Positions 1-64,000 of a DNA stretch of 64,000 bases are shown here, in pieces. This DNA comes from Apostichopus japonicus (lineage: Eukaryota > Echinodermata > Holothuroidea > Aspidochirotida > Stichopodidae). The DNA lies in contig NC_092583.1 in NCBI RefSeq assembly GCF_037975245.1, forward strand, positions 8,889,764-8,953,763, written 5' to 3'. How positions within the stretch are numbered: the first letter of the stretch is position 1; each line of letters starts with the position of its first letter. The notes under the pieces are model-generated. The model saw nothing but the letters and a program-made list of their open reading frames with translations. It was not told where the DNA came from and did no database searches. The position numbers were made by a program, and so were the translations under genes.

Positions 1-531
1 GTAAAGTACTTCAAACCAAGAAAGATAATCCAATTTAGATGTTCAGAAGTGTAATTATTCCACACTGCATGTTTCATTCAATGTCAAAGTCTTGCATTGC
101 AGTCAATTATTTGCATAAGTCTCTAACTTATCTGATATACTCATAAGTGTGATTTGGGATATGTTCAGACAAGATTGGTAAAATTTGGGAATTTCCTTTC
201 CTTTCCTTTTGAAATTGATAATTTAATATCTTTGATAGATTGGAGGTTCATTGAATGGGCTTGACTTTGTTGAATTGCTCAGAAACAGGGCCAAAATCTC
301 AAATCAAGGAAAGTGAAAGATTTGCAGTGTCTGAGTGTCACCTCTAATAACATGCTAAAGTTGGACACAAATTTGAGCTCACTAAATTTGGTGCAAGTTT
401 TTACAATATTTTCCTGGAAAATGTACAGCATAAATAATTAAAATTCATTGAACTGTGTTTATTAACATAACCAAATCTCTTGGGTTGAAGACAATCTTTA
501 ATAATGTTTGCATCTTATATGTTTGTTTCAG

Positions 532-965
532 ATTCAAAGTTGACCAAAACAGTACTAAAAGATCAACCAAAGGCATTAGAAGAAAATAGGCAGGAACTCT
601 ATCACAAACTAACTGAAGCAGAAGATGAAAAAAAAACAGCTCACTGAAAGGCTAAAGACAACAGAGGAGGAAAGACAGCAATTGAAAGATACATTGAAGA
701 CAACAGAGGAGGAAAGACAACAGCTGACTGGAAGGCTTAAGACAATAGATGAGGAAAGACAACAATTCAAAGATGCACTGAAGGCAGCAGAGGAGGGAAG
801 ACAACAGCTGTCTGAAAAACTAAAGACAACAGAGGAGGAAAGACAACAATTCGAAGATGCATTGAGGGAAACAGACAAAGACTTCAGAAATACATTGAAT
901 ACAGCTGAGAACAAACTGAAAACATTGAAGGATGAGAAGGAAGAATTACTTCAGCAGCAGAATTG
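532..965 (+). CDS. Gene A coiled-coil exon with two indels
   Basis: The acceptor cag ends at 531 and the donor gt starts at 966. The exon encodes Glu/Lys/Gln-rich repeats with cores of the type TTEEERQQL, strongly predicted to be a coiled coil for oligomerisation. Compared with its paralogue exon 61651-61931, there is one extra A in the nine-A run near 629-637, which leads to a TGA a few codons later. One base is also missing at the 3' end (AATTG against AAAGAG). The exon length still keeps the phase (434 nt, phase 1 to phase 0), but the middle reads in another frame. Either this copy is damaged or the two sites are sequencing errors. The run is longer here than in the paralogue, which has fewer repeat units. 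Confidence 0.7.
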
Positions 966-3900
966 GTTAGACGTCACATAACATGTGATTATAGATATCC
1001 GATGACCAAGTTACCTGATTGGGTCATGAGAAATGTATTTACTAGAACAAGATTACCATTCTGTTTGATCTAGTGATGTAACAGTGAATTTTTAATTTAA
1101 CATTCCAAACACAACATGTATTTTCAGATATTAGGAAATGTTTATGATGTCCAACAGTAGAGGTCCAATAAGAACATGTTAACAGCTCTTTGTCTCAAGA
1201 ATTTTATACAAGCATGATATTTAGTTCATGTGATGTACATTAACTATACACATGTTTATAGAGGTCGAAGGTGGTTTGAGATTAAACGAGGTTCATTTTT
1301 CTAAGACAGTTGTTTGGCCACCATCCTGGAAGTTCCTTTTGGAAGTTAGGTCACAGAGCTCTGCATTAATTTACTTTGAACATGTGATTTCTCTGAGGCA
1401 CCTGTAGTAAATGTTCAGTAGTTCCATCCTCAAGTAAAAGATCAAAATATTATCAGTTCAGCCTGCCTGAAAATAAATGTGAAGAAATTTGTCAACTTGG
1501 AGAATATGTTCCCTTCAGACATGAAAACTTCAATGCTAGTATAAATATTAATATGTGGCAAGTAATCACAAGGAGGTGCGTCCTTCTTGTCTCATTCACT
1601 GTGTTGTTTGCATAACAGGAGCTGGAGGAGGCTAAATCAAGTCTGAGAGCTACAAAAGATGAACTTGTAAAGTCTCAACTGGAATATGCCAAAGAATACA
1701 TGGCCTTACAAGAGGTCTTGAGACAGACTAGGGAAGCCTTGAATCAGCAAGAATTGGTAAAGCTCCTTTCATACTTTATCGGGTGACGGTTTAGAAAGAT
1801 CTGTAGGGCAATGCAATCATGCAGCTTCCGTGACCTGGAAAGGCGATGATGCGTATCCAGAACGGGATGATACGGGTCCAGTATGGGTAACTACGACGTT
1901 GTTATGGGTTGATATGGATGTTACAGATAGATTCCGGGGTCTATCCCGTATATGTACGGACAACTTACGGGTTCTAATACGGCTTTCAACGGGCTGTTAC
2001 GTCTCAATGACGGGTTATTGCCAAGCCTTCACAACATGTTCCAACCCGTAGTAAGTTTTATCAGCCGTAGTGCATACGTACCAATACTTGGCGTGATCCG
2101 TTCCATATGTACCAATACGTACCTTTATCAGCACCAACTGATCACGTGATCACGGCTTACTAGGTCCACTCCATAGGGTTGCTACATATCGTCAACGGGT
2201 TGTCTACGAGTTGCTATGGTTCCTCTACAGGGTTTTCTATCCATGATTTAGACTCATAGTTTTTTAAACAAGTTAAATACTTGTCCACGTATCCGAATGC
2301 CGCTACGGATTTGTACGGGTTGCCACATATAGCTACGGAACATCCCGGTTCATGGCAGATCAGATAACGGATAGTGCCGGATGTACCGATTAGGCAAGAC
2401 CGGGTGCGCGATCTGGGAAAGTAGGAAATGTGCTGTTAAAGTATGATTAAGTTTAGTAAGTGATTTATTACTATATAACTATTCTATGTGTAAATGTAGC
2501 CAGTATACCATCAGTAGAAAAGAAGTTAGGATCATATTGTGACTAAACTATTAATGTGTTACATTTATGATAAAATATTCCACTGTTGAAGTTCTTACAA
2601 GGTGACAACATATTCTTGAGCCTTACAGAGATAGTTCCATGAGTTGAAAAAAAGTTTAAATTCATGCTCCATTTGATTACATGTTGTGTGAAGTGAGTAT
2701 GGGTACATTCACCTATGCTAAAATCAGTTGGTTATATCAGATGAAGTCATAATTTGTGTAACTTGACAGATACCTGACAGAAAGGAAAACAGGTTCTTTT
2801 TGGTTACTTGCCATAGGCAGGCAAGCAACCTATGCCGTCAAGTTTTGCGTGTGTATGGTGTGGGTGCTTGAACAGACACACCGATCATGGAACTGATGTT
2901 TGAACACACACCTAGAAGGGGGGGGGGGAAGGGACGGTGGATGTACGTGTGGGTGTTTGTGTGTTTTCGCACAATTTCGTGTACGTCGAAGGTTCATTTA
3001 AGGTCACCAGGGGTCAAAACTTGAAATTCTTGTAACACAATTTCTCAAAAACTTATTTAACTTAGTTAACTTTGTTGGCTCTCATATTTTGCATGTGGCT
3101 TCTCTATAATAAGGTCAAAGGTCAGCTTATATGCAGTATGAACTTCACCCAGGGTAAGCTTGCAAACTACTCATGTGCTGCATATGTAATGTATTTAAAG
3201 GCAAGTATCCGCTGGGAGTAAGATAACTTTTCTATGTAATTTATTTGTAGACTTCATCTGCATCTGTGACGGCGGAAGAAACCCTACTTGAAGAATGTGA
3301 GTCTCCAGACGTATCGCAGGAATCAACTTTGGCAGGTAGGATCACAATGAAAAGATAATTTACTGCTGCTCAATGTAAATATTAATGCAGGCAGTAAAAT
3401 GTTTCCTTATATCAGTCTGTTTTTACTTAAATAGTCCGACCTGCAGATCTTCAAAGCTGTCAGGAGAGATGTAGGAAGACCGACAGAGGGGCTGGGGGTG
3501 GGGGTGGGGTCCTTGAGTCGATTTAATTAGTGTACATGCATTTTTATACTGGCAATCATGTTGAGATATTGAAATTCAAATGAAGTGTGGACAGTTTTAA
3601 ATATATCAAGGGGTATCACAAGTTAAAGTATTTTGAAAGGGATCAATTAATTTTTGGCATGAAAGGCCAATTGTGGACTTGGTATTGGGATGATTGTACA
3701 AGATGTGTAGTCTTCCTCATTAATCTTTTCTGGTTTTGGTGGATCTTTTTTCTCACCTGAGATCATTAAAGCAATACACTGGTACTAATTTACTACTTAA
3801 AGTTCTCCTTACTCTACCTTGTATTGATAAGTGTTATGAAGATGGAAACAATTGTACCTATGTGTCAAAGTTCACCTGGGTTTAATCATCAAACTGCTAT

Positions 3901-4507
3901 GAAACTTTAAATGTTGCACTACTCCTCTGGTAGTCATGTGATCATTATCTATACCAACAAAATGAAACATCCAGGTATCTGTTGTATATCTGAAACAATT
4001 TTTGCACAATTAAAGTAAGGTCATTTGTAAGTCGATCATAGACATATAAGGGAAGGCTAGACCATTTTAATATGTCAATTATGGGATGTTTAAAAATACA
4101 CATAACAACCAGGGAGGGTCATATGATGTGCTCCATGGTAAGACTTGTAACTTCTATCATCTTTATTGTATTAATGTAGACCTACAACTAATGCCATCAC
4201 TAGATAACTGCCACGGTCCTGAGAAAAAAAAAATAGCGAAACAAGAATTTTAGCTAAGTGATGCACGTATCAATGTTAACTGCAATTTGTCAATTGCTAA
4301 GTTGCTAGTTCCTTCAAGAAGATCAAACTGCAGATGAGACACATTCAGCATATCAGGACTGTATGTGTACAGTGTACATTGACTTAAGTAGCAGACGACA
4401 GGTTTCACTTTTCCTCAGCAACACACGTCTTATTGCATTACATGACTCACAAGCACAGATCAAGTACTTTCTGACACAAAGTGAATTGGATTTCAACGAT
4501 ATCCAGC

Positions 4508-4595
<88 letters not shown>

Positions 4596-7500
4596 AACAC
4601 CTGCAATGTAATTATTGTGAATATTGAAGGAAATAAAAGCCTTACCTAATTCATCATTATTATGTTCCTGCTTTTCTGTCATCAAGTGAGGTAGATCACA
4701 CCCTCCTTAAAGCGGAAGAGTATATTTATTACTTTGAAATCAATGTTCATCTTAAGAGGTGACAGTTAAAGTTGCTATGGTAACACAGATGCTTGTTGTG
4801 TAGATGAGCAGGTACATCATTTGAACTTCAACAAGGAATTAAATTTATTCATATTCACATTGATTATATCTTCTTCTGCTATTGAACTGATTTTAAAGAA
4901 ATTTTTGTTGTTGTTAAAGATTAATGAGATACAAAGCAATCTAATAATCAAATGAATAATTGGAAACTGTGATATCATGCATTATTTAATAATCAGTGTC
5001 ATCAATTGGTTTGTTGTGCTGGGTGTGATTTTTAACTATTATGTATTTTTACTTTTATTTACATTTCAGCTGATTACGGCAGATTAATGGTCAATGTTGC
5101 TGACAATCTCACTCTAGACAGCACTCTGAAATTAGCAACTCTGTTTGGTCTACCACCAGCAGAAACTGATATGCTACGCCGGGTTTCTCTCATAGAGACA
5201 CCAGGAATCACTCTGATTAACTTCATGAAAACACGAAACATCATCAACATGTGCGATGTCACTAACCTACAAAAGGGTTTGGTTTATTTTCAACTAAACC
5301 AATCAAATGAATACCTTTTAGCTACATATCAGTCTAAAGTTGACCCCTTTCTGTTTGAAGAAAACCAATCACCAGCATTGCTTGACTGGCCAGGTAAGAA
5401 CAAATGTAAGTAAGCAATCAGAATACATTAAGCAAAACTAGTATAGTACAGGAAAAACTGTTAGAAATGTGTGTGAGTCAGGGTAATAAGTACAGAAGCA
5501 ATTTGCTTCTTGTGGAGGTCAAAGGTCATTTGGGGTCACCAGGGGTCCAATTGTGAGAACCTTGTAAACACGATATCTCAAGAAGGGAAGCTTGGGCGGA
5601 TCTCATATTTAGATTGTAGAAGTACCACATTGTGTAGCAGTAGCATCTTGATTTTTGGTGGAGATCAAAGGTCATTTGGGGGACAACAGGTCATATCGTG
5701 AGAGCCTTCTAAACATGATACAGTTTTGCAAAAGGAAACCTTGGACAGATCTCATATTTGGTTTTTAGATGTACCATATCAAATTTAAGGAATCTATTAT
5801 TGCTTTTGGACAATGTCAAAGGTCATTTGAAGTCAACAAATGCCAAGCATTTAGTTCACTCACCTCTTACCTGTCTGTTTACACTAACACATATTCTTAA
5901 ATATAATATTACAATGGAAGCTTGGACAGATCGCATGTTTTGGTATGTCACTGTACCACATTGAGAACAAGAAGCCTAATGCTGTGGGCAGAGGTCAATG
6001 GTCATTTGAGTTCACCAGGGTCAAATTGTGAAAACCATGCTTTACACAATATTTCAACAAGGACAGATGTCATATTTAGTATGTTGATGTATCTATCACA
6101 TTAAGTACAAGAAGCCTGTTGTTCAGGTCAATGGTCATTTCAGGACAGCCTATGTCATTGTGAATTTAATGTTTGTCACATCACACTGCTTTTCAATGTA
6201 TTACTAAGATCAAGTAAGTTGTAGACCCTCACTATACATTATGTCAGATTAATGAAGAAAACTGTTCATGTTACATCATCGAAACTACACTGCATTTTTG
6301 TATTCTGGTTTTCTATATCAAAGCTCCAACTGCTGGTGATTGTGTTTCTATTATTCTATTTTTAGTTGAAAATGTCAAATTTGTCCCCGATGATGGATCA
6401 ACTCCACCACAAGCTTCTGATGAAAGAGAGGAAGATTATGACAATAGTAAGGAGAGTTTGATGGAGAGAACAGAGACAAAAGAACTACCAAAACAAAAAA
6501 AAAATTCAAAAATACTTGAAATGAGGCAACATCACTCGTACATTGAACATGGAATAAAGTGTGACGGTGGAACCATTAGCGTCATGGGGGTACATCTGAC
6601 TATTCCCGAAGACGCTTTATCCGGTGAAGGTGTAATTTCTGTTAAAGTGATTTATGATCCTGACATACACCTCCTTGGAAGTGCTCGTAGAGGCAGAATG
6701 ACACCCCTGATAAAAGTAGAGCCAGAAGGACTCGCCCTCAACAAGCCAGCTCAGCTGACTATTCCTCACTCGGCCATTATCCCTGAGCCAGATCGACATG
6801 ATGTTATTATCTTCACTGGTCTGAAAGATGAAGAAAATTTACAAGAAGGTAAATATGGTGACCAAAGAGCACTTTAAATGCATTTGATGAAGTTACCAGG
6901 AGAAGTAAAATAAGTTAAATACTCAGAATCAGCATAGTAAAATATATCTTACTTAATAATCTCTTGATATTTACTGTATTTAGGATTATTAAGTAATATG
7001 TTTTGTATAATATTACTTACCATAGGTGAAATAACTTGGACTGAAGAGAAATCTGTTGAATGGAAGCTAGACCCGGAGAAGATCAGTCTTGATATTAACA
7101 TCCTGAGCTACGTCTTTGTTAATTTAGTCAGCCAAGAAACGGAACAGAAGCATATATTCCGTATTGTTCCATTTATTGACGGGATACTTGATGCCAAAGA
7201 TGATGTCTTAATAACTGTTTGTTTCTGTAAGGACAGTGATAAAGATTACAAGGTGAGGATAATCTCCTGTTACCATGGTGATATCTGTAGCAGTGTGAGG
7301 TAAATTCTGCGTTGTGCTGTGATCTTTAAGTCGGATACTGGGAAACTTGCTTTCTTTCATGATTTGTATCATGAATTTTATTATGGTTTACTCGCAAATT
7401 ATGAAGTGATTAGTTAGGGGTGCATTTCTGTGACATATTTATTGATTCATAACAGCACAAAAAAAGAAAACACTGTTTCATTTGGAAAACAAACAGTAAA

Positions 7501-10500
7501 TACAGAAAACAAAGATTAAGTGGATCTGATAGAAATAAGCATATAATTGGAAATTTTATTCATTTAAGAGAACAGAAACTGATGTTACTTGTTGTAGTAG
7601 TATTGATGAAGAATAGTGAAGCACAACAAATTGTATAGTTGACTCTGCTTTTTTTTCATTTACTTCTCCATGTTCTTATGTTTTAGTTGCTGTTAGAGGA
7701 CCATCAGTCCAAACTTATTCTAGGAAACTATACAACATTTCAAGTTACCCGGACATTTAATGAGGGCAGAGATTCTTCTTCACACATTGAGCTGATCACG
7801 TCATCGCCCGGTGATAGTTACTATCTGATAAAGGAAGAATCAACAAAGGTTTGTACTCACCAATGCTACTAAAATTTGTCTCCTAACATTACATGTAAGA
7901 CTTGTAGTTAAGGATTGGTTACCTAAATTGGATCAAATTTTGTAGTGGTTAATTGTTGGCCCTACAGCTACCTATTTGTGGTTAAAAATGCCCAGCAGAG
8001 ACTAGAATCTATGCAAAACCTCTGGTGTACAGTGCTGTTTAGCAGAATCTTGTGAGAATTTGGATGATGAATGGGGTTGTCTTTAATCAATTCCTTGTTC
8101 TGAGGTAGTGTTCAGATGATGTGGCAAACTCTCAGTTGCTTAAGTGGGATGTTGATTAGGTAGCTATTCTATGAGCAGGCATGAGTGAGACAAACATACC
8201 TGCCAATCAATTCTCTGAACACTCATCGCAAACAGAAGGATTGATGTAAGCCGTCATACATATACAATCACAGGAACATCCATGGTTGGACTATATTTCC
8301 GAAGGGTTTCTATCCCATGGTATAAAATAAAGCTGAATGTTGTTATGGAATTCTGTAGTACAATAGAATGTGTAACCATCACCATGCTGTCGATGAAATC
8401 TAAGGATTTTTTGCATGGCCGCATGTCTTGGGGGTTCCTGACCAGTTTTTCCATAATTCTTCTATACGTATGTGGTATTGTTTCTTTGAATCGAATCAAG
8501 CATTCTCATCCTCAGTGCATTGATTTTCAATATCCTTCATTTATTAGTATGTAAGCATTGATCACCTCTGTGCTGCCAGTAGAGTCTCTCATCAGTTCAG
8601 ACTTAAAAGAAACAACGATGGAGACACTGACATGGTTGATGTGAAGTTAATAGTATCACAACATGAAAAGAACCAGACAGCCCTTATCCTCCAGTCAAAG
8701 GTAAGTTATGTCTGCTGATTGTCTTCCAGCTGTTTGTGTTCTCATATGACTCTTCATTACATAATATACAGTGGCATATTCTCTCTTCTGATCATTTCTT
8801 TGCTTAGTAATGTCCTGCCTGTTGGAAGTATTGCAACTGTTTTCAGGCTGTCTGCTTAATGTCAGCACTGTTACTGAATTCTAGTTATTCGTTGGCATGT
8901 TCTCTCATGGATCCTTTCCTTAGTAATATTCATGGTAGATGCATGCCGATTGAATTGAATATATTAGTCTGTTTTTCAAGTATTATCTTTTTGTCAGTCA
9001 CGCCAGTGATCATGGTGTAGCTCAGTATCTTACTTGATACCATTTTCCAACTATCTCTAACGCATTTGTGTTGCTTTGTAATATATGTGTAACTCAAAAT
9101 GCAGTGAAATGCTGAACCAAATGTACATATCATCTGTGCTTTATTCTATGCATAGGTCAACAGTTATTGGGAACTTTGTTTTGTGTGTATCTTAGGTACC
9201 AATTAAATACTCCATACGTGGTAGGTATATGTTGTCATTAACATTCCTTTTCTTGGAGTTTTACATTTATTATGTTTGTTCCATGTCTGTTTCAGCTCAA
9301 TTATTCTACATTTCATTCCTACGTTAAACCTATTCACATGGTGTGATAGATAGTCTGCACTACTGTATATTAAGCATTCATACATTTAAAGGTTTCATTA
9401 GTCATAATTTTTGGTTTTTCTTCAGGTGAAAAACATTCTTTTATCTCCAGAAAGCCGTAAAATTCTTTTTAGAGAACTACATCCAGGTGAGTTTTTAAGT
9501 GGAAGTTGAACAAATGGTAGGACTAGTTTAAAAAGACCACCCTGACCTGAATCTAAGTGAAGAAATTATGAATGCTCATTATCCTAGACATACACAAGGT
9601 AAGTATGTATTAGTGGAGATGAAAAAGTAAGAACGCATACAGAACATAGACCCAAATGATTGTCTAAGTAGAGGTAAAACTGTAACAGCATTTGGTTTTA
9701 GAAGTAGACACACCTGATTGTCACTTATAACAACAAAGGATATTGTGAAATATTTAATCAAAAACTACTTTGTAGCTCAAGCCAACTTTTGAAAGTGAAA
9801 CTGTATACAAGACTAGAATTAATGCACAAGACGAGGGCTAAAAGTTGAAAAGTCGCACGCAAGTTGTGGACAGTATACTTAACCAATTTATTGTTTGCAC
9901 GCATCAGAGGGTGACTTGCATACCAACGTTCTCCATGCATGTTTCATGCTTTTTGTAGGCCCGTTGTATACTTGTCCAAATTGTTCAAACCTGGCACACA
10001 TTTAGCCTGTAATTCATGCACTCTTAGTTATACATGCGAACCTAGTATTTTCTCCTTTGAATGTGATGTGGGTGTTGTTGTCATCACTTTCAGACTTACA
10101 CAAGTATGACAAGTTGAGAGGAGACATTGCAAAGCTTCTGGATCAACAACATTGTAAACAGCTAGGCACATTCTTTGGGCTCAAGCCAGCAGAAAAAGAA
10201 ACAATTCAGGAAGCAGCAGAATCTGGAGAGATACTGATGAAAATATTGGATGAAAGAGAGCTCATCATGCCAGACAGAATGATCAGACTGTATGAAGGAT
10301 TGAAAGCTATTAACTTTAATAAGGTGGCAAGACTGGTGCTGGAGTACATTGATACGTCACATGAGAAGAATGGAAAGGAATACGAAGGAGAGAAAGATTA
10401 TAAGAAAATGGTTTGTGCTTTGTAAAAACTTGTTAAGACTTAACACTTTAAGCGTGAAGCAAAACAAATGTCACTTTGCATAAAATCAAGTTCTTAGAAG

Positions 10501-13500
10501 GTCAGAAGGCCTAGTACACTCTGTACTTTCTAATATGCAAAGTATTCTTTTTGCTGTCATGCAATTCTGTCTAAAAATTCATGCTTTCACTCATTGTGAT
10601 AGTTTCTGTTTACCTAAAGTTACGTTAGTAGATATCAAATGCACAGGAAGTATGTGTAGACATTTACTTAGCCAAATCAAATGCAGTAATTAGTTTCCTA
10701 TCTTCATGACAGAATGATAAAAAAATGATTTAAAAACAATTTGTATTATTTCAACATTTATGTCAGGTAAAAGTTCCAGAGAAACAGGTAGTCATTTCAA
10801 AAAGGGAACCACAATTATCAGTAAATTTCAAAATGTTGATAGAAGAGGGATACAAGAGACTGGATGTCCAAAGAGCCTTGAAATTGTCTCATGGAAAGCT
10901 GGACTTGGGAAGACGGATATTGCTGCTTGCTAAGGGAGAGCATGGTAATGTACCCATATAATCAGCTACATGGGTATTTCTTATTTATGTCTTCCTGATT
11001 AAATCAACCTCAATCTTATTTGACATTCTAGGACCACATTTCATGCCATTTGGCTGTTTCAGTTATCATGGTAGAAATGGATTTTGTTATTTATTTTTGT
11101 AGGAATATTACGCACAAAATAGTTGCAAAATAGAAATATAATCTAGATGCTGTAAATCAACCTAATTATTGTTACCGTAAATGAAAAATTCTCTTCTACA
11201 TCAATTTCCTTGAATCACATCAAACATGTCTAATGTTCACTCTTCCACATTAAAGTATATGTTGATTCTTCATTATTGTTTATCTACAATAACCAATAGA
11301 AACAGTTTTGTGTTGAAGAGCCAATTTTCATAAAGTGAACTGAAACAGTATATGCAATTAATTAATTTTTTAAATGAAAGTGGCAAAATACTTTCCTTTC
11401 ACATGAAATATATAACTTTTCTCCTCCAGAGAGACTTCCTTTGTTCCCTGGGTCAAATCTATATAAAGAACAATACTTTGATCAGCATGGAGGAGAGGTG
11501 GTTATCGCAGGTGTCATTCTGCGTGTTCCAGCTGGGGCACTACACACTGGAAGGATTGTTAGTCTGTGGGTTTCTACTGAACCTGCCATTAAAGGACCTT
11601 TATCAAACAAGAGTCTGAGGTTGACCCCCTTCGTGAAATTTGGTCCAGAAAGCCTTACCTTTCACAAGCCTGTCACCTTGATTATTCCACACTGTGCTTT
11701 TACTACAACAAACCAGATGGGTATTAATGTGTACTCTGGTGTCTTACAAAAAGGTCTGTTTCATTATTTTGTCTTGTGTTGTGTTGTGTTTTTCTACTCC
11801 AGTGAGCTTGATATAAAGTTACTAACATTTGTCTCATTAACAGAAGTATGTATATGAGCTTGTGTGTACCATCTCTTGACATGATAGTTGAAAGTGCATA
11901 ATTGTGTTATTTGACACTGGGAGTGTGGTGCCATATTAAATGAATACAAATCCATGCTTATCTGTTGAGGTAAAATTCTAAAACATTTGTAAGCACAATT
12001 AATGATTCAACAAAGGTTATGTGAACATATATGTACTATTCGGATCCACTAGGGTATGTGAAACAAATTTAAAGTGTTTTGCTCTGGTTAATGGGTCATT
12101 TGAGGTTAATATGTGTCAAAGCCTGAAAACATTCAAAACCTTCATAACTGCTAAAGTAAAGCAAGAAGGACAGTCACATTGATATGTGAAGCCATCTAAG
12201 TACACAAACACAATATAGGAACAAAAATCACTAGACATCTGGTTCTGTGTAATGTAAACGTCAATATCTCAAGAAGGAGGTAAGGTTGAGACAAATATTT
12301 CCCATTTCAAGGAACCTTTTAGTTGTACCTTGAGAGCAAACATTTCAAATGTTGCACATTTTCGGGAGAAATAAGCAACATTTCCAAAGGGAAATAATAT
12401 CCCTAAAGCTATGTTAAACTTGAGGGTTTCATCCAGTGACCTTGCATCCATACATAGAGCTAGAAACATGATATCGTACTATTTCGATGTTCTGTATGCA
12501 CTGCTGCATTTCCTACCACCAGATTGTCCCTTTAAAGTCATATATGATATAGGTTAGGATTGGTGTTCTACCTTTCATCATCTTATAAACACTTACTAGC
12601 AAACTGTTTTTGAATTTCAGATAAATCTGTCAAATGGAGCTTAGAAAGGAAACACCTCAGCTGTTCTATGAATAGTCAGCACCTTGCAGTTGAAGCTCAG
12701 AAACCCTGTCTCATTGGTCTTCATGTCCCTTTCGTACCTAAGATGAGGAAGCGTGTTTGTGTTTTACCGATTGCAAACAGAGTTTCTGATCCAGGGGATC
12801 AATTGACAATCCATCTTTGGTTTCATAATGATGATACACTGGAGCATGAAGTTAGTAACAGCTTTGTCATTCGAGTGGTATTGCTAATTTTCTCATGGAT
12901 TCCAGTTGTCTGCCTTTCTGTATGACACATGGTTCATGGTTCATACACAGAATAGCGATGGAAATGATTAAATTCTAGTTTGATACCCTACAAGCTCAAA
13001 TCTCTCCGACAATCAAATTGTGATGATACAGTTAAGGGAATGGTCAAGTGAGATAAGCTTTTTAAGGCTCTCTGTGGTCATTAATGGTTGAAAACTATAA
13101 CCTTACAGTGCTCAAAAACATAATGATAAAATGTCCGAGAACAAAACTGAGTGCTCAATAGTTTATTGTTGGTGGTCATTGACAACTGACAACAAACTTG
13201 TGATTACAGACACGTTTGTAAACACACCTTGACCAGGTGTTCAAGATTAGACAGCGAAGATTTATAGTTCAGAACAAAGGCTGTTAGACTATTAATGATC
13301 TTTGATAATGCATCCTATCAGACATTCCATTATATTCGATATTTATAGCATCTCCTTTATGTTTCGAAGAATGACCACGTGGGCCATTTTCGGGGAGCAG
13401 TTGTTTTTGCTTCTTGGTCGTACATAGGACAACTAAGCAGTGTGTGCAATGTTGTTAATATTCAAATTTACATTAATAATAATATAATATTAAATTGTTT

Positions 13501-15971
13501 CTTTTTTTCATGTTAATAGAGTCTTATCCATGAAGAAATCTACCAGCAAAAGGGAACCATAATTCATGATCCTCTATCTTTTCAACTCAAATCTATGACT
13601 TCAACTTTACATCTTAGCACTAACTCCAGTACATCACAGTCTAATCCACATCCTAGAAAAGTGGTTAGTAATACTTGTAAAATATTCTTATTTATGTGTC
13701 GGCAAAATGCAAAGAATGCATCTAATTCCTGTTCCACAGGTAATTTGCATTTGTTGGAATTATAGTTCTATGCATATGTTGAGTGGTATGTATATGGTGT
13801 AAGCATATGTTGTTATACAAATAAACATCATGAATTTTAAAACTGTTTCCTTCTATCATCCCTATGATATGCAATGGATGAAAGGTCCCGGCTGCAGTTG
13901 TCTATACAGTTGATTTCATTATGGACTAGTCCTTCATTCCATCCTCATTGACTGTCCATGTATTAATTATATAAGTACTTTTTAATGTGTGTAACTGTTA
14001 TGGTCTCTTACTTGTCTTGCATGTTGTTGATAATACGAATAATCATTCTGTTCAAAGCTTATATGAGCTGAATAGAATATTAAGTTGATAGTTTATAGTC
14101 TTGTCTCAAGGCCAAAGCCTGGACAAATAAATTTACAACATCCATCAATCTCAATATGCCTCATTCCATTAGTTGGTCTTAAAGTACTTCAGTTCACCAT
14201 ATATGTTCCCACTGGGGGACATGTGTGCGGTCAAAGTTAAGCACACAACTATATTTACAAGTTACTTTGCATTTTCCAATGTATACACCTGGATAAAGAC
14301 TGGCAATTGAGGTTAATTCCTTACTCAATGCCAGATCGTTACTATCCAGTCGACCAGTATTGAGACCTGCATTCTTTAAATTGCAAGCCTGGTGCCCTAA
14401 TAAGTTTACCATCGTGCTCAAGGCTCTCAAAAGTTAAATTAAATAATAATTAATCATCTCTGTATTTTTCTCTCTTTAAGGATATTGCTATGGAAACCCT
14501 ATGGGTAAACAACAGACACAAGGTAGAATTCCATCTTCAGAATGAAGGGATCAAAGATACTGTCAATCTGGAAATAGAAGCAAGATATGGGATGTCCATG
14601 AAGAGTCTATTCCAGCTGGATATTCAGTTGCAGGTAACTTAATTTTGGTTTAAATTAACACACAGAAAAATTTAATACAATGAGTTTAACATTTTACTTT
14701 GGGATTTATCTCATCTACTGAGACTCCTTTTATACTTATTTATTTTTGTGTCTTTACCATTATTATATTCTCTAATTAAGTCATGTTTCCATTTTATTGA
14801 AATTTATACTTTTTTTGCCTAAATTAATGAAGTGATTTCCATAATAATGGTTTGAAATATCATGTGACAATTTTACACAAAGCAAAAATCCATATGACAA
14901 GCCGTCTTCATATCACAAATATAATACATACGAAATATCCTAAACAGTAAATACTAATTAGCATATCTTAACATTATCGCTTAAACCACTTTTTGATACA
15001 AACTGTCAATTTCAAGAGGTGCACAAACTAATTTTCTAAGAGAATCATCAAGCTTTTCCTCTTCATTTCCTCTTCACAGATTGACAAATTACTATATATT
15101 GACCAAATCACATCTCCATTCCAGCTCATCCTACCTGAATGTGAGTAATTAATTACGATATTTAAAAAGCACGTACTTAACTGTATGCTATATGTTAAGT
15201 GTTGATGTCTGCTTTACAATCCTTTCATGTGAGATTTATACATGTAATCTTACTTTTCATAAATCATTATTTACATACTGCCTATAATTCCTTACATATG
15301 AGATGTATACAACTAATCCTACTTTGCATTGAGGAGTCCTGGTGCAGTTGCCATGTCATAACTATCATCTATTTGCAATATTTGATATTAAGAAAACATC
15401 AGTTTTGACACCAAAGCAAAACACTTAAAGACTTGATATGTATATATACTATATTGAAGTCTCACTGCAGTAAAAATTAAAAATTCATGAAATTCAACAA
15501 CCTGTTTCAAAATATACATTTGTCTATTTTGTCAGTGTGTGTAAGAAACACATCACTGCTGTCTCACAATTCTGAATATTGTTTGCACGAAACAGGTTCT
15601 GCTGATTTTACTGTATGTAGAGTAATATATATTTAATATTAACAATTTCCTTTTCTTTCAACCTCACAGCCATCATCAACTCTTTTGATCAGCTAAAGCA
15701 GAACTTATCAGAACACCTTGATGTAGACCAATCTACCCTGCTGGCAAATATTTTCAAACTTCCTGAGGAAGGAATCTCTGATATCAAGAAGCACAAAACG
15801 CCAGGAATTTTTTTGTTAGAGAAGCTGACCAAAAAATCACTGATATCTCCCACAAACATCACAAAATTGGAAAATGCCCTAACAGAACAAGGCAATGAAG
15901 AATGTGCAAAACTTGTCAGAAAATTCAGAAGTAGAAATCCTGTAGTTCAAGCAACAATGTGCCCAGAATAA
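532..15971 (+). CDS. Gene A: multi-exon ZU5-UPA-death-fold adaptor protein (5' end outside window)
   Basis: Seventeen exons can be placed, all plus strand: 532-965, 1619-1756, 3251-3335, 5070-5393, 6366-6848, 7026-7252, 7687-7848, 8548-8700, 9426-9486, 10094-10410, 10767-10944, 11430-11753, 12621-12850, 13520-13663, 14481-14633, 15080-15140 and 15670-15971 (TAA). All introns are GT-AG, and phases agree at every junction. From 1619 on, the frame is open for about 1,113 residues. Domain order is coiled coil, death fold 1, ZU5-1, UPA-1, death fold 2, UBA-like, ZU5-2, UPA-2, death fold 3. ZU5-UPA-death-domain supramodules are known from UNC5, ankyrins and PIDD, where they act in receptor or death signalling. 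No signal peptide or membrane segment is seen, so a cytoplasmic adaptor is likely (inference). The first coding exon(s), probably a DED as in the paralogue at 60.7 kb, lie upstream. Exon 532-965 carries two compensating indels. Confidence 0.85.
1619..1756 (+). CDS. Gene A second coiled-coil exon
   Basis: The exon has 46 codons, phase 0 at both ends, acceptor cag at 1616-1618 and donor gtaaag. It begins ELEEAKSSLRATKDELV and continues the heptad pattern of the previous exon. The paralogous exon 63020-63157 has the same length and nearly the same protein sequence, differing at only a few residues. That conservation supports it as genuine coding sequence despite the damage in the exon before it. 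Confidence 0.85.
1786..2411. repeat. ACGGGT-rich intronic repeat, copy 1
   Basis: About 630 bp, conspicuously richer in CG and in the words acggg, cccgt and cgtac than the AT-rich introns around it. A homologous segment sits at about 63183-63780, in the same intron of the paralogous gene. It encodes nothing convincing. It could be an old MITE-like insertion that predates the gene duplication. Confidence 0.5.
3251..3335 (+). CDS. Gene A acidic linker exon
   Basis: This 85-nt exon follows ttatttgtag and ends at gtaggat. It runs from phase 0 to phase 1 and joins the flanking exons in frame. It encodes a short acidic Ser/Thr/Glu-rich linker (core TAEETLLEECE) with no recognised domain. It is supported only by splice signals and phase, so it is less certain than the domain exons. 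Confidence 0.6.
4509..4593. repeat. (TA)n microsatellite
   Basis: Nearly pure TA dinucleotides in the intron before exon 5070. Similar tracts lie at 16206-16275, 18803-18935, 18984-19130, 20556-20644, 29574-29655 and 36639-36679. All produce Tyr-Ile reading-frame artefacts. Confidence 0.95.
5070..5393 (+). CDS. Gene A death-fold domain 1
   Basis: The exon is 324 nt, phase 1 to 1, bounded by acatttcag and gtaaga. The translation shows a helical bundle pattern: LKLATLFGLPPAETDML, then the hydrophobic-spaced run ITLINFMKTRNIIN, then NLQKGLVYF. The spacing matches the two later death-fold exons at 10094 and 15670 (G-L-x-P-A-E, then a LL-x-x-L-like helix, then N/D-x-x-x-L). I call it DED/DD/CARD-like without choosing a subfamily. 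Such domains bind each other homotypically in death and inflammatory complexes. Confidence 0.7.
5510..6140. repeat. ~145-bp tandem repeat with nuclear-receptor DR1-like core
   Basis: Four or five degraded units whose common core is ggtcaaaggtcatttggggtc, followed by a stretch like aaacacgatatctcaa. Unit starts are near 5516, 5661, 5811, 5990 and 6124. The unit at 5516-5528 is a perfect AGGTCA-A-AGGTCA. The short ORFs inside are by-products. Confidence 0.75.
6366..6848 (+). CDS. Gene A linker plus ZU5 domain 1
   Basis: The exon is 483 nt, phase 1 to 1, between tttttag and gtaaat. The first 55 or so residues are a charged, low-complexity linker. The remainder is a ZU5 domain: a CDGGTISVMGVHLTIPEDAL strand pair, then MTPLIKVEPEGLALNKPAQL, then TIPHS. 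The IPxxAL and KPxxLxIPH signatures are the classic ZU5 landmarks shared by UNC5, ankyrin, ZO-1 and PIDD. ZU5 packs against UPA and the death domain in those proteins. Confidence 0.88.
7026..7252 (+). CDS. Gene A ZU5-1/UPA-1 junction exon
   Basis: The exon is 227 nt, phase 1 to 0, with acceptor catag and donor gtgagg. It encodes the last ZU5 strands and the start of UPA (SVEWKLDPEKISLDINILS, then FRIVPFID). The place where PIDD-type proteins carry the self-cleaving His-Phe-Ser motif reads Ile-Leu-Ser here, so autoproteolysis is not expected. The matching exon in the second module is 12621-12850. Confidence 0.8.
7687..7848 (+). CDS. Gene A UPA-1 middle exon
   Basis: The exon has 54 codons, phase 0 at both ends, acceptor ttttag and donor gtttgt. 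It is beta-rich, with alternating hydrophobics (KLILGNYTTFQVTRTF, then SHIELITS). It occupies the same position in the module as exon 13520-13663 of the second unit, but the two have diverged strongly. Confidence 0.7.
8548..8700 (+). CDS. Gene A UPA-1 exon
   Basis: The exon is 153 nt, phase 0 at both ends, with acceptor ttattag and donor gtaagt. It encodes SRVSHQFRLKRNNDGDTD followed by a strand and a helix. Exon 14481-14633 of the second module has exactly the same length (51 codons) and an alignable pattern (HKVEFHLQNEGIKDTVNL). I chose this start because it is the only acceptor that gives both the right phase and the homologous N-terminus. Confidence 0.72.
9426..9486 (+). CDS. Gene A UPA-1 terminal mini-exon
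   Basis: This 61-nt exon runs from phase 0 to phase 1, between ttcttcag and gtgagt. Its length and phase are identical to those of exon 15080-15140 in the second module. It links UPA-1 to the second death-fold domain. Confidence 0.72.
10094..10410 (+). CDS. Gene A death-fold domain 2
   Basis: The exon is 317 nt, phase 1 to 0, with acceptor ctttcag and donor gtttgt. The helical pattern is LRGDIAKLLDQQHCKQLGTF, then GLKPAEKETI, then ILMKILDERELIMPDRMIRL, then LVLEYID. This is the clearest of the three death-fold domains, with the helix 4-5-6 spacing of DED/CARD/DD proteins. It directly follows UPA-1, as in the ZU5-UPA-DD supramodule. Confidence 0.78.
10767..10944 (+). CDS. Gene A UBA-like segment
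   Basis: The exon is 178 nt, phase 0 to 1, with acceptor tgtcag and donor gtaatg. After a basic linker it encodes FKMLIEEGYKRLDVQRAL, then KLSHGKLDLGRRILLL. This matches the UBA three-helix pattern (M/L-x-x-x-G-Y-x-x-x-x-x-x-x-A-L, then x-G-x-L-x-x-A/G). UBA domains bind ubiquitin. The assignment rests on pattern only. Confidence 0.55.
11430..11753 (+). CDS. Gene A ZU5 domain 2
   Basis: The exon is 324 nt, phase 1 to 1, between ctcctccag and gtctgt. It shows DQHGGEVVIAGVILRVPAGA, then LTPFVKFGPESLTFHKPVTL, then IIPHC, which are the same ZU5 landmarks as in ZU5-1. Together with the exons that follow, it repeats the whole ZU5-UPA block of the first half of the protein. Confidence 0.88.
12621..12850 (+). 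CDS. Gene A ZU5-2/UPA-2 junction exon
   Basis: The exon is 230 nt, phase 1 to 0, with acceptor atttcag and a weaker donor gttagt. The translation has SVKWSLERKHLSCSMNSQHL, then VLPIANRV. The expected His-Phe-Ser self-cleavage position is again absent. It corresponds to exon 7026-7252. Confidence 0.78.
13520..13663 (+). CDS. Gene A UPA-2 middle exon
   Basis: The exon has 48 codons, phase 0 at both ends, acceptor ttaatag and donor gttagt. It is Ser/Thr-rich (STLHLSTNSSTSQS) and more linker-like than its counterpart 7687-7848. It is supported by phase, splice signals and its place in the duplicated exon pattern. Confidence 0.65.
14481..14633 (+). CDS. Gene A UPA-2 exon
   Basis: The exon is 153 nt, phase 0 at both ends, with acceptor ctctttaag and donor gtaact. 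It encodes HKVEFHLQNEGIKDTVNLEI and SLFQLDIQL. Its length equals that of exon 8548-8700, which supports an internal module duplication that kept exon structure. Confidence 0.78.
15080..15140 (+). CDS. Gene A UPA-2 terminal mini-exon
   Basis: This 61-nt exon runs from phase 0 to phase 1, between cttcacag and gtgagt. It has the same size and phase as 9426-9486. It encodes IDKLLYIDQITSPFQLILPE. Confidence 0.75.
15670..15971 (+). CDS. Gene A last exon: death-fold domain 3 and stop
   Basis: The acceptor is acctcacag, the exon enters in phase 1, and TAA lies at 15969-15971. It encodes a helical bundle: FDQLKQNLSEHLDVDQSTLL, then GISDIKKHKTPGIFLLEKL, then ISPTNITKLENALTEQG, then AKLVRKF. This resembles DED/CARD-like domains and the two earlier death-fold exons of the same gene. 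A C-terminal death fold after UPA is the arrangement seen in UNC5 and PIDD. Confidence 0.8.
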
Positions 15972-16203
15972 TGACTGAAAACATGTTGTGGGTTATTGTA
16001 AGCAAATAATGATGAATATGAACATCATATCACCAGTGGAGCTGTACCCAGGAATTTATTCACTTGAGAGGGGGTGCGGAAGTCTGTGAGGCATTTTGTA
16101 CACAAACTGTTATTTACAATCAGAGCTTATAAGCACAGGACTATAAGTGAAATTACATCTGTAGGAGTTACATGAAATTTTCTCCTCTTTGTATAATATG
16201 ATC

Positions 16204-16275
<72 letters not shown>

Positions 16276-17610
16276 TCTATGTGACTACGTCCATATTGGT
16301 ATACTTGCCTTTAATAGGCAAACAATAACAAGTATCATATGCAACCATTTCAGTATGTGTGTGCGTGTAAGATGCCGTACTTTGTCAACATAATATCTCA
16401 ACCACATTATTAATGTTGACAATCCTGATACTATTGATGTATAGCTTCCCTATTGTGATTACAATGTTGTGAATGTTGTGGTGGCTCTCAAAGGTCATAT
16501 AAGTTCCAAATATGGCAAAATGTGAAATCGTTCTATATCAGAATAATAGTAACTTCGACAGAGTTTTAATATGGAAGGTCCATTGTTTGACACACTTGGA
16601 CTGATGTGTCAGTTTGTACATCAACCTGTTACTTAAAGATGATGTTTGACAATTCCCATCAAGATTGGCTACTTCTGAAAGGTATATTCGGTGGATCAAA
16701 CAATTCTAAGATAATTACTACTTCCTTTGGTCAAACCACATCCGAATAGCCTATCTTTGTGGAAAGATATGAATTTGTTAAATATGATCCTAGTAAGTTG
16801 TGAATGCATCTGGAATTAACAGAATGAATGTCATGATGGTAATTGAGCTGAATGTGTTCTGTTCTTCATAGTATCTATATCATGTATGTATAGAAGTATA
16901 AACAATCTTCAATAAAAGCTGAGAGCTGATGAACTATCTGGCTTTCAAAGAAATGTACATATTAACATTATTTTATTGACAATACATAAACAAACTCAGT
17001 AATCATTGATTATGAATGTATAGAGTTGGTATTACCTCTAAGTTTAAGGGTGATGGGAGGGGGACTATGCCATTACCAAATGTATCTCTGGATAAAGTGG
17101 AAGTAACAGATTCAAAATACATTACAACAGGACTCTCAATACTCATTTAAGTACAGAGATCAAATGGTTCTCATGAAGACCTTGATTATAGGTTTTACTT
17201 TGGCATACCTATTCGTTCATGACCCTTTTTTAAAAAAACCACAACCCTTCCATACGTATATACCTTTGTTGAACAGATTTTTTTGGGGGGCATTCCTATA
17301 GAAACTCGGGCAAACATTAACTCCTACACATGTATCAAGTAACTCTTCTATTCATTTAGTACTAGTTCTCTTGATGTGACCCAGCAAGTGGGATCTCAAC
17401 CTGTTAACGACAACTTTTACTCTCCTTTCAACGCGATATCTTATGTGCTTTGGTGATTTAAAAGTTTTTTTTTTTAAGAATGAATATTGATATTTATAAC
17501 TTTTTCATCCTTGACTTGTCGATATTTGGATAGTTTGGGATATATTTGACCACAGGCAGAACATGTATATAGAAACTGTATATAGAGAATAAAATTAATC
17601 TTCGCATTTT
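15972..17610 (+). promoter_or_regulatory. Gene A 3' UTR region with two poly(A) signals
   Basis: Downstream of the stop lie a (TA)n tract at about 16206-16275 and canonical AATAAA hexamers at 16911-16916 and 17588-17593. Either could end the transcript. No other coding signal is seen in this stretch. Confidence 0.5.
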
Positions 17611-17639
17611 GCTGTTTTGTGATTATTTTTATGTGAACC

Positions 17640-18780
17640 GCACGGCCGTAGCCTGTGTGTAAGGGAGGGGGGTGGGGGCAAGAGGCAGCTGTTCCCCTGT
17701 GATGTCCACTTCCTTAATTAAAAAAAAGCCTACGATACACCCTTTACAATATCGTTCATTAGCTTTGCAAAAATCACACTTCCCTTGTTTTCATTTTCCG
17801 ATGTTTTCGTTGAGTTTTACACATGAATAATACTTATAAGTGTCGAGATGGGGTGGGCATTTCTTGACATCTGCATTGTATCATTAATTACTTTGAAGGA
17901 AAACAGTGTGGTGGTACAGCCAGGCCCGGGCAAATGGGTCTGCCACCCCCCTCCCCTCTTGCAGACTCCTGCTCCCACCCATCAGTGCCAATATTATGGG
18001 AAGACAATTTCACAAGTGACAAAATACACGATATTTGCAAAATCATTCACATCGACTTTGAATTCGAACAATCAGGAAATGACGTAATGACATAACGTAA
18101 GAGCAAGTACTACTTGAAGATGTACATGAAAGTAACTAACTGGTACGTACTTCAGTGAGGTGGGAGGGGGGGTGCATGAGGCATTGTGGCGTATACATTT
18201 TAACATGACCCAGTGGCGTAGGAAGGTACTTTTGAGGGGGGGGGGCTGAAGACTGACGGCCGGCCTGGGGGAGGGGTCTAAGGGAAGGGGGTGTCCCCCT
18301 CCCCTTTGGATTTTTTTGCATTTCCAGGTGGCCTCAGATGCAATTTGGTGCAATATAGCACACTTCAACACCCACTCCATTTTGTAAACTTGTATTTTCA
18401 CATGGCCTTAGATGCAATTTGGTGCTCCAAATGAGATATTTTGCTCATTTGGAAATGAAAAAGGGGTTTTCTGACTTGCGAACCGGGGGGGGGGGGCGGA
18501 ATGATACTTCCGCCCCCCACATTTTTCACTGCCCCCCGGTTACAACGCCCTTGACATGACCCCATTTAGATGGTTATAAGTTATTTGTGTACTATTGGTT
18601 AAATTTATACAAGTGTCCGCTCAGTCGAACAAATAAAGGATCGATTTGGTTCACCAGATACCTCTGAGAACACCACGCCCGCCGTGGCGCCGTTACAACG
18701 CCATTCACGACGACATCATCGTTGGATCCGAACACTCAGGAAGTGACGTCACATGAAGTAAGAGCAATTACTCCTTTAAG
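17640..18780. repeat. Cluster of dispersed repeats with G/C homopolymer runs
   Basis: Contains long G and C runs and the MITE-style opening cagtggcgtaggaag at about 18211. The block 18210-18545 reappears in inverse orientation at about 49368-49702. A second pair of related segments (about 18050-18110 and 18725-18780, around tcaggaagtgacgt) repeats within the cluster. No gene is seen. Confidence 0.6.
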
Positions 18781-18801
18781 TCCTATGGGAATGCATCTTA
18801 A

Positions 18802-18836
<35 letters not shown>

Positions 18837-18837
18837 C

Positions 18838-18937
<100 letters not shown>

Positions 18938-18988
18938 TTTCTTCCTTTCTTGAACTTCTTGATATCTTGAACTTTCTTGAACTATATA

Positions 18989-19133
<145 letters not shown>

Positions 19134-19141
19134 ATATATAT

Positions 19142-20482
19142 TGTGACGGTTAAAATGACACGTATAGGGTTATTTCCACTGGTCATAGACTAATTAGCAT
19201 AATATGCAAGGTGTTTGTAGCGTATTCAAGAGTAAATGCCAAACGTATTGTTAGGGAGCGAGGCGCGCTAAATAAAACAAAAAGTCTCTTACAAAGGAGG
19301 AATATTTGAAACACATGCCCCTAATTGCAAGCATTGCTTCCAGGTGGAATGAGCAAATGAAATAGAACACGAGGTTTAGAAACTTCACTTCACTCTGAGC
19401 ATCTAGGCAGAGTAGACGGCGGTTTTAGGCGTAAGCAAATAGGGCGTCGATCACAGTATAGTATATATGTCGTGGAGACAGGCCTAGGGTATATATTACC
19501 GGGAGAGGCTATAATTTTGTCTGGGTAGACGGTATACTTGTGTATTGATATTTGTTTGAGAGTACCCTTCACCGACCAAATGGAGAAACCTGCCCCATGC
19601 CGTGACTCAGAGGCTGTCTAAATCATTTCACGTAAGTGGGAATTTGTTTTAAGTGATTGACTAAGGAACATATGTTAATATATATTAATTTGGTAGTTTG
19701 TAGCTAATATTAAATGTCCTAATATTAGAAGTGTGTTTATAAGTAGTGTAGTATGGCTCAATGGTAAATGGGAATAACTCATATATGGAGTGAATTATAC
19801 TTAAAACTATAGTATATGACTGAGGGTTAATTTGAAATGCATTGTTTGAATATTAATTGCCGGAGAGACAAATCCGTTTTCGATTTGAAGGGTTGGGAAT
19901 TCGCTATATGATAATAATGTTAATTTCAGGGATAGTCCACTTTTATGACTGTATAACGATAATGTTGTCCTATTTAGAGCGGCTAGGGGGATTGAGTACA
20001 TGATGTAAACTATTCATTTTACTGACAAGAGGAAACATCATTGTATCAATTTTATTACAGTGTACCATTTCCTGGGAGACGAAACTCAGTGCTCCGTTTT
20101 GTTGTTAGGATACTGGGAACGTTAAGTCAGAGCCTGTTTAATTTAGAGAGGAGCCACGAGACGGAAGATCCGTGCGTATAGCAGCCAACGTTGAGGCCCT
20201 CCCTCCGTCTGTATATTGGGCGATAACATCATATATGGTTATACGCAAGAAAGCATTATTTAAAAGAGATATCGACTAACGACAGATTAGTTAATAAGAG
20301 AATTGTCGTGGAGAAAAAACCCGACTTCGTTAGTTAAAAGAAACATTTTCTGTTGAGTAAAAGAAGGGCACCAGTAAACGTTAAGATTTTGTTATGTAAA
20401 AGACAGTTAATCTAGCAAAGCAGCTTATGTGAATTGTAGTGTACAATAATAAATTTTCGTTATTTATAAGCATACTGTTACA
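19142..20482 (+). mobile_element. Candidate solo LTR
   Basis: A 1.34-kb segment that begins TGTGACGGT and ends ACTGTTACA. These form short imperfect inverted repeats with TG...CA termini, as in Ty3/gypsy LTRs. A poly(A)-type AATAAA lies near its 3' end at about 20449. No internal gag-pol is present, and no 5-bp target duplication is visible because the left flank is a TA microsatellite. The call is therefore tentative. Confidence 0.35.
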
Positions 20483-20554
20483 TTTCATCTTTTTTTTTTC
20501 ATAAGAGTTAAAAGAACCCGAGTGGGAATTTATTATTTGAATTTCCCACGTCAC

Positions 20555-20647
<93 letters not shown>

Positions 20648-21377
20648 CGGCCTCGTCCGTATCAAACAACTTGGCATATTTACTGTATATGGCATACTAG
20701 AATCCGCGTCTCTGGAGTAAAAGTTACATTTCAGAACAGTTTCAATTTGAAGTCGAGAATAATTTAACACTCCTCAGACTCCTCGCTTCTCTTTTTGTCT
20801 GTTTAAGATGTATAGGAGTCATCAGATATTTGACTTCTCACTGAAAGTGAAGCATTACTGTATTTTTTTTTTGCCGTATAAGGAATATTTTGATTAGGTG
20901 AATAGTAAGGCTGCATATAAATTGGGATATTCCCGTCTGATTCTCCAATGGTTCTTTCTACATCCCTTATATCTCCTTAGAATCATTATTTCCTGTCTTT
21001 AAGTCATAATGAACATCAAAATCTTGCTTGAATTCTTGTTTAATCCAACTGTTACGGTTCCTTATCTATATTACGAAGACAAAAACTAAGTGCCATCGTA
21101 GAAATACGGCAAAGCAGTGTCACGAAACGAACGGCCAGATCAAACGAATACGCGTGCGTATAAGTGCAAGTTGGCTCCATCATTAAGTGTTCATTCATAC
21201 TTAGTAAAGATTCCTAAATCCTATTGGTCCATTCAGGTCAGCTGACCGTGGTTAATACTGTGAGTAACGCACGGTAAAATAACGGGGCATCACTTTAATA
21301 AATCTTTGGTTATATGTAACCAAAAATGTTTTGTTTTATGATTTTTCCCCCACACAAATGGTAGTGTATGAATGAAC

Positions 21378-21547
21378 GGGGTTAATCAACCGTCTAGCGT
21401 GCGTTACTCACATGATTAATGCACTCCGGGTATTACTGCTATCGCTGGATGCACTCGGGCTCCGCCCTCGTGCATCGCTTGCATTATCCCCCGACGATCG
21501 TGTATTAATCCTGTGAGTAACGCACGCTAGACCGTTGATTAACCCCT
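21378..21547. repeat. Hairpin repeat upstream of gene B
   Basis: Arms of about 44 bp at 21378-21422 and 21504-21547 are reverse complements with few mismatches (core ctagcgtgcgttactca). The loop holds a second inverted repeat, gatgcactcgggc against gccctcgtgcatc. A third partial arm copy lies at about 21251-21280. This is MITE-like and could form a cruciform. Confidence 0.75.
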
Positions 21548-21879
21548 TATTTACGAACGCGATGCAAGAAATAAAACTTGCGTACACAGGCGCGCGCGTG
21601 TACTCGCTTCACTTTGTTGTGTGCAAGACGTAAGAGTTATCAATCTAGCGCTTTTGGCGTTACGCAAATTCTTTGGGTTGTACATGATACCGTCGCTCCA
21701 TCCCAACCACTGATTAGGCTTTGCTACTTAAGGCATGTTATATGATGCCTTTAGTGCGTTCGAGCGCGCAAAAGTCAACGCTTTCTTCACGCAGGTTTAC
21801 TGACGTCACATAGGCATAAAACTAAGAGTATTGTATACCTTGACAACGGTATCCTTCAGTTCAATTTGCCTAGCATCAC

Positions 21880-21962
21880 GAACACATAGTACTTGCTTTA
21901 CCTAGCGAATACAGCGATTTATTTCCAGAAACTGGAACCCACTGCTTCAAATTCATATTTCT
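21880..21962 (+). promoter_or_regulatory. Possible 5' non-coding exon of gene B
   Basis: A good donor (ttctg|gtgagt) at 21963 follows AT-rich sequence with a TATA-like gtatac motif near 21832. The ATG exon of gene B begins with an acceptor at 23221-23223, so at least one upstream untranslated exon is required. This is the best candidate seen. The start is approximate. Confidence 0.3.
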
Positions 21963-23223
21963 GGTGAGTATACGTTCTCTTTAAATCAGTTTGATTAGCG
22001 TTTGCTTACAGAAAATAATAATATTTACTGTATTTGCAACGCATTGCTGCATTACATGCAGCTATAGTTTGGTGTAATGAATATTCCTTATAGTTATAAT
22101 TCTGAGCTTGCTATTCATTAAATTTGATATGGACACCCAGGGGCATAGCTAGACTTCATTCTTTCGGGTGTGGGGAGGGGGGGGGGTAAAAAATTTCCAG
22201 GGGCAGGCAGAACCTAATTCCTGGGAAAAATATTTATAAATAGTTTTTTTTTTGGGGGGGTGGGGTTTTCATCCCCACGCCTTGTGAATGGGTAAATGAT
22301 ATGAAACCAACTACATAAACGTCAGCACTTCGGGATAATGAGTTCATTGTTTCTTGAAGATGGTACTATATAGTCATTACCTGGTCGACGGTATATGCGG
22401 TATATTTCAACTCATTAATAAAACCATACATAGAAAATAGACATTTAGCCCTATGTCATAATTATATCATTGCAATATTGAATGATACAATTATTTAAAC
22501 AGTCCTTAGAAATCGTTAGTTTTATTACATTAATCTCCCTTCGAACAACATTATGTAGTTACAAATACTAGTATATCTAAAGAAAATATCCTGTAATAAT
22601 TTAATGGCAAGTTTACCCACACTACATCTTAGCCAAGTTAAGCTTATCCTAGCGTACATAGGTATACGCTTAGAAGGCCTATAGGCCTACATCAGCTCGA
22701 GGGTAACGTAACATGGCCTTGCATAGAAAAGCCAACAATCCGGACAAGTTTAACCTCTAGTTGTGGCATAACCATGTATTACCCACAAGTCGGTCTAACA
22801 TAGCACAGAATAGTATAGCATATCATAGCATCGTAATTTCAGTTCAGCTATATTAAACCTAACCTAGCATAGCATAACAGCTAACAATATGTTTACTTTG
22901 CATAACCTAACAACAACTTTGTCATTACTGGCCTTGTCTTTCCCGAGGTCTTGACTAGCTATCGCATATCGAAGAAAATGTAAGACTCAAATAGCCATCC
23001 TCATGACGTAAGGACTAAGATGTGGAATGTCCTCCATTCGACGCCTCAAATGCGACCCCTCACGAAATCAGTCTTCTGTTGCAAAGCAACAACCCATACT
23101 TTGTTTAGATTTTTGGTTCTCATGAAATACACACATGAAACACTCGCAATGTATATACAAGCTATCTATATATTTATATAACACACTTTTATGGTTGTAA
23201 ACTGTTTTTTTTTTAAATTTCAG

Positions 23224-23291
23224 TTGGTAACAATGTTATCCAGACATATGAACGAATTCCAACACCACCAAACCCAACCGGCTCTTCATAG
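23224..23291 (+). CDS. Gene B exon with start codon
   Basis: The acceptor aatttcag ends at 23223. ATG lies at 23233-23235 in context acaATGT, and the donor is gtaaat at 23292. The exon encodes MLSRHMNEFQHHQTQPALH and ends in phase 2, matching the acceptor at 24217, where the split codon gives Arg. Only nine bases of 5' UTR are in this exon. Confidence 0.7.
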
Positions 23292-26200
23292 GTAAATGGA
23301 GTTAATTTATGTATATTTAGCATTAATGGTATGCACATGAGAACATTGTTAACTGTATCTTATTTTGATTTTTTTTGTATATTATATCGAATGTTTACTG
23401 TATATGACATCGACTGTTTACTGTATATGATATCAAATGTTGACTCTATATTATACTGATTGTTTGCTATATATTATTTAATCTGTTTCATATATATTAT
23501 ACTGATTGTTTACTGTATATTATACGGGTTGATTACTATGTATTGTATCGACTGTTTATATATATATTATATTGATTGTTTACTGTATATTAAATTCATT
23601 GTTTACTGTATATTAGATTAAAGTCTGTATGAAAATTGGCTGTGGAATGGAATATCCTTTTCTGATGCGTAACTCGTCCAGCCAATTTTATATCATTAAT
23701 TTAAAACTGATTTCCGTAAGCAAAGGCGAAATTCGCATACGTTGGAATATTCGGTACTTGAATAATTATTTATCCGTTACCCGTTCATTGCAAGAAATAT
23801 TTTGTAGTGGTATCGAGGAGCCTTGTGTCGTTAGCTTAGTAAACTTAATGGGAATTGGTAGATGTTACATAACGTTAGCAATGAAACGTATGCCAGTATG
23901 GTTGAAGAATTTACATACTAGGCTACTCTAATGATCAGTATCCTTATGGAATTATTCCCCGCTGGTTGCAACTTTGACCCTACATGTGAGCAGGATGACA
24001 ATTTTACATCGGTGACTCCGAGCAAAAAAGTCACAAAACATACTCAACACGTGACATGGAGCTGCAACCCCTACCCCCAAATACACAACACACTTATTAT
24101 ATATGTATATTTAATTACAAAGAATGTGATTTTATCAAAACGAAAAAAGAAATTGCTGATAGTTTCTACATTTTGACATGGTTAATTAAGACGATTCTAT
24201 ATATTTCATTTTATAGACGCTCGGTTTGGAAGAAGGTCGTTTCGACCTTGAACTGCTGTGGCCATTCTCGATCTAATACTTACGAAGTTCCGGACCAGTA
24301 TGAACCAAGACCTTCATCAGTTTCCATAACTTCATCTCATGGATCGAGAAACAACTCACAGCAGAGAGTTGGTCATGTGACCGACAGGCAAGGGAAAAGA
24401 TCTTCACCCTTGACAACGGAAAGCTTTCAACCTAATTACGGCATTACCAAACCAAAGTCGCCGCTAAACGCAACACCAAAGGTTCAACGGAAGGTAAAAA
24501 CATCTTCCAGCTCAAGAAAGCGTCAGACCTCTCCAAAGAACAGAGAGGTCACTCTTATCCAGCCCACCAACACCCTGGTAAATAAAGGGCGCCCTCCTCT
24601 TACCAACCAATCAGGGACGACCAAACTTAGATGCCAGTCACGTGGTATCGATCTGAAAGATGTTTCGACCATCATCAAATATGCAAAGTCGATCAGCTTT
24701 CATACTTTACAGTCTCTTTCACCAGACGGTCAAGAATCTTTGAATGAAACAATTAAACGGCAGAAATCCTTCATCAAGTCTTTTTTAAGGTGTCAAGCAA
24801 AGACTCCATGCCACGCCGTCGGGCTTGACCAGGAGTTTGATCAACGCCATTTACAAATACTGCCCTCTTCATGCCGTCAGGCAGTTCGATCACCGGCATT
24901 ACCTCAGGCGTTAGCTCTCCAGCCTCAATCATCCTGTTTAAGACTTCAAGATCAGGAAAACAATGTAAACTTCAATTGTTCAAAAGATGTGACCCTAGCA
25001 CACGCTACCGCCTTACCAAAACCTCGTGACGTCAGCCATATTCCACTAGCAATTGACCTAGTCAATGTACGCAACGCACAGAATAACGGGAGCATCAATC
25101 ACATCATCCAAACACCCATTAAACCACATTCATCAACCAGAGCCAGAAGCCATAGTGAGCAACCTTTGAAGCTAACACCTCTTCCTGCACCGAGAGAGTT
25201 AGTCCCAGGCCAAGAGCCAAAGCTAGCGATTAACAAACAAGATGGCGATGCCTCACGAGTGGATGGGTTGGTAGCAGGCTCAAGGAGCGAAGTGGAACTA
25301 GACGGGTATGCAGCCAAAACACATAAAGTCCTGATACGAAATGTCAACATTGCCCGATATCCATCAGTATCAAGAAATGAGTTACCCTCGGAGAAAGCGC
25401 CTTTGATACATCCAAATGTCAACTGGTCACAGCCACGAAAGGTATTCAGGCTCACAGATATTAATTGTAGAAATTTCGATGAATTATGTTGCAAAAAAAC
25501 ACCCAAAAATAAATAAATCTAGGAACAACAAGAGGAAAAACAAACGATAAGAAATGAAACAATAGACATAATGACTTTCAGACGTGGATTTCGTCGATTA
25601 TTTTCACATCGAATGAAAATTGATTAAAAATTTACATTGTAACACCAATAGATTATACTAAACAATTGCAAATGTTTAAACTGAACAGTAGTCCGTATTA
25701 GCTTCATGATTAGTCCATTAAATTTATTTTAATTCAACCCATTTCATAATAGTAGCTTTACGTTAGTTCACAATTTGAGTCTTCCACTTTCATTATCGGT
25801 CATCTGTAATTATCTGTAGATCTTTTAATTATATCTGGACAACTTGTTTGTCGATTATTCCTCCAGGTTGCTATTACCAAACCTGTCCCATTTAACACCG
25901 ATGCAACGGCTGAACCAATTGAGGCAACGGCTGAACCAGTCACGGCAACGACTGAACCAGATGAGGGAACGGCTGAACCAGACGAGGCAACGGCTAAATC
26001 AGTCAAACCAACGACTGAACAAGTCAAAGCAACGGCTGAACTACTCAAAGTAACGGCTGAACAACTTGTTTGTCGATTATGCCTCCAGTTTGCTATTACC
26101 AAACCTGCCCCAATTAAGACCGAAACAACGACTGAACCAGTTGAGGCAACGGTGGCTAAACCAATCAAAGCAACAGCTGAACCAGTCATAGCAACGGCCG

Positions 26201-28338
26201 AACCAGACGAGGCAACGGCTGATCCAGTCGAGGCAACGGCTGAACTAGTCAAAGCAATCGCTGAACCTTTCAAGGCGAAGGCTGAACTAGTGAAAGAAAC
26301 AGCTGAACCAGTCAAAGAAACTGTCAAGCCAATCAAAACAACGGCTGAACAAGTTAATGCAAAGTCTAAACCAGTCCAAGCAATGACTGAACTAGTCTTG
26401 ACCAAGCATACGCTAACTCCAGACAAGAATGTTGTTGTGAGGTGAGCAAAATGTTCTGAAAAATCTAGCTAAATGTTTGTAAGGATTTTCAAACTTACTT
26501 TTTGTTACTTGCCAAGTCAGCATTAACTTTCTCCGTTGTCTTAGTAAGGGTGTGGGGAGGGGTGGGTGGGGTTCTGCAATGGTGACAAATAATTAAAAAG
26601 CAATAAATAATGTTCTGCTTTACTTTATTTCACTCATCTCATTTTTTTCTAATTCTATTTCATCTGGTATACTTGATCTTGATGAGAAAGTAGAACACCT
26701 TCATAAACGTTGCATATAACAGCTTCTAATAATCTATTTTCATTCATTAGGAAAACAACAGCAGCAAAGCTACAGCATTTATTTCCAGAATGTGAGTTGC
26801 TATTGCAAAGTGATCTTCAGCATATTTTACATCCGACCACCAACAAACCGATAACTCTTGGCAAAGGAGCGTTTGGAGTAGTAAGGCTAATGAAAAACAT
26901 CAAAACTGGAAGGCTTTGTGCTGTGAAAACCTTTCAAAATCATCTTATGAATGCGAAAATATTCAAGGTTAGCAAAGCGAAAAAATTTAGTTGACCAAAC
27001 TTGATCTCATACGGTACGTCAGAGTTTTGTGGCGTGTTTTCTCTGACGTCACGATTATGACTTCAGTTTACGGCTTTATGGCTTTATTAATTAATTAATT
27101 AATTTTGTATATCAAATTGACAAAATATTATGGCATCGAAACTATCATGTCTTTGGTAACCAAGAAGGTGTAGGAAATCTTATCTTTGTAATAATTGTTC
27201 GTTATTACATATATAATCTGAAATGATATGTACTGCAAACGAATATCAAGAAAATCACTCATTTAAAAAAAAATAGTATTAGAAATAAATTATTCAATAT
27301 ACCAATAAACATTCAGTTTAATTGTGATGTGTCTGTTAATACTTGTAACAAAGATAATTTATAACAATAATTTTTGAAATGAATAAGATTTACGATCTCG
27401 GTAGGTTTAGTTTTTAAAATAAACCATACCATTCCACCTTTTCATAAGGGCCCACATTACTTTCTGAATGTTCAATTCTCATTTTTCCGCTGCAGGACAT
27501 CTCCATCAGTTATCGTAAATTGATAAATATGCATATTTAATAATTTGTGCGTTCCTTACAAATGCTAACAAAGTTCGAAAGCCAGTTTAGAAAAAATAAA
27601 TAAAATATGAAACGAATATCAAAGATTATTTTTGTCCGTATCTTCATCTTTTCTTTACTCACTGTGTAATAACTGATTCTCTTTTCCTTTGGACAGGACG
27701 CAAAGGTGGAGGTTCAGATGTTAACTAAACTACGCGGTTTGAAGTGCGTCCCAGAACTGTTCGGTATTGTTCCAGCAGAGGGGAACACCGGGGTTCCTTC
27801 TGTCGTTCAAGAATTTATCGGTGACCAAGACACTCTAATGACATGTACTATTAAAACCGCTATTCGCAAGAAGATCTTTTCTGCTGATATTATCGTTCGT
27901 GTTGCTCTGAGCATCGTTAAAGCCCTCATAGATGTTCAATCACGAGGAATTTTTCACTGTGACCTTAAACCTGACAATATAATGCTGATGCCTGAGCTTC
28001 AAGGAGGGCAAGATCCTCATATCAAAATCATCGATTTTGGAAGAGCAGTAAGCACGGCTAATAAACCAAAATACGAACATCTCACACCAGAGAGGCAAGG
28101 TGAGGTCCTCCAAAGGTCCGCCCACATCGCCCCGGAAGTAGTCCTAGGGTTATTGCCATACAGTGAAAATTCAGAAATGTATTCATTAGGTAAGATCTTC
28201 ATTAGAATGGCCGGAGACCGATCTAAATATTTGAAAAAGATTGGCAAAATGTGCATGCATGACGATTTTCGTCAGAGACCAACGATGAAGAAACTCAAGG
28301 AGGAACTGACGTCATATATAGGGAGGAAGCAATGCTAG
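23233..28338 (+). CDS. Gene B: protein kinase with disordered N-terminal half and heptad-repeat exon
   Basis: Five exons (23233-23291, 24217-25441, 25867-26441, 26751-26967, 27697-28338) join in phase to exactly 906 codons including TAG. Residues 1-428 are basic, Ser/Pro-rich and probably disordered. Residues 429-620 are 7-residue repeats of the type ATAEPVE. Residues 650-905 form a kinase domain with glycine loop GKGAFGVV (657-664), ATP lysine K679, helix-C E697, catalytic loop HCDLKPDN (D781), DFG (805-807) and APE (837-839). All catalytic residues are present, so activity is expected. The Cys in HCD replaces the usual Arg, so activation-loop phosphorylation control may be reduced (inference). 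AATAAA lies at 28389-28394. The family within the kinome is not identified. Confidence 0.85.
23386..23620. repeat. Intronic minisatellite with TGTTTAC motifs
   Basis: About ten degraded units of roughly 23-25 bp built on tgtttactgtatatta, in the first coding intron of gene B. Five exact TGTTTAC words occur at 23392, 23415, 23507, 23577 and 23600. Confidence 0.7.
24217..25441 (+). CDS. Gene B large disordered exon
   Basis: The exon is 1,225 nt, phase 2 to 0, with acceptor ttttatag and donor aag|gtattc. It is basic and rich in Ser, Pro, Gln and Asn, with no recognised fold and many SP/TP and RxxS sites that could be phosphorylated. The frame also stays open past the donor to a stop at 25514-25516, so intron retention would give a kinase-less form. 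Part of its 3' half has a decayed relative at 33964-34583. Confidence 0.75.
25867..26441 (+). CDS. Gene B heptad-repeat exon
   Basis: The exon is 575 nt, phase 0 to 2, with acceptor tcctccag and donor gtgagc. It encodes about 22 copies of a 7-residue unit (ATAEPVE/K, a 21-bp DNA unit based on gcaacggctgaaccagtcgag) in two arrays. The arrays are separated by QLVCRLCLQFAITKPAP. The repeat is acidic and basic with Thr and Pro, so it is probably an extended spacer and not a coiled coil. The copy at 34655-34815 has only a few units, so repeat number is unstable. Confidence 0.8.
26751..26967 (+). CDS. Gene B kinase N-lobe exon
   Basis: The exon is 217 nt, phase 2 to 0, with acceptor cattag and donor gttagc. 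It encodes the glycine-rich loop GKGAFGVV and the lysine motif CAVKTF. A near copy is at 35880-36108. Confidence 0.9.
27697..28338 (+). CDS. Gene B kinase C-lobe exon and stop
   Basis: The exon is 642 nt including TAG. It follows acceptor ggacag in phase 0. It carries helix C (KVEVQML), HCDLKPDN, IIDFG, HIAPE and the helix-F region MYSLGKIF. Its end also shows the conserved late Arg (FRQRPTM). Confidence 0.92.
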   Translation, partial: DAKVEVQMLTKLRGLKCVPELFGIVPAEGNTGVPSVVQEFIGDQDTLMTCTIKTAIRKKIFSADIIVRVALSIVKALIDVQSRGIFHCDLKPDNIMLMPELQGGQDPHIKIIDFGRAVSTANKPKYEHLTPERQGEVLQRSAHIAPEVVLGLLPYSENSEMYSLGKIFIRMAGDRSKYLKKIGKMCMHDDFRQRPTMKKLKEELTSYIGRKQC

Positions 28339-28399
28339 ACAATGACGTCACATGGATGGCATCCGGCCGAGAAACTTTATGAAAACTAAATAAACAATG

Positions 28400-29540
28400 A
28401 TTATCGTTAGAGGATTTTGCCTTGTGACGTAATGTTTCACAGAGTTCCGCCGTGTGAAATCAACTTTTACACACAAAATTCTCGAGTAACGCTGATATAC
28501 GACATAGCGCCCTCGATTAGTTCCAGCAACTTCGAGAAAAACGCGACACATGAGGGATTCTTTGGAGTCCATTTACGTAACGTCCATATTGTTTAGTTAA
28601 TGTCCTGTCAATTGTGTTCTTCAAAGTATTATTTTTTTTACTATATTAAAGAATGCATCTATACGCTGAGCAATATTTCTCTTTCAAATAAAAACCTTTC
28701 CAAACAAAACTTAATGCCTTAGCCCACGTAACAACATGATACGATAACAATGAATATAAAACAATGTTTGACAATGCCTTAAGAAATTTTAAACTGAAAT
28801 AAATTAAAATAATTAAAAATAAATCTAAAACTATTATCTATGATCTTCCATTTATTGTATTTTAAATATTAAAGCCATATTTAAAAATTGACCCCAAACG
28901 TAGCTCCGTTATCATCACTTAACCCCGCCCCCATCCCACCCTCACCTCACCATGGCACTACCATTGGCTAGTGTGCTGCTAAAATACGAACTCACATATG
29001 GGTTTGACACGGTGACCACATCGAATGAAATAGAATAGCAATGATGTGCGGCTAGCAATGCGGAAGAAACTTTGGCCTTAGGTTCATTGTGCGTACTCAA
29101 ATTTATTGTTACGAAAATGATTACTATTTTTTTGTGTAACTCTTCTTAAAAAATTCTGACTACGGCGTAGTAAACAGAATAGCCAAAATACCAAAAATAA
29201 CGAAAGCCAGAATGTGATTAGACAAACATACGACCTGTTTTCATTGTGCACTATACTATAGAGGGGATTTTTTAGTGACGGAGGTTTGACGGCTTAATAC
29301 AAAAATGAACAGAAAACTATCTGCATTTTTAGATCAAAACACACACAACAATGGGCTCAACAGAGATCTCTCTTTTAGGAGTATATATGCTAAGCTAAAT
29401 ACCAATAAGGTCTAGTTTCTTCCATTTCATTACTGCAACTGAAGAAGAGCCGTGTTGATGCTCGAAATATTTTGTAACCGATTTAACGTTCTAAGTAATA
29501 AAGTTGGAAATGAAAGTATTATTTTTTCCATTTTTTCTTG
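28400..29540. other. Intergenic, nothing coding seen
   Basis: AT-rich sequence after gene B. The only structured word is ctgaagaagagccgtgttgatgctcgaaa at 29439-29467, a phrase like the tails of non-LTR or Penelope-type elements. No ORF of substance is seen. Confidence 0.4.
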
Positions 29541-29561
29541 TGGATACATATATATATACAC

Positions 29562-29582
29562 ACACACACACATATATATATA

Positions 29583-29656
<74 letters not shown>

Positions 29657-30330
29657 TATATAGATATATATTTACAAACATACACACGTACACACATACA
29701 TATGGTAAGAGTGAGACAGGTGGGACAGATAAGACGGATGAGATAGATGGTAAGAGTGAGACAGATAAGAAGGATGAGATAGATGGTAAGAGTGAGACAG
29801 GTGAGACAGATAAGACGGATGAGATAGATGAGATAGGTGCTAAGATTGAAATAGAAAAGACGGATGAGATAGATGGTAAGACTGAGACAGATAAAACGGA
29901 TGAGATAGATGGTAAGAGTGAGACAGGTGAGACAGATAAGACGGATGAGATAGATGGTAAGAGTGAGACAGGTGAGACAGATAAGACGGATGAGATAGAT
30001 GGTAAGAGTGAGACAAGTAAGACGGATGAGATAGATGGTAAGAGTGAGACAGGTGAGACAGATAAGACGGATGAGATAGATGGTAAGACTTAGACAGATA
30101 AGAGGGATGAAATAGATGGTAAGACTGAGACTGATAAGAGGGATGAGATAGATGGTGCGATTGAGGCAGGCGAGACAAATATGAGGGATAAGATGGAGGA
30201 GAAAGATGAAGGACAGAAATGGACAGATGAGATAGATCGGAGAGACTGCAGAAAAGAATGAGATAAAGAAAATTATGAGAGAGATGAGAAGGAAAAGTCA
30301 GATGGGAGAGATGAATCCGGAAGAGACTTT
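29562..30330. repeat. Microsatellite plus GATA/GAGA minisatellite
   Basis: CA and TA dinucleotides (29562-29700) lead into tandem 30-45-bp units of the form gagatagatggtaagagtgagacaggtgagacagataagacg from about 29703 to 30230, degrading to 30330. One plus frame reads [15 protein letters not shown]-type repeats until TAG near 30092. The minus frame reads SYHLSHP-type repeats. Neither has splice or start support, so I treat it as non-coding. Confidence 0.85.
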
Positions 30331-32140
30331 TAAGACTAATGAATGGGTTTTTACCTAGAAATAAATAAGACGTCAAATGGTGTATTATGAGGTATATTTG
30401 TAATCTATAGGTTAGGTTTATAATTAGCTCTATACGTAAGGTTGTGCTGATAAACACTCTTGTTCTTTGTGTGTGGTTGAAAAGATGGCGCACTAATTAT
30501 TCCCGGCTGAATGAACCCCCCCCCCCCTTTCTCTCTTTCTCTACTCCACACACTTACGCAGATTTCTGTGTTTGTAACACAGTTTATCGTCAAACGTTGT
30601 TTTCGTTGAGGTGTTTAAACAAGCAACAAGATTTTTTATTTTCTTTAATTTAAATTAATCACATGCACTCACAAAAGATTCAGACATCTATCTTTATTCA
30701 TAACAGATTTATTTAAGAGATTATCTGCCAAGGCTGGCTGCTGGAATCTATGAATAATGGCATAAAGTAAACATAGAAACGCAAGATATTAGACAATGTA
30801 TCATTAATCTTTGCCTCTTTACAACATGAACTGCTTTTTTGTATAGATGTAATGTTTGTAATTTTCCCATTGTCACTTATAAGATAAATATCTTGAAACG
30901 TGTCTTACTAATGATCGGTTATCGATCGTGTAATTGTTGTAAGGTTTCCAAGGTAAATATTTAAGAATTTTAAAAACACAGAACAATATGTAAGTATAGG
31001 GATGACAAATTTGTTTTATCTCGGATTTTGAATAAAACGCAATTAAAATTAATGTGGCTGTTTTGAAAACTAAGTCGGGTTAACTAACATAACTTGTAAA
31101 GAATGAAACAGTATTATAACAACGAAGAAACTCTTTGCTGGGTCGCCATTTTTACAACGTTCTTTTAAATGAATCATTTCATATTGGTATAAGAATATCT
31201 TGTTCTTTATCCCATATTTGTTACCGGCCAGCCTATGTAGGCCGGAACAAAAACCCCTCCCTATATGTCTCCCTCTTCGTCAGGCCTGCTAACTATAAGT
31301 TAATAGCTTACAAGCCGTTTAAGCCATTCATTGCAACATGCTGTATTCCATGACTAAACACATTTTAACTGCAAGTGAGGGCGAACTATAACAAAAGAGA
31401 ACATTTCTCTAATAAAAAAAATCTCAAAATAGACTTAACCTTGTTACTCAAAATTCTCTCAGCACGTAAACCTAAACTCCTGCAATTTTATCATTAACAC
31501 GACACACGGAATAAAGCAAACTACATGGGAAGTTTTTGTTTTTATAACCGAATGTTTGGCAGAGCAAAGATTGTTGTGTTAAGGACAAATGATTAAGATG
31601 ATTTTATAAGATTAATACGTACCGTATTTCTATTAAGCTTTTTGACCCCTTCCGAGTGGGTTAAAATACTGCCCACTTTCACCCACTGACCTAACATCAT
31701 GTTCAAACTGTGAACAGTTGTTGAAATAATTTTAAAATGCCTCCAATAGGTCGACGCTACTTTGCAGAGACCAGCCAACACCCGCCTTCAAATTCGACAC
31801 TCGATTCAACTCGGAATAAAATTGAAACTATAATGCGTGGATGTGATGGTGGTATATTGATGATATTACCCCTATCTCAGTACGCGAATTATATTTCAGT
31901 CATACAGCGACTTGAATCGAGGGTTGAATATATAAATCTTTTAAAATTCGATGAGTATGACGTACAGCACACTGGTGCGTAAAAGTGATACAAATCCAAC
32001 GTAGCCTGATTATGACGTGGCGTTGTGTATAATGAGAGATACTGTAAACTGTACTTTAAGGAAAATATAGTAATACAATTAAAACAAAGTGATGGAAATT
32101 TATCATTCGCAAAACCAAACTATCACAAGACAATTATTAT
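30331..32140. other. Intergenic, one weak ORF
   Basis: Mostly AT-rich single-copy-like DNA. An 81-codon plus ORF at 31737-31982 starts MPPIGRRYFAETSQHPPS and contains a possible donor (cactg|gtgcgt) near its end. It has no recognised domain and no visible match to gene B, so it may be chance or an exon of the decayed copy B'. Confidence 0.3.
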
Positions 32141-32144
32141 GTAG

Positions 32145-33962
32145 TTAGTTCAGTTTAGTTTAGTAGAAAAAAGGATCAGGAGGGACACTTAAGTCCCCAT
32201 CAAGGACCCTATAGAGAGAGAAAAAAAAATGAACACACAGACACTCAGACCCGATTACAATGCTTAAAGTGCTTGTCCAAAGCATTCTTAAACCCATTCA
32301 CACTACTTGCAAGTACAACTTTCTCAGGCAAACCATTCCACTCATTCACAACCCTATTAGAAAAAAAATTATGCCGAATATTAATCCTACTATGCGACTT
32401 TTGGAGTTTAAGACAATGATCTCTAGTACAACTACTGTTAGCAAACAAGAAAAAGTCGGTAAAGGATAAATTGTCGAAACCATTCACAATCTTGAAAACC
32501 TGGATCAAGTCCCCACGTAACCTCCTAAGCTCCAGTGTGGTGAGATTCAACAGTTGTAACCGCCTATAATAAGGAACCCTCTTTAAGGAACTAATCATCC
32601 TAGTAGCCCTCCTCTGGACCTTTTCAAGTACTTCCGTATCCTTAGCAAAGTAAGGGTTTCAAGCCTGCACAGCATACTCCAGATGAGGCCTAACCAACTG
32701 CTTATAAAGCCTAACTACGATGTCCTCTTTCAGAAAACTGAAGTTCCTCTTGATCATACCTAAAACCCTATTACCTCTTTTAGCAGCTTCAAGACAATGT
32801 TTAGAAGGTTGCAGAGATGAGTCAATGTAGATACCTAGGTCTCTTTCAACAGAGACCTCCTGTAACTCCACACCATTAAGATTGTATGTAAACTTTTGGT
32901 TACTACTACCAATATGCATTACCTCACATTTATCAATATTAAAAAGCATTTGCCACCCCTGAGACCAGGAAAAAATCTTATCCAAATCCGCTTGAAATTT
33001 CTCAGAATCGCTTTTGGAAGAGACCTCAGAATACAATTTGGTGTCATCAGCAAACTTCTTAGCTTTACACCAAATATCTCCGTCATGTCATTTATATAGG
33101 CAACAAACAACAAGGGACCTACCCTTGTGGAACCCCACTAGTAACGTTCTGCCAAGAAGAAGCACAGCCTTTAATTACCACCCTCTGTTCCCTATTACCA
33201 AGCCAATTCCCGATCCAAGACAGTAAATTCCCTATGACACCCATGCTCTTCAGCCTAAGTAAAAGACGCTGGTGGGGAACTTTATCAAAGGCATTCTGGA
33301 AATCCAGGAACACGACATCTACAGACCTCTGCCTATTTAGTGAACTTGCTACATCTTCCATAAACTCAAGGATATTAGTGAGACAAGACCTTTTTTGACA
33401 AAAGCCATGTTGAGACTCTCTGGTCAAAGACTGACTGCTGAAGTGACAGACCATAGACCTTTTAACAATAGACTCCATGACCTTACAAACTACACTAGTG
33501 AGACTAACGGGTCTATAATTACAGGGCTTAGACTTATCACCCTTCTTGAAAATTGGGGTAATATTAACACATCTCCAGTCCCTAGGAACATAACCTTCAT
33601 CCATAAATTTACTAAAAACCAACGAGAGTGGAACGCAGAAATGGTGTGCAAAAGTCTTCAACAAATACGGATGGATTGCATCCGGTCCAGAAGCTTTAGA
33701 AACATTTAGACGAAGCAGCTCCTTTAAGACAACCTCATTCGAAAATAAGACCGTATCCAGTTAAAGCCTATCACTGCCCCCCTGAAAATCTGGAATACTA
33801 CTCGTATCTTCCCTTGTGAAAACCGACACAAAATAGTTGTTCAAAAGATCTGCAAGATCCTGACTATCAGTTACTATATTATCAGCCTGTGGTGCCCTAA
33901 GAGAAACAATTGCATCTTTTACTTTCTGCTTTGACCTGACATAAGAAAAGAAAGTTCTTCAG
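32145..33962 (-). mobile_element. 5'-truncated, inactivated CR1/Jockey-type LINE
   Basis: On the minus strand it encodes the reverse transcriptase core: FKKGDKSKPCNYRPVSLTS, then FLDFQNAFDKVPH, then SGVPQG, then FADDTKLY, then RDLGI and the C-terminal thumb and tail, ending near 32245. The endonuclease half is missing. The frame is broken by a deletion after SGVPQG (about 33119), a further shift before FADD, a stop after SLQP..YAVQA (about 32658) and another in the linker. The 3' end carries a short aaactaaactgaact repeat, as is typical for CR1-like tails. The element abuts the copy of gene B exon 2, so it either interrupted it or replaced its 5' half. Confidence 0.88.
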
Positions 33963-34654
33963 GCTTGTCTTATACAAATCAAGCGAATATAACATATACA
34001 CCCGATGTGGCCTTACAAGGACAAATTAAACCACCGGAGTCTTGTGACGTCACACATATTTCATTTGCACTTAGTCATTGCAAGATACCCGATGTACGAA
34101 ATAGCAGAAGCAACAAACGATTTGTCCAAAGAGTAATTAAACCAAATCCGTGCCCCAGAAAAAATCCCAACATCTCATTTGTTGCCAGGAGGGTTAACTG
34201 TCCCAAATCAGGAACCAAACCCAACCATTATCAGTCATAACAATTTAAGTTACCGTTTACAAGAATTCGTGGTTGGGGCAGGGAGCTGCTACTCTAGCAG
34301 CTCCCTGGTTGGGGTTATCAAAGAGATGAATCTAGATGGTAGTTCAATGAGACCACCCACAGTCCCTACACAGCCGCCCCCAAATGTATCCAGGGTCAAA
34401 GGTGGTGATGGTAGAATCGTGCGATCGTCTGTGAATTTGGTTGGACGTAAAGCAGTTAGGCAAGGCGTAGCCAAAGGCGAAGCTTTCCGAGGGTTAACGC
34501 TACAAAATGCAGTCACAACCACTCATGGACCAAGGAGACGGACGGACGGACAAAGTGATGTACATACTTCATATAAAATCTAATCCGGGACAGATTATCA
34601 GACTAAGGCTAATCGAAACGGACAATCGTTTGTAGATATTGTTTATTCCTGCAG

Positions 34655-34815
34655 ATTACTACTGCCAAATCCGTCCACAATAATCACCATGTAAAGATTG
34701 AACCACTCAAAGCAACGATTAAACCACAAAAAGCAACGGCTGAAGCAATCAAAGCAACGGCTGAACCAGTCACGATCAAGTCTACGCAGACTCAGGAAAA
34801 GAAAATTGTTGTAAG
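34655..34815 (+). pseudogene. B' heptad-repeat exon
   Basis: The acceptor is cctgcag and the donor gtgagac. It has the same phases as exon 25867-26441 but only four or five repeat units (KATAEAI, KATAEPV). Confidence 0.7.
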
Positions 34816-35879
34816 GTGAGACTAAGTTTGTTTGTTTCCGCCAGTTGAAAAATGAATTAAATGAATTTCTTTGATTTACAATGGGATTAAAATCTGTCCA
34901 GAATAATCCAAACTGTCGACAGATATTATGAACATGCAGGTTACTCAATAGTCACGTGGATTACGATGACAAATAATAACGAATTGGAAAAGGGAAAGCA
35001 TGAGCGAACGATTGTATATGGACAAATTTACATTGATTGAATTGTCACATGAACAAAATGACCAGCATTCCAACTGACGAAGTTGAATATGAAACATCTT
35101 GAGTGACGATCTATATCGAATATTTTTCTATAGACCTGACGTATGGAACGCGAAATGGGACAGAATGTGGGAAGTTATACTAAGCTAAATGCTTCTGTAC
35201 TTTCTGACGAGTTAGACGATGAAGCAGAAGTGGGGGGGGGGGGGGTGTTAGATCTGAGCGGGGAGGATTTATATGGTAGAGATCAATATTTCTCATTGAT
35301 TCTAAGGGCAGAGGCGGAGGAAGAAGTTTAATTTGGGTACGTTGAGAATGAGCACTGGGACATTGAGACATGCTAACTGATTCGATGGGACAGACACAAA
35401 CTCAACTCAATACGGCTCGACAAAATGGGTCCTTGATGCATTTTTCAACCAAACGGAAATTAAATTATAATTTTTACTCTCGCGATAAAGAGCACTTTTA
35501 AATAATATGTTTTCAAATTTCTCATCAAAGAGGCACTCTTTTTTATAAAAAGAGTACACCTTTTTAATTACGCGAAATTATATTTTTGGCCATTAACACA
35601 ATGGAAAAAATTAAAATTTATGTAAAGGGAACCCTCTGAGGTTTTTCGAAAGATAGGTCCCTAACCCAGAGTGATGTCAACCAGCGAAGGAAAAGCAATG
35701 ATGAATTGAACGCATAGTTTCGTGAAAAGATTCATATTCAATTAATTGGAGAACTTTGTGTGATGTTTGTACTCCGGGACGAGAAATAACACTCATATGT
35801 TAATATATACTAAAAATTAGAATTATGGTCGAGTTTTAATAACAGTCTCTTCATGTTTCCTTATTTTTTTTCAATTTAG

Positions 35880-36108
35880 GAAAACAACCGCTGTAAAGAA
35901 AACGCCAAAGCTACAACGTTTATTTCCAGAATGTGAGTTGTTATTGCAGAGTGATCTTCAGCATGGTTTACATCCAACCACTAACAAACCGATTACCCTT
36001 GGCAGAGGAGCGCATGGAGTAGTAACACTAATGAAAAGCATGAAAACTGGAAAGTTGTACGCGGTCAAAACCTTTCAAAATCATCTTAGGAATGCAAAAA
36101 TATTCAAG
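35880..36108 (+). pseudogene. B' kinase N-lobe exon
   Basis: Exon of 229 nt, phase 2 to 0, twelve bases longer than gene B exon 4. It is highly similar over the stretch from FPECELLLQSDLQH to the lysine motif. It is open, with a good acceptor and the same gttagc donor. It is intact by itself but orphaned from any C-lobe. Confidence 0.8.
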
Positions 36109-36489
36109 GTTAGCAAACCGCCATTAATTAAAAATTATAGATATGACGTACGCTTTAAATAAGAACGGTTTATGTCAATCAATAAACTAGTCAATGAACG
36201 ACTAATCCAAATATGGAAAAGATAACATAATTACATTTGTTTTGTCCAAGTTAGATAATAAGTTGTATAGCAGTTTGTAACTCAAAATCTTGGTTGATAA
36301 TAAGAACATCAACGTTGACCTTATACGTTCTCATAAGACTTAGTGAATCACAACTTCGTAACAATATAAATATATATATATATTGTCAGATTTAAAGCGC
36401 CAGGGGTGCACTCTGTACAATCATAACACTTGGGTAATACGCCCTTCATGACAGTTATTCAAAGCCAATTTATACGCTTTAACACACCA

Positions 36490-36637
36490 GTAGAATCACT
36501 GTGGTCGAGTGGTACGGACTTCGGTTCGTGACACGAAGATCCGGGGTTCGATTCCTACCTTCGCCTGATGAGTCCCAAAAGGACGAAACCGGTCGTGAAG
36601 TGGAATTTTTCTGGTGTGTTATTCTTTATTGAATTAC

Positions 36638-36679
<42 letters not shown>

Positions 36680-36680
36680 A
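36490..36680 (+). mobile_element. tRNA-headed SINE-like repeat carrying a hammerhead motif
   Basis: The segment tggtcgagtgg (box A-like, 36502-36512) and ggttcgattcc (box B, 36545-36555) resemble an RNA polymerase III promoter from a tRNA. No matching acceptor stem is seen, so it is not a tRNA gene. A hammerhead core follows directly at 36559-36600, then a short unique tail and a (TA)n tract. Ends are approximate. Confidence 0.55.
36559..36600 (+). ncRNA. Hammerhead ribozyme motif (minimal, type with palindromic stem III)
   Basis: Stem I is cttcgc (36559-36564) with gtgaag (36595-36600), six pairs including one G-U. The core CTGATGA is at 36565-36571. Stem II is gtcc (36572-36575) with ggac (36581-36584) and loop caaaa. 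GAAA is at 36585-36588. Stem III is accggt, a palindrome with almost no loop, followed by C at 36594 as the cleavage site. All conserved core bases are present. Palindromic tiny stem III is known from dimeric hammerheads in animal retroelements and satellites. Activity is inferred. Confidence 0.75.
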
Positions 36681-36689
36681 TTACATTGA

Positions 36690-36775
36690 AATAGTAGTGA
36701 GTTGGAAATCCAGAACAGTGAAAAAACTTCCAGCCTCCACCGGGATTTGAACCCGTGCCATTCATTATTCTACAT
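36690..36775 (-). repeat. Truncated tRNA-derived SINE fragment
   Basis: On the minus strand there is a box B (cacgggttcaaatcccggtgg, T-arm with paired flanks) followed by ggaggctggaagttttttcac. There is no D-arm. It lies tail to tail with the hammerhead repeat across the TA tract. Confidence 0.45.
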
Positions 36776-36799
36776 TGTCTTAAATTTCTGAAGGGGGAG

Positions 36800-38170
36800 G
36801 AGACACCCGTCCCCTCAACCCCCTCTCAGGCGATTGTTTGGCGTTTGCGTTCATCTCAAATCTGCGGATCACCCAACCCCCCCCCCCCCCAAATGTCAAA
36901 AAGAAATCTACGTCACTTTTAACCTTGGTCGCGATGCGTTCATTTCTACACGCGCAGCGTGGAAATGGTCTTGTTATAGATACAGGATGGGGAAACTTCG
37001 TTGTGAACTTTCCATAAACGGTGCCATGTGTATATGGTATTATGTTAGACAGGCTGCATTGGAACAGCAATGTGAAGGCAATAAACGTGTAGCCATATAG
37101 ACTAAGTATCATCAGCGTTACCCAACTATTTAAATATTTACTTTAAGTGAGAACAATAACGAAATTTTAACACAAAAACAGTTTTATTAGAATACAAAAT
37201 CAAATTCTTGGTGACATACATAGACTGTTTGACTTGAAGTGTTAGAATAAACAACCAGCTCGAGCTAAAAGGAAACTGTGGCTAGTCCAAGGTGCTACAT
37301 AACGTCAGTGTTGTCTACGAACTTTTAAAGTTAAACATTTAAGCAGTAGACTATATATATATATTTAAGGTTTTTCCTAAAAACCGGTATACTCTTGAAC
37401 AGGGCTTACCATGTTAATTTTATTTAGATGCTGGAATAGTGTTCCAATGCGAATGGAAATTAAGGTTGATCCATATAAGAACGTAGCTCATACAGGAAAT
37501 TCAGCATCCTTCGCATGTATGAGCACTGACACACACGATTAACCATATTTTGAACATATTTTCATCCACCTTACTTACTCCCGTCTGATTCCCTCAACCC
37601 CACTCCCTCCCCACCTATCCAAATAGTCCAATATACTGACTTATTTTGTCAGGTTTCTATTTTGAATAATATCGGGAAAATCGTAGAGTTTTCAATATAC
37701 CGCTATTATAGAGAAGACTATATGACCGTTTACCATACAAATCGGCCGCAATTAAATTAAAGACGCTATAACTGTATTTGCCATTTCCAGACTTATGTTG
37801 AACTGGTTAGAGAGACAAATTATAGTGGCACACTTACTCAATGTAAGTTAAATTGAGGGAGAGGGGGGGGGGTATCTCAGGTTATGTGATTATCTCGATG
37901 GTCTGTAGACTGTAGGGTCTGCGTCTTGTAGACAGGCAGATCCCCTGTATTGATTTTACGACCCCCCCCCCTGCTCCCTCCTCTCTTTTCAGTTTTTGGA
38001 ATTCGATGTATTTATTAAGTACGTCATAACATTCAAAATTACACTCAAATTGGATCAATAAACAAAAATGAAAATCTCACCGAACTGCTTTAAGTTCAAT
38101 ATTGACTCAACTATCACGCGATATGGTTATATCTAAAAGGTCAAGGGTTAGTGGGCGTAATTTATTATTT
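36800..38170. other. Intergenic, nothing coding seen
   Basis: AT-rich sequence with G and C homopolymer runs near 36880 and 37865-37970. No supported gene. Confidence 0.4.
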
Positions 38171-38177
38171 GATTCAT

Positions 38178-38510
38178 TTGCTATATATACCATTTCAGAT
38201 CAAGCCTGTCCTCTTTCACTATAGCATTCAACTCTCTTTCGTGCTCCACACTTCAGCGTTTATTACCTAATATTCAGTTGAGAATTTGTTTCATTCTCTG
38301 ATCAAAGTCATAGCATTTCGTTGTCTTTTAAGTGATCTAAAAGGGCATTCTGTTTGAAATATGTGCTATCACTTCACGCTTTCTTGACGTGCCAGCGACT
38401 CAACATAAAAAACAAAACGAATTATATCAAGAACAAGTTTATATTCAGGACCTTTCGAATAATATTAGCTGTACCTCATCTGCACCTGTCCAACACAGGC
38501 GTCTGTCATT
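38178..38510 (+). promoter_or_regulatory. Putative promoter and 5' UTR exon of gene D
   Basis: A TATA-like gctatatatacc lies at 38180-38191. About 30 bp on, a likely 5' UTR exon runs to a strong donor (catt|gtaagt) at 38511. The next acceptor, ccgcag, is at 38982-38987, just before the ATG exon. An alternative donor (gatctct|gtaagt) lies near 38904. Confidence 0.4.
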
Positions 38511-39045
38511 GTAAGTAATATTAAACAGTTATTGAATTTTATAACTAGCACCCCAGTGTAGGGAAGTATAGCTAAATTGTACAACATACCTGTTTTGGAT
38601 AAAAATATAAATTTCTTTAAAGAAAATCTCCACTGTTGACCATCGTATATATGAATTTATAATTTTCGTGCAATTTCAAACATTTTCTCATGATTTCGCC
38701 GTCTTTTTCGCAATCCAACCATGAACCAAATATAACTGTAACGTAAACTTCTTTATTGATCACAGACAGTGTGATTTTAGAATCGGGGATGACCAAAACC
38801 ATCATTTCATCCATTATATTAAATTCAATGTTGCTCGTTAATCATCAAAACAGACCACAGGATTCACCCAACATAAGTCTTCGTTTCTTTCCCGATGATC
38901 TCTGTAAGTATTGCGATATTCCTCGATAAGAATTATTTTAGAAAGTCGTATTTGTTTCTTAAGAATTTTTCTAATTTTTATCCGCAGATCAGGACTCCCT
39001 CTGTATAAATATTATTGTCGTAGAACTACTTGACCAGATATCAAA

Positions 39046-42000
39046 ATGGCCAGCGCAAAACCGTAAGTATTATTATTATTATTAACAAAAAATAACATAT
39101 GATCGAGATGTGTTTATACTTGGCAATAATACATGGCAATATAAAAAAGTATAAATTATGTGTTTACTTTACATTGTCCTATATATTGGCAATGTTGTAT
39201 ACTGAAAATAAACCGGGCTTCTAACTCCTGAAATGCGGGAAAAGGTTTAGTTTTGAAGGGTAGCAGGACATCAAGGTGTTGCATTGAGGAGGTAAAGCAC
39301 AAAGCCAACTCAAATCGCCGATAAAATGGACCCTCTCTGCATTTTGTACCACAACAATAATTTTAATACGACAACGATACAGCACATTCCGATTGATTAC
39401 TTTAATTTATCAGCACAATGGCACTTCCTGTTTTCACTTTTCCTAAATGTCTCAAAAAAAATCTCTCTTTTTAAAAAATACAAAATGAAAAAGTACGGTA
39501 CTTGTTCAAAGTGGGTACATCTAATCTATGAAACGGAGCATTTTTTAATGTCTTTGTTACAAACGTTGCCCATCGGATCCCCCCGCATCGTGTCAATCGC
39601 CCCTGGATTAAACACAAATGTTTAATGTCAAAGCTTAGCCTGGTAGACATAGAGGATGACTTTAGGTGCATAATTAAAGTCGATATGTTGTAGACCTTTA
39701 AACACATATGTTATCAGCCCATGTTGGATGTACCTTTATATAAATGAGGTTCATCCCTTTGAAAGTACTTGACCGTATTTAGCCTTATACAAAGACCATT
39801 AGGTTAGTTTCTCATTTATAACACAAAACTCACCGTAAAGACGTTTATGGCCTCAAATGCCAAATTAAGATTCATTGCAAATTTTTCGATGTCACCCAAT
39901 GGTGCTTTGTTGCTTTTGTGGAGATAAAGTACATGTTCTGGTGGATTTGATAGAATTTTAAACAATGGATTAACAATGGATTTAGGATTGCACTGAGGCG
40001 CTCACGTCATCGATCTCTGGACCCTTAAGTGATCATTCCAAAGTTTTAACATATTTTGAAGGTAAATATTTTGGAAACCTGTGTAACTATACACTGAAAA
40101 CTTAAATTGGTTCACCGACTAACAAAACGTTAGTCCATCTGGTGCCTCTCCCGACTAACATAGCCTTAGTCAGTTGCTATACCGACTAATTTATTCCTTA
40201 GTCTGTTGGATTTCTTAGTCGGTCATCTTAGTCCGTCAGCTTAGTCGATCAACAATTTTTAGTCGGTAAATGTTTATTAGTCAGTTACATTAGTTGGTGA
40301 CATTAGTCGGTCTTTACCGACTAATTTATATGAGCCACCGACTAGTTTATAGCAGGTTTTACATTAGTCAGGATGGTGCCTCTCCCGACTAACCTTTCTT
40401 AGTCGGTATCAACTGACTAGTTGCACTGACTAGATTCACTGAAAGAATTAAACCCGACTAGTTTCACTGACTAGTATCACTGAAAGAAAAGAGAGCAGAA
40501 GAAACACAAATAATGTGTACGTTGGCAGTATTTATTTCTGATAAAACTTCTGATGTCTACAAAAGGCTGACTTTCGACAGATAGAGAAGAAATCACTGTA
40601 AATAAAATCTGAAAATCTGATTTTTTTTCCAACAAAGTTAAGACAAGTTAATGGATCAAACATGAATCGCAAAAGTATAGCACTGCACAATAATGCAAAG
40701 TTGAGTCTTGGGCAAGGGTTCCTCATGACTTTCGTTTTAAAGTGGTACCCCAAATCGACACCAGTTAAGTCTTCACGAACAAAGAGTGTTTCTCTTAACT
40801 ACAAATGGCCTCCCACTTGTCTTCAGGAAGCCAAAATCTGCACCATTATTGACCTGTGAACAGAAAATATGATATACGTGTAAGCACAGATACAGATATA
40901 GCACATGATAACTCACATTATCATAAACATACATTTACATTAAAATTTTATAACATATTGGGAGGTATACATTTAAATCTAGGTCCCTCAAATTATAAGC
41001 CAGGAATAGCAGCTTTACCAAATTATTATAAGCTTTGCACAGCATAACACCAAGTTATTTCTCAAAGCTTAATAATTATGTTAATCATGTTAATAATGAT
41101 CCCAATAGACCGGGATCCCAGAGGGTTTGGTTAGCTGGGAAGGTAACCAATTGCCTTGTACATCACAATGTTCACAGTGCATTCCTGTATATGAAACCAG
41201 ACGACTGGCAAACCGACTGTGGTGGGTGTGGCTGGGAGAGCAATTTTAAAGTCACCTGATAGCTAACCTAGATCAGTTTTCATGGTAACACATCAAAGTA
41301 AGTACAATATGTCAGGTATGGCCCCAAGAGCAACAAATGGCTATTGCCAGTAATTATTGGTGGTGGGGTACCCCTGCCAGTGATCTATAATTGACCCCTC
41401 AAGGCTGACCTAGGACAGCTCATGAGGTAACCACTTGAAACCTACTGGAAAATGTTGGTTAGGGCTTCAGATACAACTGATGGGCATTGCCAGTAATTTT
41501 TATTGGTGGGGTACCCCTGCCAGTAGACCCCCAAAATGCCCATTCCCCATTGACCTAGATGAGCTCATGATGTAACCAGTTGAAAACTACTGGAAAATGG
41601 TATCACTTCATATGTAAGGGATGGGAATTTCCAGTAACTTATATTGGGGGGGGGGTACCCCTGCCAGTAGACCCCCAAAATGGCCATTCCCTCATTGACT
41701 TAGGTCAGCTCATGAGATAACCAGTTGAAAAATTACTGGAAAATGATAGGTATCACTTCATATGTAAGGGATGGGCATTTCCAGTCATTTACATTGGTGG
41801 GGTAACCCTGTCAGTAGACCCCCAAAATGCCCATCCCCCACTGACCTAGATTAGCTCATGAGGTAACCAGTTGAAAACTACTGTAAAATGATTGGCAGGA
41901 CTCTATATATATGTAAGGGATGGGCATTTCCAGTAATTTATATTAGTGGGGTACCCCTGTTAGTAGACCCCCAAAAAGCCCCCCCCCCCTCATTGATCTA

Positions 42001-45000
42001 GGTCAGCTCATGATTTAACCAGTTGAATACTACTGGAAAATTTTTGACAGGATTCTATATGTACGGGATGGGCGGACTCTGGCAGTGGTGGCCCACCAAT
42101 ATAAAATACTGGAAATGCCCATCCTTACATATGAAGTGATACCTATCATTTTCCTGTAGGTTTCAACTGGTCAAATCATGAGCTCACCTAGGTCAATGAG
42201 GGGATGGGCATATTGGGGGTCTACTAGCAGGGGTACCCCACCAATAAAAATTACTGGCAATGCCCATCCCTTGTATCTGAAGTCCTAACCAACATTTTCC
42301 AGTAGGTTTCAAGTGGTTACCTCATGAGCTGACCTAGGTCAGCCGTGAGGGGTCAATTATAGATCACTGGCAGGGGTACCCCACCACCAATAATTACTGG
42401 CAATGGCCATTTGTTGCTCTTGGGGCCACACCTGACACATTGTTCTTACTTTGATGTGGTTACCATGAAAGCTGCTCTAGGTTAGCTATTAGGTGACTTT
42501 AAAATTGCTCTTCCAGCCACATCCACCACAGTCGGTTTGCCAGTCATCAGGTTTCATATACAGGAATGCATTGTGAACATTGTGATGTACCAGGCAATTG
42601 GTTACCTTCCCAGCTAACCAAACCCTCTGGACTCCCGCTCTACAGATCAGTGAAAATTTGACCAAACTTATGAAGCTTGCACGTAAATGATATACTAGAC
42701 TGGTTTTTTTTTAAAACAGGTTATGAAAAGTATCTTAAATATCATTAAACAGTTGGGTACAATAGTTAAACTCACTCTTCCATCTTTTTTCTCTATGGTA
42801 CTTGTTCCTTTGCTTTTTGGACTCTTGGATAAACTCTTTTGTTCTGCGAAGGGTACCAATATATCATCTTAAAACATGTCTTTAAGCCATATATAACACA
42901 GTTCTCCTCTTCTGTTGTTGCCTCCACACTGGTGTCGTACATCACAGGAAAGCTCACCCTTGACTTAGATATTTGGCTTTTCAATTCCTGCTGGAAGAAA
43001 GAAACAGCAAAGTATTCATCATTTGAAAAAAAAAATAATAAAGTTGTCACCACAAAGTTATGTGAGATTTGCTTCCACTATAGTCTCAAAAAACAATCCC
43101 AAAGTTTGAAGCAGACTGTATAAAGCTGAAAATTTGAACGAGAGTGTCATCACCATTGCAACCAGAATCAAATGCCCAGAATACAGAGATAATAAAACAT
43201 GGGCTAAATCTTTGTTTGTTTTTATGATCTTTAAAAATATAAAATTTTAGAAACAGAAATGCACTGAGCCAACTTATTTAAAGGCCTAATCGTTTTTAGT
43301 TGTTATTTTGCTTGCTCACATAACAAGCCTGTTTAGACCTAGGCTAGAGGAGAATCAGTACTTTGTTACACTAAGTTTGTCTTCGGTCGTTTTGATATAG
43401 TCTTACTAGTAGTACTAAAGTATATAATGGACCGGCGAAGACTAGAGAATACCCAGAGTTTTAGCAACTGCGTTAAACTGTATCATCTGATCTATTATTT
43501 ACGCCAATGAGTTTCATTCAATCTAGGATCAAAAAGAGAAAACTAATTAATCTTAACCTTTAAACTTTGCTTCTAAACAGATATGCTTGAATTACAAATA
43601 AATGTCAAAAAAACATCATAATCTAAGAATCGATGCATATACATATACATAAACAGAATAATTTGAATTCGCGCAAGTGAACCCTGCACTACATTGGACA
43701 GAAAAAAAAAACGTGCAATTAGACCAAACTAAACATACTAAATTTTCCGTTAGTTCTACATAAAATATCAATACAAATACAACAACTTACTCTTTTGGCA
43801 GTATACTAAAAGCACATGTTATAATAACTTCAGACTATCAAGCTTTCCTGAGAAAAAACGGTTAATACTTCTTACAGTAAGCAAGTCGACCGTGAAGGAA
43901 TGTCGCAATTGTTTCCTGGGCGTGACCGGAAATTAAATACTAAAAAATGATAAATGAAAAGGTTAAATAGAACTGAAGCGTGCATCCTGACTGCTCGCAA
44001 CATATAATACCGTTGACTAGCCAACATAATTTGTTCAGCCTACTGTGACTGTACGTTTGAAGGTCTAGCCTTGCTTATTCAATATCACAAAGCCTACCCA
44101 TTTAGATTCACATGGGAAATTACAGGAAATCTTTACCAAATGAGTGTAGACTTCAAATAAACTATTGAGCCTTATAGTTCCAGCATTTGTTTGGGAATAA
44201 ATAAGAAGATTATATGCCACTGTTCAATCTAGCCCAATACACACATAACACATTGTTAATTGGTGTTTAGGATGCACACTTTAGTGTTGAGAATGCACTG
44301 CAGTACCCAGTAGAAGCCTATAGGCTACTCACTGTCATTGCACTTGTGTATTGCGAAACGCCAACGTGACAACGGTAGCGTTACACTAACCATAATACAG
44401 TACTAGTGCCAGTGGCCTAACAATTAACTTTAATTTTACCTTCAAATTAAAGGAATAACAGGTAGGCCGATGATGCAGTTAATACCTCCATTCTTCTAAA
44501 GACCTTCTTGGGTGATTTACGGTTGAAAGTTGCTTAGAGTGATCGTATGAAACTATGCCAAGCCCAGCAAGCTGCCGTTGCCTCTCGGTTTCCAAATTGA
44601 AGTGAATCGAATTGGGTTAAAATACATTAGTCTGTCGACACCGACTAAGCTACGATTATGGCGTAAATCGGGTGTCCGTATCGTTCTTAGTCCATGGGTT
44701 AAAATACATTAGTCCGTCGCCACCGACTAAGCTGCGATTATATTTTCCTTAGTCAGTGTAAACTAACTAAGAAGCAGCGATGAAACGAAGATTTTTGCTA
44801 GTCCGTGTGCATTGACTAACGTTACAGACTAATTTAACGTTAGTCCGTGGCAATATTGACTAGTTTATTTTTTCAGTGTAGAAACATAATTACTAGAAGT
44901 GAAACTTGTCCTTTGTTTTTTGTTGGACTATAATACGTCAAAAACTCAAGACTAAACTTCTGTCTGAAGTCCCCCCCCCCCCCCGGGAAAAATTTAGACC

Positions 45001-46940
45001 AAGTTTGCTTTCTTTAATAGCGCCACCAATCATCATTAGCGGAGCCTTTTGACAGTTAGCTTTTTGGAATAGCGCCATCATTTACAACTTGTGACAGTGT
45101 GTCTCTTTCTCTCAGTTGTTGGCGCTAAATGCGAATGAATTAAAATGTACTGCATGCATGTGGTCAACACACAGGAAAAGTTGAATCAGAACGTTACATC
45201 AGTACACGCGTATGATAACGATGAATATTGAAGATAAATAAGTCGTGTTCAAGCAAACAAAATATAGCCAATGCAATTTCTTCAATTTTACTGAAAATTC
45301 CTATTAACAAGGACTAGTCGGTGTTGCTATATGTGAGAGAAATTTTGTTTCATAAACACACAGTAATTATGTCAAATGTTTTGCTAGTGATAAGATATTT
45401 TAATAGGAAAGTATTTTATTCGGTCGATTTTCCAATTTCTAGCACTTTTAACTCCATTCGCCATATATACATTAATGCGGAAATGTAATTTCTTCACGTG
45501 TTATGCAAGAAAAGGGTTCTTAATTAATGGGAAAACGCTATAATTGCTAGAAGATTTCGACAAGTATTTTCCTGCAGGTTTTTACTCTCCAAATTGTTCT
45601 CAGATATTTTTAAAGAACACACAAGATGACTGAATGTCCAAGTGAGGAAAATTTCTTCGAAGGTTGTAATAAAATCAGTTTAAGAATTTTGACCAAAGGT
45701 GACCATATTTGAATATCTAGCATATTCGGGGCCAATACAGCATAACTTTAAGTCATGGATCTAGAGTTAGGCCAGTATCCTAATTATTAGGCCTTGAACG
45801 TCTCATTTCTTATATCTTCGAGATTACCATGTCGAATAGTTTGCTCTGGACATTAAGTGCTATTGTGGGTAACGACTTTGTAGTTCCATGCATAAATCAA
45901 CAACTTTTAAAGAATTTAGCGCCGTTTGTAGGACCTAGCTGTATAGCTACTTCGCAGGCTGAGAGCTGTTCATCAACATTTCCTTCGATCTAAAAATCAA
46001 CTCTAAATTCTTCGTCACCATGGATACAACCTTCCAACCCTGACCTAACTTTTCACTTTTTGCCTTCCACAGACACAGAGTGCATACAACTATACCACGA
46101 TTCACCGTACGAAATGATTATAAAGTGTGGTCCATGGACGTGCTAGATACAGGCCGTTTGGCTGTCGCTGGATATAACACCACGACAAAATGTAGCTTTA
46201 TTGATCTGTTTATGTTACAATTAGATCCTGATTCTCGAAAAAACCCGTTATTATTGAGGTCAGATCCCTATTTTTCTGAGGAATTTACCGAGTTTGGTTC
46301 ATCATGGCGGTCTGTTTGTTTACTGGATGATCGTCTGTTTTTAACGCGTTGTATGAATACGATAGCATTGTACGATAGTAGTAATGGCGGTCTGGTCAAT
46401 CATGGGAAGTTTAACGGTGACGCCTCGTGTATGACAACCAGAGATGGGTTGGTCTATGTCGGTTTGTTTAGATCCAAAGAGGTGATTGTCTTAGATGCGA
46501 GAAAATTGATAATAAAGAAGACAATCACCTTTAAAGGATTAATAGATAGAGAAGGGCCCTGGGATATAACAGTTAGTAATAATAAACTGTTTATCTGTAC
46601 AGGCTATATGAGAGCTTTCATGTGCAATAGTGAGGGAGAAATAGAACAGGAATATACAAACACACAGTATAGCGATGCACTGAGTATAACAGTCAGTGAA
46701 GAGAAAGGATTAATATTTATATTATGGGCTGATGTTGGTGGTGAGGGTAGACAAGTTGTTGTTTACTCTTCATCTTGGGGTCATTCTTTCATCTCCGGGG
46801 GTCATTCTTCCATCTCTGGGGGTCATATCTTGGCTTGTTTTAAAGTTCCTGGTTATTCCTTGAGAATCAGGATCAATAATAACATAAACAGATTGTTTTT
46901 GGTTACCAAGTTAACTGGAGAAGTATATGAATATCACACA
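39046..46940 (+). CDS. Gene D: beta-propeller-like protein, two coding exons seen
   Basis: Exon 38988-39062 contains ATG at 39046 in a strong Kozak context (tcaaaATGGCC), codes MASAK plus two bases, and ends at gtaagt. The large exon 46073-46940 (acceptor ttccacag, donor gtaagt) begins with the single base needed to complete the codon and runs open for 289 codons. The product reads MASAKPHRVHTTIPRFTVRN and continues as repeated beta blades such as LDDRLFLTRCMNTIALYDS, TRDGLVYVGL with VIVLDARK, and VSNNKLFICTGY. This suggests a WD/NHL-type propeller. The blade pattern is clear but the family is not. A 24-bp internal repeat encodes (S)ISGGHS. The exon ends in phase 0 and could splice to 60693. 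Confidence 0.7.
41112..42638. repeat. 1.5-kb inverted repeat inside the CACTA-like element
   Basis: Left arm at about 41112-41650 and right arm at about 42089-42638 are reverse complements, with scattered differences (outer word gagggtttggttagctggga / tcccagctaaccaaaccctc). The centre is a tandem array of roughly 147-bp units anchored by cagtagacccccaaaa near 41520, 41667, 41813 and 41959. Transcripts would form a hairpin of more than 500 bp. Confidence 0.85.
42793..42990 (-). CDS. Possible terminal exon of an element-encoded protein
   Basis: On the minus strand a good acceptor (tttctttcttccag) is followed by 65 codons and TAG: QELKSQISKSRV, then SFPVMYDTSVEATTEEENCV, then FKMIYWYPSQNKRVYPRVQK. 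No domain is recognised. If real, it is the last exon of a gene carried by the transposon, whose upstream exons would lie toward 44.5 kb. I could not place them. Confidence 0.3.
   Translation of the reverse strand, partial: QELKSQISKSRVSFPVMYDTSVEATTEEENCVIYGLKTCFKMIYWYPSQNKRVYPRVQKAKEQVP
44885..46070. other. Intron remainder before propeller exon
   Basis: AT-rich intron of gene D. No coding signal is seen apart from the acceptor at its end. Confidence 0.5.
46073..46940 (+). CDS. Gene D propeller exon
   Basis: The exon is 868 nt, phase 2 to 0. About six blades of 40-45 residues can be counted by their recurring hydrophobic-Asp/Asn turns. Reading past the donor gives eleven more codons to TAA or TAG-type termination at about 46976, so an unspliced short form is possible. 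Confidence 0.78.
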
Positions 46941-47129
46941 GTAAGTATTAATACAGGATATATAGGCCTATGGTAAAAATTGGGACTATTTTTAACTTTT
47001 ATTAAAGCAATCCTTTGATTGAAGCTCAACAAATTGGGTATCATTCTATGCAAACAAGCCTGAGGAGAAGACACTCTTACATGTTTTGAGATCTACTTTG
47101 CAAATTTTAAAGAAAAATAAAGACATTTT

Positions 47130-47905
47130 TTCTTGGGCTTTGCTGATTCTGGTAAGGTTTTCATGAAGGTTTTTCGTACTGTCAATGTAAAAGTAAAATT
47201 GGTATTCCTTATTTTCTTAGTCTTCATTACTTCAAATATAGACAAAATTGTTACTGGTGAATGCGGAATTTTTATTAAGAACACAAATATTACTTGTTTT
47301 CAAAGAGGGAGATCCAAATTGTGGAAAAGTGAGTGCAAAATTTTATGAAAAATTTAGACCATTGGATTCTTGTTGCACTTTGCAAGATTAGAGCAACACA
47401 CAAAATTTCGAAAATATTTTTTCTTACTTTCTGAGCTTATAAGCTGCTAATTATTACAAATTTGGTATCAGTGAATGCGGAATTTTATTTAGAACACAAC
47501 TAATACTTGTTTATCAAGAGGGAGATCAAAATGGTGGAAAAGTGAGTGCAAACTTTTATAAAGAAATTTAGGCCATTGGATGCTTGTTGCCCTTTGCAAT
47601 AATTTAGCAACACACAAAATTAGGAAAATAGTTTTTCTTATTTTCTGAGCTTACAAGCTGCTTAATATTTACAAATTTGGTATCGGTGAATGCGGAATTT
47701 TATTGAGAACACAACTATTGCTTGTTTGTTAAGAGGGAGATCAAAATGGTGGAAAAGTTATTGCAATTTTCTTTTATAAAGAAATTTAGGCCATTGGATG
47801 CTTCTTACACTTTGTAATATTAGAGCTAAACACACAATTTGGCAACTATTTGTTCTTAGTTTCTGAGCTTACAAGCTGCTAACTTTTACAAATTTGGCAT
47901 TAGTG
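47130..47905. repeat. ~214-bp tandem repeat, left block
   Basis: Three and a half units. Anchors gtgaatgcggaatttt lie near 47258, 47471 and 47687, and each unit ends in ttctgagcttacaagctgct. The same family resumes at 57135-57590. Confidence 0.85.
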
Positions 47906-48137
47906 AACAGGGCTGTAAAAAATGTTTTTTTTCCCGGCAAGGAAGGTATCAATTCCCTCGAACCATATTGCTGTGAAACAGCCATTGTACCACCCAGCGG
48001 AGCAGGGGGTTTGTGAGGGGGGATGTGCCCCCCTCGCAAGGTACAGATTTTTGAAAAATAAGGATGTAATTGGTGCCATTTGGTGCACCTTTTTGGCGAT
48101 TTAAAACAACTTGCGATCATCGAAGACCAGTGCTAAT

Positions 48138-48859
48138 CAGGGGCGGATGCAGGATTTGTGACAGGGGGGGGGGGTCTGACTGGTCCAGCCGCGCCTGAAC
48201 GTATAAGACTATCTAAGCGGAGCGCCACCATCGGTTGGCGAGGAGCGTACCAGAAATTTTTGGCTTTACAAACCCCCCAGATTGCCAGAAACGGCACTTC
48301 CCGAGTACTCTAAGCTGCATGTACCTAGCCTGAAAATATGGATCTTATGTCTCCAATTTCTCAATTGATGAGAAAAAAACAATCTATGAAATATGGTAAT
48401 ACAAATCAGATGAGTGAGATGATACAAAAATCATAATGCCTTTAGCCCCCAGTCCCCCTACCGTTCCGTCACCACTGTTTGATGCAGGGCCGGATCCAGG
48501 ATTCTGGAAGGGTGAGGGGTTTGGCCTCCAGTCATCCTAGGGTCTAAGGGGAGTGGGTTTCCCTCTATCCTTTGTAAAATTCTTGGATATTTAAGTACAA
48601 CAGGGAACCCCCTTCAATTTAGACATGCAAAGCACCTACACACCTACTCACTCGAAATGTATCTGCATCAGTACGAGTTAGCTAGTTTTATTGATGATCT
48701 CTCTTCATGGTAGATTGGAGATAACAAATGCCGTGGATGTTTAATTTAATTTTTTTTTCTCTCTCTCTTTTTCTCTCTCTTTTTTTCTCTTTTTTTTCTC
48801 CCTTTTTTTTTGGCCAAGAGCAGGGGGGTCCAGACCCCCTGGACCCCCCTCTGGATCCG
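48138..48859. mobile_element. hAT-style MITE candidate
   Basis: Begins caggggcggatgcagg and ends with ggatccgcgcc, forming imperfect inverted ends. It is flanked by tgctaat on both sides, a 7-bp (perhaps degraded 8-bp) target duplication. A second internal cagggccggatccagg start at 48487 suggests nesting. The interior has pyrimidine runs and no ORF. Part of it (48190-48310) recurs in inverse orientation at about 55485-55605. Confidence 0.45.
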
Positions 48860-49367
48860 CGCCTGCTAATTTGAACTTAAAAAGCTAATAAATATAATTT
48901 TTAAAACAAACTATTTTAGTGTGTCAGTTTCTCGAGTTACTACCTTGACAAAACTCAAAGTAGTCTCATCTCACGTAATCAAACCAGTCTGATAATAATT
49001 TATTATAAATCTATACCCCGGCTGTCACATTGTACCACATCAATTATAATTATGTAATGTAAACAAACATCGTAAAGTTACATGAGATGCAAGTGAGCCA
49101 CTGATCGCTACACATCAGTGGGAGCTGGAGCGAGCACGTGTAGTTTAGCAATCGAGTGCGCGATGGATGCTATGAGTTTTTACGCACAGTGTGCCGCATG
49201 GCTCGGAGCAGAGAGATAGATGGGATATGGTTCACGATAAAAATAAAAACAAATGAAATAAAAATCCTTTAGAAAGGACGCCCAGTAAGCCTTTATTATT
49301 ATTCGCGATAAATTTATACTCAATACACAACGTATTCACTTAACTGTATGGAGAAAAAACTGTGAAA

Positions 49368-49702
49368 ATCAGCCCCCCCCTCCCCCAGTGAAAAATGTGG
49401 AGGGGCGGAAGTATCATTCCGCCCCCCCCCGCTTCGCAAGTCAGAAAACCCCTTTTCATTTCCAAATGAGAAAAAAAATCCCATTTGGAGCACCAAATTG
49501 CATCTAAGGCCTGGTGAAAATACAAAATTAAGTTTACAAAATGGAGTGGGTGTTGAAGTGTGCTATATTGCACCAATTTGCATCTGAGGCTACCTGGAAA
49601 TGCAAAAAAATTCCAAAAAGGGGGACACCCCCTCCCCTTAGACCCCTCCCCGGGCCGGCCATTAGTCTTCAGCCCCCACTCAAAAGTACCTTCCCACGCC
49701 AC
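49368..49702. repeat. Inverse copy of dispersed repeat 18210-18545
   Basis: On the minus strand it reads as the 18.2-kb block. It shares the ggggcggaatgatacttccgccc motif, the tgcaatttggtgc phrase repeated twice, and the terminal cagtggcgt. The MITE-like copy has no coding content. Confidence 0.65.
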
Positions 49703-50029
49703 TGATCTCACGTAACTACAAACACACAACTAATTGTATTTTGCGAAGTTAACGTTTTCTACAAGAACTTGGAAACAATATTTAGCATTTAGTTAATCAT
49801 GCCAAGTGGCCTAAAACATAAGTTATTACAAGGTTTACTTACCGGTGTGAAGGTAAATACTTATTCCACGTTCCTCGTTCGACATTCGCAAATGAGTAAC
49901 TGCTACCTATTCAGTTACGTATTCGACAATGGTATCGACGTAACACCTCTGGCATGACGAAAGCTTTCTTACAAGATGTTCAACATTTGGTCGTGGTAAG
50001 AGGTTTATCTATGGGTCATATACTCTAAT

Positions 50030-53000
50030 GAATATTTAGAAGGGTACCATAATGCATCTTTTCCGGTCCGAATAGTTCTTGACCAACTAAAATGACCACT
50101 ACTTCAGCAGTTTCTAAATTAATGTAACGGGACCTGAAAAAAATCACTCTAGGCCCTAATCAAGACTAGCACGCCTTGGACCACCTAACCAATGGGTCAT
50201 AGGAATTCTTAACAAATTGTAGAAGGATACCATAATGCGTCTTGCCCGGTCCAAAGCGTGCTTGACCAATTAAAATGACCACTAAATCAACAATTTTTTA
50301 AAATAAATGTAACAGGAACTGAAATAAAAACATTTGGGCCCTAATCAAAACCAGCACGCCTTGGACCACTCAACCAATGGGTCGTATGAACTCTAAAGTC
50401 ATTGTAGAAGGGTACCATAATGCGTCTTGCCCGGTCCAAAGAGTGCTTGACCAATTTAAATGACCACTAAATCATTACTTTTTTTCATGAGTGTAACGGG
50501 ACCACGAGAAAGCTTTGGGCCCTAATCCATGCAGCACGCCTTGGATCACCAAACCGATGGTTAACATGAATTTCAAGGACATTGTAGAAGGGTACCATAA
50601 TGCGTCGTGCCCGGTCCAAAGAGTGCTTGACCAATTAAACTGACCACGAAATCATCACTACGTTAATGTATGTAAATGGACCTGCAAAAATCTTTAGGCC
50701 CCAGTCAAGACCAGAACGCCTTGGACCAGCTAACCAATAGGCCATAGGAAGTCCAAGGACATTGTAGAAGGGTACCATATTGTGCCTTTCCCGGTCCAAA
50801 GAGTGCTTGACCAATTAAAATGACCACTAAATTATTACTTCTTCTATGACTGAAACGGGACCACGAGAAAGCTTTGGGCCCTAATCCATGCAGCACGCCT
50901 TGGACCACCCAACCAATGGGTCATGTGAACGCTAATGACATTGTAGAGGGGTCCCATAATGCGCCTTGCCCGGTCCAAAGAGTGCTTGACCAATTAAACA
51001 GACCACTAAATCATCACTGCGTTAATGTATGTAAATGGTCTTGCAAAAACATTTAGGCCCCAGTCAAAACCAGCACGACTTAGACCACCCAATCATTGGG
51101 TCATAGGAAGTCCAAGGACATTGTAGAAGGGTACCATAATGCGTCTTGCCCGGTCCAAAGAGTGCTTGACCAATTAAACTGACCACGAAATCATCACTAC
51201 GTTAATGTATGTAAATGGACCTGCAAAAATCTTTAGGCCCCAGTCAAGACCAGAACGCCTTGGACCAGCTAACCAATAGGCCATAGGAAGTCCAAGGACA
51301 TTGTAGAAGGGTACCATATTGTGTCTTTCCCGGTCCAAAGAGTGCTTGACCAATTAAAATGACCACTAAATTATTACTTCTTCTATGACTGAAACGGGAC
51401 CACGAGAAAGCTTTGGGCCCTAATCCATGCAGCACGCCTTGGACCATCCAACCAATGGGTCATATGAGCGCTAGTGACAATGTAGAAGGGATCCATAATG
51501 CGCCTTGCCCTGTCCAAAGGATGCTTGACCAATTAAACTGACCACTTAATCATCACTACCTTAATGTATGTAAATGGACCTGCAAAAATCTTTAGGCCCC
51601 AGTCAAGACCAGCACGCCTTGGACCACCTAACCAATGGTTCATAGGAAATCCAAGGACATTGTAGAAGGGTACCATAATGCGTCTTGCCCGGGCCAAAGA
51701 GTGCTTGACCAAATTAAATGACCACTAAATAATTACTTCTTCAATGACTGAAATGGGACCACGAAAAAGCTTTGGGACCTCATCCATGCAGCACGCCTTG
51801 GACCACCCAACCAATGGGTCCTATGAACGCTCATGACAATGTAGAAAGGTTCCATAATGCGTCGTGCCCGGGCCAAAGAGTGCTTGACCAATTAAAATGA
51901 CCATTAAATCATTACTTTTTTAATGAGTGAAACGGGACCACGAAAAAGCTTTTGGGCCTGATCCATGCAGCACGCCTTGGATCACCAAACCAATGGTTAA
52001 CTTGAACTCTAAGGACATTGTAGAAGAGTACCATAATGCGTCGTGTACGGTCCAAAGAGTGCTTGACCAATTAAAATGACCATTAAATCATTACTTCTTG
52101 AATGAGTGAAACGGGACCACGAAAAAGCTTTGGGCCCTAATCCATGCAGCACGCCTTGCACCACCTAACCAATGGGTAACATTAACTCTAAGGACATTAT
52201 GGAAGAGTACCATAATGCGTCTTGCCCGGTCCAAAGAGTGCTTAAACAATTAAAATTACCACTAAATCATTACTTCTTCAATTAGTGTAACGGGACCACG
52301 AAAAAGCTTTGGACCCTAATCCATGCAGCATGCCTTGGACCACCTAACTAATCGGTAACATTAACTATTAGGACATTGTAGATGAGAACCATAATGCGTC
52401 TTGCCCGGTCCAAAGAGTGCTTGACCAATTTAAATCACCTTTAAATCATTACTTCTTTAATCAGTGAAACGGGACCACGAAAAAGCTTTGGGCCCTAATC
52501 CATGCAGCACGCCTTGGATCACCAAACCGATAATTAACATGAACTCTAAGGACATTAAAGAAGAGTACCATAATGCGTCTTGCCCGGTCCAAAGAGTGCG
52601 TGACCAATTTAAATGACCACTAAATCATTACTTCTTCAATGAGTGTAACGGGACCACGAAAAAGCATTTGGCCCTAATCCATGCAGCACGCCTTGGATCA
52701 CCAAACCGATGGTTAACATGAACTCTAAGGACATTGTAGAAGAGTACCATAATGCGTCTTGCCCGGTCCAAAGAGTGCGTGACCAATTTAAATGACCACT
52801 AAATCCTTACTTCTTCAATGAGTGTAACGGGACCACGAAAAAGCATTTGGCCCTAATCCATGCAGCACGCCTTGGATCACCAAACCGATGGTTAACATGA
52901 ACTCTAAGGACATTGTAGAAGGATACCATGATGCGTCTTGCCCGGTCCAAAGAGTGCTTGACCAATTAAAATGTCCACTATATCAACAATTTTTAAAATA

Positions 53001-53270
53001 AATGTAACAGGAACTGAAATAAAACATTTGGGCCCTAATCAAAACCAGCACGCCTTGGACCACCCAACCAATAGGTCATAAGAAGTCAAAGGACATTGTA
53101 GAAGGGTACCATAATGCGTCTTGCCCGGTCCAAAGAGTGCTTGACCAACTTAAATGACCACTTAATAATTACTTCTTCAATTAGTGTAACGGGACCACGA
53201 AAATAATCACTTTAGGCACTTATCAAGGCTAGCACGCCTTGGACCACCCAACCATTGGGTCATATGAATT
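50030..53270. repeat. 180-bp satellite array inside the Mutator-like element
   Basis: About 18 monomers spaced close to 180 bp, anchored on gcacgccttgg (50168, 50354, 50532 and so on to 53230). Each carries gtaccataatgcgtcttgcccggtcc-type and agagtgcttgaccaatt-type words. Two 204-bp stretches, 50705-50908 and 51244-51447, are nearly identical at a 540-bp offset, showing a three-monomer higher-order unit. Short ORFs inside are artefacts. Confidence 0.92.
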
Positions 53271-55968
53271 CTTATTCATGGCCGCATGTCGGGACTTAGC
53301 TAAGGTCTGATGATTGGGGGGGGGGGTGTAGTGGCTGAAATTCCAACTGGATGGGTTTTGGAGCCGGAAAATTCCGACTGCTGCCTTGTACCCCCCCCCC
53401 CCTCCCCCAGCACTACTCGTCAACGATACGGTCATTGTCAGTCAGACACCCTATCTTTCGCGACTGCTTTTTTGTTCCGAACTTTTTTTCGGTACTGTTG
53501 TACCCCTTGCCCTCACTTCACAAACTTATAATCACTCTGGTTAAGCGAGTAAGCAACTGAGTATAAGTTATCTGCTTGATAGGCTACATAGACTACTAAC
53601 TACAAAAGCTAACAAAGAGGAAAACAACAAACTTTCAACAAGTTATATTCGACGACATAGTGAAATTACCCCAAAATGCAGTGCTTTATCCTAGCACGCT
53701 TAATATTATTTTCTTGGGGGGGGGGGGGAGGGGGTGAGACTATTTATCACTCACATGAAAAAGGATTTGGAATTTGGAGCATTTGGAATGAAATGAACAA
53801 TTAAAAATTTTGGAGAAAAACGGTTGAGTTGACGAGATAAGTTGTCTATTATACATATTGCCCAAAAAATATTTCAATTGCTCAGTTGGAATGAAGTGAA
53901 CAATTGAACATTTTGCCAAAAAATGTCCATTTGACGAGATAAGGTAAGTTGTCAATTAAACATTTTGCAGAAAATTTTTTAGTTGCTCAGATGGAATGAA
54001 GTGAACATTTGAACATTTTGCAGCAAAACGTCCAATACACGAGATATGATAAGTTGTCAAATAAACATTTTTCAGAAAGTTGTTCAATTGCTCAGTTAAA
54101 GCAACTGAGCAATCTAACATTTTTCTGTTTTTTGATAAGATTTTATCTTGTACTCTAAACAATTTACTAAAAAATTTCACCTTATAGGGCAAAGTGTTTC
54201 TTATGTTGATGGCATTTTTAAGCTTCCGTAGATTAGCATTGAGCGTTTTAATTGTATACCATGTACGGTATTTCTATTAGGCATTTTTTTTACAGTATTC
54301 AAAATCATACGAAGTTTTGTATGGTGGAGTATAAGGATCACGAGATACAATTTCTCAATTTGACAAGGAAAACGTGGTAAATATGACTGATTAAAGGTCA
54401 ATTTTGACCGAAAGTTTTAGGTCACTCACAAATTTCAAGAATATATGAATATTAGAGTGCGACAGTCGGAAAAATTAGAGTGCGACAGTAGGGAATTCCG
54501 ACTGTCGCACTCAAATTTTCCAACTATCGTCAGTTTTACCAAGATTGGGGGGGGGGGAACACCCCCTACACCCCCTCTAGCGACGTCCCTGGCCGCATGT
54601 CTATATATGGCCAAATTCTGTAGGAAAGCTTTTACAATTTTAGAACGTTACCTCTAAATAACTTCCGAATTCATTGATATGTCAGCATATATAACACTTT
54701 AACTTGCGCAAATCATTTACGAAATTTCAGGCCTAATCAAAGAGGAAAATTGCAATGTGGGAGTTATTTGGACACAGTGGCATAAAGCGACAGCATCTTA
54801 CCAGGGCCATGGGCGGCGATCCTGGGGGGGGGGGGAAGGGGGATATATCCCCCCATGAAAATGGGTGGAGGGGATGTAACACACCATATCCCCCCACCAA
54901 ATGCCAGGGAATAAGAATATTTTCATGCCTTTATATGCATCATCGTGAATGTACGGCTCTTTTTTAGCTTCATTTCTCGCCTACCATAAACGCAGTGCGA
55001 TATTTTCAAATAAACCGTCTTTATAAAGCAAGAATAGTTGACTGTAGGCTTCATTGGCCCTATAACAACAAAATGTATTATTGCGCCCACCGTATTGATA
55101 TCGTACATATATGCACCCTCATAGTATTCATATAGGCCCTATAGTAGGCCTACACACGTACATGTATGTTCCCTCGAACAGCTGAGAATCTCATGTTACC
55201 AGGGTAATGCTTAATACACGTTTTACCTGGATGCCCTAGCAATCGGTACCTAGGAATGTAACTATGTGTAATTGTGTATTGCATGTGTATAGGCCTATAA
55301 TAGCCTGCATGAGGCCATTTTCTTCATGGAATAATAGAAAAGAGCTCTCTAACATTCTAACGTAGTGCCTGAAACAAGATTGACAGGGGCAATTTTCCCA
55401 AAATAACACCCGATATTAAAAAAAAAGAAGTATTTTGGATCCTGATTATAAGATATTTCGGACATGATATCCCTATAATTGGGTATATGCCGCTTGGAAA
55501 CCTCGGGAAGTGCCGTTTCCGGCCATCTAGAGGGTTTGTAAATCCCAAAATTTTCTTGTACGCTTCGCGCCAACCCATGGTGGCGCTACGCTTAGATAGT
55601 CAACAAGGTCATATCCCCCCCCCCCCACTCTGAAGTACGGATCGCCGCCCATGACCAGGGCTAAAGCAAGGCTGTAATAGGCTTGTAGCAGGTTGGTAGC
55701 AGGCTTGTTGCGGGCTTGTGGTTATTGTGGCAGGCTTGTGGCAGGTTTGTGGCAGGCTTGTAGCAGGCATGCACTGTCATCAAAGCTCAACTGAAGCTTA
55801 TAACCGGACAAACAATCAAAGTAATGAACAATCCCCTAGGCCTACCATGCATTAATGGCACATGCAGTAACGTTCAAACAAGGAACGAAGAAAATTGTGA
55901 CTATTTCCCATTTTCCAGAAAACTTCTAGGAAACATCCTGAATGAATCGCATGACACTCATTAAAGAA
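53271..55968. other. Interior cargo of the Mutator-like element, repeats only
   Basis: Holds G/C homopolymer tracts, three units of a ~118-bp repeat at about 53780-54110 (phrase ttcaattgctcagttggaatgaag), a hairpin at 54455-54512, an inverse relative of 48190-48310 at about 55485-55605, and a ggcaggcttgt minisatellite at 55680-55772. No gene is supported. Confidence 0.6.
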
Positions 55969-56407
55969 GTAATAATTTAGTGGTCATTTAAATTGGTCAA
56001 GTACTCTTTGGACCGCGCAAGACGCATTATGGTACTCTTCTACAATGTCCTTAGAGTTCATGTTAATCATCGGTTTGGTGATCCAAGGCGTGCTGCGTGG
56101 ATTAGGGCCCAAAGCTTTTTCATGGTCCCGTTACACTCATTAAAGCAGTAATGATTTAGTGGTCATTTAAATTGGTCAAGCACTCTTTGGACCGGGCAAG
56201 ACGCATTATGGTACCCTTCTACAATGTCTTTAGAGTTCCGATGATTCATTAGTTGGGTGGTCCAAGGCGTTCTAGTCGTGATTAGGGCCTAAAGTGATTT
56301 TTTTCAGGTCCCGTTACATTAATTTAAGAACTGATGAAGTAGTGGTCAGTTTAGTTGGTGAAGAACTATTTGGACCGGACAAGATGCATTATGGTACCAT
56401 TGTTAAT
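55969..56407. repeat. Inverted satellite monomers at right end
   Basis: Two and a half 180-bp monomers in the opposite orientation to the main array. They form the inner part of the right terminal inverted repeat. Confidence 0.85.
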
Positions 56408-57134
56408 AGTCATTAGAGTATATGACCCATAGATAAACCTCTTACCACGACCAAATGTTGAACATTTTGTAAGAAAGCTTTTGTCATGCCAGAGGTGTTA
56501 CGTCGATACCATCGTAGAATACGTAACTGAATAGGTAGCAGTTTCTCATTCGCGAATGTCGAACGAGGAACGGGGAATAAGTATTTACCTTCACACCGGT
56601 GGTTTACTTTCATAATAAAGATGGCCATAGCTATGGGGGCCTTGATATCGTGATATGCATGTATGGTATTGGCTGTGCCTCGTGTACTACATAAAACGTT
56701 CCTTGGAAACGTGCCAAAAAAAAGTTTAACCAACAGGTGTTAGACAGGGGAAGCGCTCACAGTTGTTTGGCAAGGTACCTGGGAAAATTCCCAGGTACTG
56801 CACGAACACCGGCGGGAAATCTGCAGTGTGTTCGCGGGAAATTGAACAAGGTTTTCCAACATTGGCTTGAGAGATTCAGCGGGCTTGCGGCGGCGATGCC
56901 TTTGAGTGTATTAAATAATTATGATGCTATTTTGGGATGTTTCAAGTGAGAAATAAAGACACCCAGACACTAATAAATGTTTCTGGTTTTTTATTATCAT
57001 CTTTTTTTCAATTTTATTTTCTCTTTGGCTCTTTCTCTAACCTTGTTTTTTTTTTTTGCTGCGTGTGAGATTTCACTCGAGTTATCAAGATTTCCCGGCA
57101 AGGGGCTTCCCGTTTACCGACCTTTTACAGGCCT

Positions 57135-57590
57135 GTTAAATAGTGAATGCGAAATTTTATTAAGAACACAAATATACTTGCTTATTAAAAGAGAGATCAA
57201 AATGGTGGAAAAGTGAGTGCAAAATTGTTTTAAAACTTCAGGCCATTGGATGCTTATTGCACTTTGCAATAATAGACAACAACCAAAATTTGGCAAATAA
57301 TTTTTCTTATTTTCTGAGCTTTACAAGCTGCTAACTTTTACAAATTTGGTATAAGTGAATGCGGAATTTCTCTTTAAAACACAACTAAAACTTGTTTGTT
57401 CAGAGAGAGATCAAAATGGTGGAAAAGTAAATGCAAAATAGTTTTTAAAAATTTAGGCCACTGGATGCTTCTTGCACTTTGCAATATTGGAGCAACACCC
57501 AAAATTTGGAAAGGATTTTTTCTTATTTTCTGAGCTTACAAGCTGTCAAAATTTGGTATTAGTGAATGCAAAATAGTCTCAATAGTGCGA
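57135..57590. repeat. ~214-bp tandem repeat, right block
   Basis: Two and a half units of the family at 47130-47905, in the same orientation (anchors near 57140, 57355 and 57560). This suggests that one array was split by the 9 kb between them. Confidence 0.8.
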
Positions 57591-57599
57591 TAAGTGCAT

Positions 57600-58545
57600 T
57601 TTGTTTGGCAATAATGTCTATATAATGAAAATCTAGGCCAACAATTCTATGAAAAGTGATTCGAGATGAATGTTGCATGGCATACAGCTCAGACAAAAAA
57701 GTGTTTGTTCCTTTATCAATAATTTTGGCTGTCAAATATACAAATGTGACATAAATAAATGTAAAATATTGTTAAGAACACCAGAGGTGCAATTTTCCAT
57801 GATATGAGAAAAATTTCAAGAAAAAGGAAGGGCAATATTTTTATCTTAATTGAGGCCATGGTGATTAGCTTGGCACCAGTGCACATGTATAGCAAATACT
57901 GTAGTGATGAGACCTTGATTTGATGACAGTATTAAAGTCTTAATGAAATGGTTTTACACAAGCTTGCTTCTATTTTTGGATGTAGGGTGGTTTATTTAGG
58001 TGCAAATTAGTCAAACTTGGCAAAAAAGAAGGGAAAATTTGATTATTTTCACATTGTCAACAGAGTAAAGACTGCAATATTCACAAAGCCATTGAAATAA
58101 TTTTTCATTACTTCTGAGGAGAAAAAGTTGAAGCTAAGTACAGGCTTTACTTTAATAGAGATTCCATCGATTCAGTTGGCAGTCTTATGTCAGTTCTATT
58201 TTAAGTAGTTCATTTCAGTGGTAAAATGTCACATTATTCCTGTCAATTTTGTGACAGTAAAGATTATAGATATCCTTTTGTGTAAGTATTGATACACAAT
58301 ATCCTGCTCAATCGTCTAAATATGAATTACATTAATTAACTACATAGTGAAGACCGCCATTTATTAGCTGTCACCAAGCAGACAGTGTAATGTATGCAAT
58401 TGCTATGCACATGGATTAAACATAATCATCGCTACCCATGGCATGAGAAAGCATTTATACCACATGTCAACCAGTGTAAGAACAATGGTCTGCCTGTTAA
58501 AGGCCTTTTTGGTTTTGATGATAATCGTAACATTTGAATTTATGA
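57600..58545. other. Non-coding, nothing recognised
   Basis: AT-rich sequence between the tandem arrays. It holds no supported exon or element. Confidence 0.4.
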
Positions 58546-58619
58546 TGGCGTATGTGTGCGTGTGCGTGCGTGTGTGTGCGTGCGTGCGTGCGTGTGTGTG
58601 TGTGTGTGTGACTGAGTGC

Positions 58620-59600
58620 GTTTGTGACGCCCAGCTAGTAAACACGATATCTCAAGAAGGGAAGATTAGACCAATTTCATACTTAATGTGTAGATGTACC
58701 ACATTGAGTACAATAAGCCTATCGTGGGGAATCATGGGGAGACCTCATATTTGGTGTGTAGGAGTATATACTGTACCACATTTAGTACAAGAAGCCTATT
58801 GTTCCTTGTTGAAGTCAAAGGTCATTTGGACTCACCGGTGGTCAAATTGTGAAAACCTTGGAAACACGATACCTTAAATGGGAAGCATGGGCAGACTTCA
58901 TATTTGGTGTGTAGGAGTATCTCAGACTGTAAAAGAAGCCTATTTTTGGTGGAGTCAAAGGTCATTTGGGGTCACCAAGGGTAAATTGTGAAAACCTTGT
59001 AAACACGATATCTCAAGGAAGGAATCATGGGGAGACCTCATATTTGGTGTGTAGGAGTACCACCGTCATACTGTAAAAGAAGCCTATTTTCGGTGGAGGG
59101 CAAAGATCATTTGGGGTTACCAGGGGTCAAATTGTCAAAACATTGTAAACACGATCTCAATACTGGAAGCTTGGGCCGACCTCTAATTTAGTGTGTAGAA
59201 ATACCACATTGAGTTAAAGAAGCCTTTTGCTTTTGGTGGAGGTCAAAGGTCATTTGGGGTCACCAGGGGTAAATTGTGAACACCTTGTAAACACGATATC
59301 TCAAGGAGGGAATCATGGGGAGACCTCATATTTGGTGTGTAGGAGTACCACATACTGTAAAAGAAGCCTATTTTCGGTGGAGGGCAAAGGTCAATTGGGG
59401 TCACCAGGGGTCAATTGTGAAATCATTGTAATCACAATATCTCAATACTGGAAGCTTGGGCCGACTTCTTTTTTAGTGTGTAGAAATACCACATTGAGTT
59501 AAAGAAGCCTCTTGTTTTTGGTGGAGGTCAAAGGTCAATTGGGGTCATCAGAGTTTGAAACGTGAAACCCTTGCAAACATGTACACCCTAACTATACATT
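58620..59600. repeat. ~143-bp tandem repeat array with DR1-like core
   Basis: Six or seven units of the repeat seen at 5510-6140, with caaaggtca anchors near 58816, 58956, 59101, 59244, 59385 and 59529. Perfect AGGTCAAAGGTCA copies lie at 59240-59252 and 59525-59537. The array sits in the long stretch before the DED exon. A (TG)n tract lies just upstream at about 58550-58612. Confidence 0.8.
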
Positions 59601-59604
59601 ACGT

Positions 59605-60690
59605 CACATTCACAAAGAAAATTGCTCATGAAACATCATCGAAACCACAAAGAACTTTTGCATTTTGTTTAAACATGTAATCAGGCCAGACCTTTTACTA
59701 GTAAATTATGTCTAACAGGATTAATAAACCCAGGAAACTTAGTTTAGAGTTATAGTTGATAAGTTCGCATAGTTTTCAATAATTAAATGTTTCATATGCA
59801 TTCTTTTTCATGAAGCTGTGTAAAACTCATAGTGCAGTAGCTGCACATAAAATTTAGTGTATACACCAATCTTAAAAGAAGTCTTTACAGTGCACATGGA
59901 CTTTGATTATTCAGGCATTTGAGCTGCAGCACATGTGGTTCAGCTGTGCATCTTACAAGCATTCACCATACTTTCCAGCCTATAGTGCTTCTAAGTTACT
60001 GTAGTAGTGTATTGATTCAGTCCTGTCTGATTTACCATATCTAATGCAAGATTGTAGGATTAAATAAATGAATCTGTAAGTAAAAACCTGTGTAAAATAC
60101 AGCACTGCCTCAATGGTTGACATAGTATTTAATATGTTAACTCATGAAAAACAACACTGTTAATAATTAAGGAGAATGTAAGAGGTAAGAATGGGGTAGG
60201 GAGAGGGTGATTTGTGTGTGTTTTAATGTTACTGACCACCTACATTGTACAGAGTTGAAGACATTTTAAGTAGTTTACGTCCATGATCACATTCCCACAC
60301 AATCATGGGTCATAATGTAGTGTTTACTGGTTAAAGTTGGAGAATAATGTTTAGCTCAATAAACTTTCATTTTAGGTTGGTGGCGCCATGAATAAATCTA
60401 CAACAATCTGACTGATACAACTTCATGTATTGAAGGATGTTCCTGTACAGCATAAAAATCAATCCATCCAATTGTCAGCTTTTAATACTTTTAATTTATT
60501 CTGAAATAAATATATTCCATTGTAGTTGAAGGAACTCAGATAAACCACAGTCACATAATCAACACCTTCATCATAATAAAATCTTCTATGAATATGTGTT
60601 GCTGTCTCAATGCCTCAAATTTCTACTTCTATTTTGTTTTATGGTCTGCTATATGTATTTGATTTAATATTGTGTCTTCCTTTTTGTTAT
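59605..60690. other. Intronic or upstream sequence before the DED exon
   Basis: AT-rich, with no supported exon. It ends in a good pyrimidine tract (tcttcctttttgttatag) for the exon at 60693. Confidence 0.4.
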
Positions 60691-60692
60691 AG

Positions 60693-60963
60693 AGTGACAT
60701 CATGACTTTTCAGAACCTCCTGATGTGCTCAGAGTCATTGGTTGAGAAAAAAAGCTGTAAGAAGCTACTTGACTACTTTGAAGTTCCAGCTAAGAAATCA
60801 AAGGGCTTTATAAAGAGTGATACACCCTTTTCATCTCTTGTCCACTATCTGAAAGAGGCAGGGAAGGTTTCTGTTGATGACATCAACTATTTAATGAGAG
60901 CATGCTCTGACAAAGGACTGAGTAAATTGATGGTAGTTTTGACCCTCTACCAACAAGCTCAAG
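60693..60963 (+). CDS. Gene C DED-like exon
   Basis: The acceptor is gttatag and the donor gtatgt, phase 0 to 1. The translation has FQNLLMCSESLVEKKSCKKL, then FSSLVHYLKEAGKVSVDDIN, then LSKLMVVLTLYQQ. This is the DED pattern of helix 1, helix 4-5 (L-x-x-x-G-x-V/I-x-x-x-D/N) and helix 6. The RxDL motif of many DEDs is not seen. In gene A the matching exon would lie left of the window. Confidence 0.72.
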
Positions 60964-63157
60964 GTATGTTTATATCAGAGAGCTTGAAAGTTAAATATGC
61001 TATGAACTGAAAAAAAATTCAAATGCATTGCCAACACATATAATAGATGCAATTTTAGGTAATATATCATTGTATTAACTTATCTTTATTAACCCATTGT
61101 TGATAAGAAAAAGACCCTCCATCAACACCATTTGATACAAATAATGTGGTAAATAAGTTGGGGAAAAATCTAATAACAGCAATTGCCTGTAAAATACTTA
61201 AAACCCAGAAAGAGAAACCAATGTAGATGTCAAGGTCTTACATAACAGTCAAATCTTTGGATAGGTATGTAACTTATAATAGGATATACTCAAAAGTTTA
61301 TGTTCAGACAAGATTGGTAAAATTTGGGAATTTCCTTTCCTTTTGAAATTGATAACTCAATATCTTTGATAGATTGGAGGTTCATTGAAGGGTCTTAACT
61401 TTGGTAAATTGCTCAGAAGTAGGGCCAAAATCAAAACCAAGTCAATTTGCAGTGCCACCTCTAATAACATGCTAAAGTTGGACACAAATTTGAGCTCACT
61501 AAATTTGGTGCAAGTTTGTCACAATATTTTCCGGAAAGGTTGTACAGCATAAATAATTAACATACATTGAACTGTGTATATTAACATAACCAAATCTCTT
61601 GGGTTGAAGAAAATCTTTAACCATGTTTGCATCTTATATGTTTGTTTCAGATTCAAAGTTTACCAAAACAGTACTAAAAGATCAACTAAAGGCATTAGAA
61701 GACAAAAGACAGTTACTCTCTCACAAACTAACTGAATCAGAAAATGAAAAACAACAGCTCACTGACAGACTAAAGATAACAGAGGAGGAAAGACAACAGC
61801 TGTCTGAAAGACTAAAGACAACAGAGGAGGAAAGACAACAATATACATCGACGGCAACAGAGGAGGAAAGACAACAATTCAAAGATACATTGAAGGCAAC
61901 AGTGGAGGGAAGACTTCAGCAGCAGAAAGAGGTTAGATTTCACATATCATGTGATTATAGATATCTGATGACCACGGTACCTAATTTGGGTCATGAGAAA
62001 TTTATTTACTATCAACAAGATGACCTCTCTGTTTGATCTAGTGGTGTAACAGTGAGTTTGTAGTTTACCATTCCAAACACAACATGTTTTTTTTCAGAAA
62101 TTAGGGAATGTTTATGATGTCAACATTAGAGGTCTAATGATAAACATATTTACAGCTCTTTGTCTCAAGGATTTTTGTGCAAGCGTGATATTTAGTTAAT
62201 ATGATGTAAATTTTAGTATTTACATATTAATAGAGGTCAAAGGTCATTGAGGGTTAAGCAAGGTCAATCAATGTATGTAAAGGTAAGACAATCAAGAAGT
62301 GGAAATTTAAAAAAAGATCCTTCTAGGCGTAAAACTTTCACATCACAAGTAAAAGATCTCTATTGTATTTAAATCTTTAAGTTCTTCACCTAGTATACAG
62401 GTCTCTCTTGATTCACACAGGTAAAAATATTTAATTTCTTTATATCAGTGACAGATCTTTCAGAGGGATGCAATGTATGGTGGAATGTTTTGTTTATATG
62501 GAAGTTCTCTACTAAACTGAAGTTATACCACATTGTCCCAATTGTTAAAGTTCACTAGCAAAACTATGTATGTGCTATTGCACAATATGTAGTAGATTAA
62601 ATCATATTATGGGACTCATTGACCATCAAAACATAAAATTAATCAAACAAATTTATATAATTGAACGTCTGTCCTTCAATGTGATAGGGCTACATTCATT
62701 TTACAAAGACAGTTGTTCGGCCACCATTCCTGGAAGTTTCTTTTGGAAGTTAGGTCACAGATCTCTGCATTAATTTACTTTGAACATGTGATTTCTCTGA
62801 GGCAGGTAGTAAATGTGCAGTAGTCACATCCTCAGGTAAAGATCAAAATATTATCAGTTCAGCCTGCCTGAAAATAATGTGAAGGAATTTGTCAACTTGG
62901 AGAATATGTTCCCTTTAGACCTGAGATACTTCAATGCTAGTATACATTTTAATATGTGGCAAGTAATCACTGGGAGGTGCATCCCTCTTGTCTCATTCAC
63001 TGTGCTATTTACATTACAGGAGCTGGAAGAGGCTAAATCAAGTCTGAGAGCTACAAAAGATGAACTTGTGAAGTCTCAACTGGAATATGCCACAGAATCC
63101 ATGGCCTTACAAGAGGTCTTGAAGCAGACTAGGGAAGCCTTGAATCAGCAAGAATTG
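60693..63157 (+). CDS. Gene C: DED and coiled-coil exons, paralogue of gene A (3' part outside window)
   Basis: Three exons join in phase: 60693-60963, 61651-61931 and 63020-63157. The first encodes a DED-like six-helix domain, and the next two a coiled coil almost identical to gene A. Introns are also homologous to gene A (164-2610 against 61297-64000). The death-fold/ZU5/UPA exons are expected beyond the window, by analogy. The first ATG is at 60702, but the frame is open back to the acceptor, so the exon may instead be internal and spliced from the propeller exon at 46073-46940. Confidence 0.75.
61651..61931 (+). CDS. Gene C coiled-coil exon
   Basis: The exon is 281 nt, phase 1 to 0, open throughout, with acceptor tttcag and donor gttaga. 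It encodes Glu/Lys/Gln heptads (TEEERQQLSERLKTTEEERQ). It is shorter than the gene A copy (434 nt) because it has fewer repeat units. It provides the intact reference frame that reveals the two indels in gene A. Confidence 0.85.
63020..63157 (+). CDS. Gene C second coiled-coil exon
   Basis: The exon has 46 codons, phase 0 at both ends, between acattacag and gtaatg. It is nearly identical in protein to gene A exon 1619-1756. Confidence 0.87.
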
Positions 63158-63182
63158 GTAATGCCCCTTTCATACTTTCCCA

Positions 63183-63780
63183 GATCGGGCAACGATTTGG
63201 AACAATCCGTAGTGCAAAGCGATGATGCGCATCCAGAACGGGTTGTTACGGGTTGATATGGGTCCAGTATGGGTTACTACGGCGTTGTTACAGGTTGATA
63301 AGGATTGTTACAGATAGATTCCCGGGTCTATCCCGTATATGTACGTATAACTTACGGGTTCCAATATTGTTTTCTACGGGCTGTTACATATCAATGACGG
63401 GTTTAATATTACCAACCCTTCACAACATGTTCAAACCCGTAGCAAGTTGTATCAAGCCGTAGTGTATACGTGCCAATACTTGGCACGATCTGTTTCTATA
63501 TGTAACAACAGATCACATGATCACACCTTACATGGTCCACTACATAGGGTTGCTACATAGCGTCTACTGGTTGTCTACTGGTTCTACGGGTCCTCCTACA
63601 GTGTTTTTGATCCTTGGTTAGACTCGAAAGTGTTTAAACAATTTCAATACTTTTCCACGTATCTGAAGGCCGCTACAGATCGGTACGGGTTGCCACAGAT
63701 AGCTACGGAACATCCCGGTTCATGGTAGATCAGACCCATGGATCATGTGCCGGATGTACCGATCAGGCAAGACCGGGCGT
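63183..63780. repeat. ACGGGT-rich intronic repeat, copy 2
   Basis: Counterpart of 1786-2411, directly after the homologous coiled-coil exon. It ends with the same block around ggatgtaccgat and gcaagaccggg. Confidence 0.5.
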
Positions 63781-64000
63781 GTGATCTGGTAAAGTGTAAA
63801 ATGTGCTTTAAAAGTATGATTAAGTTTAGTAAGTGAATTATTACTATAGAATCGTGTGTATGTGCACCAGTTTACCATCAGTAGAAAAGAAGTTTATGAA
63901 GTTTGGAAAATATTGTGACTAGACTATACTAATGTGTTGAATTTATGATAAAATATTCCACAGTTGAAGGTATTACAAGGTGACAACATAATCTTGAGCT

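Follow-up and report, generated by a model that had tools for sequence, protein, structure and literature searches.

A predicted DED-ZU5-UPA scaffold with internal duplication and an adjoining tandem paralog in the sea cucumber Apostichopus japonicus

The 64-kb stretch of Apostichopus japonicus DNA analysed here, referred to below as the window, appears to encode an internally duplicated DED-ZU5-UPA scaffold. It is best explained, with good though not full confidence, as one gene with the order [DED0-coiled coil]-DED1-ZU5-UPA-DED2-UBA-like-ZU5-UPA-DED3, which arose from internal duplication of a DED-ZU5-UPA block and is adjoined by at least one tandem paralog; the bracketed part of this order is taken from the paralog, called copy 2. 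Judged from architecture alone, the protein appears to be a cell-death or immune scaffold. The features of the gene (copy 1) and of copy 2 are as follows.

532..965, + strand: copy 1, first coiled-coil exon, made of 42-base repeats (14 residues each); as read it is out of frame and interrupted by stops
1619..1756, + strand: second coiled-coil exon of copy 1, phase 0/0, compared with copy 2
3251..3335, + strand: linker exon (gene model)
5070..5393, + strand: DED1 exon, death effector-like (homology, z 10.6 to DED2 and 12.6 to DED3)
6366..6848, + strand: linker and ZU5 domain a (gene model, Pfam)
7026..7252, + strand: UPA-position exon 1a, 227 bases (gene model, comparisons of modules a and b and with UNC5B)
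7687..7848, + strand: UPA-position exon 2a, 162 bases (gene model, comparison of modules a and b)
8548..8700, + strand: UPA-position exon 3a, 153 bases (gene model)
9426..9486, + strand: UPA-position exon 4a, 61 bases (gene model)
10094..10410, + strand: DED2 exon (gene model, predicted structure, structural matches)
10767..10944, + strand: UBA-like exon (Cbl UBA, E 0.019; poor structure model)
11430..11753, + strand: ZU5 domain b (Pfam; UNC5B, E 9.4e-05)
12621..12850, + strand: UPA-position exon 1b, 230 bases (alternative donor 12877 set aside)
13520..13663, + strand: UPA-position exon 2b, 144 bases (gene model)
14481..14633, + strand: UPA-position exon 3b, 153 bases (gene model)
15080..15140, + strand: UPA-position exon 4b, 61 bases (gene model)
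15670..15971, + strand: DED3 exon with stop codon (gene model, homology, cFLIP comparison)
16911..16916, + strand: candidate poly(A) signal, the nearest AATAAA downstream of the stop (sequence)
60693..60963, + strand: DED0-like exon of copy 2, with ATG at 60702 (sequence comparison)
61651..61931, + strand: first coiled-coil exon of copy 2, in frame (comparison with copy 1)
63020..63157, + strand: second coiled-coil exon of copy 2 (comparison with copy 1)

Spliced together, the 16 exons from 1619 to 15971 yield an open frame of 1113 residues on the plus strand, whose stop ends at 15971. All 15 junctions are GT-AG and phase-consistent, an agreement that is partly by construction because exon boundaries were adjusted by hand after a first guess, as when donor 12850 was chosen over 12877. 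At the rate at which stops occur in the local introns, the 1114 codons should contain about 68; only the terminal one is observed, in exons that had been picked as open stretches. The frame of the model takes the top of three leave-one-out codon scores in every one of the 16 exons, in a test where stops handicap the other two frames. The exons that the first-pass annotation had placed at 5070-15971 are recovered, and the model also extends upstream of them (1619-1756 and 3251-3335). Pfam identifies adaptor-type domains only and no enzyme family in the 1113 residues, in which no membrane span was found either (maximum 19-residue hydropathy, 1.28). An NCBIfam scan of two exons gave no useful match, and simple secondary-structure propensities were uninformative.

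The duplication is carried by the ZU5 domains and the exons that follow them. Pfam ZU5 is matched in two stretches of the 1113 residues (E 3.2e-21; 75.8 bits, cut-off 21), well above the gathering score, which bears out the earlier claim of two ZU5 copies. Searches of the PDB match ZU5 b to UNC5B and ZO-1, both at E of about 1e-4, and ZU5 a only to ZO-1 (E 0.1); a profile of the two modules also retrieves ankyrins, with the ZU5 of ankyrin-2 at E 0.0026. The exons after ZU5 measure 227/162/153/61 bases in module a versus 230/144/153/61 in module b, with the two pairs of equal length (153/153 and 61/61) present as first noticed, and exon phases agree between the modules at 6 of 6 junctions, from the one entering ZU5 to the one entering the next DED, again as claimed. 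Alignment of module a to module b gives z 22.6, with none of 500 shuffles scoring as high, and single-sequence hhalign of the whole modules gives 96.7%. The ZU5-led modules are homologous and share one layout, in support of the internally duplicated scaffold that had been proposed. Queries of non-animal collections, which say little here, confirmed nothing: ZU5 b matched 1 stretch among viral contigs and ZU5 a 136 stretches among bacterial and archaeal genome contigs, with 0 confirmed in each case.

The exons after each ZU5 are likely to be UPA, an identity that is unproven. They are called UPA-position exons because Pfam gives the 1113 residues no UPA match down to E 5 and the comparison with the UPA of UNC5B is without significance, both for UPA a (z 0.5 local, 1.0 global) and for UPA b (z -0.1 local and global). 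Profile comparison of UPA alone with that of UNC5B by hhalign likewise gives a probability below 1%. Between the modules, the UPA parts align at z 5.7, a score that none of 500 shuffles reached, and single-sequence hhalign reaches 1.8% only, while a whole-module alignment to UNC5B, forced past ZU5, remains collinear across UPA. The "four UPA exons" of the first-pass annotation are accordingly to be read as four UPA-position exons per module, eight overall, and of the HMM matches it had looked forward to, ZU5 was found and UPA was not. A sub-threshold Pfam match of UPA b to DUF5662 was taken as chance.

The presence of three death-fold exons, also noticed earlier, is upheld; the three are homologous to one another, and their class is revised: DED1, DED2 and DED3 look like DEDs and not like the usual death domain. 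The predicted structure of DED2 is a confident six-helix bundle (pLDDT 95.4). Of the 50 structural matches listed for it, rows 1-22 are all death effector domains and the first death domain comes lower, a lead over other death folds of about 2 Z units within a helical bundle. Death domain, CARD and PYD rows rank below the DEDs in these matches, and those classes were set aside. Foldseek gave DED2 a best E of 0.048, and a few CARDs and designed proteins rank high among the matches listed. DED3 aligns to the second DED of cFLIP at z 4.9 (local) and 5.4 (global). Pfam DED lies far below its cut-off for DED2 (E 0.1, 13.3 bits against 35.9) and has no match in DED1, DED3 or DED0; Pfam Death is unmatched in the 1113 residues, from a library that also misses DED here. 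A PDB search with a profile of DED1-3 plus the copy 2 exon returned weak DED matches, and two DED1-3 profiles made without that exon returned no DED, one finding lipoxygenases (E 1.1) and the other nothing. The relation of the DED0-like exon of copy 2 to DED1-3 is weak (z 1.9-4.5). Taken as chance were a designed helical repeat for DED3 (E 0.0016), its sub-threshold Pfam matches to HTH_3 and DUF6429, and parvalbumins for DED0 (E 0.65-1.3).

Between the two modules, the exon at 10767-10944 resembles the UBA of Cbl, with 11 of 35 residues identical. Because Pfam finds nothing in this exon and its single-sequence structure model is poor (pLDDT 64.2), the identification as a UBA-like domain is suggestive. 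The UBA-like exon of the first-pass annotation thus keeps its weak Cbl match and gains no Pfam match, and structure prediction, which had also been proposed, produced a confident fold for DED2 and a poor one for this exon.

The tandem paralog starts at 60693 and runs off the right edge of the window, beyond which any further exons would lie. Three long blastn matches between the copies have 78.6-83.4% identity, and the non-coding flanks are 85.5-89.0% identical with gap columns left out. The second coiled-coil exon, identical at 132 of 138 bases (95.7%), lies above these flanks, and the first, identical at 233 of 281 outside gaps (82.9%), lies below them. By eye, copy 1 and copy 2 differ in this first exon by two single bases: copy 1 has an additional one within an A run and lacks one near the donor. 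Tandem repeats of 42 bases (14 residues), at 635-865 and 61746-61840, encode the coiled coil and differ in number between the copies. The placement of the modules "behind a DED and coiled coil", as first described, rests on copy 2 because copy 1, as read, has its first coiled-coil exon out of frame; the DED0 exon of copy 1, if present, lies to the left of the window. A tblastn search of the 64-kb window with the protein and DED0 (E up to 0.05) detected no further exon copy.

Two alternatives bear on how copy 1 is to be read. The modules could belong to two adjacent genes, each encoding a DED/ZU5/UPA protein, of which the first would end with DED2 after a short read-through to a stop past 10410 and the second would start at the UBA-like exon. 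The modules are indeed alike in layout, and the DED2 exon frame stays open as far as a stop shortly beyond the exon (open stretch 10006-10422), but donor 10410 and acceptor 10767 are in phase, and one gene is favoured because neither AATAAA nor ATTAAA occurs between 10410 and 10767 and the UBA-like exon offers no in-frame ATG ahead of its UBA-like match, the first one lying inside it. Intronic AATAAA motifs are also present, at positions 8326, 13820 and 14126. Two genes are therefore regarded as improbable, and one predicted gene is, on this reading of the sequence, probably the better supported arrangement.

It is somewhat less improbable, though still unlikely, that copy 1 is undergoing decay or has been shortened, with the loss of frame in the first coiled-coil exon making it non-functional or leaving a form that starts further in. 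The internal stops of exon 532-965 and its divergence from copy 2, greater than that of the non-coding flanks, point this way. Against it, no exon between 1619 and 15971 is interrupted, all 16 having GT-AG splice sites; the second coiled-coil exon has diverged less than the flanks, even with residue changes at 3 of its 6 differences; and one of the frame changes sits in an A run, a frequent site of assembly faults. Decay of copy 1 is compatible with the preferred explanation of the whole array, and the likelihoods given to the two are not exclusive.

The rest of the window holds other genes and repeats. Protein kinase exons occupy the region 26707-28335 (Pkinase E 3.4e-20 at 27673-28332), and sub-threshold Pkinase matches at 26707-26991 and 35821-36159, which look alike by eye, suggest that the region between the scaffold copies contains a duplicated kinase gene. 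A retroelement remnant on the minus strand consists of reverse transcriptase fragments, with RVT_1 matched at 33122-33760 (E 2e-17) and below threshold at 32662-33087. A satellite array at 50011-53272 consists of about 18 copies of a 179-base unit, and a unit resembling its reverse complement by eye lies at 55954-56398. A minisatellite-like repeat with a unit of about 144 bases is found both in the copy 1 intron between DED1 and ZU5 a (5489-6172) and upstream of copy 2 (58728-59579). An open stretch of 310 residues at 46044-46973 looks by eye like a beta-propeller tail and has no Pfam match to E 0.1.

Gene model and Pfam agree with the earlier statement that the domain order differs from those of UNC5, PIDD and ankyrin. 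UNC5 is approached by the match of ZU5 b to UNC5B, by the succession of ZU5, UPA-position exons and a death-fold domain, and by the lack of Phe-Ser, UNC5b having Leu at the Phe position (PMC3210808). The scaffold differs in having what looks like a DED in place of the UNC5 death domain, in containing the module twice, and in showing no membrane span or Ig/TSP domains in its 1113 residues, with the 5' end outside the window. The FIIND proteins PIDD, NLRP1 and CARD8 likewise place ZU5-UPA before a death-fold domain, but the scaffold is without an HF/S or SF/S motif, its domain is DED-like and not a DD or CARD, and Pfam finds no NACHT or LRR in the part within the window. Ankyrin (ZU5-ZU5-UPA-DD) shares two ZU5 domains, which in the scaffold are separated by four UPA-position exons, a DED and the UBA-like exon, and Pfam finds no ankyrin repeats in the part within the window, the 5' end again lying outside. 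MACC1 and SH3BP4 also combine ZU5 with more than one death-fold domain (for MACC1, PMC11585957). The SH3 domain that lies between ZU5 and the death domains in that family has no Pfam match to E 5 among the scaffold's 1113 residues, and the scaffold's death folds alternate with the ZU5 modules rather than forming a pair near the end.

The claim of an undescribed system is not sustained, the parts being known and fusions of this kind being in print. DED-containing FIIND proteins are named in PMC3210808, and PMC8195603 describes DEDD2-clade TRADD-N proteins of invertebrates, which usually carry a DED, as being fused to FIIND and to a UPA-Zu5 module. The latter share with the scaffold a death-like domain (usually DED) with UPA-Zu5, and lineage-specific expansions in marine invertebrates; they differ in that TRADD-N is unmatched in the scanned proteins, the 5' exons of copy 1 lying outside the scan. 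These fusions are the nearest printed precedent, compared here by their text description in PMC8195603, where the same order is possible. Literature searched as text, without figures or supplements, contained no description found of the scaffold's domain order. The scaffold appears to be a new arrangement of known building blocks and not a new kind of system.

In UNC5, ZU5-UPA packs against and restrains the protein's own death domain, and in NLRP1 and CARD8 the UPA-CARD part is repressed by the N-terminal fragment. Modelled on these two cases, each ZU5-UPA unit of the scaffold would pack on the neighbouring DED and restrain it, while the coiled coil would cluster scaffold molecules and the UBA-like domain would link them to ubiquitin. 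After release of ZU5, UPA-assisted clustering could allow the DEDs to seed a DED assembly that would recruit FADD or caspase-8-like partners. PMC3210808 mentions a ZU5/DD interface in UNC5b, and UPA oligomerisation promotes CARD filaments in CARD8 and NLRP1 (PMC7794386).

The manner of release is where a ZU5-UPA sensor that cleaves itself as PIDD, NLRP1 and CARD8 do, but with a DED replacing the CARD or death domain, has to be weighed. Its layout of ZU5, UPA-position exons and then a death-fold domain is present. PIDD, CARD8 and NLRP1 self-cleave at Phe-Ser, and cleavage of CARD8 is abrogated by changing the Ser and severely impaired by changing the Phe (PMC3210808); in the scaffold, however, Phe-Ser, as in the HF/S or SF/S cleavage motif, occurs 0 times in all 1113 residues. 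Self-cleavage of the PIDD/NLRP1 type was ruled out because this required pair is absent, a sensor of that kind is highly improbable, and release would instead be by conformational change, without self-cleavage.

Tentatively, and with more doubt than confidence, the copies may represent a tandem DED-scaffold family in which two ZU5-UPA clamps per chain restrain the flanking DEDs, forming a self-contained, UBA-like/ubiquitin-gated seed for DED filaments that needs no cleavage. ZU5-UPA units are known mainly alongside death domains or CARDs; a protein with the unit repeated among DEDs and no self-cleavage motif would link the ZU5-UPA clamp to the caspase-8/FADD branch, and would show whether cleavage-free release suffices to seed death-fold assembly. 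The presence of at least two copies in one window fits the lineage-specific expansions of death-domain scaffolds in marine invertebrates described in the text of PMC8195603.
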